A DNA stretch of 64,000 bases from Beroe forskalii (taxonomy: Eukaryota; Ctenophora; Nuda; Beroida; Beroidae). Location: contig WFMF01000423.1 in assembly GCA_011033025.1 (NCBI GenBank), positions 62,001-126,000 of the forward strand, written 5' to 3'. The position numbers and the translations under genes are program-made. Shown here piece by piece: positions 1 to 64,000 of this stretch (position 1 is its first letter; every line of letters starts with the position of its first letter). The notes under the pieces were generated by a model, which was not told the origin of the DNA, did not search any database, and saw only the letters and a list, made by a program, of their open reading frames with translations.

Positions 1-1378
1 GAACAAGCAATGCCTCTTTCCCATAACTTCTTTCTTCCCCAACTTGTGCACTATCTTCATCAAAACTTTTGGGAGTCATCTGGTCTAACTTGAGCATCAA
101 ACTAGAGGCTGCAACAGCAACTTATAGTTGTAAGCAAACTTTTTCCCACATAAGTTAGCTTAAATTCAATTAAATAGTAATAACCAAATCTTGCAGATTG
201 ATGTCTTGAAGAAATACTTCTTAATTCTGTACATTTTGTGAATAACTGAACAGAGCTTTAATAACAATAATAATTAGAGATTTTGTCACATGAAAACTCA
301 TGTAAATCTCTCTACCCTGTCAATCACTACAGAGTAGCGACAGTTTCTCAGTTTCATTTAAAAACCCACAAGGACGACAATTATGCTATGTTGGTTGTCA
401 TAATCATTAGGTAATATTGGCAATGTTGGACCTATGGAGTATGGAATCAAGACCACCATCAAAATGTTGGAACATGTCCTGGCCATCCTGGCCATCCTGG
501 CCAACTCATCATCATATCCTGGCCAACTCATCATCATATCTTAAATGTGTGTTTTCGAAGATATGGGGGTGAACCCCCTCTTAAATGCTTCAAATAACTA
601 ATATTGAAGCAAATAAAATAAAATAATAAAATAAATGGTTTTGATGAGCAAATCAACACTGTGCTACCTTCAAACTTCCACTTTTTACTGGATCTTCCAG
701 CCACTAATAAGATATTGAAAATTAAAATTATATCAAGATAACAAAATCTGCAATAATAATAAGGAGTGTTAACCAGAATAAATAATTAATGTAAATGCAA
801 AGATTTCTTCAAAGCTTCAAAATATTAATCTGCAAGTTAATAATTAACCTGAATAATAGTAAAATTTAAAATAATAAAATTATGGGGGGAATGTCACTGT
901 CCCAAATGTCCCAATTGTCCCTGTCCCACTTTACTCTTTTTGAGTTAGGAACTGTCATTTGAGACATTTGGGAAAACTGGGACATTTGGAACAATTGGGA
1001 CAAATAAAAAAGTGGAAAAAACTAATCCACTGGTCCTCTACTTCTCTTCACTAAGTGTTTTGCTTAATTTCTGTATTTGTTCTACAAAGAAGAGATTTCT
1101 TGATGCTTGGAGTACAAACAAAGACCAAAGAGCAAGTTTCAGTTTCATTCAGGCAGTTGGTGAGTTGGTCACTGCACTTGATGGTGCTATTAATACCCTG
1201 GTAGGTACATTACCTTAAGGGATCATGTTGGTGTTCAAATATGGAGTTGGAAAAAAGTCTTGCAGATTGATGTCTTGAAGTTAGATTTTTTTAATTCAAA
1301 TAGGAAAAACTAATTGATTTTTAAATTGATGCCTGTTTTCATCATTCAAAAAATTTCTGACTATCTCTGCCCGAAATT
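1..1378 (-). repeat. Left arm of inverted duplication containing CAD exon 1
   Basis: Positions 1-1378 are the reverse complement of 45036-45885. The first 115 bases, which include the CAD start codon and the first part of exon 1, appear identical by eye. The non-coding part is roughly 94% alike where I compared it. Position 1 corresponds to 45885, so the copy runs off the left edge. The left arm also carries a 277-bp insertion (1026-1302) and short internal duplications (the phrase CTGGCCA near 480-535). A second, divergent CAD-related gene may therefore begin left of this window. Confidence 0.85.
1026..1302 (+). mobile_element. Retroposed fragment with target-site duplication
   Basis: The fragment is absent from the other arm of the inverted repeat and is flanked by direct repeats GGAAAAA(A)CTAAT (1013-1025 and 1303-1314). 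Its 3' part (about 1205-1300) closely matches 46110-46209. Both contain a coding-like stretch reading [11 protein letters not shown] then KSCRLMS and a stop, followed by an AT-rich tail. In this copy the frame has a stop where the other has a Lys codon. It looks like a 5'-truncated reverse-transcribed copy of an unidentified transcript. Confidence 0.65.
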
Positions 1379-2062
1379 TTTGCTAAACACGTATATCCCT
1401 GTATGGCTCGCGCGGCGCGCTTCCCCAGCACAGGGAAGCGGTATCTCTCCCATGTAAACGGGGCTGAGTGACGTCACAGATCTAAAGGTCAATTTTTCTG
1501 TATCCTAAACCTAACTGTGACCCTAACCAAAACCCTAACCTTAATCTTTACCCTAAACCTAACAAATCCTGAACCTAACCAAAACCCTAACCCTATCCTT
1601 TAAAGCGCTAGATGCGCTTAATTATATTTTTCTGAGTGACGTCATTGTCATAGATAATGAAGGCTCGCGTTTACATGGGAGACGTACCAGGGAAGCGCGC
1701 GGTGTTAGAATGTTAGATTAAAGACAGGTGGTAAGCAATGATACACAATGCAATGGCTGATAGTCACAGTAAACTTGCTAAACACGTATATCCCTGTGTG
1801 GGATTGCGCGCGGCCGTAGGGAAGCGCGCGGCGCGTACACACACCTATGCGGGCTTAGGAAACAGTAAACCAATCTGAAATATAAGTATAAGACTATAAG
1901 TGTAATATAATAAAGAAGCAACCACATCAAATATCATAACATCATAATATCACTTATACTCTTATAATGGAATATCTTCAATATGAAATATAACATCCAA
2001 TATTCCTAAGCCCGCATAGGTGTGCATACGCGCTACCCTGGGGAAGCGCGCCGCGCAACGTA
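1374..2062. repeat. Cluster of GC-rich inverted-repeat elements
   Basis: The phrase GCTAAACACGTATATCCCTG occurs at about 1382 and 1776. The phrase CTCCCATGTAAACG (about 1447) is inverted at about 1670 (CGTTTACATGGGAG). CCTATGCGGGCTTAGGAA (about 1845) is inverted at about 2006. Runs of CGCGCGGCGCG mark the ends. Together these look like nested non-autonomous elements (MITEs) about 300 bp long in the upstream region of RFC1. No coding capacity was seen. Confidence 0.6.
1500..1604 (+). repeat. Degenerate CCCTAA (telomere-like) tract
   Basis: About a dozen CCTAA or CCCTAAC words lie in 105 bases, mixed with ACCAAAACC variants. It lies between the arms of the inverted repeat at 1440-1690, so it was probably carried in as the centre of a mobile element and is not a chromosome end. 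Confidence 0.55.
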
Positions 2063-3159
2063 TTGAAGCAGCCGTTGTTGCATTGGAACTTTAACTGCCA
2101 TGTTCTTTTTCATATCATATGTTGCAAAAAAAATAATAATGCTAAAATGCTGCTCACAAACACAACCATTTAAGTCTGATTTATCTCTGTTAATGAAATC
2201 TCTGTGTTGCTTGTGAAATCCTAAAACCTTACCTAATTTTTATGGAAACAAGAAAAATTTTATTTTTTACTCAAACAATTCACTCACGTATAGACATTAA
2301 TACACCATGTATTTGCTTCGTTAATTATAAATTGTAGTGTAATTATTAATTAATTATTTAATTACTTCCTTCACATATATCATGGATTTATGGATTAAAA
2401 GTTTTAGTAATATGTTCACGTCTTGTTTGTTAGCTTATCTAACCCTTGAAGTGCTAAAGCATGAGCTTAAATCTATTCTCCTGAGTGATAGATGTCATTG
2501 TCGTATTATATAATAAAGACTCTTGAGCCGGGACTCATCAACTCATAGCACCAGTCAAGTCAGGTGTTAGGTACTTATCTGAATTGCACTCTTCAATCAG
2601 TATTGGAAAATTTGAGTGTTCAGTTGGTGTAATGGTTTCTAGTCTGGCTCATAATACATGACTAGTGACTACTTTGAGAATTTGAGAATGCAATGACTAC
2701 TATAGGAGCCTAGCAGCTAGTTTTGTAACATTTTTGCAGCCTAGTAGCTTCTTTTGGAGTGAAATGTGCACAGTTTTTGCTCACTAATTGGTTTCTGGTA
2801 CAGTTTGGCTCCTTTATCAAAATTTGCAAGTTGAGATGATGTATAATTATTCTGGTGTAAAATAGCCGGATTTTATTTCGAATTTCTACGAATTCATTCT
2901 AATTTCAAATTCGACTTTTGGTACGTTGCTCTGAAGGCACAAATGGCTGAGAATGCCTCTTCCATACTCCCTGTATTATTCCACTGGGGTGGCTGATTAA
3001 GTCATGAACAATGTAATGGAAAGTTAACCGCAACTAAATAGTGTTTGATTTTATGTTTTCAAAATCAATTTTGAAACCAACTCTTTACCTCAGGCATGGT
3101 GTGTTTATGCTCTGAACTATTTAGACCAAGATAAAATACTTTTAAATTAACTTAAAGAA
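2063..3159. other. Upstream flank of RFC1, no gene seen
   Basis: This is an AT-rich stretch of about 1.1 kb before the RFC1 start. I see no long open frame, tRNA or clear repeat. It probably holds the RFC1 promoter and 5' UTR, but I can point to no TATA box or initiator with confidence. Confidence 0.4.
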
Positions 3160-4951
3160 ATGGATATCAGATCATTTTTTGGGAAGAAGACACCTGAACA
3201 GAAACCAGCCAGTAAATCTAATGTGGGTACCTATTATTTTATTACAGCTTAGTATCTATTGATTCATACTTATTTTAAGAATCTTATGACTGTCACATGC
3301 TCATGTCTTTCAACAATTGAATTTCAAAGGTACCCATTGTTGAATTTGAGAGGTATCCATACTACTATGGGCAAAACTGTTTCAGGAGAAACCTGCAAGG
3401 AAGAAACGTCTGGTAATATCTGATTCTGAAGATGATGAAATTGAAGAAATTCCTGTTGTTAAGTAAGCCAATAAGTCATCCATCTTTGTTCCATTATATT
3501 ATATGCATGATGTTCAACTATAAAGATCATAATTTCAAATTTCATCCTCTAATAGCATTCATTCTATCAATTCAAGGAAGCAGAGAGTTGATTCAAACAA
3601 GGATAAAACCAACACAAAGCCTCTTACTTCATCAACCAAGGATAAAGAGAAGGTGACAGCTGCTCCAGTTGACTTCTTTGGTTCATCTGCAGTAAAGAAG
3701 GACCATAAGCCAGTGTCAAAGAAAGTTGAAGTTAAGCAACGACCAGCCAGTAAAGATGATGGGTTTTCAGATGATGAGATGTTTGAAGATTCATCTTTCT
3801 TAGAAACCCTGCAACAACTGGACAGTAAAAAGCCAAAGGTAAAAGTAGTTTCTCTTTAATTCCTTTTATCATTCTGTTTATTTGACTTTTATGATTCTCA
3901 TTTTTCTCTCCCCACTGGCTTTTTATTTTACAAAAAAAGCATTGTAAGGCTTGTTAATGGACATGGTTTGGGAAGCTTAGAAATAGGATGTGTAAACCAC
4001 ATCTAGGTTTACAATAGAACAAGTGTTATTTCTGAAAAGTGCCCGGAAACTGCTTTATAATATCAGTCAGAAAATGTCCCTCTGTCTGCCCATCCCTTTG
4101 TCCCATGTCTGTCTATCCCTTTATCACATGAATTTCTTAACTATGATGAAACGTAAGTTCAATCATTTTCTAATTTGATGTGTACAAGACAACATACAGA
4201 ATACAGATCATGCTAAACCACCTATTTCTTGCGTATGGCACATAACCACACATCTATCCAGGAAAATATCACTCCTCCTAAAACGGGTGGAATATCTGAG
4301 AAGCTATCTTCGAAGAAAAAGGTAATGAGTTGGAAGGAGAAGCTTACAGAAAAGAATGCTAGCGGAGGGGACAGGAAACGTCACAGAGATGAGGAGGTGG
4401 GTGGGTGGGGAGACAAAAGTAGGTGAGAAGGTGGGGAGTGGGTGGGTTGGACTTGGTGGGGAGTGAGTCAGTAATAAGTGGGAGAATGGCATATCATTCA
4501 GTAGAAAGTTCCTTGAAGAGTTCCTTGGTCTTTTGTGACAATTGTAACATAATGCAAACAAGTTCTATGATGGGCAATCTGGAAGTCATTTTCCTGAAGT
4601 TCTATTACTTTTCACGACTTTTACACTTACTCTTCACAGGGTAGTTCTGTCACTTCGAAAACGAGGACTTCCAGTGCTCCAGACCCTGTAACCCCAAAAC
4701 ACAAGACCCCCACACGGAATGGCGGTCCCTCTGAGCCCTCTCCCTCGACCCCCAGAAGTGTGGCTACCGCCTCCGACATGACGACGCCAAAGTCTGGCAG
4801 AGTGAAAACCAGCAGTGAGTCGGTGGGAGATGTTACACCTAGTCAGAGCACTGACGTTACACCAAGTCAGAAGAAGAAGGGGAACTCGAGTTACTGGCAG
4901 TACAAGAACAGGGAGGGCCCCAAGAACTTGGGGAGCAAGGAAATACCTGAG
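3160..4951 (+). other. RFC1: RFC1 exons 1-5: PCNA-binding N-terminus and disordered linker
   Basis: Exons 1-5 encode about 258 residues. Exon 1 carries the PIP-like start MDIRSFFG, with the two aromatic residues that dock in PCNA in the family. Exon 2 has a basic stretch (KPARKKR) followed by an acidic SDSEDDEIEE, a likely nuclear signal and CK2-type site by analogy. Exon 3 contains a second DFFGS motif, like the DYFG motif of vertebrate RFC1. Exon 5 is rich in Ser, Thr and Pro and ends with YKNREGPKNLGSKEIPE, the conserved lead-in to the BRCT domain. Exon 1 uses a weak donor (GTGGGT) chosen because phase 0 is required by exon 2. Confidence 0.85.
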
Positions 4952-7900
4952 GTTTGGGAGAATTTTGATATTGTAATAATAACGGTAATAAATTTTTCAT
5001 GGAATATAAAATATGAATTTCATGAAGGGTGCAGTTAAGGTAAAATAAATCGTATACGTTGGTAAAATAGGACTGACTCAAGAAGTTCCAAAATCTGTTC
5101 GTCATTGATTCAATGTTCCTCATCATAGGAATGAAATAATAAAACCACAGTTTAATAACAATCTACATGCCCTCAGGGGCCCCCAACTGTCTGGAAGGTC
5201 TCACGTTCGTGATATCGGGGGTACTGGACAGCATTGAACGAGATGAAGCTGCCAACCTTATCAAGAAGTATGGGGGACGGGTCACTGTTGCTATCAGCAA
5301 GAAAACCAACTATTTGGTAAGATTTGTGTAACTGATTTCACTTAATGTCTCCTTAGCTCATGAACAGTAATGAAACGGTTTCATACTGTGTTGCAAGTTT
5401 AGCCTCAATTATGGGGGTTATTTTATAATTTACTTTATCAGATATTAACCCAGATGATATTGTAAGATAATTCTATTTAATTGAAATTTTGAAATAAAAA
5501 ATACATATCACGTATGTCGTATACTCGTATAGTTTGGGATAGTACCTACAATTCAAAGTTTTCTCATTGCCTTTAATCAGTTTTCTTTGCCTTTTATCAG
5601 TTTTCTTGTGCGCGTTAAATTAGCAGCTCGCTTATCAGTACATATAACTTGTTGCACGCACTCAGCACAGGCTACTGTACACGGCTGTGTACACTGTGTA
5701 TTGGATATGGAATTCTCTTTAAAGAATTTGTACGAAGTGGAGAATGAAGTCGAAGCAGTATTCAGTTCTACGTTCGGTACAAAGTGGGGAGAAGTCAACA
5801 AGACTACAGTGATGAAGTGTGATAAAGAAACTCTGTCAAGTTTGATACTATCAGCTGTCAAAGTTCTCGCGAGGAGCAAAGAAATTTTGCGATCAGCGGC
5901 AGTTCATGTTGAGCAGTTAAAGAAGGATCAGCAACAGGACCAGAAAACCTTGCTCAGACTGCAAGACGATCTGTCACAAAGCTGGAATGAACAGGTGGAA
6001 GCTGTGCGAAAGATGATGAAAAGTGATATAAGGAGCTTCAGCGACGTGGCTCGAAAAAGCCTGCTTTAGTGTTTTTTCAATTGTTTAATCGGCAGTAAAA
6101 GCTACTGGTCGTTATAAAATTTAGATTTTATGATGATTCGCCGTATCCTGTTCATGTCAGTCGATTACTGATTTGAATGAAATTATCGTATGCTATTGCG
6201 ACGAATGTGATTATACAGCCAAGATTTAGATTGCCTTTTGATGCGCTATGAAATTACCCTATTCAGTGGTTTTTGAACAATAGTTCAACTTACATTACTG
6301 AAACTCATTAACAACTTCTTACATAACTGGATTTCCCAGGTAAAAGGTGAAGGATGCGGAGAGAAGAAACTCGAGGTAGCCGAGAAGTTCGGCACTAAGC
6401 AGGTAGACGAAGATGGCTTGTTTGATTTGTTACGATCCAAGCCCGGCAAGAAGAGTGCTTACGATATCAAGGTTTGTGGCGAAAAACTTAAGTCTTAACG
6501 GTTCGCCGGTTCGGTGTTACTTATCAAGTTATAATTCATATTTAAGTTATAATTCATATTTAATTTCTCTGGGGAAATGGATTAGTTCTTCTATCTTTCA
6601 ACAAAAGTAAGTCATCTGTATCCGTGGAAAACTTTTAACCAATAAGAAATATGATAAATACTTTTGTCTTTTTTCTTTATAGTCGCTTAACTTGCACTTG
6701 TAGTCTGAAACCAAATGTACGACACAGTAACACTCATCACCTGGTCGAAATGATTTGGAAATTATTTTAATAGACAATAAATACAGATGAAATGTGATTA
6801 AACGTTTGTTTGAGAATACACGATTATTGGTCGAAATTCGACCAATAATCGTGTATATTCTTCAGTCCTGTCCATGTTTCAGTCCTGGTCCATGTTTGTC
6901 CATGTTAGGTAGGCCCGGCTGTCCCGTGACTGTCCTGACTTGGTCGATAGAATTGGGAAGTTATCCACTGTACTCTGACTCGTAGGAACGCTCTGAAACT
7001 GTTCACTGTGAGACAGTAGATGAAGAAATTAGCAATAACGTTGACAGACTCGACAGAACGTGCCACTCGGTGGAAACTAACTAAGGGCTTTGATTTCCAG
7101 GATCTCTTTCCAAAAATAGCCTCACCAATATCGTTAACACAATGCGGCAAAAACGCGATAGTGAAAATAGCTGCTGTAAGCACAACCGTCATAATACCCT
7201 GCCATTTCAACCCCCGGCGTGATTCTTTCGCTACTTTCCTGGCCACAGACAGAATCATCGCTGTGGCTACAACAATGATAAGGCCTACAATCAGCATTAG
7301 CGTCACACTAACTACCACATTTTCTACACGATGAAGAATTTTTCCCTCACTTGAGGTGAAATGGTACTTGCATGCATACTTTATGTAGTCAAAGCTGAAA
7401 AACAGTTCATCGTCTCTAACGAACAGCAGAAGAGAAGGCAAGGAGAGAGCTTGAGGGAGGAACCAGATGAAGGCGCAAGCCAGGTGAGCACGGGCCGCGG
7501 ACCAGTTGACTGATCTCAGAGGATACTTCAGGATCAGTAACTTGCTCACAGTCATACCACAGACAAGTAGACGTCCTGTCTGATACCCATGGTGATAGAG
7601 GAAAGGGTTGATGTGACAGAAAACAGGTCCAAATATCCAGTCGTTTGCGATGAGAGACACAGCGGTCGGGAATAGACGCGTCACCGAGATGAGGATGTTA
7701 CTCGCAGCTATGTGCTGGATAAACACAACTATCACTTCATGCAGTTTTATCGCTTTGTACTTGATGGAGGCGAGGAGGATTATCGAGTCTCCGATCAGAG
7801 ATGTGATGATGACGAAAAAGTACCAACCCGCCCAGATATAACGTATACCTTCGCTCTTTATAACCATATCCGGGTTACTGATGTTTGGATATGCCATGAC

Positions 7901-10900
7901 AAGCTTAAAAAACAAAGATTTACTTGAACTTTAACTCGCAAGTTGAAAGCAGGACGTCACAGTTACAAAATTATTTATAAGTAACTGCAGATCATAAGCA
8001 AAATATAGAAATATGACAAAGCACAAAGAGCAACGACTGTGGCCTTGTGACATAACTCCCATGAAACCTACGTTACCAAGGCATCAAATTTCTTCTGATA
8101 ACCATCGTTCATCGCCTACGTCTCTAAATGTGACAATATTTGTCCTTATTTCGCCACACATTCCATGTCGTGTAGATTTTTGCTGACTTAATACACTGAA
8201 AAAGCGCGGCAACAACGGGTTCACGTATTATATCGCCATTTGCTCTGGTCTGCATTCTGCAATTTAGCATCAATTGCCAATGCAAGTCCTCGGCAGTGTT
8301 GCCAGCCTTTTTGACAAAACTTAGCCTAGAATTTTCGAAAATTTAAGTGTCCTCATATTACAGGTTGAGAAGGAACATGCTGCTTCTCTGAAGGAATCCA
8401 GTAAACCAGCTGTCAAGCGTGAGGAAATCAAACCCAAAGAACCAAGTTCCTCTAACCATGTCATGCCGAAGAGCGGACAAAGCAGTCGCTCTGAAAGTAG
8501 CACTGCTAGCAGTAGCACTGCTGTAAAAAGCAGTGTAAAAAGCAGTGGAAGTAGCAGTAGTGTGGCAGTGAAACATGAAGTCAAAGGAACAGCCTCCCAA
8601 AAACCTGGTCAGTTACTAGTGGCAACGTCTTGTTTGTGGAATCAAACATTGCAAATATAGTTCTTGATTTCGACGACCAAGTACTTTAAAGCTTTTAAAT
8701 TTTGTGCCACTTTCACTTCCTATGTTCAGCTCACTTTTATTTACTATGGTTGAAACTTGAAGTATGTCTTTTAAGTATCTAGTTCTCCACTTATCTCTCC
8801 CAGGCTCCTCAGACCCATGGACTGAACGATACAGACCCACTAAAATCAAGGAAATAATCGGGCAGCAGGGAGATAAAAGCAGCATGAACAAGCTACTGCG
8901 ATGGCTCAAGGTGAGAAGTTGAGAAATATAAGCTTAGAATTCAATTAGTCAGGTCAAATCCTAATTTTTTCGTGGACAAATTCTACACCAAGCGATTTTG
9001 GTTGTTTTCTATGGTTTTTTGCATGAAAAATCGATCTAGAAACTTATCAGAACTTTCCAGCGTGGGGAAAGTGCCGAAAAATCGATTTTAAGTTGAGCGG
9101 CAGCCGAGCGACTTATGAAAATTCGTATCTCAGTCCAGGAAGGTCGTAGAGACTTCGTTTTGGGCGCAAAAGAATCGCAATGGCCATGTTTATATACGAC
9201 TTGTTGATAAACATATTCCCTAAAATGCTCACAAACCGAGTTATGGGCGAAAAACTGATTTTTGGGCCCCTGCAAGCCATCGCTGGGGCGATTTTTGTAA
9301 CCTGGTCCAGGAAGGTCATAGAGACTTCGTTTTGGGCGCAAACAAATCGGAATGACCATGTTTATATACGACGTGTTGATAAACATATGCCCTAAAATGC
9401 TCGCAAACCGAGTTATGGGCGAAAAACTGATTTTTGGGCCCCTGTGAGCCATCGCTGGGGCGATTTTGGTAACTTGTTCCAGGAAGGTCGTAGAGACTTT
9501 GTTTTGGGCGCAAACAAATCGGAATGACCATGTTTATATACAACTTGTTCATAAACGTATGCTCTAAAATGCTCACAAACCGAGTTATGGGCGAAAAACC
9601 GATTTTTTGGGCTTTTGCGAGCCATCACTAGGGCAATTTTGTAACTTGGTTCAAGAAGGTCGCAGAGACTTCGTTTTGGGCGCAAACGAATCGGAATGGT
9701 CATGTTTATCATAACTTGTCAATAAACGTATGCCCTAAAATGCTCACAAACTGAGTTGTGGGCAAAAAACCGATTTTTTGCAAGCCATTGCTAGGACGAA
9801 TTTTGTAACTTGATTTAGGAAGGTCATAGAGACTTCGTTTTGGGTGCAACGAATCGAAATGGCCATGTTTATTTATATACGACAAGTTCACAAACATATG
9901 CCCTAAAGCGCTCACAAACCAAGTCATCGGCGAAAAACCGATTTTTTGAGCCCTCATCCAAGCTATCACCGATCGCCAGGGCGATTTTTATAATTTGGTT
10001 CAAGAAATCAAGAAAGTCGTAGATACTTCGTTTTGGGCGTAAATGAATTACAATGTGCGTGGTTATATACGACTTGTTAAAAAATATCCTTTAAAATGCT
10101 CACAAACCGAGTAATGGGCAGAAAGAATTTGTTGGGCCCTCACAAACTTCTTGAGCAATTTTGTAACTTGGTCAAGGAAGATCGTAGAGTCTTCGTCTTA
10201 CTTCGTTTTGGGCTCAAACGAAACAGTGGTCTCCAACCTAACAGCCTTACGTCAAAGGTCCTTCACAAGTAACAACAGTACTGTAATCTTGTAATTGTGT
10301 GAGTCTGAAATATCTTGATCCCAAATTTGTGAAAAGTTCACTAACGTAACCTTCCTAAATCGGGAGATTCATTAAAAAAACTGACACACCATCAGCCACA
10401 AAAGTAAAAGCATATTGCTGCCAAACCTACTATCGGTTTCAAAAATACCATTTCAATCTGTTTGTGCCCAAAATTAAGTCTATACGACCTTAGACCTTCC
10501 TGGAGCAAGTTACAAAAATTTCTCTAGCAATCACTTGCAGGTGCCCAAGAAATCGGTTTCTAGCCCATAACTTAATAACTGAGCATTCAGTGAGTTTATT
10601 GTTCATTGACAAGTTTATTAAAACAATCGTATATCTATAATGTCTAATTCTTTGCGCCCAAAACAAAGTCTCTACGACCTACCTGAACCAAGTTAAGTTA
10701 AAAAATCGCTTCAGCTTGTGAGGGCACCAAAAATCGGTCGGTTTTACAACTAAAAAGCGGCTTGTGAGCATTTTATGGCATATGAATATAAACAAGTCGT
10801 ATATATTAGAATGCCCATTGCAAATCGTTTGCACCCAAAACGGTACGAAGTCTCCAGCACCTTCCTGAATCAAGTTACAAAAATCGTCCTAGCAATGGCT

Positions 10901-13900
10901 TGCAAGGGCCCAAAAAATCGGTTTTTCGCCCACGAACCAGTTTGTGAACATTTTAGGGCATACGTTTATTGACAAGTTGTGTATAAACATGACCATTCCG
11001 ATTTGTTTGAGCTTAAAACGAAGTCTGTGCGACCTTCTTGAACCAAGTTACAAAAATCGCCCTAGCAAAGGTCCAAAAATCGGTTTTTCGCCCATAACTC
11101 GGTTTGTGAGCATTTTAGAGCATACGTTTATAAACAAGTTGTATAAAAACATGGTCATTGCAATTTGTTTGCGCCCAAAAAGAAGTCTCTACGACCTTCC
11201 TGGACCAAGTTACAAAAATCGCCCCAGCGATGGCTCGCAGGGACCCAAAAATCAGTTTTTCGCCCATAACTCGGTTTGTGAGCATTTTAGGGCATATGTT
11301 TATTACAAGTCGTATATAAAAATATAAACATGGCCATTGCGATTCTTTTGCGCCCAAAACGAAGTCTCTACGACCTTCCTGGACTGAGATACGAATTTTC
11401 ATAAGTCGCTCGGCTGCCGCTCAACTTAAAATCGATTTTTCGGCACTTTCCCCACGCTGGAAAGTCCTGGAAAGTTTCTAGATCGATTTTTCATGCAAAA
11501 AACCAGAGAAAAAATCCAAAATCGCTTGGTGTAGAATTTGTCCACATTTTCGTCCAATTTGAGGCAGATTTGACCTGACTAAGTAGCTGAACCTACTTGG
11601 TTTATTCATGAGCCATCTAATCTCTTTTTATTGCAGGAAAAGCGTATTAATTTGACAAGTAAATTACTCTGTTAATTCTCTTTCAGAATTGGGAGAAGTG
11701 GAACAAACCTGGAGTTAAGCCGCCATTCAACAAAGATGACGGATGTCATCTTAAAGCTGCGTTGCTCTCTGGACCGCCCGGTGTTGGCAAAACAACCACT
11801 GCTACAGTTTGCTCTAAGGTAACATACGTGTGCCATGAATTACAGGTTTGCAGGAGAAACTCCGAACGCTCGAACATTGTGCCAAATTTGGTCGGTACCA
11901 GCACCGTAGCACATGTTTTCCACTGTTTTGGAACGCGCTAAAACATTTTGATGATTGTACAACCGCGCAATGCGCGCGTAAACATGAAATTAGCTTTAAA
12001 AGGCGGCAACGGCTGCAGCTAGCAACAACTCAGCTGACAGATTTACTTGACAGTCAACTTAATCTTGATAGTTGATACCGTACTTTAAAAGAATAAATCA
12101 CTTCCAAAATAGGTCATTACAGGGCATGTTTAAGCGTTCAATGGCTTATCAGTTATCAAGATGAAAGATTAATAGCTTCCGTCTGTAGCCCCTACGGACT
12201 ATTGTTGACATTCAAGTGTCCATGCATTACCATTCCTGGTTCAGCTCAAGAACAGCATAGATCATTTCATCCGATAGGGTTTTTCCAGGGATGTTAATTC
12301 TACTGCAATTTTTAGATTGAAAAGAAATAGTAATGAGTTATCGGGGAGCTAGCTCAGATGGTAGAGCGCTCGCTTAGCATGCGAGAGGTACCGGGATCGA
12401 TGCCCGGGTTCTCCAGACTTCATTTTGTCGGCCAATCCCTCTAATAACAGGCCAAGGAGAAATTAAAAAGGAATCAACATTTTAAAAGAAATCAGGATTT
12501 TCACAAGCACACGGGTTTAATTCACCGAAAGATTTTTCGAAAATAGATAGTATATTTGCACATAGTACAGTCCAATTCACCAAAAGATCAGTTGGAGAAC
12601 CCGGGCATCGATCCCGGTACCTCTCGCATGCTAAGCGAGCGCTCTACCATCTGAGCTAGCTCCCCGATATCAACAATTTGTTTCGCCGGTCCCAGAATGC
12701 AGAGGCACAATGGGAATGGGCAATGGGCATTCTCAAGGCTACAATAATGATGGCAGCCATTTGAATCAATCTGACTCAGGTTTCGATCAACCATGTTTAG
12801 AAACTTGGAGGTAAATTATACTGAAATTGAGTGCAGAAAAATCAAACCAAAGTGGCTTGTCGGGGAGCTAGCTCAGATGGTAGAGCGCTCGCTTAGCATG
12901 CGAGAGGTACCGGGATCGATGCCCGGGTTCTCCAGTTGTACTTTTTCTTGTAGCCACAGAAAATTTTGAGCTGCCATGGACGACAGGATCGGGGCATTGG
13001 GGGCTTCAAAAAAGCAAAAAAGTTACTATCATGTTACAAGAGATTTCATTTTGTTTTGGCGCTATTAACAATTATTCTCAGAAGTTAAAAACTATTTCCC
13101 TTTCAGGAACTTGGGTTTTCCTACGTTGAACTGAACGCCAGCGACGCTCGGAACAAGAAATCAATAAAGGAGCATGTTGCTGATATCCTGAATAACCATA
13201 CTATTGCTGGTCTTACACAGAGAGGTACATTTGGTTCCCCTAGTTTCTGATTTTATATCAAATTTGTAGCTTTTTATTGAAATGATTCTCAGCTCTCCTC
13301 ATGTTTCATACCTAGAAAATCAAACCTTGGTTTTCAGGAGCAAAAGAGGACAAACACGTGTTGATAATGGACGAGGTGGATGGAATGGCAGGGAACGAGG
13401 ACCGAGGGGGCGTGGCCGAGCTGATCCAACTAATAAAGACTACTCGTATTCCTATCATCTGTATCTGCAATGATAGGTTTAAATCCAAGTCATATCTTCA
13501 TTTTGAGTGTGGGATTGGTGTGGCCAAGAAAATTTGGCCCCTTCAATTGTTTCCTTTTGTTTTACAAAAAGGCATTGTAGACATCAACATTTTCAGAGAC
13601 GTCAACAGACGTCAACATTTTCCGCACTGAAAAATCCGAAATTTCCCGAAAATTTGAGGGAGAATATGTTCTCATATTTGAGGGAGATTTCGCCAACGAT
13701 GTACGACTGCAGCATGAATTCAATATTTCCCCTCAGGAACCACCAGAAAATACGCAGTCTTGCGAACTACTGCTTTGATTTGCGGTTCTATAAGCCTCGA
13801 CTGGAACAAGTCAAAGGGGCCATGATGAGCATAGGTAAGATGAACATCAAATTTTCTCAAGATGCTGGTGATTCAGTAAGATAAATGGAAATGAGTTTTC

Positions 13901-16900
13901 ACAATATTTTTATAATTCATCACTTTTCCGCTAAATAAATACTTGAGAGATATGATTGATCGAATATATACATAACGTTTTCCCTCATCTTCACATCGAC
14001 ATAGTAGCATATATTTCCTTCTCTTCAGCCTTCAAAGAGGGTCTGAAAATCCCTCCTCCGGCCATGCAGAAGATAATAGAGGGAGCTAACAACGACATCC
14101 GGCAGATCCTGAACCACATCTGTATGTGGAGTGCGGGGAACAAGGCGGTCACCTTCGAGCAGGTAGGGATCGTTCACATATTACGTAATCACTTAGGGGG
14201 AGGGAGGGGGTTTCGGAATGATAACGTTACATGTTAATGTAACAAATACAACTACTGTAAACTTGATTACGAGGGGAAGGGGGAGGTCAAAATCGGCCAA
14301 AAATTGATTACGTAATATGTGAATGATCCCGTATTAGAATACCCGGGGGTTAGATTAACAAGTTAATCGAATTAACTTCCCCAAATGTCCCACAAACCAG
14401 TCCCAAACTCAAAAAAGTGAATTGGGACAGGGAAACCCCTGCTAGATCCCTGTGTAAATTGTGACCCAAAACAAGATCACTAATTATAATAAGCCCCCCC
14501 CCCCCTAATAATTATCAAAAGTGTGTAAACTGTTATCACGACATGAGCTCATAAAATTGTTTACTAAACACTGCACCATACTATCTACACCACTCCAATG
14601 GCGTAGCCAGATTTTTTCAAAACCTGTCGATGGTTTTATTTTGCTTGCCTCAAAGCTCTTATAATAACAAAATGAACAAAATTTTCGCAATCTCTGTCCG
14701 AAAAGGGGGGGGGGAGGCAGCCGCCTGTGTCGCCTTCCTCCTGGCTCCGCCCCTGTACCACTCTGCAGTAGCTTCACTCCCCCATTAAACAATGATAAAC
14801 CAAGGCAGCCGTAGGGTCAGAGCGCTCGGAGTCCACAGCCTCCCAAACCCACACCGCTTGACTTATGCGCAGGGGCGTAGCTAGGTTTCTAGAAAGGGGA
14901 CGGTGATTGACATTCAAACCTGTTGAATGCCATATTTTGCTTGGCTCCAAGCGCTCATCATAGAATTATTACAAACGTTTCACAATCTATGTCCGAAAGT
15001 GGGAGGCAGCCGCCTGTGTCGCCTTCCTCCTGGCTACGCCCCTGTACCACTTGGCAGTAGCTTCGCTCCCCCATTAAACAATGATAAACCAAGGCAACCG
15101 AGGGGCAGAGCGCTCAGCGTCCCTAACCCACACTGCTTCACTAATATGGGCAGGGGCGTAGCTAGGTTTCTAGAAAGGGGACGGTGGTTGACATTCAAAC
15201 CTGTTGAATGCCATATTTTGCTTGGCTCCAAGCTCTCATCTTAGAATTATTACAAAAGTGTCACAATCTCTGTCCGAAAGTGGGAGGTGGTTGCTTGCGT
15301 CGCCTTCCCCCTGGCACCACCCCAGCTTGTGCACACTCTCATGGGAGTTACAAAACAGGACTTCTAATTAGTGAAGAATTCGAATCATGAGTCTTGAGCG
15401 GTGACGTCATTTTAGTCCTCTCGAAAAATGAGGAAATTCCGCATTTTTCAAGGAATCTGATCTGAAAACACTTAAAAACATTTCTTTTCAAGCCGCAGAA
15501 TTTAATATCATATATGAATATGGGGAATATGAATATGGGGAAATATGAACATGACGTAATACAGGCAGGCCTGGTCACCGGTGTGCCTGCACCTAACTCA
15601 TAGCTCCCTGATTCACTCGGCAGAGAATAGGATTTTATAAGAGGGATACATATTAACTATGGTGCTGACCTAGTTGTGACATCAATATGGTTATGACATC
15701 GCTTTGGTTATGACATCACTATGGTTTTGACATCACTATGGTTACAGGCAGTCGAGGAAGCAGATAAAGCGAAGAAAGACATGCACCTCGGAATATTTGA
15801 CATTCCACGGCTCTTGTTCAGTAACAGCGAGGAGACAAGACGGTACACCTACGCAGACTATTCAGACTTGTTCTTCCAGGTACGTAGGGATAAGAGAAGA
15901 AACTGCATTCTCTGTACAGAATTACCTTTCAATTCACTGAACCTAGAATACCAACCTTAAAACAGTCAGCCAATAGGCTTTATTTGCGGGGTGCACCGTG
16001 CCTATTAGGCAATACAATACAATACAATACACTTTACATTTTACTGATTATCTCAGTCTAAATTTACTTCTTTCCTCAGGACTACCAGATGTCGCCCCTG
16101 TTCGTTCATGAGAACTACGTAAACAGTCAGCCAGCGCGAGCCCAGCGAAACAGCTACAAGACGCTGGCCACGCTGTCCAACGCTGCTGACAGTATCTGTT
16201 ACGGGGACTATGTTAACAGGGAGATACAGATGCAGAACTGGTCACTCCTCCCAACACAGGTAGAACTTTTTCCTCCGTGGTAAAATTTTAAAGAGTCAAT
16301 GATTTGTTGTATCGGAAATCCAGGTTATCACTCGCTTATTTGGCAGCCCTCTGTTAATATAATGCAATTTGAAATATTCACCCCAGAACGCCTATTTCAA
16401 CCCCCTATAAGAAGGGAATGTTTGCCAACTTATGCTTTATGTGGCAGCTGCACCCTGTGTTTGCACTGTTTGTTGGTATGCCGCCTTACCATTGATAACA
16501 GGCACCCGCCATGTTTTTAATTATATATTTTGTTATGTCAGTTTTCAGACATCTGTTTGCAATCATGAGCGGTTTATTTTTGAAACACCACACCTGATTA
16601 CACCAACATATATATACATTGTTTCTCGTTCCTGGAAATGAGTTACCAGTTGAAAGGAACAGCTGGCAATAAGGAGGATTTCTTACTTAGTATCAGTGTC
16701 TCGTAAGCCACGTGAAACATGGAAATACGTTCACAAAGACACACAAAGGCTGCGATCACGAATCATGATTATTATTCGGTCACGCATAATCATTTAATCT
16801 GTAGATGCCTTAGATATGGAAAATAAATATATCCTGATCAGTATACTGGTTTGAATATTATGGTTTCACTCCCCAGTTTCCACTAAAAGCTCCAATAAAA

Positions 16901-19900
16901 CCCTTTACTTTTTCAGGCCCATTCTCAGCCATTATGCCCGCCTTCTACATGCGTGGGGGCCTATCAGGAATGGTACAGTTCCCGCAAGTTCTGGGTCAAA
17001 CCAGCAAGAAAAACAGGTACAAACGCACGGGGCATGCATGAGCTGTAATCTTCCGGAGAATAGCAATTTTCTTCAGACTTATTCTTTAGAAAGTAATATT
17101 CTTCAGAGTATTTCTTAAGAAAACTTCATAAGAGTTCATAATATTTCTGCGAAGTATATTCTTTGAAATGATGTATTGGTTCAGATCTTTCGATCGGTTT
17201 TGAGGCTCCTTTGAGAGTTTACACATTGAAACACTGGAACAGGGGTACAAAGTATTAACATAATACACAACGTGTAATTAAGATGTGCAGGTACTACCCA
17301 GCGTGTTTTTAAGATGTGAAAGAGCTGCGCGTTGTGTGTACTGTGTAGTTAAGATGTGCAAGAGCTGCGCGCAGCGTGTACTGTGTAGTTAAGATGTGTA
17401 GGAGCTGCGCGCAGCGTGTACTGTGTAGTTAAGATGTGTAGGAGCTGCGCGCAGCGTGTACTGTGTAGTTAAGATGTGTAGGAGCTGCGCGCAGCGTGTA
17501 ATGTGTAGTTAAGATGCGCAGGAGCTGTGCGCAGCGTGTACTGTGTAGTTAAGATGTTTAAGAGCTGCGCGCAGCTCCACGGATATGACCTGTCAGTATT
17601 TTGTCATCAATTTGCTATTCTTAAGCTCGCGCTCGCGGTTCAACTTACGTTAGATATGATATACGCTCAGAATAAATAGGCGGTGGCAATAACGCCATGA
17701 ACATGTATATGTATAATGTATGTGTATGTTGTAAAATGTAAATTATGTTTATTCACTGAGCGCCCCTCCCCAGGTGCGACGGGCAGCTGCGGGATCTGCT
17801 GAATCACATGATTCTCCACGTTAGTACGGATAAGCGACAACTCGGCATGGAGTACCTGCCTCTACTGAAGAGGAGACTCGTCCAACCCCTTGTGGAGAAG
17901 GAATCAGAGTCTCTGATGATGTCTCTAATGATGTCTCTAATGATATCTCTAATCATGTCTCTAATCATGTCTCTAATCATGTCGTTAATCATGTCTCTAA
18001 TGATATGCCACTGGGAAATGAGAAATTATTTTGTGAAAATGAGCCGATTTGACTAAAAAATTTTATGCCCCATGCGATTATCTCTTATCTCTAATCAAGA
18101 CTAAAATGAATATTTTCTGGGCGGTGTTTTCAAATCTGTGAAAATACACTTCATGCCCACACGTAAAGAGGTCCCTGATCCACATCACTATAAGTGGTGA
18201 AACACCGAACATTCTCAGGAGTCAGAGGGGTAAGTGAGGTGATAGAGACCATGAACTGCTACGACCTACAGAGAGATGACTGGGATACTGTCATAGAACT
18301 GTCAACCTTCTCACACAGGCCTAACCCTGCATCCGACATCAACACCAAGACCAAGACAGCTTTCACAAGGTATTATTTATTATTATTTACAGTAGATGAT
18401 GAAAGATAAACAGACCCTTTGTAACTTTTTGTACCTTTTATGTAACTTTTTGTACTGCTTTGTACCTATTCAATTATTTTTCACCAATGTTCGTTCGTGA
18501 CTACATTCTATCGGCCCAGCCAGGCTGACGACCATTTCCTTTACCAACCTAGACTTCATTTGGTCAGGCATTGTTATAGTGGGCAAAGTGTGAAGGAGTG
18601 TTGCCATGGATTGATTAGTGTAGTGATGATAGAACAATTGCCTTCATTAAACTGCTGATTGTTCAATGTTCATTGATCAGTTTCGCAATTTGACTTAAAT
18701 ATGTAATGGCGATTCATCCTACCAAAAAAGTGCTCGCGAATCGCAGTATGAAATAATTCATGTGCTGACTCTTACCGGTGCATTTAATCATGTATCTTGG
18801 TGAATGGTAAAGACACAATGGGAATATTGCTGTGACTTTTCATCACGTCGATCAAGTAAGTTGATCAAATGAAAACGCGCACAATACACTTTTATGAAGA
18901 CATCCGCGCAAAAAAGCAAGCGCGCGTGATTGTGTGCCATTTTATTTGATCAGTTCATTCGATCGACGCGTAACGATGCAGGTGCCTTACTTTAGATATT
19001 ACGTAGTGTAACTCTGTAGAAAATAATATCTAAGAGCGGGTTAAGCTCAATTAGTAATCAATTATGAAATGTTAATCACCATTAATTGAGGATAACAAAT
19101 GGGAGTGGTTTTTAGTTAAGACGATTAGTAAAGATTATAACGGCCACCGACAATTGACAAACGTGAGACCCGGTGAGACATGCTTTGAGTTGTGCAGTGA
19201 AATCATTTCCGGAAATTGAGGATATTACCAATTTCAGTGGAGATATGACCTGCCGGTTTAGCAAATGAATTTCCGGGTTATCTCATCATTTAATCAATAA
19301 TGAACTAATGAAATCGCGAAGTGAAAAACTTTTAACCTGTCAAAAAAGTGTTATCCTGGCATCTCTTTAATAACCATCTCACACTTCTTTAATTTATTTT
19401 CACCTTATACTCCAAAATAATTTCCTCATAAAAATTTCCTCATTTCCGCAGGCAGTATAACAAGGATTGCCACATGAACCCTTACGCGACTGAAAGTACC
19501 GCCGTAAAGAAGAAGAAAGCAAAAGCCACGGCCGATGATAACTCAGGTAATCTGCTAAATCCAACCAAAGCGTGTGGTATAAGATCTTTAAATCACTAAA
19601 AAAAACCATTTCAAAAAAATGACGGAATAAAATTTTCCTGTACACAGCCAGGTATACTTTGATGGTTAAATAGTGGCAGTTGTCAGTTTTTCATCTGATG
19701 TCTCTTGATATTTGATTCTATTAGTTCAGCATATTCAGATTCTGTCCTCATGAAGTCGAGCGAGATTTTGAGTGTACATGTTAACTAAGAAGAAACTTGT
19801 AATTTTGTGCAGCTTTTGGGTGGAGAAATAGCATTTCAATTGGATTTGTGACCACTGCCGTCATCGAAAGTCAAACGTCAGATTTGGTTTAAATCAAATG

Positions 19901-21140
19901 TATGCATTTTATTGTTCCTATAAAGTAGATAAGATGGACTGCAGTATATAAAGGATGATACAGTCCAATATATAACATGGCTTGAACCAAAGTGAATATG
20001 TCCTGAAGTAAAGTTTACTTCTATATTGGCACGGTTCCCAAGATAACGGCGCTTCCTGCTATTGGTTTGAGAGTCTAAACAGGAGAAATTCTTGCACTGG
20101 AGAGTCATTACCATGTTCCAGCTCAGACTAACACTTGACTGTCGTGTAAAATATACGCGAATGGGAGTGACGTCATTATCATGGGTTAAAGCAATTAATT
20201 GATATCATTTTATCAAATCCGTGATTTATGTTCGTGTGCGTCATTTTGTAATCACCGATATAAAGATGAGCACTTTTGCTAAGTAGCCCAATCATGCCAT
20301 GTGTTTTGCAGGCAAGTATGTTAGCCATGATATTTACTAATAGCTATTACCATTCGAGGAGTCCCTGTCATTGACCACACTGTTCCCAAATCTTCTGTAA
20401 ATCATGAGCTGAACAAGAAAAATGGCCTGATCGAAGTTACGTCATTTTTATAACTTAGATCATTGACTTGATGCTAACTGTATTAAATTGATGACGTCAT
20501 CAAGCTTACACGCGAGCTTAGGAGATACTTCTTGCGAACGCTGAAATTACAGAGTTGAAGTTTTCAAAATTACTCTTCCTAATAGAGAATATATTGCCTC
20601 TTTATTCTTTTCTCCGGAGCAGAGAGCAGTGGGAAAACTTTTAGAGATTCAAGGAGCATCGTAACTTTCATATGTCAAAGTGGTGCTTGTAATCGTAAAA
20701 TCTAACATTGAAGTTTGACTTCATGTTATGTAATGATAGTAATATGTGCGTAACTTTTGATATTTTTCTGCAGAAATGTTTCGAATGAGTTAGATAATTA
20801 GTGCTCAAATTCGGTGAATGGCAAATGCTTCCAAATGCACCTTTTCCCAGAATCTGTCAATGGACTTAACCCAAAGAATGGTACAATGGACTTCACTCTG
20901 AGTCAAAACAAACAATAGAAAAATTGTGCATTCAATTTCAAAATTGTGAGTATAAAAGAATAAAGTTTGCTTTTTCTCTCAGGGGATGAAGAGGGATCAG
21001 ATAATAATGCCGATGACGACGATGCTATGATCAAACAGAAGAAAGCGCCAACTAAAAAGGCTGCCGTGAAAAAGGCACCTGCTGCGAAGAAAGCGTCTGG
21101 GACTTCTTCCAAGAAAAGTGCAGGAAAGGCTAGAAAATGA
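3160..21140 (+). CDS. RFC1: RFC1, replication factor C large subunit (21 exons)
   Basis: This is the large subunit of the clamp loader that opens PCNA and loads it on primed DNA in the nucleus. Exons: 3160-3222, 3386-3462, 3577-3838, 4262-4321, 4640-4951, 5177-5316, 6340-6471, 8364-8607, 8804-8910, 11687-11818, 13107-13224, 13338-13476, 13737-13834, 14029-14162, 15748-15879, 16080-16259, 16917-17016, 17774-17920, 18226-18369, 19452-19546, 20983-21140. The product is about 991 residues, against 1148 in human. It starts MDIRSFFG, like the human MDIRKFFG PCNA-binding start, which fixes the ATG. The order is acidic/basic linker, BRCT, AAA+, C-terminal domain and Lys-rich tail. Phases match at every junction except exons 5/6 and 16/17, where one base is missing relative to the conserved protein. 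The 3' end of exon 18 lies in a repeat and is less certain. Identity is very secure; exact ends of exons 1, 5, 6, 17 and 18 are less so. Confidence 0.95.
5177..6471 (+). other. RFC1: RFC1 exons 6-7: BRCT domain
   Basis: Exon 6 encodes NCLEGLTFVISGVLDSIERD followed by KKYGGRVT and SKKTNYL; exon 7 encodes GTKQVDEDGLFDLLRSKPGK. This is the single BRCT of RFC1, which binds 5'-phosphorylated double-stranded DNA in the human protein. The reading frame of exon 6 begins with two bases (GG), although exon 5 ends on a complete codon, so one base is missing at this junction. The intron between the two exons (5317-6339) holds a separate coiled-coil ORF. Confidence 0.9.
5707..6069 (+). CDS. Coiled-coil ORF1-like protein fragment nested in RFC1 intron 6
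   Basis: This intronless frame is 120 residues from the ATG at 5707; the frame stays open upstream to 5587. It is Lys/Gln/Glu-rich with a predicted coiled coil (VEQLKKDQQQDQKTLLRLQD). It resembles the N-terminal half of the larger ORF at 60518-61342: DKETLSSLILSAVKVLARSK matches [20 protein letters not shown], and SDIRSFSDVA matches [10 protein letters not shown]. It stops before the RRM-like region of that protein, so it is either a truncated retroelement ORF1 or a small stand-alone derivative. The start at 5707 was chosen because homology begins just after it. Confidence 0.55.
   Translation: MEFSLKNLYEVENEVEAVFSSTFGTKWGEVNKTTVMKCDKETLSSLILSAVKVLARSKEILRSAAVHVEQLKKDQQQDQKTLLRLQDDLSQSWNEQVEAVRKMMKSDIRSFSDVARKSLL
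6817..6855. repeat. Perfect 19-bp hairpin with 1-nt spacer
   Basis: Arms 6817-6835 and 6837-6855 are exact reverse complements (ACACGATTATTGGTCGAA and its complement). It lies about 50 bp beyond the stop of the antisense GPCR, so it would fall in its 3' UTR or at its transcript end. It also lies in RFC1 intron 7. Confidence 0.8.
6905..7915 (-). CDS. Rhodopsin-family (class A) GPCR, single exon, nested antisense in RFC1 intron 7
   Basis: The product is 336 residues with seven hydrophobic segments and an N-terminal NIS glycosylation site. TM1 has a GDS in place of GN. A Cys before TM3 (GPVFCHI) and a Cys in extracellular loop 2 (YACKYHF) could form the usual disulphide. The DRY position reads SKL, in TVSKLLILKYPLRS, with the downstream YPLR conserved. 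TM6 has FLPHC, and TM7 has NFFIY in place of NPxxY. It is a plasma-membrane receptor by family; the ligand is unknown and the altered DRY makes G-protein coupling uncertain. The ATG at 7915 is the furthest upstream; Met7 is an alternative. Confidence 0.85.
   Translation of the reverse strand: MFFKLVMAYPNISNPDMVIKSEGIRYIWAGWYFFVIITSLIGDSIILLASIKYKAIKLHEVIVVFIQHIAASNILISVTRLFPTAVSLIANDWIFGPVFCHINPFLYHHGYQTGRLLVCGMTVSKLLILKYPLRSVNWSAARAHLACAFIWFLPQALSLPSLLLFVRDDELFFSFDYIKYACKYHFTSSEGKILHRVENVVVSVTLMLIVGLIIVVATAMILSVARKVAKESRRGLKWQGIMTVVLTAAIFTIAFLPHCVNDIGEAIFGKRSWKSKPLVSFHRVARSVESVNVIANFFIYCLTVNSFRAFLRVRVQWITSQFYRPSQDSHGTAGPT
8948..11579. mobile_element. 2.6 kb foldback transposon with internal inverted tandem arrays
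   Basis: Termini are inverted (GTCAGGTCAAATC at the left, its complement at the right) and flanked by TA (8946-8947 and 11580-11581). The outer 130-bp arms match. Inside the left half, about seven direct copies of a 172-bp unit carry 'GGAAGGTCGTAGAGACTTCG' and 'AACCGAGTTATGGGCGAAAA'. The right half has about six copies in the opposite orientation. The whole element can fold into a giant hairpin. The frames open inside it are repeat artefacts; no transposase was seen, so it is non-autonomous. It sits in RFC1 intron 9. Confidence 0.85.
12343..12415 (+). tRNA. tRNA-Ala (AGC), copy 1
   Basis: This is a 73-nt cloverleaf starting GGGGAGCTAGCTCAGATGG (A box) with anticodon loop CTTAGCATG, T arm with B box GGGATCGATGCCC, and a discriminator A. 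It lies in RFC1 intron 10, in the same orientation as RFC1. Confidence 0.93.
12593..12665 (-). tRNA. tRNA-Ala (AGC), copy 2
   Basis: It is identical to copy 1 in the reverse orientation. On its own strand a short T-run (CTTTTGG) follows within about 12 nt, enough for pol III termination. Confidence 0.93.
12862..12934 (+). tRNA. tRNA-Ala (AGC), copy 3
   Basis: It is identical to copies 1 and 2, and a T5 run follows at about 12940. Flanking sequences of the three copies differ beyond one or two bases, which suggests independent gene copies kept identical by conversion or selection and argues against a simple recent tandem duplication. Confidence 0.93.
14166..14330. mobile_element. MITE inserted at the splice donor of RFC1 exon 14
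   Basis: Terminal inverted repeats are GGGATCGTTCACATATTACG and its near complement ending GTGAATGATCCC. GTA flanks both ends (14163-14165 and 14331-14333), consistent with a target duplication. The left GTA is the first three bases of the intron, so the element starts at intron position +4. Related elements occur at 22355-22527 and 24737-24865. Confidence 0.8.
14598..15325. repeat. Tandem array of a ~280-bp unit containing a CAGGGGCGTAGC MITE
   Basis: MITE copies lie at 14598-14755, 14870-15044 and 15151-15325, each ending in CAGGGGCGTAGC-type inverted termini and containing 'TTGCTTGGCTCCAAG' and 'CTGTCCGAAAG'. The spacers between them share 'CCCCCATTAAACAATGATAA'. So the MITE plus its spacer has been tandemly repeated about two and a half times inside RFC1 intron 14. 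No transposase is present. Confidence 0.8.
15672..15747 (+). repeat. ~18-bp tandem repeat ending at the RFC1 exon 15 acceptor
   Basis: Four variants of 'GACATCACTATGGTTAT' run directly into the acceptor; the final unit ends GGTTACAG, which is the splice site itself. Confidence 0.65.
17278..17576 (+). repeat. 40-bp tandem repeat with internal palindrome, RFC1 intron 17
   Basis: 'AAGATGTG' recurs exactly every 40 bases at 17351, 17391, 17431, 17471, 17511 (variant) and 17551, with degenerate units before. Each full unit contains the perfect palindrome GCTGCGCGCAGC. Confidence 0.9.
17909..18004 (+). repeat. 12-bp tandem repeat spanning the RFC1 exon 18 donor
   Basis: Units TCTCTAATGATG, TCTCTAATGATA and TCTCTAATCATG occur about eight times. 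The inferred exon end (GAT|GTCTCT, 17920) is inside the array, so several equivalent donors exist side by side. Confidence 0.8.
18846..18970. mobile_element. MITE with CGTCGATC ends (copy 1)
   Basis: Inverted arms of about 40 bp (CGTCGATCAAGTAAGTTGAT at the left, GATCAGTTCATTCGATCGACG at the right) enclose 'ACACTTTTATGAAGACATCC'. It is nearly identical to the element at 44869-44990. It lies in RFC1 intron 19. Confidence 0.75.
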
Positions 21141-22354
21141 GAGTTCTTTATAATGAACTTTTAAAGGACAGGAAGCTTGCCAATTCAAAGATTTATGATA
21201 TTTCTGGACATGACATAAATTATTATAGCGAAATTTGCAGCTAAATTTTTTGAAATGCAACCAGGAATTTTCATTTTTTCAACGAACCAGGTATTTTAAT
21301 AATTATTTCTTTCTTATATTAGATACCCCCAAATTTTAAATCGTTAATTTATTTCAAATTCAAGGAAACGTTTTGGTTTTCGCCATCTTTACACAATTGG
21401 CGTGGGATCTTTCAAGGAAGATTTTATATTTTAGGTTAAATTGTAATTAATCCATCGGACATAATTATTGATTACCAACACTCATTTTATTATCCACCTC
21501 GTTTAAATTCGACCAATAGCGACAAATGAAACGAATCATCTTCAGAGAATTATAGTTTCTGAGTAAAAACAATCTTTAAACTAGATGCATTAAAGTTAAA
21601 TTCAAATCGTCGAAGTATCTTCATTAATAGTGCATTATATAAATAATTTAGAAAAATCAAAAACTCATATAACATTTAACGTTATTTTAAAATAAGTCTC
21701 TCAGTATATTATTATGATAATTCTTTATTTTCATACACTATGTTATATCTAAGCTTCTAAATACAACTAATTCAATTATCTTATCCTATTGAATCTTCAA
21801 ATTTTGATATTATATTCTTACACTGTAATATTCACAATCTACATCAACTATAAGTATATTACTTTATATTTACTTTATTTTTACATTTTGAACAGCGTGT
21901 AAAGAGAAAGATTATACTATAATTATCTGTGATATTGGATACGTTTAACACTATATCATTCAGTGAATAAGGAAGAATCAGTTGATCAGCTAAAGTTCTG
22001 AAGTGTTCTCCGAGCTATGTAATGGTTTGGACTTTTGATCAGGTATGAATCACTTTATACAATAGACTAGAGACACCGATCCTTGACATAAAATCTTATC
22101 TAATCTGATCAAAAAGGGCAGAAGTGACCTGTTATTTTGAACTCAATTAAAACTTTTCAGGTATAATTGGTACTATGCAAAACGAACATTGATTGGGGAA
22201 CGCGATGCTGCAAAATGACTGATGAGACATTCTGTCAAGATATTGCCCCTTCACAGACATCAAGAACGGTATATTTCAATTATCATTTCAGAATTCCGCA
22301 CGAAAAATAGGTGGTTGGATATGATGTCTATTGAACATTCTTATGATATAAGAA
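21141..22354. other. Intergenic, RFC1 3' flank
   Basis: This is very AT-rich sequence after the RFC1 stop. It should contain the RFC1 3' UTR, but I could not fix a polyadenylation site. I see no gene or clear repeat here. Confidence 0.4.
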
Positions 22355-22527
22355 GGGTGGATGGTTCACATAAAGTACATAATCAACCGACGGGGGAAGT
22401 TAAGGGTTTTTAAAGGGGTTTTAAAGGGTTTTCAAATGTCCGTGCTGTAGGAAAAACACAACTACTTTATTGTTCATGTGTGGGGTTAAAATTGCTGAAA
22501 AAGAGGTAGTAATATGTGAACCATCCC
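22355..22527. mobile_element. MITE, GGGATGGTTCACATA family
   Basis: The left end GGGTGGATGGTTCACATA and the right end TATGTGAACCATCCC are inverted repeats. The interior has G-rich runs (AAAGGGGTTTTAAAGGG). It is related to 14166-14330. Confidence 0.7.
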
Positions 22528-22941
22528 TGATGTCTCTTACAACCACCTAATGTTTGAGCGAGATTCATATTGTAAAATATTCTTGTGACATCAAAATCAT
22601 TTACAAAATCATATTATCATTATCTTCCGATTCACATTACGCAATATATCACTAGAATTATGCATAGAACTACTACAGATGTCTAATTGACTATCATTCC
22701 GTTCAAATTAGCACCGTGCAATGGAAGTTGGGTACGACCGGTTGTGGTACAATTTACGCTAATAAAACACCAAAAAGTAGAACTGTTGTACTGATTGCCA
22801 TTCGGCTGACTCCTCGTGCCGATTTGTGTACCAATGAATACCCGACTTGGTCTCGACTATTAAGTACACTTCCCAGCTCTCGGCTTCTCCTCGTGTAATC
22901 AGTACTACAGTATCGCTTTTAGCTGTTTTATAAGCGCATAT

Positions 22942-23646
22942 ATGAGCAAAAAAGATATAAAATCATCACCTAACGTTATGAATGTATGTGAATGTTATTA
23001 TTATAGCCAAAACTTTAAATTATTTCCCATGGTTACATTGGACTATCATTCAACCAAGATGTCAGAGAAAAATCGTTCGAATTCAAATGAAAAGTTCAAG
23101 TTTCATTCAGTAAATCATTATCAGAAGGTCATTGGAAATTATAAGAAGGTCATTGGAGATTATCGAAAGGTCAGATATGATTTTTCAGGAATCATGCTTG
23201 GTAGGACATGCTTTTTTACTCGCCCAACCCAGTTTTCCAATTGCATGCAATTTCAACAATATTTAAACTTAATGAGACATCAAATTTGTTTCCAATGTCA
23301 TGTCACATATTTTCGTCAGAATATTTTGTTAACTGAGAGGATTTTAAATGTTGACAACCTTGGTAACGTTTCTGGTCATTTATTCTTTATTCTTGCTACA
23401 GCTGTAATTGGTCAAACGACTCACCAGCGCGGTGGTCTGACCTATGATGACCATTTCGACACTCGGATAAACTCTATCAAGTTAGTTAGGCCTGGTTGTG
23501 CGAATTCAAAAATAAATAGATTAATTAAATCAAGAACTCTTTCAGTTGGATGCTGTAAGATAAGAAGAGAGAAGAAAGATATGACATGCGGACAAGCAAA
23601 ATGCTTATTTCTCCCACACAGAACACAGACGGCTCGACGACATTAA
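22942..23646 (+). CDS. Hypothetical ORF, 234 residues, doubtful
   Basis: This is an unspliced open frame in an AT-rich intergenic region, rich in Asn, Lys and Cys, with a short repeat (KVIGNYKKVIGDYRKV). No signal peptide, membrane pattern or known domain was seen. An intron-like acceptor (GCTACAG) lies inside the frame near 23401. It could be chance, an exon of an unrecognised gene, or a decayed repeat. I list it only because it is the longest unexplained frame between RFC1 and the kinase. Confidence 0.2.
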   Translation: MSKKDIKSSPNVMNVCECYYYSQNFKLFPMVTLDYHSTKMSEKNRSNSNEKFKFHSVNHYQKVIGNYKKVIGDYRKVRYDFSGIMLGRTCFFTRPTQFSNCMQFQQYLNLMRHQICFQCHVTYFRQNILLTERILNVDNLGNVSGHLFFILATAVIGQTTHQRGGLTYDDHFDTRINSIKLVRPGCANSKINRLIKSRTLSVGCCKIRREKKDMTCGQAKCLFLPHRTQTARRH

Positions 23647-23689
23647 ACATTCTGAGGTAAGATGATGATGATGTCATCTCAGGGGCGTA

Positions 23690-23847
23690 GCCAGTTCTTG
23701 AGAAATGGGTCGGCGAGTTACATTCAAAACTATTTGAATGTTTGATTTTGCTTGGCTCCAAGCTATAAACATTACGAAAGTTTCACAAATTCTGTCCGAA
23801 AAGGGGGAGGCGGTTGCCTGTGTCATCTTTCCCTGGCTACGCCCCTG
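23690..23847. mobile_element. CAGGGGCGTAGC-family MITE, single copy
   Basis: Terminal inverted repeats CAGGGGCGTAGCCAG and CTGGCTACGCCCCTG flank an interior with 'TTGCTTGGCTCCAAGC' and 'TGTCCGAAAAGGGGGAGGC'. It belongs to the family at 14598-15325, here without tandem amplification. Confidence 0.85.
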
Positions 23848-24736
23848 TTCACTATATACTGAGGTATGACGATGACGTCATCTATTCTCTATACTGAGGT
23901 AAAGAGGTATGGTGGTGATAAGTCGGTCCTCCCATCGTCCATTGGTTCTGTGCGAGATCTTTAAATTAATCTGGGTCGGAACACTTTGCTCCAAGCAATG
24001 CATATCGTGTATTGTATACGAATATGTTCTCTCAATAAATTATATGTTATTAGGTTCGCTCACTTTTCACATGCATGCTGTGAAACTTCTGCTCACCTAA
24101 TGATGTAACAATAGGCCATCGTTGTGATGCATACTGTGCATGTAAGACTCGGCTTCGCCTCGTCCACCATACACTAAAATGCATCTCTTTGCTGCCCTAC
24201 GGTTATCATAGTCACCTCACAAGACCTCAATTCAGGAAAAAGCTTTATCAATAACTCAATTAACAGATTAAGATGTTTTATCTCACTTAAATATAGGCGC
24301 CTGAACACCGAGCTTTTATAGGCGGTATATATGATGATTTCAATCCTAATGGTAAATGAGCGATATATGGATAGAAAATAATACCGTTTGAAATTATCAT
24401 TGCTTTCTTGGAAATTCTATTACACGTGCGCGCATATATATATCCAAAAATATTAGCAATGTAGATATTTCAGAACGGACAAAGAAGTACTAATGATAAT
24501 ATATAGTTGTGAATGGCTTTATAATGTGAACGACTTAAGTGGATGCCAGGAAATTTCCACTTTACAAAGGACTATAATGAAAGCCCCACGTATTCTAGGT
24601 AATAGGTATGGAAGGTTGGAATATGTTCAACATTATGATATAACTGCTCCTTTGAAGACGGCGCTCAGCCAGCGCCACTTATCATTTAATTACCTCGTTC
24701 AAGAAAGTATACAATAAAATAGAGTATAATATGTAA

Positions 24737-24865
24737 AGGATCGTTCAAAGTTTTAGCACCATGTAATCACCTTAGAGAGAGAGGGGGGTAGGGAGTTAAC
24801 AGCAAAATAGCGATTACGGAGGGGATTGCAGGGGGTTTAAAATTGTTCGAAAACTGAACGACCCC
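24737..24865. mobile_element. MITE, GGATCGTTCA family
   Basis: Ends AGGATCGTTCAAAGTTTT and AAACTGAACGACCCC are imperfect inverted repeats. The G-rich centre resembles the other family members at 14166 and 22355. Confidence 0.65.
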
Positions 24866-26242
24866 TTAAATGTTTAGTCACATACTGTATGCTCATAAAT
24901 TAATAAAATATTACATAGTATTACCCAGTGCCTTTCCGAATAGATATCATATAGTTAACAACAACGTATTGTATCGTCGATGAATAATATACTACGAAAT
25001 AACATAATATAGAGATCATCCAATTAATCAATTAAATAAAATAAATATGCGTAATTATTATCATTAAACCGTAAATCTCCTGCCACATCATTATTCATTT
25101 TGAATTATCATATTAATATGCAAAATATTAACACTTAATTTACATCTAAACCAAAAATGGACAGTAGGTAAATCTATATATCAGCAATTCGGACTAAATA
25201 TTTATTAATTTATTAACTTAAAACTTAAACAAATAAATGACTTATACAGTTACATATATCATAGATTCTAAACATCGTGGTATAAGTTAACTGGGACGAA
25301 TAAAAATACTACGTATTTCCTAAAATAGGTGTAAGGTGAAGTGGTGTTAGCGGCTATAAGCAGTGCACGAAAAAATAGGCGGTTCATTAAATTTTCAATT
25401 GAATTTAAAACCGATTTTATCTCGCTGCTTTCATCCACCATTGTTTTGTGAACAACCTTTTTAGTTCTTCGTTAATAATCATAGTTGAACTTTTACACTT
25501 CTTAATTAGGGTAATTTTGCAGATGAATTATTTTCCTTCATGACAGAGATGATTTGAACATAACGAGAAACCCGATCCATAGCATATATTAATTCGAAGT
25601 TTTTGAAGTTTATCAAGAATAATTATTTTCTGATTCAGGTATATCAGATATCTGTGGACTGAAGCCATTACGCCGGATTTGGTGTGAAACTAATGCATCC
25701 TCTCTGGGCAAAGACAGCATATCCAAGGGTAAGTGTTGTTGGTGATAACGTTGTCTTTGTTTGTCATGACATGACCGATATTATTGTTCTTACGTCACGA
25801 CTATTGGGTTAGATTTTTAGAAGGAGTCTTTTTGACAAAATGTATCACACTGCGGAAGAAATTGTCCGAAGTTTCGCTCATTTTGAGTGCTCTCCCGATT
25901 TCATTATCAGTCCATCTCTTTTACATCCCAGGGTCACATGCCAAGTCTTTGAAATATAGTTCCCAACCTCCGCAATATATAGCTTGAAGTGTGTGCCACC
26001 AGTGGCACACATTCCGTGTCTATAAAAATTTAAAAAAGCGTTAAAAAGATATTGTTCGTCCTCCTCCTCGACTCTCTCAATCCTTCCTCCGCCGCGTGCA
26101 GAGACTCTGCTGTGAAGAACCTCCACGTGGGCAGAGTTCACTACAAGTGCGCAACAACACGTGATGTCCTTATATGGAATTATATCCCAATATAACGCGT
26201 GATGGTTGCTATGACGTCGCGCAGTGAGTAACGCGTGACATG
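24866..26242. other. Intergenic, one possible orphan exon
   Basis: This is mostly AT-rich sequence with no gene. At 25639-25728 a 90-bp segment lies between a good acceptor (GATTCAG) and a strong donor (GTAAGT) and is open in one frame (ending SSLGKDSISK). I cannot link it to any gene. Confidence 0.3.
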
Positions 26243-28942
26243 TCACGTGACTGTGTTGCTAGGGAGGATCATGTTGTGGAGCCGGTCCAGGTACTGGGTG
26301 GCGGTGGGACGGTTGGACGGCTCTGCGTCCCAACAGTCCCGGTAGAGTTCCCGGTAGGTGGACTCGCCCATTCCTTCGCAGCAGTCGTTGTTGCTGTCTG
26401 GCCGGAGGTTGAGAGCTACCACGCCCCACGTGATAACCTGAGGCGGAGATGGGGTTTAGTGAGGTGGGGGAGGGGTTTAGTGAGATAAGGATTATTGGGA
26501 TGGAGAGAATAAAAGCTTTTTGAGGTGGAGAGGTTGGCAAAAGAGAGGGTTTTGAGATCAGAGCTAGAAAAAAATACGGGATAATGAAATGGAGAGAGTG
26601 GGGGAAAGGGATGCGGAGACCTTATAATAGGATAGAGAGGGGTGAAATGAGGGAATGATAGAGCCTTTGAATTAAATAAAGAACTCGGAATATATCGATC
26701 AGTATTTCCTATAAATTTAGTGTATTTGTGTTCATTTCGGGAAGGCATTCGTGCAATATTCTGAATAGACGCTGACTTGTATACGCAGTCCACTCTACAG
26801 CATTGGTCTGAAGTTCAAATTATCTCAATGAAGTAAAATGGTTTCCCTGAGTACCTCCTGCCAATTACCCCCGCCACAGTCATGGTTTAGCGCGGAACAT
26901 GACCCGCATACTTCTATATAAGATAATTGTAAAAAGGTCAGCCTGGGAGCTGCTCACGTTGTCTCTTGTAAACCAGTTAACTTTGATATATATTAACATC
27001 ATTGCCTCTCGAAACAATGAGCCCCGGCAAACAGACCTCCTTAAACTCTGATATATACCACGAATAAAGATCTCCTGAACAACAAAAACGGTTAAATTGA
27101 CATCAATATCATGCTTTAGAGCAGTCTATCGATGTTGTCAAAAGCGTATGGTTTGTGGACAGTTTATATAGCTCAATAGGTTGTTAGTCTAAATTTAACT
27201 CCTTGCTTTCACATGATAATACATACAATAAGCTATTCAACTCACTTCCAGTAGGCTATGTATGAATTTAGGTATATTTAGCCCCCATGATAATAATATT
27301 TCTGAGAATGGCCGTCCTTGCAATACTCAGAAGTGAAGGGTCGCGTTCCTTACAAAGTGTTTTGTACATGTTTTAAGCATTGGAGCCGTGTATTAGCAGT
27401 TTAATAAATATCCCGCGCCATAAGATTTACTTCAACCTTTTCGTCATCAACGCACCAGGCTAAACCCTGATAACAGCATCATGCTCCACCGTCTATACAA
27501 CCCTCAGCCATCTCAATATACCCACCGTTTTCCCAGTTACAGACACATCATTGATCTCTCAGAGCTCTTTTTTAGAGCGCACATGACACCAACTAAATGT
27601 GACTTTCGGCGTAGGGAGACTTGGTTAATATACATACATATTATAAAGAGCAAGGCGGAAGCTTGGATATATCTTTCGTGGGATTTTATATATAAATGCA
27701 GTGTGGTGCACCATTTATTCTATGAAATTCTCTTAACATCTAATATATCTAGCTCCATAACATGTGAATTACAGAATCTAACGAGCTACAAGATATCTGA
27801 ACAATGATTATCTTAATATCCAGGGTAATAGATGTTCAAAATTAGGCAAGTTTATTATATTTAGTTATCGTATATATTTTATATGTAAGTCGAGACATAA
27901 CCTGGATTACAGAAGGTCTGTATTATATATGTACAGCACTGAACTGTGGTAAATGTCGGGGATGAAATTTCAAATTTTATAATTTTCTTTATGCTGCATT
28001 TAAAATATTATATCTCATTTAATATATCATCAGCCTAAGTGGCTCGAAATGCTGGCAGCCTGAATCATACTCAAACATACAACCAGTCTCTGTTACTCAC
28101 AATGCTGGCTGCCAGAATCATACTCAAACATACAACCAGTCTCTGTTACTCAAAATGCCCTCGATTATACTCAACGTGCAGCAGAATTTGAAACAAGTGC
28201 AGCCAATATCGTGAAATAAGAGCAATAAACAAGAAATTTGACTGAATTTATTAATGATAGTGCACCAAGAAGAATGCTGAATTATTGGAAATAAGGGAAA
28301 TATTGAAAATCTAACATACAACCCACCTGTAAATTCTCTGCGCCGTAAGGAGTTTCCCTGGTAAGCAATGTCCACAGGAGGATGCCCACTGAGTACATGT
28401 CCGCGCTGGTGGTGGGGATGAAGCCCTTCAGCAGCTCAGGTGCCCGGTACACCGTGGTGCCCGTGATGCTCGGACTCGGCGTAAACTCGTTGTCGCAACA
28501 CTCGCCTATCCGCTGCGCGCACCCGAAGTCACCCAACTTGCAAACGTCCCGTTCATCGACTATCACATTGGCGGGTTTAACGTCCAAATGCACGATGCCC
28601 TTGTCGTGTGTGTACTCGAGTGCGCGCCCGATGCCCTGACCGTACTTTAACCTCCTGAAAGCACTGATCTCCTCATCCGGCGTGTTGATGATGTCCTGGA
28701 GGTTCCGTCCCCCCGCGAACTCCATCACCAGGAAAGGCAGGTCGTCCACTTCGCGTCCGGAGGACGTTGTCCCTAGCGTCCGTACGATGTTCGGGTGACT
28801 GAGGTTCATCCGGACGACGAAGAGCTCCGCTCGGAGACTCTCAAGAGCGATCATCCGGTTCCGACGGTTGGAGTGCATCTTCTTGACGGCGACCTTCGTT
28901 CCTTTGTATGTACCTTCGTACACGTAGCCAAACCCCCGCAAC
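26243..28942 (-). CDS. MOS: Mos-like serine/threonine kinase (two visible exons, 5' end missing)
   Basis: Exons on the minus strand are 28942-28327 and 26437-26243. The first shows the glycine loop end (RGFGYVYEG), the ATP-binding Lys in VAVKKM, ELFVVRMNLSHPNIVRTLG, catalytic loop VHLDVKPANVI, DFGCAQRIGE, and APELLKG before ADMYSVGILLW. The second gives VALNLRPD, RDCWDAEPSNRPT and the stop. VHLD.KPAN, DVCK..DFGC and APELLKG are hallmarks of Mos, the MAPKKK that drives meiotic maturation through MEK in animal oocytes. The 28942 boundary needs an upstream exon ending in two bases of a codon (possibly Gly of the loop); it was not found. The gene is convergent with RFC1. A fragment of about 269 residues is visible; vertebrate Mos is about 345. 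Confidence 0.85.
28045..28155 (+). repeat. ~60-bp tandem duplication in the kinase intron
   Basis: 'AATCATACTCAAACATACAA' followed by 'CCAGTCTCTGTTACTCA' occurs twice, separated by 'AATGCTGGCTGCCAG'. Confidence 0.8.
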
Positions 28943-28964
28943 CTGGAGGGGAAGGAGGGTGTGA

Positions 28965-29400
28965 GAGGGATGGCATTATCAGGGTTTAGAGGGTGAGAGA
29001 GGGATGGCATTATCATGGTTTAGATTCAATTTATCTGACTTATACTTCTGATATGCCTCTTTAGTTGCGAACCAAACGAGTTTGCAACTTAAGAGGAATA
29101 TCAGAATTTACTGAGATCAATTGAAACAATGCGACTCTTGACTATAACCCCACTGAAGCAACTGAAGGTTTAGATTGGTGAAATGATGATTTCATTACTA
29201 GGGTTTAGAATGGTGAATTGGAGATGTCATTATCAGAGTTTGGACTGGTGAATTCATGATGCCATTATCAGGGCTTAGAATGGTGGATTAATGATGTCAG
29301 GATTTGGAATGGTGAATTAATGATGTCATTATAAGGTCTTAGTCTTTGAAAATGGTGAATTGACCACGTCATTGTTAAGGCTTAGGGTGGTGAATGGATG
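28965..29400 (+). repeat. Degenerate repeats built on GATGTCATTATCAGGGTTTAG
   Basis: Eight or more variants of 'GATGTCATTATCAGGG' plus 'TTTAGAATGGTGAATT' occur, spaced about 40-46 bases. The same phrase, usually as TGACGTCATTATCATGG, is scattered elsewhere in the window (20167, 31860, 34312, 40025, 55872). Confidence 0.7.
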
Positions 29401-32400
29401 GCGTAAACTTTTGTTTGTGTGGACAATAGTGAGAAATTGAGAATAGGTCTTCAGGCCCTTACACTACGTTGCTTTCAGAAAAAAGGACCTCGTTATATTA
29501 TCAACCGAATTATGTAAATACCAATCCTAAATAATTATGTAAATACCAATCCTACTCATGATTCCACATTAAACTATGTCTACCGTCTCCATTAATTAAA
29601 ATAGACGAATAGTGACGTCAACATTCTGAATGTCTGTGACGTAAAACTCCAAACATTTCGTATACCAATGATTTTCGATGATCAGCGACTATGTGTTCGT
29701 TATATAGTTTTTGGCACACTTTACCAACTTTCTCTCTTACTAATGTATAATATATATTAAGGTATTAAGACCTCTCTCGCGCAACAACACTCGTTTTGGT
29801 CATTATCACTGAACTTATGACATGAGGTACAGATATACGTGGTCTCTGGTGTGGTGACTGCGTATATATGGGGTATAGGAGACGTTTGTAAAGGAGGTTT
29901 ATAAATAGCAGGTTTATAAAGAAGGTTTTAATGTTCATAGGAGGTTTATAAACCTTCCTTTTAATAGATAGCATGTGGTCTGTATAGATAAACGTGTACA
30001 GGAGATTATGAAATTTTTATGAAATTTCGTAAACAGTAATAGGTGGTTGACCAAGTAGTGACGTCAGTACCATTTATCAAACCTCTTAATGGACTCGTCA
30101 TTACGTCAAATATCGTCCAATGTTTGAATGTTTTTGCTCTGTAGTCTGTAGTACGTTAAGATATTCTATAATTTATCGGCTAATATTATCCAGCTGGACT
30201 TAACAATGATTATTAATGATAATAATGATCAAACATGGCGTACATTATATAAATGCTGGGAGCTACTTAACTTCTTCTGCTCCAAATATCCTGATGAAGA
30301 GACTCAGACACTTTGTGTACAACACAATGTGTGTAGTACACTCGTAGTAGTAGTATAATAGCCACTTGGGACGTTGCCAAGTAACCGTATTTCTATTATC
30401 TTGTGCACGTGGTGTTTTGGGAGTTGCCACGTGACCGGTATTTAGAGTCACGTGATCAGTTAATCAGGGTCACCTGATGTCATTACAGTACCATGCAGGG
30501 CAGAGAAAGAGATCGAGAAAGAGAGATCATTTTGTGTACAAACGAGCCGCGCGCGCAGCATAGCCGGTTCCTGACATCATCAGCGCTCCATTCGAAGTCC
30601 TGATAATGACGTCACATGTTGGTGCCTATTATGCGCACGTGTCCTGTAATTACACAACGAGCTCCTCTTATTCTACTACACTCCATGACCAGCGTGTGTG
30701 TACACAATCGCAGAGAGTTGTACACTCGGTATAAAAATAATGATAATGTAAAGTATGAGAAATATTTGTAGTAAAGTAAGAAAAATAATAAAAAATGCTC
30801 ATTGAGAAAGTTAAGAAATGTGAACTTGTAAAAATAAATTAGAACATCTGGTGCAGTATGTTCTGGGATCATAAATTTCGTGGATGTTTTAGTATGATAA
30901 AATTATATACGGAGGATCGATTTTAGATGAAACGCATGGCTGTTTTCGAAGGTAACACCTGTTAACATCACTAAATTTATGTTTGTGAGCACTGAACAGG
31001 TTCAATGTCGTGCTGGTAAGTTATTTTTAGAAAATTATTTTTTCTCAACAGCGATGAATTTTTAAAATGAGAATTTTGAATAAAAGACGACTCTGAATCA
31101 GTGATGGACTTGTTTTATTTGTGGTTGGAATCACATGGATTAAGTAAAAATATGAGACTGTGAATCATCACTAGAAAGAGCAAAATGAAGTTTTCCTAGA
31201 TGCAGGAATGTTATAAAGTTCGCAACTTTGTGGGCGCCGAAAAGAAAACCGCTGCATTGAACACTTCCCTTCTTACAAAGTTCAAAGAATTAGAAAACTG
31301 TTTTTCATACTTAAAACTGAGAAGTGGAATATTTTTTGACATATTTTGAATATTCATTTAGCAGTGCATAGTGCTGAGTTACCGAAACAATGTTTGCATT
31401 GCTCCTCATCGTCTGAACCTATGGACTTATTATGGATCACTTCTCCACTGTCTTATGCTGAGTCGAGTGACCTTGGTCGCTCCAGAATGCACAGTGCCAC
31501 CTTCCTTGACCCTTGTGCTCAGGGAAAGCGTTCGACCACAAATGGCTGGGGTGATTGAAGCCAACTTTTTATAGCTACACTAACTCACTAAAGATTGCCT
31601 GTATCTAGAAACAGAAACTTTTCCGGGACAGGAGATAGAGCCTTAACAAAGCCTGCAGGTTAAAGCCTGTATTTAAGAGCTTTAATTAAGCATCTAGATT
31701 TGTTTCTCAACCCCTCTAACAGCCTCAAGAAACGATCACGTTTTTCTGTTTTCGGAATGTTGAGCCACTGAAGCCTTGAGGTCCCTTTGAGGAAGGTGAG
31801 ACAATGGTCACCTCTTCGCGCGGTGTGGACTGTGGCCCTCCGTTACAGCTCCTCTCTAGTGACGTCATTATCATGGGTTAAAGTGCTGGTTTTAGGGTTT
31901 CAGCCCGCCTATTCTTCCTGTATTACATGTGGCCAGTACAGTTCTTGTGGCTCTCCGAGGTCTTGCTTAAGGACTGTTTAGGAACAGAAATAAAGGGAAA
32001 GTAATAAGCGTATCATTGTTTTATGTAGCCTGTAATTTACATTCTCACACTCACAGGGAACCCTGGGCTTATTGTTTCAAAGATGTTGGATGTAGAACAT
32101 TCTTCAATAACTAGTGCTAGTGGCAAATTAAAATGATAATTATGCTTTTTGCACTCAAATTTACGCGCCATAATTGCGGTAGCATCAGTAACTGTATTAA
32201 ATATCAATTTATGAGCCATTAATAATCAAATTAGCAACGGAATTTAGCAGTTAACATTGCTAAATGAATAAAATTTTTGCTGAGCGTATTGGTGTCAATT
32301 AGTCAATTGATAATTATCAATGGCCTTCTGTGTAACAGTTCAGATTATAAAAATCCCCAACATTTTTAGAAATACCTGATGTGGAAATATTACATCGAAT

Positions 32401-35400
32401 TAAAAAAGTAAAAAGTCATTGTCAAGTTGTCATGTTATACAGTACTTGACAGCATATAATGCAGAGGCTCTGGGACAGTTTTTCGGTCGGCCCGTTTTCA
32501 ATCACATTTGTCGTCATTATTTTCATATAAGCAATAAGCATCGGCCCTAAAATTTTAGAAAATGCGTTTAAAGTGAAATTTGTATTTTTCATTTGGTCAG
32601 CCATCGGTGCCAATTTCTCCTCAAACCACCACCTAAAATATCCCTTGAATCGCACAGAAAACGGCTCGGACACTCACTCTCACATTATACACATTATTAT
32701 TATTTATATCCTGCGACTTCATGGCATGATCATAGCTTACTTTGTCGGTTTTGGTAGGAATGTAATGACTTTTTGCATGAGGTCTTGGAAAGGTACATGA
32801 AGTGTAAACTATAGTCATAAGTCCCAGTCCTGGGAGTTGGAAATATAATTTATCACTCTGTTTTTACATAAATCTATTGTGGTTTTTCCAATTGAAATTC
32901 TTAACCATCGAACTTCACATTTTAGTCTTATTAATTTTTCATTCGATTTGAGAACTTGAGAGCAATGAAACTTGTAATTAGAATTACTAATAAAGCTGAA
33001 TGAAGAAATGGTTGATTGGGTTGAGGCTGAAATGCAAAGAAACTAACCTATTTTTCGTTTTAGTTTGAGGTGTTGAAGTAAGATATCTGATTCTCTGTTC
33101 AATTCTCTGCAACCCTCCTCATTCAATACTCTATCAATCATGGCATTTTACTGAACCACCTGAAAAACAAGGGGATATTAGTGTCACAACATCCTGAAAA
33201 AAGGGATCTTTACTGTAACACCTCAAAAATAGGGCATTTTGCTAAATCACCTGAAAATGGACAATAGTTAAGTTCGTGGAATTGATTTTGGAGTTTCTCA
33301 GACTGTTTGGATACCGCCTGGATGTACAAAGGTGCTGCAATCTGATCATACATGTCTCTATTTAATTAGACACACAATTAGCATAATGTAGCAGACATAC
33401 GCATAAACGCTTTCATGCGTTTATGCTAATGTTTATGCTAAGATGATACCCAGTATAAGTGCACTGACTGATACCTGTGAAACAGTCGATCAGCCTCACA
33501 GACTGTGACGTTTCGTGGAATTAACCCATCCCATTTATAACGTTACAAACTCAATTAACACAATTACAAATGACCATTTACACGCTTAATAAGTAGACTG
33601 ATGTATGTAACAGACAGACTCGCATTACCACCGACATACAGAACATTGTTTTCCTGAGAAATGCGCGAGCATAACTCTATTCCTGATCATTGTGCTGTAT
33701 ACTAAGCATCCTGAATTTGTGTTGAGAAACACACTTTGTATTATACAAAATGTGTTTTTAAAAACAAATTCAGATTTTATAAACCAAAATTTGACACAGC
33801 TGCTCGGACTGAACAGACTGAAGGTTTTTGAATACGTATTTTTGAAAGTACGGCAAAAATACGATTTTTTTGAAAATTTACGTATTTTTGGGACTGCAAT
33901 GATCAGTGAAAATGCATCGTTCAATTGTATTGCAAAAACGTTGCGTGCATGATATCATATTTTGATACTAGGTGGTTACATGTCGAACTGGCGACTAACA
34001 TGGCCGAGGAGAAGCCGAACTAAGTTGGATAATGTAAGAGCCGTGCTGAGTTTATTAATATCGAAAGTATAAGGTCACTGATGAGATCGTCCATATAATT
34101 TTACACGCACGTGCACTGCGCGCGTGTTATATGCAGTGTGAAGTGGCTAATTTTCCACATTAAATCTTGATAATGACGTCACTCTCAACCTCATAAGATA
34201 GTATCTGTGATTTGTAGCTAAAGAAGTCCCAGCCAACATGTCTTAAGTTCCTAATGACGAAGTTTGTTGACATGAGAAGACCGTTTTCTGATCTATTCGT
34301 TAAATACTTATGACGTCATAATCATGGCTCAGAATGGTGAGTTGATGACATCAAATCGTATATGCTCAGTGTACGGTGCTCTCTTGTACGTGGGCCTTTT
34401 TTTCTACAGATTATTCAGAAGAAGAAGTGAATTATTCAGAAAGAGAAGTGCTGCACGTCTCCAGCAAGTCATCAGTTCTATATCACGACAAGTGGAGCTT
34501 CACATCTATATTCCTTGTAACACCTCAATATATCTGTTAATTATTTAACTTTAAACCTCACTATTGTAATTCATAGTTTAAAGGGACGTGTGGTGTGTGG
34601 GGGCCATATTTTTGATTTATCTAAGATGGAATTCCCTACTGAAAGTTACTGGTTATCATCAGCAGCTTATTGGCTTATTGCCCAGTATATACCCATTGGT
34701 TTATTGGACATTTACCCACACGGGAACTGTCTTGAAATTTTTGGGGTCCTATCGGGAGATCTAATAGCAAAACTCTGCTGTCGGCCGATATCACTAATAA
34801 AGACAATCATTGGGCGAATTATACATTTCGTGCAGAATTGTTGATCATGATATAGCGACAAATTTTCCTGAAACGCCAGTAATTCTAATGAGATGCGCTA
34901 TATAACAATTAAAGATTTATAGTACGTGTTACTACAGTTATTTGGTACGTGCGTTCATTAATATATGCGGACTTAGCCTCCTCTCCCTGCAAGGTAAACA
35001 TTGTTGGGGCTGTGTAACGGGCAATATATTGGAGGAGTTAAATGTCTTCGTTTAACTGCGTGGAACGCAGTCCAATGTGGAACATTTATTATCTCGGACA
35101 GTATTGATAGTAATATAAATAGACATCCACCTTTGACGTCATTAACATGGTTTAGCATGCGCAGTTAACTGCGCTGAACTGCCTATATTTCTCGATCGTC
35201 TGCTTAAAGGCATATTTCTTAGGTGCTGCTCTTTTCAGCGCCACAAACCTACTACAACCTAATAACTAGATGTTAAGGTAACTCTCAACTTTGTATTTTC
35301 CAAGAAATGATCGTGATGAAACATGATGTGTTACACACATCTTCGAAGAATTAAAATGAGGAATGCACTCACGTACGTTTGAATTTAAAACGTGTTTAAG

Positions 35401-35548
35401 TATGTAGGTATTTAAGCATGTGTAAGAGATACTTATAGAGTTAGTGTGTGAGTTAGAAATTGTGGGTCAACAGTATGTACCAACTGTTACTTGGCACTCA
35501 AAGTTTGCTAACAACTGAAGAAACTTCGGCAATATCCAAGAATCCCGA
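29401..35548. other. Gene-poor tract
   Basis: No convincing coding region was seen. It holds several TGACGTCA palindromes (29613, 30061, 30607, 31860, 34173, 34312, 35137), a short hairpin at 33401-33426 (GCATAAACGC arms) and a longer imperfect inverted repeat at 33709-33776 (CTGAATTTGT ends). A GC-richer patch at 31380-31560 is open in two frames but matches nothing I know. Confidence 0.4.
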
Positions 35549-35735
35549 CTGAAACACTGGAACACGGGTGTCCCAGTTAGGACTAAGTGGAACAGGGGTG
35601 TCCCACTTAGCTTTAACTAGGACACCTGAGTCTCACCTAGTCCTAACTGGGACACCCTGTCCAACTTAGCTGTAGCTGGGACAAACCTGTCTCACTTAGC
35701 TGTAACTGGCACAAACCTGTCCTACTGGGAAAACC
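35549..35735. repeat. Degenerate ~32-bp repeat with GTCCCA/GGGACA words
   Basis: Successive units such as 'GGAACAGGGGTGTCCCAC' and 'TAACTGGGACACC' alternate orientation, giving many short self-complementary segments. The theme resembles the GTCCC/GGGAC passage in the CAD inverted duplication. Confidence 0.6.
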
Positions 35736-36300
35736 CTGCACCAACAAGCCCTCCTCCCGGTAGTTGCCCTCCCGAATTTAATCTTAATTTTCTCTATTCT
35801 TATTAACATGTGAGCTCGACTACAGACAACACGGTATCTGAATATGACATTTGCTTTCTTTAGAAGTGCATACTGTACAGTGTAGTGCTTATACAGCAAG
35901 CATACAAATTGAGACATTTAAACGAATCCAGAGGACACCGAGATTTGCGATTTACACTGTCTACACAGTGATTCAAAGGAAAAAATAAGAGCCATGAGCC
36001 AACCAAACTTCTGTTTTTTTCTTGTTTCTTAGCCCCAAAACTCTTAGGAAAATTAAAGCTTGGAGACATTATGATAGCTATTGTTATTGCTAAAAATGGT
36101 AAACTCCAACAAAATATACTCCGTACCTGACCTTTTATCATGTATTGAACCGCTTAAAATAACAAGCAATAATTTGGATTGATAATGGCAACAATTTACC
36201 CATATTAAACCATGGCAATGACGCATTTAACTGCCTAAATTATAATATATTGGGTCACAATATTTATTTTCACCACACAGGAATAGGCATTGTTGGTCCA

Positions 36301-36572
36301 TTTTACGTTCCACAAATTCTTCAAAACTTAAATAAAGCAAAAAACAATGGAGTCCTTGCTTCCTTTATCCTACTTTGCCAACTGTGCGTGTTTATTTTCT
36401 TAAGACTATTCAGTAGCCAACGTGATCGTGAATTAAAGAATTTTACGTTCCATAAATTGTTCAAAACTTACAATAAAGCAAAAACCAATGGAGTCCTTTA
36501 TTCTACTTTCCCAACTGTGCGTGTATATTTTCTTAAAACTATTCCGTAGCCAACGTGATCGTGAATTAAAGA
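36301..36572 (+). repeat. 140-bp tandem duplication
   Basis: TTTTACGTTCCACAAATT at 36301 recurs at 36441. Both units end with 'GCCAACGTGATCGTGAATTA', and few differences separate them. Confidence 0.85.
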
Positions 36573-36980
36573 ATTTGTGTGAGTTTTATATTCATACCTA
36601 TTAAATTATTTGTCCATTTGTGATTTAACACACAAAAACTCTTGACTCTAACTATCACTAATTATATTCTTTAACTCGCTAAAAACACACAGATGAATAC
36701 TTTACTTACACTGAAACACAAAAAAGCATATGGTTTATTACACGAAAATATAATTACACACATCCTACACAACATAGAAACAGAAAAGCGCGTGCACACT
36801 ACACTCAGCTGTGTATGAAAAATGTGTTAAATCATCACTAATATCAGTAGTATCAGTGGTTTATTAAGGGAATGGAACTACCGTTCAAAAACATGATTGA
36901 TATCATTAATATGATGTTTTCGAATGGCAGGTTCTTTCCCTGAAAATTTCCAGAATCCAGTTGCCAATAGAATTATAACT

Positions 36981-37043
36981 GTCGCTGGGGGCGGGACTTG
37001 AACCCACGACCTCCAGGATTACGCATCACTTCTTCCAGCCGAC
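36981..37043 (-). repeat. tRNA-derived fragment or SINE head
   Basis: On the minus strand the segment has a clear B box (GGTTCAAGTCC) inside a T-arm (GTGGG and CCCGC), preceded by 'TAATCCTGGAGGTC'. Its ends pair (GTCGGCTGG with CCAGCGAC). A full D-arm and anticodon arm cannot be drawn, so I regard it as a tRNA pseudogene or SINE remnant. Confidence 0.45.
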
Positions 37044-37099
37044 ACACTTCAAAACTTTTCATGATACGTACAATATATGAAATTATAGTTTAAGTACTA

Positions 37100-38034
37100 G
37101 GGCGTTCGGAAATGATTGTCACTACAGGCATAAAATGAAAAATATGACCAAATATGTCAAAATTTCGACATATTCGAGTACAAGGGTATCTATCAGACTG
37201 AATTGCAAATTTTCAGTGTTAACGAAGATTTTTAAGTGGGTCATCTAGCTTGTTTTTTGATTGTTTTCAGGTGCTCCGCTGTATGGCGAATTCTACCTGA
37301 TTCTACATCTTCTAGGTCATGTTTTTATGGTCCGATTTCACTATTCAGGACATATTCAGGGCGTTCAGGTCCAAAACTAAAGAATAGGATGATTGGTTGA
37401 CATCCGGGGCAAATTTCTGTTCAATTTAACCCTGCATGATTGATAATGAGTAGAGCTAAAAAGTGGCAAATTTAACATTTCAGTAACCGATAATGCAGTA
37501 CACAGCTAGCACACACGTTTCTGAAGTTAAGAAAATTAGTCAAAATCTTAAAAATGGTTGTCTCGTGTACGCAAGGGTCTGAACTAATAGCCTAACACGA
37601 TAACCGAACGTTTCAAATAATTTAAATGTCATATTTCTGGGCAATTGCCAGAGCAAAAGTTGCAACTGCCCTATCTGGGGCATATCCTTTTTGGGGTCAA
37701 AGCATTTGTAGGAATATTTCGACTCGACGAAAAACAGTCCATTTGTTCCAGTAAGCATCCGTGCTGCAACAGCCCCATTTTGATTATCTCACACTTCTTG
37801 GGTCCGTTGATAGCGCGTTTTCTTTGACAAAGAAATTTGTGGTCAGTTTCGTACAGCGGAGCAAATAATTAGAAATTTGAATCTGCTGTAGAATGGGCTA
37901 AGAAAACTTAGTTATCGGTAAAACCCGATTATCTTAATCCAAAATGTCTGAAAAAAACGAATATCACATCAAAAAGTCACCCCCGGCAGCCGTTTCTCCA
38001 GAAAGTTGCAAGTGACAATCTTTTCCGAACGCAC
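37100..38034. mobile_element. 935-bp non-autonomous transposon, TA target site
   Basis: Ends GGGCGTTCGGAAATGATTG and CAATCTTTTCCGAACGCAC are inverted repeats flanked by TA on both sides (37098-37099, 38035-38036). A second, inner inverted pair (TGCTCCGCTGTA at about 37273 and TACAGCGGAGCA at about 37851) is present. No transposase frame was seen. The TIR and TA pattern suggests the Tc1/mariner superfamily. Confidence 0.8.
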
Positions 38035-41000
38035 TATTAATTTAATACGTTGATATTCATTTATATCAATCATAATAATTACAAAGTTATCAAATAATTA
38101 TTTGAATATTAGCAATTATTTAATAGATTTGTAAGTAATATTTATTACTACTCTTACCTTGAGCGACATGACCTAACGCTTCACACACCACGGTTAACAT
38201 TGGTCATATCTGGGAAACGTGACAAAATTAGAATCGCTATCGAACGGAAATAGAACGAATAAAAATAGCATTCAATGTTTCAATTATTAAATAGAATAAT
38301 GATATTCGATACTTCAATAGAACGAATCGTTGTCGTATCGATAGATGATCAAATATGTATTGTTGAAGAAAAATAAGATCTGCAAAGTGGAAATAAATTC
38401 TCAACTAAAATGTTTATAGTAGAATTTCTACCACATTTGTGCTAAATTTCGAAGCATCATGACGATTGAAATAAAAAATGTCAGAAGTTATCGTTTCATG
38501 AATCTAAAGCTTTTTACAACAACTTCGTTTGGAAACTGCTAAACTGAGGGAAATAAAATCTTTCAGTGGAACCATTAGCACAATTGATCCCAATTAGATC
38601 AGAATATTGCTACATCTGGATCAGTGGAATAACAATTAAATCCACTATTAACTGTACCAAAAGCACTTTCAACCCTATTCATATCTCTATCAAGTGAATG
38701 TCTAGATCTCATCTTTCGCTTGTCGCTGTGCACGAAATAAGAATGGCGATCCTATCACGACACTTAACAATTAAGTGACATGATACTGACGTCATGTTAT
38801 AATTCCTATCTAGCACTTACAATTGTTCTCAGTTTTCGGAAAAAATGAGACACATTCAAAAGCTGGATGGAGAGAAAAAGCTGCTGGGTTACTGAGAAAA
38901 AGGGGTACCGTAAACTTCCGGAAAATGTTAAGCATTTGAATTCTGGATCAGACACAGTGACACGAGACTGTGGAGTGTGGACTACCTGCTATACCGCGAT
39001 ATTATGCTCGCTTTTCTGAACTGCAGTTCTATTCCCAGAAAATTTAGCTCTAACCCTTCTCGACAGAATTTATCGAATAACAAAAAGAATCGAATACCTT
39101 AGTGGTATAAATTATGGTTTGTATTTATTAAGGAGAGACAAATTATGGTCGGTATTAATTAAGGTTCTGAAAATTCTCCCAGAAATCATCCAAATTCTCA
39201 CAAATTAACAGCCTCTCTTAGTTTCTTCATTTTTCACTAACAAAATCAACGAAAGGCGATGATTTTTTTGAAATTGTATGGGAATTTATTACTGATGAAC
39301 TTTTAAAACTTGCCGAGTACAACGCTTGTACTTGTAGATAAATGAAAACGTATTTAGAAAAACATATTTGCAAATGGGTCAATGAGCATCCTGGAATAAA
39401 CTCCTTACTCTCTGCAGCGTCCGTAATGCCAGCTGCTCTCCGTCCGGATTTAATCAAGTCCTTGCCTTAATCAATACCATAATTTGAATCGAAAACATGC
39501 TGAGATTTGATAGATAATAGAAGAAGGGTAGAAGAGTGGAGACAGGAAATTTCTTGAAACTGTTTAAAATTGATTTTAGGAATTATGGTCAGTAGGATTT
39601 AAGGTTTGTACAATTTAAGGTTAGAAAGTCGCCGATGCCCTTAAAGTTAATAAGTACAAACCCATGATTTATACCACTAAGGTAACCGATGATTCCCATC
39701 ATCATTAAAAAGATTCATCAGCTCTCTGACTTGATTGCGTATAAAGAATTTTTGAATCTTGAGAACATTCCATGTCACCTTTCACTCTTACAATGGACTA
39801 TTAGTATTCGCTTCTTTTGAAATTGTTGCAGTTCACATCTAAGTTTTCTTCTAAGTGGGGATAAGTAAGGTTCCCCACTCAAAACTCACTTAAGTAAAAC
39901 CAGCTCTTAAATAATACCCACTGAATCACCAGGCACCACGAAGCACGACCATCGCTAAGCAGGTCTATGTGTAAGGTTAAGTGACAGGCTCTCATAGAAC
40001 ACTGCACGTGGCTGAGAGTGAGTGTGACGTCATTATCACGAGTCAAAGTAATCAATTGATGATGTTTTGATCCACTTTCCATGTGCAGCCTTTGCCAGAT
40101 GTGAATGGGCACGATATTAATTCCTCCTGATGGAAAATCTATACGCGGTGTGGCTATACTGTGTAATGGTCAGGGTTTTCATTTATATTAGAGCTGTTTT
40201 AAAGAGGGTTTTACTTCTAAAAGGTGCAGTTCTATAAAGCGGTAAACCTGCGTTAAACGGTAAAAGCCAAAAGGCATCAGATCAGCGTTAGACCTGACTT
40301 GCAAAACGATGGAGGAGTTATAAGGCAGCGCAACTAACAGTAAGAGTGCTTCAAGTTCAATGAAACAAGTAACAACAAAAGAGACTCAATGAAGATGAAT
40401 TCAACTCGAAGAGGCAGTTCAAAGAATTTGAAACTCGAAAGTGAATGGCCGATGGGTTTCATGAAAATGATTAGAAAACCATTATTTCTGATATTTCTCA
40501 ATTATCATTCGATTCAAAACGAGAATTATATCTTTTATCTTTTCAGCCGCAAGATTTCGCCGAATTTCCGCAAAATTCTCTTATCGTGCCCTTTTCTTTT
40601 TCGAAATGTATTGACATTAAAGTAATCCGTTGGATTTCTTGGAATTATCTTGAATTGCAATAAATAGGTCTCCTTTATGAGCCTCCTGGCGCAAAAAATA
40701 CTAATATAGAGGAGGATTGGGCTCACCAATTGACCAGTAAAACCTCTGATAATGACGTCACAGCCACCCTCAGCACATGGTGTGCCCTATCGCAAAGAGT
40801 CCATTGTCTCCTCGATTCCTTGCAGTGGGGAAAGGTCTTTGTTTGAAACCAGGGCAACTGATTCGGTGCAGTACATGGAGCAGCATTGTTCTCTAACAAT
40901 GCCCCGTTAACATACATTAAGTGAGGGGTTTTAGTTTAGCATGAAAATCCACGTACTTTTTATTAAGGAATTTACATGATACATTTTAATGAAACTCTGG

Positions 41001-41720
41001 GTATCAAAACGTTGCCGTGTCCCTGGAATAATTGATATTCCATTGAAAAGGTTCTAAAACACTGGTGGAATTTTGGGGAGTTTTTTCAAAAGACTTCATC
41101 TTTTCATTACTGCATAGGTAATTGGGTACTTACTGCAGAATATTGAAGCCAGATTGGCTTAAATGAAACTGATTAGGAATGCCCGTTTTTTAAATATGGT
41201 GACAAAATCAACTTTATCATTAAACTCCATGTGGACGTCCGCATTTGGCCAAACATCCCTCAAATCGAAAATTTTCATAAACTGTGGTCGTCCGCATTTG
41301 GCCAAACATCCCCTCCCCTATAAAATTCAAAAAGCTCACTCAATAGAGTCTCTACTAAATGAAGGAACTTCTTTCAACAAAGAGGAAAATAGCGACCAAA
41401 TCATCGGGGGTTTCTTCCGAAGAATTTGTTGGTGTGACTGTCTTACTAATGCAACTAGAAAGCAGATTGCAACTCTCTTACGGAAAAAATATCATATTTT
41501 TTTACAAAAACTATCATAAATTTTTGCTTGTTAATGATAGAAAGCTTTAATAAGAGTTGAGGTGCTCTCCTTCACAAGGTTTTCACCTAGCCCAATCATT
41601 TAGATCTTTGTTGAGAATTGAGTTATGGGACCTGAGAAATTTAAACTACATAGTTATGTGAGTACTATGTCATGCCAGCACTCAGCAACTCACTGAACTA
41701 AAGCTGCATGACGTCCTTCG
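38035..41720. other. Gene-poor tract around the 39 kb MITE
   Basis: No supportable gene. Apart from the MITE it holds three TGACGTCA palindromes (38788, 40025, 40754) and a small duplication at 41235-41315, where 'GTCCGCATTTGGCCAAACAT' occurs twice. A 118-residue frame at 41163 matches nothing recognised. Confidence 0.4.
39095..39684. mobile_element. 590-bp MITE with TACCTTAGTGG ends
   Basis: The left end TACCTTAGTGGTATAAATTA is mirrored by the right end ATGATTTATACCACTAAGGT. 'TTTGTATTTA' and 'TAAGTACAAA' extend the arms. No coding region was seen. Confidence 0.75.
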
Positions 41721-41724
41721 CTCA

Positions 41725-42612
41725 TGGCCCATGAAAAACAGGGGCCATGGAGAGCAGGTCTTTGGCCCATGACAAACAGAGGGCCATGGACAGCAGGTCT
41801 TTGGCCCATGACAAACAGGGGCCATGGAGACAGCAGGTCTTTGGCCCATGACAAACAGGGGCCATGGACAGCAGGTCTTTGGCCCTTGAAAAGCAGGGGC
41901 CATGGACAGCAGGTCTTTGGCCCATGACAAACAGGGGCCATGGACAGCAGGTCTTTGGCCCATGACAAACAGGGGCCATGGACAGCAGGTCTTTGGCCCA
42001 TGACAAACAGGGGCCATGGACAGCACGTCTTTGGCCCTTGAAAAGCAGGGGCCATGGACAGCAGGTCTTTGGCCCATGACAAACAGGGGCCATGGACAGC
42101 AGGTCTTTGGCCCATGACAAACAGGGTCCATGGACAGCAGGTCTTTGGCCCATGACAAACAGGGGCCATGGACTTTGGCCCTTGAAAAGCAGGGGCCATG
42201 GTCTTTGGCCCATGACAAACAGGGGCCATGGACAGCAGGTCTTTGGCCCATGAAAAGCAGGGGCCATGGACAGCAGGTCTTTGGCCCATGACAAACAGGG
42301 GCCAACAGGGGCCCATGGACAAACAGGGGCCATGGACAGCAGGTCTTTGGCCCATGACAAACAGGGGCCATGGACAGCAGGTCTTTGGCCCATGACAAAC
42401 AGGGGCCATGGACAGCAGGTCTTTGGCCCATGACAAACAGGGGCCATGGACAGCAGGTCTTTTGAAAACAGGGGCCATGGAGAGCAGGTCTTTGGCCCAT
42501 GACAAACAGGGGCCATGGAGAGCAGGTCTTTGGCCCATGACAAGCAGGGGCCATGGACAGCAGGTCTTTGGCCCATGACAAACAGGGGCCATGGAGAGCA
42601 GGTCTTTGGCCA
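41725..42612 (-). repeat. 38-bp minisatellite, open in three minus-strand frames
   Basis: About 23 copies of a unit containing 'GGCCATGGACAGCAGGTCTT' and 'TGGCCCATGACAAACAGG' have a main period of 38 bp, with indels near 42165-42320. Because the unit has no stop on the minus strand and 38 is not a multiple of 3, all three minus frames stay open for about 285-307 codons (words such as AKDLLSMAPVCHGPKTCCPW). I treat it as a repeat and not as a gene. Confidence 0.9.
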
Positions 42613-44868
42613 AGGACCAGATAGCCCTTCGCGAATTCTTAAGTCAGATCTTCTCTATAACATTTTTAAATGTCCAAAACGTTTTTCTCCAGAAAAGTTT
42701 GATTCAAAAACCTGTAGTTGCGAGTTGACATAGCTATGGAAACTTTATGATTGATGGAAAAGCTCGAATTAATGAAACTGCATTCGTTAAAAATTCAAAT
42801 TTTGTGCCTTGCGTCCTGGTTCAAATGAAAAGTTGAGAAGAGAAAAGCTAAAGAAAAGGTTAGAATAGTGTAATAGATTATAGAACTTAATTTCCGAAAC
42901 CTCATTGGTCAGTTGAGGCTTCAAATATTCAATATATCATTGTAAAACAACACAGCATAACAGCTGGAGCCAGTTTCAGTTAAATCACAATGTATAATTT
43001 TATGGAAGTCAGTTCAACTAAACAAGCTTAATAAAAAGCCATGTTTTGTTGTTGGGATGACTTATTTCAATCATGAAATATAATGAAAATATAAAATGAA
43101 ATATGAGTAAGGTCATTCTTTTTCACTTTTTCTGTTCGGAGCCTCATTCTGCAGAAACTCTTAATTCAAAGAAAGACTGTGAATAGAGGAGCACAGATGA
43201 CAATATTCAAGCGCTGTTTTTGTTTAAAAAACTTAGATTCTCTAGAGATCTCAATTCTGAAGAATCTGATTCTTAAGAATCTGATCCACTTTGACTTATG
43301 AAGCACATGAGATAATAATTTAAGCTTTGCTTTCTCTGAAAAATTTGTGCCGTGGATCTTTTTGAGATTAAACATCAAATCTTAGTTATTAAGGATGAGG
43401 AGAAGAGAGCGAAAATAATGGAAGAAACTCTTTTCTTTTTTCTTTGTTCACTTCAGGAATGTTAAAAATATGTAGTATTCGAAATAGAAAAATATAAGCA
43501 ATATCAAATTGCAATATGACAATGTCAGATATGAAATCATAGATTAATTAAAAGCAAAATTAATATATTAATATACCGAAAAGTTTAAAAATGATCAAAT
43601 ATATTCGGTTCAAGAGTAATCCGCCGGCCATTTGACGTCACTTAGTACTGCCGCGCGCTAATGTATAGCCCGGCGGATTAATGATACGCGAAATATACTA
43701 TGTAAAGATGCGATTTGGATTTAAAGGTGATAAGCATTAACAGTATTATGACTAAATGTGGATAAACTTATCCAAATTCAACTTTGACGGCTCGTAACTT
43801 GGCTAGTACAAAGCGATAGCAATTGCTAGTATAAGCAATAGCAATTGCATGTATTTTTCCACAAACCACAGTACAGAAGTGCTGTAGTCCGATCTATCCA
43901 TGTCTTCATCTAAGTTAGTAGGTAAAAATTATAAAGAAAGGAATAATTTAATATCAAGCTCATATCAGCTCATAACATGCTCATAGATTTATGCAAGTCC
44001 TGTACTGGAATGGACAAATAAATTTAATTTTAACAAATAATGTAAATTTTAATGATGTTTATTTTAATAATTTTAATAATGTTAATTTTGATAATGTTAA
44101 ATTTTATTTAAGGCTTAAAAAGCAACAATTGCTTTGGACTAACAACTTAACAAGGGGCCATCAGTTGGGCAAGGTATTTATCTTATGAAACAGCTGCTGC
44201 AATCAACCACCATTTTACTGCCACCTTTTTACTTGCCACCTTCATGAAAAGTTTTCATTAATTCAATTATCCAGCCATAAAGCCACGAAATTAGGCCAAA
44301 GACACCTGGGACTGGGACCTGGGTCCCTGGCCGTTTATTTATTAACAAGTGGTTGTTTACTGGTTGTTTGAGCATCACTCACCGCACTGACATACAAAAG
44401 TTCATATATCTATATTCAACAATTTACCTCAAACAAAATGGCAACATTATATCATCACGTGTGCTGTTTAATGTGCGTAGAGAACGTGGTAACCCTCCAT
44501 CTGTTTTCGAGAATTTGACTGAACTTATACTATATATCATAGAATAGCACTCCAAATCCGAATATTCGGCGCTTCCCACACGTATTCAAACGTATCAGAA
44601 GTTCCATGTGATATATCCATGCCCGGGAGTCTCGGGTATTGAATCGAGTCCCCGTGTCTCAAGGTTTAGTTTCTCTCAAGAGAAGCTGTAACAATGTATT
44701 GTTATCTACAAACCACATGTTCATAATATGCTTTCCAAGTATTGATTATCTAATCTGAACCTTGATTGTTCTAAGATTAAGAGAAATTTATTGGTCAATT
44801 ATTGGTGTAATGTGCTACAAAATATAAATTTTATTGTTTTATTAAATTTTATTGTTTTATTAAATGGA
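42613..44868. other. Gene-poor AT-rich tract
   Basis: No gene seen. At 43618-43680 a 63-bp element has inverted ends AATCCGCCGG and CCGGCGGATT around a TGACGTCA. Near 44040-44100 there is a short 'AATAATTTTAATAATGTTAA' simple repeat. Confidence 0.4.
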
Positions 44869-44990
44869 TTGATCAAATGAAAACCGTGCACAATACACTT
44901 TTATGAAGACATCCGCGCAAAAAAGCAAGCGCGCGCGATTGTGTGCCATTTTCATTCGATCAGTTCATTCGATCGACACGTAAGGATGCA
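44869..44990. mobile_element. MITE with CGATCGAC ends (copy 2)
   Basis: This is a direct copy of the 18846-18970 element: 'TTGATCAAATGAAAAC', 'ACACTTTTATGAAGACATCC' and 'CAGTTCATTCGATCGACACG' match in order, and the similarity extends about 13 bp further ('GATGCAGGTGCCTTAC'). Confidence 0.75.
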
Positions 44991-45035
44991 GGTGCCTTAC
45001 TTAGTATAGTACAGTAGTAGTATGGTTCAGTTGTA

Positions 45036-45885
45036 TGGATACAAATTTTGGGCAGAAATAGTCAGAATTTATTTGAATGATAAAAAACAGGGTTCAATTT
45101 AAAAATCAATTAGTTTTTTCCACTTTTTTATTTGTCTGAATTGTTCCAAATGTCCCAGTTTTCCCAAATGTCTCAAATGACAGTCCCTAACTCAAAATAA
45201 GTAAAGTGGGACAGGGACAATTGGGACATTTGTGACAGTGACATTCCCCCCATTATTTTATTATTATTGCAAATTTTACTATTATTCAGGTTAATTATTA
45301 ACTTGCAGATTGATTTTTCGAAGCTTTGAAGAAATCTTTCCTTGCATTTACATTAGTTCTTTGCTTCAATATTAGATATTTGAAGCATTTGAGGGGGGGG
45401 GGGGATGTCACCCCTCATATTTTCGAAAACAAACATTTAAGATATGATGATGAGTCCGCCAGAATTGCCAGGGCATGTTCCAACAATTTGATGGTGGTCT
45501 TGAGTCCATACTCCATAGGTCCAACATTGCCCATATTACCGAATGATTATGACAACCAACATAGCATAATTGTTGTCCTTGTGGGTTTTAAAAGTTCTGT
45601 CCTTTCATTAAATAGTTCTGTCCTTTCATTAAATGTTCAGTTATTCATAAAATGTACAGAATTAAGAAGGATTTCTTCAAGACATCAATCTGTGAGATTT
45701 GGTTATTACTATTTAATTGAATTTAAGCTTACTTATGTAGGAAAAAATTTGCTTATAACTATAAGTTTCTGTTGCAGCCTCTAGTTTGATGCTCAAGTTA
45801 GACCAGATGACTCCCAAAAGTTTTGATGAAGATAGTGCACAAGTTGGGGAAGAAAGAAGTTATGGGAAAGAGGCATTGCTTGTTC
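45036..45885 (+). repeat. Right arm of inverted duplication (CAD upstream region and exon 1)
   Basis: This is the partner of 1-1378. It spans the 5' flank of CAD and exon 1 up to 45885. A palindrome-like passage at 45130-45250 built from 'AAATGTCCCA', 'GTCCC' and 'GGGACA' words is shared with the left arm (890-990) and, in weaker form, with 14375-14445, so part of the arm is itself a dispersed repeat. Confidence 0.85.
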
Positions 45886-48800
45886 TGGAAGATGGAACCA
45901 CTTATTCAGGAATATCATGTGGAGCTGACTTAGAGACATCTTCAAGTGGAGAAGTGAGTGTTCTCCTATTTTGATATTAACTTCATATGCTTTGTTTAGC
46001 ATCTGTTTCATAGGCCACATATGAATACAAATTTACCAATTTGGACTGAAGATGCCTGCACACCACTCATCTTGGTGTGACTCACTTGGATCCTGCTGCT
46101 CTCCACATTGGATTACCGAAAGGGATCATGTTGGTGTTCAAGTATGGAGTTGGAGAAAAGTCTTGCAGATTGATGTCTTGAAGAAAGATTTCTTTTTAAT
46201 TCAAAAAAAAAATTTACCAATTTCTTCTTCATTAACACAAACCTTTAATCCTATAGGTTGTATTTCAAACTGGTATGGTAGGATACAAAGAATCTCTCAC
46301 CGATCCAAGCTATGAATCTCAAATCCTTGTTTTGACATATCCTCTAATTGGAAATTATGGAATACCAGAACAAATTACTGATGAACATAATCTCTCCAAA
46401 TATTTTGAATCAGATGGAATCCATGCTGCAGGTATGATGAAAAAAAGTTGTGAAATTGTCTTTAGTTCATACTAAATGAACTAAATAGACACTGCACACA
46501 GGAAACATCTCCTTATTTAAAGCAATAAATAAACTGATTCTTCAACCTAGTTCCTTGAGGTAACATAATTACACAATGAAGAATGGAGATATACAGTTAG
46601 ATCAATTAAGGAATCACATCATTCCTCAAGGTGGTATGGTAACATCATCAATCAAGTCATAAATGTTGCCAAAGAAAACTTGATTAAGTTTAGAGGTTTG
46701 TAGAGCTGATATTTGAGGATCACTATTTGATGATACCTTCAGGACTGGTTGTTGCTAATTACAGTGAAGAAGCTAGCCACTGGTCATCTGTGGAAACTCT
46801 CTCTTCTTGGTTGATAAGGGAAAAGGTTCCTGCAATTACAGGTAGATGCAATATTCTTGTTGGAGTTCTGGCAGAATTGATGCTTTTATATTTTTTGGTA
46901 GGTACTTCCATTTTACTTTGGTGCAACAAAATTACCAGTTTGTACTGCATTGGTAAAATTCCAACTAATTTGGTAGTAGGTATACTTCTAGATATAACTA
47001 TAGGGCAGCATTGAGATGTAATATGAGTGCATATTGGACAAGGAGCAGCTCAGATAGTAAAGTATGCTTTAAAATGATGACCAATTGTTGCATTAGGTAT
47101 TCAATCGAAAAGTGGATTTGGCAAGAAAAAGTTTCCCACTGCATTTAAAGCATACATATAATTATATGCATGTAAACTAATCAAAATCCAACTGTCACTT
47201 TCATTTATGTCACTTTCATTTATGTCACCAATGATATATTTGTGATCTCCATGCTTGAATTTAATTTTCAGGGATTGATACAAGAAGTTTGACTAAGAAA
47301 ATCCGTGAGCATGGGACCATGTTGGGAAAAATCATATCAGCCAAAACAGATCCGACTACTGTAGAGTTTGTAAATCCTGAACTTGACAATCTTGTTGCTA
47401 AAGTATCATGTCCAACAGTGAAGACATATAACCGCGATAGTGAAGGTAAAATATCATGTACAGTAGGATTCAATGATAGTAATGATATCAACTTATATGC
47501 CTAAATATGTGCTTATTTTTCTATGCCAGAATTCAAAAAAGAAGAAAAAGTCTACATAACTCAGTATTATCCAATGAAACACTACCCCCAAATTTCCTTT
47601 TTGACACCTTCTCCACAGATAGTGAAGTGAGCATCCTCTGTGTAGACTGTGGTATCAAGACTAATCAGATCAGGTGTTTCATTGAGAGAGGGGCCTGTGT
47701 AACGGTTGTGCCATGGAATATGGACCTTTCTCTTATCCTCCCCAAATTCGATGGATTGTTTATCAGTAATGGTCCAGGAGATCCAGCACTCTGCACTGTC
47801 CTTATTGAGCGGTGAGTTGACATGAATGTGATGTAAAGTTCAGTTGATTACAGTAAGCGTTTCTTGATGATTTGAAAACTTGAAGCGTAGATTTGCAATA
47901 GCTGTTTCACATCAGACTTACACTCCAAACTTCTATACATGACACAAATATATAATTAATAACAATCTGATCCCCGTTTATAGGTTGTCTGAGATACTAT
48001 CACGTGACAACGTGCCACCCACATTTGGTATCTGCATGGGATCCCAAATCGTTGGTCTGAGTGTGGGGTGTCAGATATACAAGTTAAAGTATGGTAATAG
48101 GGGCCACAACCAGCCATGTACCCATGTCGAAACGAAGCGATGCTTTATAACGAGTCAGAATCATGGCTTTGCTCTCGACGTTTCCAACCTCAATCCGGGT
48201 TAGAATTGCTAGGCGTTTGTGTGTGTCCAACTGCATGCAGCAGCTGGGTATCTTTACTTTCTTATTTTTCAGTTCGATTAAAAATTTATTGACTGATAAT
48301 TCATCAGTTCATTGCATTCATAATCATCTCAGTACCGTTTTCTAATTCAAAGTTTAATTATAAATTTTCCAAATTTTTAGGTATTACTTTGAGTCTGACA
48401 AATTTGAAATTGTCTCTCAATAAAGCAATTACTCATGGATGGGTTCAAATAATTAGCAGCAATTCTACAAAACTATCTACACAATAGAGTCTCACTGTTA
48501 TACTTAGTCAATCACCGAAAATATTATTCAACACTATGAAAACACTAGCTAGCAGTCTTTTGACACCAAAGTTCAATGTCATGCCCTCTCTGCCCTAACT
48601 ATCGATTCTCCCAAATCACGCCATCTTTCAATTAACAGTAATAGCCAGTAGCAAACCAGTTGACGCTCAAGTACTTCTTAGCGAAGAACTCGCTTAGCTG
48701 GTGCCTGTAAGACAGTCGCTTCATCGGATGGAATCCAGTGATGTACGTTTTGAACTTGGTGGTAGAGGCCTCAGACACGACGTTTCCACCCCCAATAAGA

Positions 48801-51800
48801 GCTGCTATCGCATAGAACTCTCCTCTGTTGTGAATATCTATCTCCATCTCGTTGAAACTAAGCGAGGATGTGATGATAGGTGTCTTCTTGAACCCGCACT
48901 CACTGATGTCTATAGTAGCTTCAGTGAACTGCCAGTCACTACCAAACCCGTCTATCCCGGCTAAGTTCACCTGCTGGTAGACTCCTGAGGGGGTCTGTGC
49001 GGTGGACCCGGCACAGGTGAAGATGCAGTCCGGATGGGCATCCTGATCATGGGAGTGGGTTATGGTGGAAGAGGTGACAGCAAACACAGTCCCTGGGAGG
49101 AGGAAGAAGAGGAGACAAAACATCGTACGAGATGGATTCTGTCTTACGGCTCTCTTTGGATTATATGACGAAATATGGAGGAAAATAGGCAACAAGAAGT
49201 CGTGTACGTCTATGGTAAATAGTTGAGATGGAAAAAATCAATGGAGGAATTGTCTGGGATTCACTTGTGTAACACCTGCTTCCACCCCTGTCACAGCAAA
49301 AAATGGAAAACGGATTAATTCTAAGACAATCGATTTCAGCAGCCAGATGGTTTTTCCTCATGATGTTTCTTCTCTTCGTGTGATTTGTAGCACTTTTTGA
49401 CATTTCACACTACAGGTACTATCGTACTACACTACACCCAAAAACATTTCTACAGGAAGACTTACACTCAATTTAATAATGATAAGAGTGTTCTGAATAA
49501 TAATATTACTATCAGGAATTACGAGTTACGATACAACATAGATTAGGTATATATGTATCAATCTAACAATTATGTCTTGAACGTGACATTTTTCGGCAAT
49601 TAATTCAGCACACTTACGCTTCACAGAAATAATATAATCTTTCGTGATGAATAAGTTCCCTACTCCCCAGAATTCGAGGAGCTGTTTGTGAACGAGAACG
49701 ACGGAACGAACGAAGGTCTGATCCACAAAACAAAACCCATCATGTCCGTACAGTTCCACCCTGAGGCCATGGCCGGTCCTCTGGACACCATGTTCCTCTT
49801 TGATGTGTTCCTCGATCACGTCAAACAAGTCAAAGAAGGTAAGACATAGAGGGTCAATCAATCTGTGATTGAGTCTGATGTCATATACAGATCTCAGATC
49901 TGAATTGACGAGACCAAACCGTCTCGTTTTTTGTGCGTGGAGGTAAAGTAATTGTATTTTGAATCTTGAGCTCCTCATGCAACAAATAGAATTTGAAGCG
50001 TGTGAATTTATCTCTTTTGATTGTAACTGACAACTGTACCCGATAATGATTTTGAACATCCCACTACCCACATCTCAAGGTGAAGTAACCATGACATTGA
50101 AGGAGCGTCTTACACACAAACTCTTGCAAAAGAGCGGACTCTCCTGTCTCACAACACAAGTTATAAAAGCACCCTACAAAGTCCTAATTCTGGGGTCTGG
50201 GGGGTTGTCAATAGGACAGGCTGGAGAGTTTGATTACTCGGGGTCGCAGGTGAGAAATATGGGGAGTTTTTCACTGTGATAGAACTTATAATATACCATC
50301 ACAGTTATTATCACACAGTTATTATCTGCTAACAAAAAAAGGGCAAATTTGAACTTAATCTTCGTGCAATTTATAATCATAATGTCATAATAAGTGTAAA
50401 GTGAAGCTTTTGTGATATTTCTATGAGATATAAGACGGTTTATTGTATCGGCTGCAGGCTATCAAAGCTCTGAAAGAAGAAGGTCTCCACACGGTGCTGA
50501 TAAACCCTAACGTGGCTACTGTACAGACCAGCAAGGGCCTGGCAGACCGAGTTTACTTCCTACCAATCACCACGCACTACGTTACTCAGGTGAGGCTGGT
50601 AGCATTTATCTCTTGCACTTTATGACAGAGCACCCTGAAAATCACTTCTGCTTTACAGTTACACCGCTTCTCATTGACACCGCTTTTTTGACACCACTTC
50701 TCTTTGACACCACTTTCCCTTGACATCACTCTATCTTGACACCAATTATCATTGACACCACTTCCCCTTTGACATCTCTTTTATTTGACACCACTTCTCC
50801 TTGACACCACTTATCATTGGCACCACTTCTATTTGACACCACGTCTCCTTGGCACCACTTCTTATTGGTACCACTTCTCATTAACACCACTTCTAATTGA
50901 CACCACTTTCCCTTGACACCACTTTCTCTTGACACTTATTTTCCTTGACACCACTGCTCCTTGACACTACTTCCCCTTGACACCGCTTCTCATTGACACT
51001 ACTTCCCATTGTCTAGTTGACACCACTTCTCCTTGACACCACTTCTCCTTGACACCACTTATCATTGGCACCACTTATCATTGGCACCACTTTTATTTGA
51101 CACCACGTCTCCTTGAGACTACTTCTCATTGGTACCACTTCTCATTAACACCACTTCTAACTGACACCACTCCTCTTTGATAACCACTTTCTCTTGACAC
51201 TTATTTTCCTTGACACCACTGCTCCTTGACACCACTTTCCCTTGACATCACTTCTCATTGACACCACTTCTCATTAGCAAGTTGACACCGCTCGTCCTTG
51301 ACACCAGGTGATAGAATCTGAGCGGCCGGATGGTATACTCCTGTCATTTGGTGGACAGACAGCACTGAACTGTGGGGTGGAGCTTTACAGGCAGGGAATT
51401 CTTGAGACCTACAACGTGGCTGTGTTGGGTAAACCTTGATGTGCTTTGATAATATCTTAAATACTTAAATATTCAATTCCTTTAATGAGCAGACTTGAGG
51501 CGTTATCTGTTCTGCAGAGGTCTGGGGTGCAACGTATGGCTGCAAATTGAACTGACAACTCTTTTGCTCCCCAGTGAGAGCGTATTTTTCATTGGATAAA
51601 TCATGCTAATAAATCAGCCATGAAAGCATGAACCACTAGTCACTACATTTCATGTTCATTAACACTTCATTTCCGCAGATTATATTTTAATTAATTATCT
51701 TATCTTGAAACCTTCCGTCACATGGTCGTTATGAATTGGAAATTGGCTCCAGTGTCATACAATAAATTTTGTTGATTTTTCAAAATCGGAAAAATTGTTC

Positions 51801-54800
51801 AAAATATTATAGATGATTAATTAATGTATCATTTGAAACTCACTTACTCGTATCATACCAGTGACATTTGACAACGTTTGAAATTGACGCAGTAAATTGG
51901 GAGTTGGGCCAAGAGCAATGAAATATTGATTCTTATTTCTTATGTCTAGAAGACGGGGTCTTGCTTTCGCAGTTTCATTGACGCAGTTTCACACATCATC
52001 AGCTAAGTTAGGAAAACATCAAAGCAAATGTATAGAAAACCACCTAAGTCTTGAATGAGATGACACTATTCCCCTGGCAGGAACCCCGATACCGAGTATA
52101 ATAGCAACAGAGGATCGGAAGGAGTTTGCTGAGAGACTGGCTGAGATAGATGAGAAAGTAGCCCCCAGTGACACTGCAACCAACTTGCAAGATGTGAGTG
52201 GGATGGGTCACATATTCGAGTGCGGGTTTGGGAGGACCGGATAGGTCGAAAAATTTTGATAAAAGGGAATTCTGTTGGTGGGATGATTCAATATTTTAGG
52301 ATGCATTAGTTGTTTAGTTATAGAAATAACAAAATAATCCCGCATCCCCTATCTTGTGTTCCTATAAACCCTATAAATTTGTTATTTTCAACCCTCAGGT
52401 TTTGAGTATAGGGAAGAAGTTGGGTTTCCCTGTTATGGTGCGTACTGCATACGCTCTGGGAGGTTTAGGCAGTGGGTTTGCTAGTAACGAGGAGGAGCTG
52501 GAGGAGCTAGTCAAAACACCCCTTGCCAGTGGCACTCAGGTAGATCTACTTGATCAGAATATCGTAGACAGAGCCGTAATTGTAAAAGTTCTGCTTCGTT
52601 CGTGCATCATGTTTGACCCCATCATCTTGCACTTTTCTATAAACCGTGAAAATGACGTCACACCTATTTCAGGTTATCATAGACTTAGAAACGGCCCAAA
52701 ACACCCCTTGCCAGTGGCACTCGTGACAATGACGTCACCCTCCTAACTGATTTCAGGTTATCATAGACAAGAGTCTGAAGGGGTGGAAGGAGGTGGAGTA
52801 TGAGGTGGTGAGGGACGCCTATGATAACTGTATTGTGGTGTGTAACATGGAGAATGTCGACCCTCTCGGTGGGTACACATCGTATAGACCCTTTACGAAT
52901 TTCACGATTTTCTTTAAAAACTAAAAAAGACACATTATATCCGTAGGTATAGGTTGTATTTGATCGATCTGATGGTTATACCCTGACACGATCGAAGAAA
53001 TTAGCAGTCTTTACGTTGAATTGAAAGTTTTAAATTTACGGACAGCAATTGTGATCTGATCTTTGTAGCATTTAATTTTTCAAGTTACCTCTTTCAGCTT
53101 CAAATTATGATCATTCTGAATCTAATGAAGGTTCATGTAAGTGTTCATCACACTGATCAACGCCTTGAAAGCCTGTCTATTATGTTAGAAACATGCACGC
53201 TTCGTTGCATCGGGTTCTGCCTTTCATTGCATAGGTCAATAAAACTGCGGTGTATTGTACCATGCCCTTTTCCTTAATTGAATAATTGACTATGTACAGT
53301 TACATTATACTATTGGGTGATCCAAAATGAACGTTACAAATTTAACGCGCTGTAACTTTGGTTCATGGTTGTGTTTGGAGTTTCTTAATGAAACTTAGGG
53401 ATTCATAGGTAATGTACGATACAATTTTGCACCAACAATTTGAAATATCTACATCAATATATCGCCCACGCATTGTCCGTAATATCCTGAAAGTTTCATC
53501 AAGATTGCTAAAAAAACCTCGGAGATATGCGCCTTTTTGCATCGCAGAAAGTGTACATGAAGCACAATTAAGGGTGTAACCTAACACACCCCCTCTTTTC
53601 CAGGTATCCACACGGGTGAGAGTATCGTGGTGGCTCCCTCCCAAACCCTGACAAACGTGGAGTACAACATGCTGCGTAGTGTTGCCATCAAGGTCGTCAG
53701 ACATCTGGGTGTCGTCGGAGAGTGTAACATCCAGTACGCGCTCAACCCCCACTCCTTACAGGTTAAACTCCCCACAGGGTTTCAATAAAACCCTCAATCT
53801 TACAGGTTTCAATAAAACCATAAAACCCTCACTCCTTACAGGTTTCAATAAAACCTTCACTCTTTACAGGTTTCAATCAAACCCTCACTGCCAACAGGTT
53901 TCAATCAAACCCTCACTCCTTACAGGACACATGTTTTAATAAAACCATCCCTCGTGACAGGTTTTGAACCCTCATTCCTTACAGGACACAGAAGTTGTTT
54001 TTTAAGTTTTTCAAAATTGTTTGAAAGTTTCCGACATCGTTTTTAATTAAGAGATTAAGGATCTTCATTAATCACCGACAGCTGTTATTAATAAACTGCT
54101 GTTGAAATTTGATTAACTGCGTAGCAGCGACTGTCTGACTTCTTGTTTCAACATTTATCTGAATGTAACCTTGAGTGTGAAATTATCGTCACGACGTCAC
54201 TCATTCACTCCTATATATTACAGTATTACATCATAGAAGTGAACGCTCGTCTATCCAGAAGTTCAGCACTTGCCAGTAAAGCTACGGGTTACCCCTTGGC
54301 ATACGTAGCAGCTAAACTAGCTCTTCTCTACCAGTTGCCAGCTCTCAAAAACAAGGTTAGCATTCAAAAAGATTTGTAAGATTAAGTAGATATCCAACAA
54401 TTATCAAGAATTATTATTAGGAGTTATTCAGAGTTTCAATACAAAATTGAAAAACAGATTGACGGGTCTCTAGACACGGTTATAAAATGTCACGCGACTT
54501 TTTATTGCCCGGAAACTTTTTAAGTCTAACTGGTAATAATTAAGCTGAGTCTAACTGATTTTATTAAACTCACTACCACGAAAATCATGCAGGTCACTAA
54601 CAAGACTACGGCATGTTTTGAGCCTAGTCTGGATTACTGCGTTGTTAAAATCCCAAGATGGGACCTGGGAAAGTTCCATCATGTCAGCAAAAAGGTATTC
54701 ATTTTATGATGTTATGTCCAGATAATTGTTGTACCTATGCTGTTGAAATTGCTGTTCATTGTCGTCAACTAAGTGCAATAACCTTCCTTGAAAGCTTAAA

Positions 54801-57800
54801 CAAGATGATTACGTCATTAAACTGGACTTTTACCACTTCTAGGCACATACATTACTCACTCCCAATCACCCAATTTAATAACTTAGTAAAAGGTATGTCT
54901 CCTTCCAGATCGGTAGTTCCATGAAAAGTGTGGGGGAGGTGATGTCGATAGGCCGTACCTTTGAGGAGGCCCTACAGAAAGCCCTGAGGATGGTCGATAA
55001 CTCTACTCTCGGATTCTACGGAGACACCTGCATTGTCAACGAGGAGGTCGGTGCGCAGTTATTTGTGCAGTTATTTATGGGGAAATTTGTGCAGTTATAA
55101 GCTGAATTGAAACTTCACCACAATATCCATCACCTAGAAGCATTGACTCATTGAGCACATGGCAGGAACCCTGGTCCTGCCATGTGCTCATGTGCCTTAA
55201 ATGCTTTAAACTTTTAAAGCACACATGCTTTAATTCTTTCGAAATCCAGACCATGTGACAAGCAATCACTCGAACTCTATTCACTTAAGGAATCCAGGTC
55301 ATGTGAAATTGTGGCTATCCAACCACTTGAACTCTATTTACCGATGGTTTTCCAGGAGCTCCGAGACCCCTCTGACAAGCGGATATTCATGATAGCACAA
55401 GCGATATCTAATGGGTACAACGTGGACGAGCTGAACGGACTGACTAACATAGACAAGTGGTTCCTTATCAAGATGCAAAACATAATCGTGCAACAGAAGA
55501 ACTTGGAGGTGAGACGATCTGTGCAGATCTGATACGGTAGATTTTATCTAATTTAATCTAAACTGAAATATGGGGTAAAGCTACTGCATAGATATAAGGT
55601 ACTCAGTACTCACAAGAAATCGTCACCAATTCGCCACTGTGAGTCCCGATAATGACGTCACCCACTCACCAATCTGCTCCCTGATAATGACGTCATCCCC
55701 ACAGAGTTACCGAGGTAGACTGAGCAGCATCCCTCGGAGCCTCCTCCTGACGGCGAAGCAGCTGGGATTCAGTGACAAGCAGATAGCTCATTTTGTGGGG
55801 AGTACAGGTAGGAGTGCAAACATTCCTGGCTAAAAACCCACGCACGAGAAATAGGCGGTTAGGATGACGTCATTATCATAGTGTGATGTGGTGATTGATT
55901 ACGTTGAACCGCCTATTTCTCGCGTGCGGCGTTTAGTTTACATGGCTCATAGGGCCTTATTTGTTTATTTGTGACCCTATAACCCTATAATACGTTGGCT
56001 TTCGTTTGTGCTCCACCCTATAACCCTTAAATTGAATAGAAGTTTTAATAGATGGGCTCGTTTATTCTCCAAATGGTAATCTTAAATAATAAATACTCAA
56101 GAGATTGAAAATTAAACGAAATAACTAATTCTAAAATCTTGTGATTATCGTAGTGTGCAACTGAGTATGAACCTTGAAACCCTTCCGCAGAGATTGCAGT
56201 CCGTGGAGTGAGGCTTGGTTTCGAGCTGCGACCCCGTGTTAAGCAGATAGACACTGTGGCTGCAGAGTACCCTGCTGAGACCAACTACCTCTACCTCACC
56301 TACAACGGCAGTGACGACGACGTGGAGCTTCATCAGGGTAGGTGGCATTCTGCCAAAATAATACCAGGGCAGTGACATTCTGCCAGAATAATACCAATTA
56401 CCAGGGTATGTGGCATTCTGCCAAAATAATACTGCAGGGTATGTGGCATTCTGCCAAAATAATACCTCACTTGTAACCAGGGTATGTGGTATTCTGCCAA
56501 AATAATACATTCTCACTTGTAACCAGGGTATGTGGTATTCTGCCAAAATAATACATTCTCACTTGTAACAAGGGTATGTGGCATTCTGCCAAAGTAATAC
56601 CTTCTCAGTTGTAACCAGGGTATGTGGCATTCTGCCAAAATTATACATTCTCACTTGTAACCAGGGTATGTGGCATTCTGCCAAAATAATACCATGGTAT
56701 GTGGCATTCTGCCAAAATAATTATAACTTCTCGCTTGTAAGCTTGTAGAGCCGTGCACGTATCGCCCGACCCGTGGGAGGGCGTTGCACAGCCCTCAAAG
56801 TTAGCTATTATTCGTTGTAATCCTCTAAAGATTGTAGTAGTTACTAAGGGAAACAAGAAATTTGGTTGATACTTTTTGAGCTCCTTTCGGTGACAGTTCG
56901 AACTGCAGTTTTGTGCGCGCGGCGTAAGTATGCGCGGCGTAAAGACAGATAATTTTACATTTCTGTACGGCGGGTAAACTTACGCCGCGCGCACAAAACT
57001 GCAGTTCGAATTGCCACTGTTTTACGAAACGTTCATGATGTTTTCAGGTGGTGCACACATGGTCCTGGGTAGCGGGGTGTATCGCATTGGTTCCAGTGTG
57101 GAGTTTGACTGGTGTGCCGTCAGATGCACTCAGGAGCTCAGACAAGTTAGTGTGGGAGAGAGCATGTAATTTATAGTTCAGTATTTTCATATTTTGGTTT
57201 GATAATTCGACTTGAAATTAATCAAGAATTTCCAGCTTGTATTTCAAAAACATTGAAAAGTTGAAAACTACCTGCAAAAACGGGTATTTTCCTCGTTTCC
57301 TGCCATACCAGCTCCTGCTGAATACAGTACTTACCTATACAAGTATTCAACCCCTCCCTTTTCAGTTGGGCTGCAAGACTATCATGGTAAACTACAACCC
57401 TGAGACCGTGTCCACTGACTACGACATGTGTGACAGGCTGTACTTCGAGGAAATCAGCTTCGAGGTAATTGTTATATTTTTCATTTAAATTTCTGGAAAT
57501 CTATTAATTTTTGACTACCTAATCAAAGAGCTATTCTATTATAGTACAGTGTAGATCAACACCTGAACTTGATACGTGAAATGAGTTCACTTTGCACTTT
57601 CTTCCAAATGTCGCCTCAGAAGCTCAGATCACTTTACCACCAGAAACCTCACATCAGAAATGTCAGATTGGTTCATTTTGTTTACCTGAATTAATATTTG
57701 TTTACCTGTCGCAGGTGGTTATGGATGTGTACGAGGCAGAGAACCCTGTGGGTGTTATAGTGTCTATGGGAGGGCAGCTGCCTAACAACATAGCCCTGCA

Positions 57801-60800
57801 TCTCCACAGGGCAGGGGTCAATGTGCTGGGAACCGAGCCTACCATGATAGATAGCGCCGAGAACAGGTTAGAAGCGTTTCTGTTCGGTTTTAATACCGGA
57901 TCCTTCCTCATCTTATTCTAAATTATACGGGGGGGGCCAACCTCGAAAAACCCCGGGTGGATATAAAAATTGGCAAATGGGGGTTTAATTTTTCGGGGTT
58001 AATGAGGGTTAAAGGAGGCTAAACTGATAAAAAAATAGCCGTTTTTCGGTCGTAAAATTCGAATTTTTCTCAAAATGGTACTACTTTAGTTGTGGATTCT
58101 CGGCTCTTCTCTCAAATGGTACCATATTTGTTGAGGATTTTTGGCACTTTTCTGAAATGGTACCATTTTTGTTGAGGATATTCGACCCTTTTCTGAAATG
58201 GTACCATTTTTGTTGAGGAATTTTGGCCCTTTTCTGAAATGGTACCATTTTTGTTGACGATTTTCGACCCTAATCTGAAATGGTACCATTTTTGTTTAGG
58301 ATTTTCAACCCTTTTCTGAAATGGTACCATTTTTGCTGGAAATTTTTTCTGGGCACTTTTCTGAAATGGTACCATTTTTGTTGACGATTTTCGACCCTTT
58401 TCTTAAATGGTACCATTTTTGTTGACAATTTTCGACCCTTATCTGAAATGGTACCATTTTTGTTTAGGATTTTCAACCCTTTTCTGAAATGGTACCATTT
58501 TTGTTGAGGATTTTTGATGAAGATTTTTGGCACTTCTCGGAAATGGTACCATTTTTTGTTGACGATTTTCGACCCTTTTCTGAAATGGTACCATTTTTGT
58601 TGACGATTTTCGACCCTAATCTGAAATGGTACCATTTTTGTTGAGGATTTTCAACCCTTTTCTGAAATGGTACCATTTTTGCTGGAGATTTTTGGCACTT
58701 TTCGGAAATGGTACCATAATTTTGTTGAGGAATTTTGGCCCTTTTCTGAAATGGTACCATTTTTGTTGAGGATTTTCGATCCTAATCTGAAATGGTACCA
58801 TTTTTGTTGAGGATATTCGACCCTAATCTGAAATGGTACCATTTTTGTTGAGGATTTTCAAACCTTTTCTGAAATGGTACCATTTTTGCTGGAGATTTTT
58901 GGCACTTTTCGGAAATGGTACCATAATTTTTGTTGAGGAATTTTGGCCCTTTTCTGAAATGGTACCATTTTTGTTGAGGATTTTCGACCCTAATCTGAAA
59001 TGGTACCATTTTTGTTGAGGATATTCGACCCTAATCTGAAATGGTACCATTTTTGTTGAGGATTTTCAAACCTTTTCTGAAATGGTACCATTTTTGCTGA
59101 AAATTTTTGGCACTTTTCGAAAATGGTACCATTTTTGTTGAGGATTTTTGAACCTTTTCTTATTAATGGTACCATTTTTTGTTGAGAAATTTTAAAATTT
59201 ATTCAGAAACAGTACCATTTTATAGAAAATTTTCCGAATTTTTTTCAAATGGTACCACTTTTGATGATGATTTTCGACCCATTTCTGAAATGGTACCATT
59301 TTAGTTGTGGATTTTCGGCCTTATTTTGAAATGGTACCCATTTAAACCCCCCAAAACCCCAAAGTGGATATAAAAAAGCCAAATAGGGGTTTAATTTTTA
59401 GGGGTTTATTGGGGGTTTTTCGAGGTTGCCCCCCCCCCTATACGTTTTCCTTGAGGCTTGAAACACAGCCCTCTATCGCAGTATAAAACCTTATTGGCCT
59501 TTGTTTAGCCGGCCCTTAATAAGGACAAAAACGACTTTGACCCCTCCGTCAGGTTTAAGTTCTCCCGGATGCTGGACTGGATGAACATCGCGCAGCCCCA
59601 GTGGAAGGAGTTGACGGACCTGGAGTCCGCTGCAGAGTTCGCGGCGCTCGTGGGATATCCGGTGCTGGTACGACCCTCCTACGTGCTGTCCGGTGCAGCC
59701 ATGTCTATCTGCCACACGTTAGTTGGGGGCCATGTCTATCTGCCACACGTTAGTTGGGGCCATGTCTATCTGCCACACGTTAGTTGGGGGCCATGTCTAT
59801 CTGTCACACGTTAGTTGGGGGCCATGTCTATCTGCCACACGTTAGTCGGGGGCCATGTCTATCTGCCACACGTTAGTTGGGGCCATGTCTATCTGCCACA
59901 CGTTAGTCGGGGGCCATGTCTATCTGCCACACGTTAGTTGGGGGCCATGTCTATCTGCCACACGTTAGTTGGGGCCATGTCTATCTGCCACACGTTAGTT
60001 GGGGGCCATGTCTATCTGCCACACGTTAGTTGGGGCCATGTCTATCTGCCACACGTTAGTTGGGGGCCATGTCTATCTGCCACACGTTAGTTGGGGCCAT
60101 GTCTATCTGCCACACGTTAGTTGGGGGCCATGTCTATCTGCCACACGTTAGTTGGGGGTTAGGAGCAAGCTCCGGAACCCAGGGGCGGCTCGTTGGGGTG
60201 GCTGGAATGGTAACTTGCCCGTACCAAGTCTGGACGGAGTCAGGGGGTTTCGGGGTGGCCTCCAAACCGGCGGAGGCCTACGCCGTTGAGCCGTTGGCGT
60301 ACATGCATAATGCGATCTATAGCTATTCTAGCTGTTTCTATTCCAGGGATGATGGATTGAAGGAGTACCTGGGCAAAGCAGCTGCTCTATCACCCGATCA
60401 CCCTGTAGTCATCAGCAAATTCATCATGCAGGCCAAGGTAATAAGACATGAATAATTGAAATATTGTACTTACTTCATCATGTCAAATGTGAAAAGATCT
60501 TGAAGCTGGAACCAAGAATGTTCTCCAGACTTGACAAAGATACCATCGCATCATGGCTGGTTGGAGCATTGGATAATTTGCGAATAAGTAGGAACTTGAT
60601 ACGAGATGCGACAGTGGAGATTGACGAGTTAAAAGTGGAAGTTGACGAGCTGCAGAAACAGGCGCTAGGAGACAAGTCAATGATTATTGAGCTGCAGCGG
60701 GAAGTGATAGAAGGCAAGAAGGAGGTGATGGAAGGAAGCAAGGAGCAGATCAAACAGGTCCAGTCATCGCTGCAGACGGAGATAAAGAGTTATAGAGATG

Positions 60801-63800
60801 CTGTCTGTTTGCAGAAGGAGGGTTCTAAGTGTGATATGGATCAAATCAGAGTGCAAGATGTGAAGGAAGCAGTAAAAGTCGTGACAGAAGATAGCACCAG
60901 GAGAAAGAACATCATGATTTTTGGACTTGAAGAGAAGGGTAGCCTCAAGACTAGTGTGACTGGTCTGTTGAAGCAGCTTGGTGAACAGCCACATATCGAG
61001 AACTGTGAACGGATTGGGCGAACTGAGCCGAATTCAACGCCCAAGCCTGTTAAGGTAACATTGAGCAGCGCCAGTTTTGTGGAGACCACGTTGAGGAGAT
61101 CTCATCTGTTACGAGGAAACAAGGGATACGACTCAGTGTACATCGGACCAGACAGATCTGAAGAAGAGAGGAAAGCTCACAGGGAACTTGTTCAAAATCT
61201 GAGGAGGAAAATCAACGAGGAGCCGGAGAGTTATCACACCATCAGAAAGGATCGGATCATCAGCTTCCCGAAGACGAAGATCAGTCCTCAATATCATCAC
61301 CCGGCTACAAAAGAAGGAACATCACCTCCACCCCCAAGATAGACTTTTTCACCAGCGTCACTGACAATTGGCATTTTAGACTTGACATTAAGTTTATTTT
61401 CGGAGAGTGGACTTTTCCATTTGTTTTCAAGGGGATATGTTTTTGCTACTCTGCCTTATGCATATTTTTCAGGGTCTGATTTTTAATTTCAATTTATTAT
61501 TTTTTAGGTAATCATTTATTTGATTACCTAACGGTCTGACATTACAGTATTTTATGTAATAAGACTGTAATTCTTATTCTTATTCTTATTCTGCAAAATC
61601 ATGAAATCAGGTAAAATCATGAAATATTGTAATTGATTACAATAGCATTCCGGAATCTTTTACTCACAGTGCTCGACTTTCTCTATGAATAGGAGCTGAT
61701 CCTACTAGAAATAAAACAATCTGTTCACCAACTCCAAGTTTCATGCAATATATTGGGAATCCTGCAGTGAGAAATATTGTACTTACTTACTTACGTCATT
61801 ACACGTATTGTGGTCTTAGTAAATTATTGTACACGCTACACACGATCATATGAACCGCACTGTTGTGGTTTTCGCATGCAAAATAATAAATATTCAATAA
61901 ACTAATAAAAAAGTTGTTATATTATCATGGATCTTGTGAAGTTCAATTGTGGCACATTGCCATAATATGCAATCGATGAAAAGATTTAGCGAAGTAGGCT
62001 TACAGCATGATTTTAGGAAATTCTTCTGGATTATAATGCCCTACTACTACTACAAAAAATCATAATGCACCATCATTGATCAATGGTGGTGCATTCTTAC
62101 GGCACTTCACCAATCACCACTCATATGACACACCGTCATGTTCAGGAGATAGATGTGGACGCTGTGGCGTGCAATGGCGAGGTACTCGTTATGGCTATCT
62201 CAGAACACATTGAGAACGCTGGAGTGCACTCTGGTGACGCTACACTCGTACTACCGCCCCAGGTGATTTCAAAACTTGAAAAGATTTGATAAAGCTCAGT
62301 AAATAGCAAAATGCGTTTGTAGCATCCACTCAGGGAGAAAATTTTCTTGGGATTGTATCATTTTGTTAATTTTCATGATAGAATGAAGAAATGAGTGAGA
62401 TTTTGAACTTTTCAAAGTCAATAAGGAATGACTTATATTTTCGCAGGACATGAACACTGAAACACTCAGTAAAATACGGAAAGTATGTCGCTCCGTGGGC
62501 CACGCCCTGCGGGTCTCGGGTCCCTTCAACCTCCAAATAATAGCGAAGGAGAACAACCTGAAAGTTATCGAGTGCAATGTCCGGGTCTCTCGATCCTTCC
62601 CTTTCGTCTCTAAGACGCTCGGAGTTGACTTTGTAGCTCTAGCTACAAGGGTCTTGCTGGGAATGCCTTGTGAACCTGTGTCTCCTGACCCGATGGAAAA
62701 CTCTCCGAGGATCGGAATGAAGGTAAACCTGAGTTTCATACTGTAATACCTATTCAGAGCTGGACATATTACTTGAAGTCTGCAAAACCAATCGGTCGTT
62801 TTAATTCCCGCGTTTGACTTCTTGAATGCATGTACAGTATTCCATTCTTTCATTTCCGTGTACCACTTGTGCAAGTCTCATGGGAATTGGGATGCCTCTG
62901 ACTTTCTCAACCCCAACCACATTTCATGCCAGGTAGCTCAATTCTCCTTCTCCCGTCTTGCTGGTGCCGATGCCCTTCTTGGAGTAGACATGGCATCTAC
63001 TGGTGAGGTAGCAGCTTTTGGTACTGACATGTACACAGCCTACCTCAAAGCCCTGCTTAGCTCCGGGTTCAAACTGCCCAAGAAGAACATTCTCCTTTCC
63101 ATCGGAAGTTATAAGGTAGGAAGATTTGGGCTCTGAGGAAACTAGAAAGTAGAACCTTTTACTTTTCGAGGGAACCGTAAGAAATTATTTTAGATAGCTA
63201 GGCCACTCCCAATAACTGACAGTTGAGTAGATATTATTATGTTGATTTACATCTCTACACAGCCTTCACAAAATATTAACTTATTAACAAAATTATCTTT
63301 ACTGTACTTTTTTATCACTATTGTCCGGATTCTAATATCCAACTTAAGTTCAACTTTACGCTTTATACACATCACATCAGAGCAAGCAAGAGATGTTAGA
63401 GAGTGTGAGAAGGCTCCACGCTATGGGATTCACGCTCTACGGGTCTCGTGGTACGGCTGATTTCTACAACGAGCACGGCATAACGGTACGTGATATGCGT
63501 CGCTAGATCTAAACACATAAATATAGCAGTTTTATTGGTAATGAAATAATGTAAAATAAGCGATCTGATCTCTATTTGATAAATGTTATCGTTATGATAT
63601 CAATTTATTTATCAATCATAAAATTAAAAGGCCAATTAACTCTGAATACTTCAGTAATAATTTTGAAAGACTGAATTATGATACTTCAGATCACTTCAAT
63701 TTCGTGGCCGTTCAGTGAGAATGGCCAACAGGGAGACAAAAATATCCCAAGCATTGGAGATTACCTTGCTACTCAGAAATTCGACCTTGTCATCAACCTT

Positions 63801-64000
63801 CCTCTCGGTATGTTATTAAAACTTACCTTTATCTTCCAAAAAAGAACTACCGTAATTTATTGATGATGCATAATTATATGAATTCTGAAATTGTTGAATA
63901 ATCTCCACTTTTCCAGGGCTATTTTCATTAATTCACTAGATTAGCTAAGTTTTAATTAGTAATTAAGCGAATGACTAATCTCCCTTTGCAGCCCACAACG
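45789..64000 (+). CDS. CAD: CAD: glutaminase / carbamoyl-phosphate synthetase II part, runs off the right edge
   Basis: Exons: 45789-45953, 46257-46431, 46743-46841, 47272-47445, 47619-47811, 47984-48198, 49671-49838, 50080-50249, 50458-50589, 51308-51428, 52081-52193, 52399-52539, 52757-52868, 53604-53761, 54224-54355, 54593-54694, 54909-55046, 55356-55508, 55705-55807, 56191-56337, 57048-57145, 57366-57464, 57715-57866, 59553-59717, 60347-60437, 62146-62262, 62447-62722, 62933-63115, 63381-63485, 63690-63807, 63992 onward. All phases agree and all use GT-AG. About 1441 residues are visible. CAD makes carbamoyl phosphate, carbamoyl aspartate and dihydroorotate, the first steps of pyrimidine synthesis in the cytosol. 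The dihydroorotase and transcarbamylase parts must lie beyond the window. The ATG at 45789 sits 11 bases after an acceptor-like CTGTTGCAG, so a 5' UTR intron is likely. Confidence 0.96.
46043..46209 (+). mobile_element. Retroposed fragment with A-tail in CAD intron 1
   Basis: The segment is flanked by the 14-bp direct repeat AAATTTACCAATTT (46029-46042 and 46210-46223) and ends in a run of A. It reads [20 protein letters not shown] then LMS and a stop in one frame. It is the same source sequence as 1026-1302, but 5'-truncated at a different point. The structure (5' truncation, A-tail, 14-bp TSD) is typical of LINE-mediated retroposition. The source gene was not recognised. Confidence 0.7.
48632..49123 (-). 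CDS. Secreted protein of unknown family, nested antisense in CAD intron 6
   Basis: This single-exon frame gives 163 residues from the ATG at 49123; an upstream in-frame ATG at 49195 would add 24. From 49123 it begins with a textbook signal peptide ([16 protein letters not shown]), which is why I prefer that start. The mature part has Cys pairs (CIFTC, ECGF, GYYC end), a His/Asp stretch ([11 protein letters not shown]), [20 protein letters not shown] and beta-rich segments. No family was recognised. Length, a clean signal peptide and composition unlike the flanking intron argue for a real gene. It has no introns, like the GPCR nested in RFC1. Confidence 0.65.
   Translation of the reverse strand: MFCLLFFLLPGTVFAVTSSTITHSHDQDAHPDCIFTCAGSTAQTPSGVYQQVNLAGIDGFGSDWQFTEATIDISECGFKKTPIITSSLSFNEMEIDIHNRGEFYAIAALIGGGNVVSEASTTKFKTYITGFHPMKRLSYRHQLSEFFAKKYLSVNWFATGYYC
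50655..51307 (+). repeat. 16-17-bp minisatellite ending at the CAD exon 10 acceptor
   Basis: About 38 copies of TTGACACCACTTCTCC with variants fill most of intron 9. The last unit reads CCTTGACACCAG, and that CAG is the acceptor of exon 10, so each unit (CCTTGACACCAC) is one base from a splice acceptor. Confidence 0.85.
52655..52726 (+). repeat. Duplicated exon fragments in CAD intron 12
   Basis: 'TTTCAGGTTATCATAGAC' (acceptor and start of exon 13) occurs at 52667 ahead of the real one at 52751. 'AACACCCCTTGCCAGTGGCA' (end of exon 12) recurs at 52700. The order is exon-13 start then exon-12 end, as expected of one repeat period of an old tandem duplication. Both segments are linked to TGACGTCA copies (52652, 52730). 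Confidence 0.75.
53740..53990 (+). repeat. Minisatellite duplicating the CAD exon 14 donor
   Basis: The exon ends CACTCCTTACAG|GT. About seven variants of 'CCTCACTCCTTACAGGTTTC' plus 'AATAAAAC' follow in the intron, so copies of the exon end and splice donor are repeated every 28-30 bases or so. Confidence 0.85.
55834..55934. mobile_element. ~100-bp MITE around a TGACGTCA
   Basis: Ends CGCACGAGAAATAGGCGGTT and AACCGCCTATTTCTCGCGTG are inverted repeats. The centre contains TGACGTCATTATCAT. Fragments of the same ends appear at about 25368 (AAAAATAGGCGGTTC). It lies in CAD intron 19. Confidence 0.75.
56331..56745 (+). repeat. Minisatellite duplicating the CAD exon 20 donor
   Basis: The junction CATCAGG|GTAGGTGGCATTCTG is followed by about ten units of 'CAGGGTATGTGGCATTCTGC' plus 'CAAAATAATACC', with spacing varying between about 30 and 45 bases. 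Every unit keeps a good donor (G|GTATGT). Confidence 0.85.
56890..57017. mobile_element. 128-bp MITE with ~40-bp inverted ends
   Basis: The left arm GTGACAGTTCGAACTGCAG continues through a GCGCGCGGCGTAAG stretch; the right arm is its near-perfect reverse complement ending AATTGCCAC. It is a strong hairpin 30 bp before the acceptor of CAD exon 21. Confidence 0.8.
57929..59438. mobile_element. 1.5 kb MITE swollen by an internal 41-bp satellite, CAD intron 23
   Basis: The ends GGGGGGGGCCAACCTCGAAA and TTTCGAGGTTGCCCCCCCCC are inverted repeats, flanked by TATAC on both sides (57924-57928, 59439-59443). Sub-terminal direct repeats 'GTGGATATAAAAA' plus 'GGGGTTTAATTTTT' occur at both ends. Between them (about 58060-59340) lie about 31 copies of a 39-42-bp unit containing the palindrome AATGGTACCATT and 'TTGTTGAGGATTTTCGACC'. 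Minus-strand frames in it are repeat artefacts. Confidence 0.8.
59693..60157 (+). repeat. 30/31-bp minisatellite duplicating the CAD exon 24 donor
   Basis: Exon 24 ends inside the first unit (CTGCCACAC|GTTAGTTGGGG). About 15 near-identical units of 'CCATGTCTATCTGCCACACG' plus 'TTAGTTGGGG(G)' follow, so the last 20 exon bases and the donor are repeated. Units differ mainly in the number of G. Confidence 0.9.
60458..61788 (+). mobile_element. Retroelement insertion with 18-bp target duplication, CAD intron 25
   Basis: GAAATATTGTACTTACTT occurs at both ends (60458-60475 and 61771-61788). The interior holds one ORF1-like gene and a non-coding 3' part with 'TTATTCTTATTCTTATTCTG', the sort of short tandem tail seen in some LINE families, plus a hairpin TAGGTAATCA/TGATTACCTA near 61505-61530. 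No reverse transcriptase is present, so it is either an ORF1-only non-autonomous element or an internally deleted LINE. Confidence 0.75.
60518..61342 (+). CDS. LINE ORF1-like coiled-coil / RRM-type protein
   Basis: The product is 274 residues from the ATG at 60518; the frame is open to 60464 but homology with 5707-6069 supports the later start. An N-terminal coiled coil ([13 protein letters not shown] and following) is followed by [54 protein letters not shown] and a basic [15 protein letters not shown]. That order (coiled coil, 'NIMIFGL', 'R.G' and '[13 protein letters not shown]') is typical of ORF1 proteins or N-terminal regions of non-LTR retrotransposons, which bind nucleic acid. The frame is intact, so the insertion may be recent. 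Confidence 0.8.
   Translation: MFSRLDKDTIASWLVGALDNLRISRNLIRDATVEIDELKVEVDELQKQALGDKSMIIELQREVIEGKKEVMEGSKEQIKQVQSSLQTEIKSYRDAVCLQKEGSKCDMDQIRVQDVKEAVKVVTEDSTRRKNIMIFGLEEKGSLKTSVTGLLKQLGEQPHIENCERIGRTEPNSTPKPVKVTLSSASFVETTLRRSHLLRGNKGYDSVYIGPDRSEEERKAHRELVQNLRRKINEEPESYHTIRKDRIISFPKTKISPQYHHPATKEGTSPPPPR

Follow-up and report, generated by a model that had tools for sequence, protein, structure and literature searches.

The ends of three CAD exons, together with their 5' splice sites, were found to form the units of intronic tandem arrays in the 64,000-nucleotide stretch of DNA that was analysed (the window), and the same units were present at different copy numbers in a second, inverted copy of CAD (copy B) on the same contig. 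These arrays are, in our fairly confident reading, minisatellites of the type known as mirages, in which a tandem duplication across a splice site was tolerated and then expanded.

The predicted incorporation of exon end and donor into the array unit at CAD exons 14, 20 and 24 of the window copy (copy A; Table 1) was confirmed by TRF and by alignment of the copies. The 31-bp unit at exon 24 consists of 20 exon and 11 intron nucleotides, the array beginning 20 nt within the exon, while coding exon contributes 16 nt to the unit at exon 14 and 5 nt to that at exon 20. Overlapping TRF rows begin 5 nt within exon 20. At exon 14 the TRF array begins 23 nt past the donor, yet positions 53746-53764 (the terminal 16 exon nt, CCCCCACTCCTTACAG, plus GTT) align with the downstream copies. 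Counts of additional donor-like sites by motif gave the predicted 7 or so at exon 14 and 14 rather than about 15 at exon 24; at exon 20, where about 10 had been expected, there were 7 by motif and approximately 9 when variants were included by eye.

Table 1. Exons and tandem arrays of CAD (copy A) and RFC1 in the window (a slash marks the exon-intron boundary)
Feature	Position	Strand	Details
RFC1 acceptor-side array	15673..15744	+	17-bp unit x4.2; next exon starts 15748
RFC1 donor-side array	17909..18001	+	12-bp unit x7.8; begins at inferred donor GT of exon ending 17908
CAD intron 9 array	50661..51307	+	16-bp unit (TTGACACCACT...); occupies most of intron 9, reaching acceptor
CAD exon 14	53604..53761	+	donor at 53762; gene model with clean reading frame
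CAD exon 14 donor-spanning array	53746..53992	+	approximately 8 copies, period mostly 28
CAD exon 20	56191..56337	+	donor at 56338; gene model
CAD exon 20 donor-spanning array	56333..56721	+	unit CAGG/GTATGTGGCATTCTGCCAAAATAATAC; approximately 10 copies, 8 by exact motif
CAD intron 23 41-bp array	58065..59343	+	mid-intron, away from junctions; counter-example
CAD exon 24	59553..59717	+	donor at 59718; gene model
CAD exon 24 donor-spanning array	59698..60158	+	31-bp unit x15 (TRF)

Other arrays of the window were less uniform in their relation to junctions. The array expected at the acceptor following RFC1 intron sequence (exon 15 of the original prediction) was borne out, ending 3 nt upstream of the acceptor. 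The 12-bp array predicted at RFC1 exon 18 does begin at the inferred donor, which we take to lie at 17908/17909 from the reading frame and by eye against human RFC1, but it is the weakest of the junction cases because that donor is both inferred and weak (GA/GTCTCT) and only about 5 exon nt are common to the unit and the exon end (by eye). The array expected to run into the acceptor of CAD exon 10 extends from 50661 to 51275 according to TRF and continues by eye to about position -2 of the acceptor; its 16-bp unit, however, looks like a dispersed sequence rather than one derived from the junction, because an 11-nt core recurs in loci L022 and L026. The core motif of the 41-bp array of intron 23, AAATGGTACCATTT, likewise recurs in a myosin intron (L024), and no counterpart of this array was found in intron 23 of CAD copy B.

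Comparison of the two CAD copies revealed marked instability of array length between these two loci of one contig: the exon 14 unit is present in approximately 8 copies in A and 2 in B, the exon 20 unit in approximately 10 and 3, and the exon 24 unit in 15 and approximately 61 (copy numbers are as assembled and may be inexact). Assembly artefact was rejected as a source of the arrays, given the same units at differing copy numbers in the two CAD copies and similar arrays on other contigs. All 25 exons compared aligned without gaps, and the proteins differ at 7 of 1168 amino acids (dN 0.0026, dS 0.109). At the projected exon ends of copy B, 24 of 25 donors have kept GT and 23 of 24 acceptors AG; the exceptions are the intron 4 donor and the intron 24 acceptor, where splicing of copy B may differ. 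Copy B also contains an early-stage case, a 35-bp unit x2.0 over a donor which includes 16 exon nt.

Beyond CAD, the same association is seen elsewhere in the genome, several myosins being among the genes concerned. The analysis covered some regions out of 78 myosin-head and 8 DNA polymerase B matches, picked by exon density from their positions, and L030 was added once an array had been noticed where L023, its neighbour, ends; gene models were produced with an exon-chaining script trained on CAD and then curated by hand without RNA. Arrays sharing at least 4 nt with an exon were identified at donors (exons 20 and 24 of CAD A, CAD-B, L019 and L021) and at acceptors (L021, L022 and L028), with duplicated units of 22-69 bp, although the junctions of L019 exon 10 and L021 were placed while the array was visible. 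Units also cross the exon-intron boundary at CAD exon 14, L021 contributes two of the cases, and both 5' and 3' boundaries are affected. Further early-stage cases were a 44-bp unit x2 over an acceptor (L028) and a 37-bp unit x3 over a donor (L021), while large acceptor-side arrays were found in L021 (69 bp x32, approximately 38 exon nt) and L022 (34 bp x8, 6 exon nt). L021 matches contig C177 only from a downstream 13-bp array onward (72 versus 8.5 copies), and no counterpart of the L021 acceptor array was found in C177.

Whether the number of junction arrays exceeds chance hinges strongly on the choice of null. In the loci chosen through protein-family matches (prospective set), 10 of 23 arrays lay no more than 10 nt from a junction, of either the donor or the acceptor type, compared to 2.75 expected under placement within introns (P =2e-5), and against this null the original description of the number as far more than random holds. 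It holds less well against a null in which founding duplications may cross the junction and introns are given their pre-expansion length: 16 of 42 arrays from all sets lay within 10 nt of a junction compared to 9.0 expected (P =0.004), and the window alone gave 5 of 14 compared to 2.4 (P =0.07). The excess under this straddling null was 13 of 22 versus 6.4 for arrays scoring at least 100 (P =0.001) and, after rule-based extension of the array edges, 16 of 42 versus 8.1 within 5 nt (P =0.001). Exon-sharing arrays, for which the expectation per array is 2(u-7)/(L0+u-1), where u is the unit length and L0 the pre-expansion intron length, numbered 8 of 42, not greatly above the 4.4 expected under uniform straddling founders (P =0.055), or 9 of 42 compared to 4.6 with extended edges (P =0.025). 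Arrays were taken as independent in these counts, though one L024 intron holds four, and a missed exon is possible in the introns at L020 6088-7156 and L026 817-2475. The counts leave out the RFC1 array with a 281-bp unit (units above 100 bp), an acceptor-side array of L029 (18 bp x3.6, its end 2 nt short of the acceptor) in an intron that was covered without its upstream exon, L031, L032, and all of L030 bar its first exon, which was joined to L023. Most of the crowding at exon edges is attributed to short introns and frequent tandem duplication; a junction-specific mutation process is not needed, and an excess of approximately 1.8-fold remains unexplained.

Under the mirage reading, a short tandem duplication would by chance span an exon-intron edge and would be tolerated, as an intact splice site would stay beside the exon while the spare copy and its site passed into the intron. 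The array could then grow or shrink by slippage or unequal exchange like an ordinary minisatellite, with the exon-side copy meanwhile held by selection; splicing would presumably continue to use the exon-proximal site.

The residual excess could also stem from uniform birth and unequal persistence, the selected exon-side template keeping junction arrays homogeneous, longer and so detectable, or from a hot spot at splice junctions, where co-transcriptional structures or AG/GT microhomology, for instance, would make tandem duplication more frequent than in the rest of the intron. Bearing on both is a genome-wide comparison of the donor word AGGTAAGT with its reversal, in which tandem pairs numbered 492 versus 193 and triples 321 versus 49, from which 171 versus 144 tandem runs were therefore estimated, among 8045 versus 10531 single occurrences (1.55-fold per occurrence). 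The greater length of the donor-word runs (492 pairs in approximately 171 runs versus 193 in 144) is what unequal persistence would give, as is a residual excess that is clearer in junction-touching than in exon-sharing arrays. The longer mean rests, however, on a few huge arrays (C122, C181 and C248, among the matches listed), and some of the largest intronic arrays lie away from junctions (the 13 bp x72 array of L021 and the 41 bp x30 array of CAD intron 23), and we regard this account as rather unlikely. A hot spot is favoured by the strong excess over in-intron placement, by the modest one over the straddling null and by the higher rate of donor-word runs per occurrence, but exon-sharing arrays alone have no clear excess, and the 1.55-fold ratio is no greater than the ratio of array densities, 4.0 per 10 kb in the sampled introns against 2.15 for the contig as a whole. 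A second word, AGGTGAGT, went the opposite way (1433 tandem pairs versus 6008 for its reversal), probably due to a dispersed repeat family holding the reversed word. A hot spot is judged unlikely.

That the arrays record nascent introns, created when an exon segment containing AGGT was duplicated in tandem, is very unlikely. Some introns do consist almost entirely of array (L028 intron 4, L021 intron 4 and CAD intron 9), but the units at CAD exons 14, 20 and 24 contain no downstream exon head and do not supply both donor and acceptor (by eye); these look like pre-existing introns with added repeats because their acceptor is a separate one, located beyond the array. Selection for backup splice sites, one of the causes first proposed, is hardly credible: every extra copy does carry a donor-like site, so that CAD exon 24 has 15 to approximately 61, but the idea is unsupported because none of the 88 downstream donor copies (CAD exons 14, 20 and 24, both gene copies) gives an open, in-frame product, and copy number varies widely between the two CAD copies while arrays occur at acceptors and mid-intron too.

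As mirages, a known but little-discussed class of repeat, the junction arrays extend that class to dozens of copies per junction in unrelated genes (CAD, several myosins) and probably beyond amphioxus. The straddling null, with pre-expansion introns, is a fairer one and sets the bar for any claim of junction-specific duplication, and the dense tandem donors and acceptors offer natural test material for spliceosome choice among identical sites and may also give rise to new exons or introns. More tentatively, and as a possibility we doubt, splice junctions may bias array birth or persistence about two-fold genome-wide, with the exon-side copy as a permanent template and mirages general in animals; if true, mirages would be no peculiarity of amphioxus but a general way in which splice sites are duplicated.

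A COX1 fragment of the genome is identical to mammalian COX1 at 108 of 218 positions (50%); amphioxus COX1 is far closer to that of vertebrates, and on this sequence the host is probably not an amphioxus. A search for literature on Mnemiopsis minisatellites returned nothing relevant, and the available text on earthworm intronic minisatellites (PMC12783039) describes no junction-spanning units. Internal tandem repeats at exon-intron boundaries are reported for human genes in segmental duplications (PMC2812944, available text) and are similar in average unit length (approximately 30 bp), in the location of some at boundaries and in variation between paralogs; they differ in being linked to novel introns and alternative transcripts, whereas the CAD paralogs, known from genomic sequence, have gap-free exons. 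In PMC4974935, as far as its available text goes, tandem duplication over an intron-exon boundary also copies splice signals, but there a new intron arises, whereas here a seemingly existing intron gains repeats. No named phenomenon was originally thought to fit, but amphioxus mirages match closely in the available text of PMC3087553 (globins) and PMC3902484 (PGBD5, with TnC as cited there), which both cite a further case in Adh3 (Canestro 2002), one with reported somatic polymorphism. Those mirages, which reportedly leave splicing undisturbed, are likewise minisatellite-like duplications over 5' and 3' boundaries, with copies bearing splice signals and with variable copy number. The present arrays differ in that their frequency, taken from genomic sequence, was compared with two nulls, and in reaching up to approximately 61 copies, compared to 6 and 3 for one amphioxus globin gene.

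Tandem arrays at exon-intron junctions are a real and recurrent phenomenon, and one which already has a name. For the CAD gene in the window (copy A), a model of exons 1 to 25 was built, with 1168 codons and no internal stops, and carbamoyl-phosphate synthase, glutamine amidotransferase and RFC1-type Pfam domains were identified from an input of 752 CAD and 267 RFC1 amino acids. The donor-spanning arrays described in the original prediction at CAD exons 14, 20 and 24 were borne out by TRF and by the sequence. The unit at exon 24 comprises 20 coding nt (GCCATGTCTATCTGCCACAC) and 11 intron nt (GTTAGTTGGGG), that at exon 20 includes 4-5 exon nt, and alignment indicated that the copies at exon 14 repeat the final 16 coding nt. 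The predicted array at 17909 in RFC1 is also present, but the putative donor at its start is weak. An array with a 16-bp unit is likewise present in CAD intron 9, at the acceptor of exon 10; this one is not junction-derived, as an 11-nt core of the unit also occurs in L022 and L026, two loci elsewhere in the assembly. The array of CAD intron 23 (41-bp unit) sits in the middle of the intron; a myosin intron of locus L024 contains its core motif as well.

Locations of the genes, arrays and other features
Feature	Location	Description	Exon nt in unit
Window	G000:C496:62001-126000	within 216 Mb, 1134-contig assembly	
CAD copy A	window ~45.8 kb to window end	+ strand	
CAD copy B	C496 ~62.2 to 22 kb	minus strand, inverted relative to copy A	
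Region alike between CAD copies	C496 ~62.2-45.2 kb (minus) and window 45.6-64 kb		
Antisense reading frame	window 48637-49092	minus strand, nested in CAD intron 6	
Coding-like reading frame	window 60656-61054	within CAD intron 25	
tRNA-Ala (AGC) x3	window 12343-12415, 12593-12665, 12862-12934	middle one inverted; trio directly upstream of RFC1 exon at 13107	
Two large arrays	window 9133-11381	172- and 162-bp units, mutually matching in opposite orientation	
Array	L021	69 bp x32, over acceptor	~38
Array	L021	37 bp x3, over donor	22
Array	L022	34 bp x8, over acceptor	6
Array	L028	44 bp x2, over acceptor	16
Array	L019	22 bp x2.2, over donor	4
Duplication	CAD copy B, outside window	35 bp x2.0, across donor	16
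Two neighbouring, similar myosin exons	L023 1397-1592 and 1711-1876	sense strand	
Several G-rich arrays	L032 (C177:163501-169500)	minus strand; GGGGTCAGCAG-like units over ~2.4 kb	

The antisense frame in CAD intron 6 has a good coding score and is also found in copy B; a similar-looking frame occurs at C496:30019-29669. The frame in intron 25 presumably resembles a retroelement ORF.

Comparison of copies A and B across the 25 exons revealed 88 differences in 3504 nt and 7 in 1168 amino acids (dN 0.0026, dS 0.109), with gap-free alignments in 25/25. Projected exon ends in copy B carry a donor GT in 24 of 25 cases and an acceptor AG in 23 of 24; the sites missing are the donor of intron 4 and the acceptor of intron 24, which may point to shifted splicing or damage. 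Similarity between the copies stops at C496:126301, just past the exon aligned to probe residues 1412-1437, and on C496 the dihydroorotase and aspartate transcarbamoylase parts gave matches only at 22-45 kb, beside copy B. The coding parts of both copies look constrained (dN/dS ~0.02), though on C496 these C-terminal domains matched only beside B. Array copy number differs between A and B at exon 24 (15 and ~61), exon 20 (~10 and 3), exon 14 (~8 and 2) and intron 18 (~2, by eye, and 13), and the intron 23 array was not found in copy B. With 2 copies versus ~8 at exon 14, copy B therefore resembles the founder stage of that array.

Selection for backup splice sites, which had been offered as an explanation, was disfavoured, as 0/88 downstream donor copies in the exon 14, 20 and 24 arrays of both CAD copies would give an in-frame, stop-free extension and the copies are therefore not useful as spare sites. 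Judging from the reading frames, the exon-proximal donor is likely to be the one used, with the remaining copies intronic.

An independent sample of 61.5 kb (L019-L031) around Pfam profile matches to myosin-head and DNA polymerase B contained further junction-spanning arrays (see table), and additional arrays starting or stopping no more than 10 nt from a junction were present in L020, L022, L024, L027 and L028. The paired myosin exons of L023 are possibly alternative exons.

The final set contained 119 introns (72 from these prospectively fetched loci, 34 from the window and 13 from the 3' part of copy B) and 42 arrays (TRF score of at least 50, unit of at most 100 bp). When each array was placed at random inside its own intron, tallied before the 100-bp unit limit, an excess was observed within 10 nt of junctions in both the prospective set (10/23 versus 2.75 expected, P =2e-5) and the window (5/15 versus 1.03, P =0.002). 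The claim that arrays lie at junctions more often than at random thus held against in-intron placement, but the excess shrank when the founder duplication was placed uniformly, with straddling permitted and the intron set back to its pre-expansion length. This second null is the fairer, because a junction-spanning duplication keeps one good splice site. Under it, 10/23 prospective arrays lay within 10 nt versus 5.4 expected (P =0.009), 11/28 versus 6.6 with copy B included (P =0.02), 5/14 versus 2.4 in the window (P =0.07) and 16/42 versus 9.0 overall (P =0.004), an excess of ~1.8-fold. Arrays with at least 4 exon nt numbered 8/42 versus 4.4 expected (P =0.055). At scores of at least 100 the values were 13/22 versus 6.4 (P =0.001) and, for exon-sharing arrays, 7/22 versus 3.4 (P =0.03); with rule-extended edges, 16/42 lay no more than 5 nt from a junction, against 8.1 expected (P =0.001), and 9/42 were exon-sharing, against 4.6 (P =0.025).

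Genome-wide counts of AGGTAAGT were 8045 for single occurrences, 492 for tandem pairs and 321 for triples (spacing 12-40 nt); for its reversal they were 10531, 193 and 49, respectively. Runs, estimated as pairs minus triples, numbered 171 versus 144, or 1.55-fold per occurrence, while a second word pair gave the opposite direction (1433 pairs versus 6008 for the reversal). The 1.55-fold ratio needs no junction effect, since arrays are denser in the sampled introns than over the whole of C496 (4.0 versus 2.15 per 10 kb). Short introns and frequent tandem duplication mostly account for the junction arrays, leaving a modest junction bias without explanation.

The original prediction knew of no named phenomenon matching exactly; the mirages of amphioxus, however, match closely (PMC3087553, PMC3902484). 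PMC3087553 describes minisatellite-like tandem duplications at either exon-intron boundary, with units varying by haplotype (6 and 3 in one globin gene) and splicing apparently undisturbed, and suggests that new introns could arise from them. PMC3902484 adds PGBD5 as a case and cites Adh and TnC, and PMC2812944 reports repeats at exon-intron boundaries in human duplicated genes. Among the papers listed by searches of an open-access library, none reported mirages by that name outside amphioxus. A COX1 fragment from a 13,339-base contig (TGA read as tryptophan) is identical to mammalian COX1 at 108/218 positions; amphioxus COX1 would be much closer, and the host genome is thus probably not amphioxus. 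The present arrays share the anatomy of mirages, in a host lineage that is probably new for them.
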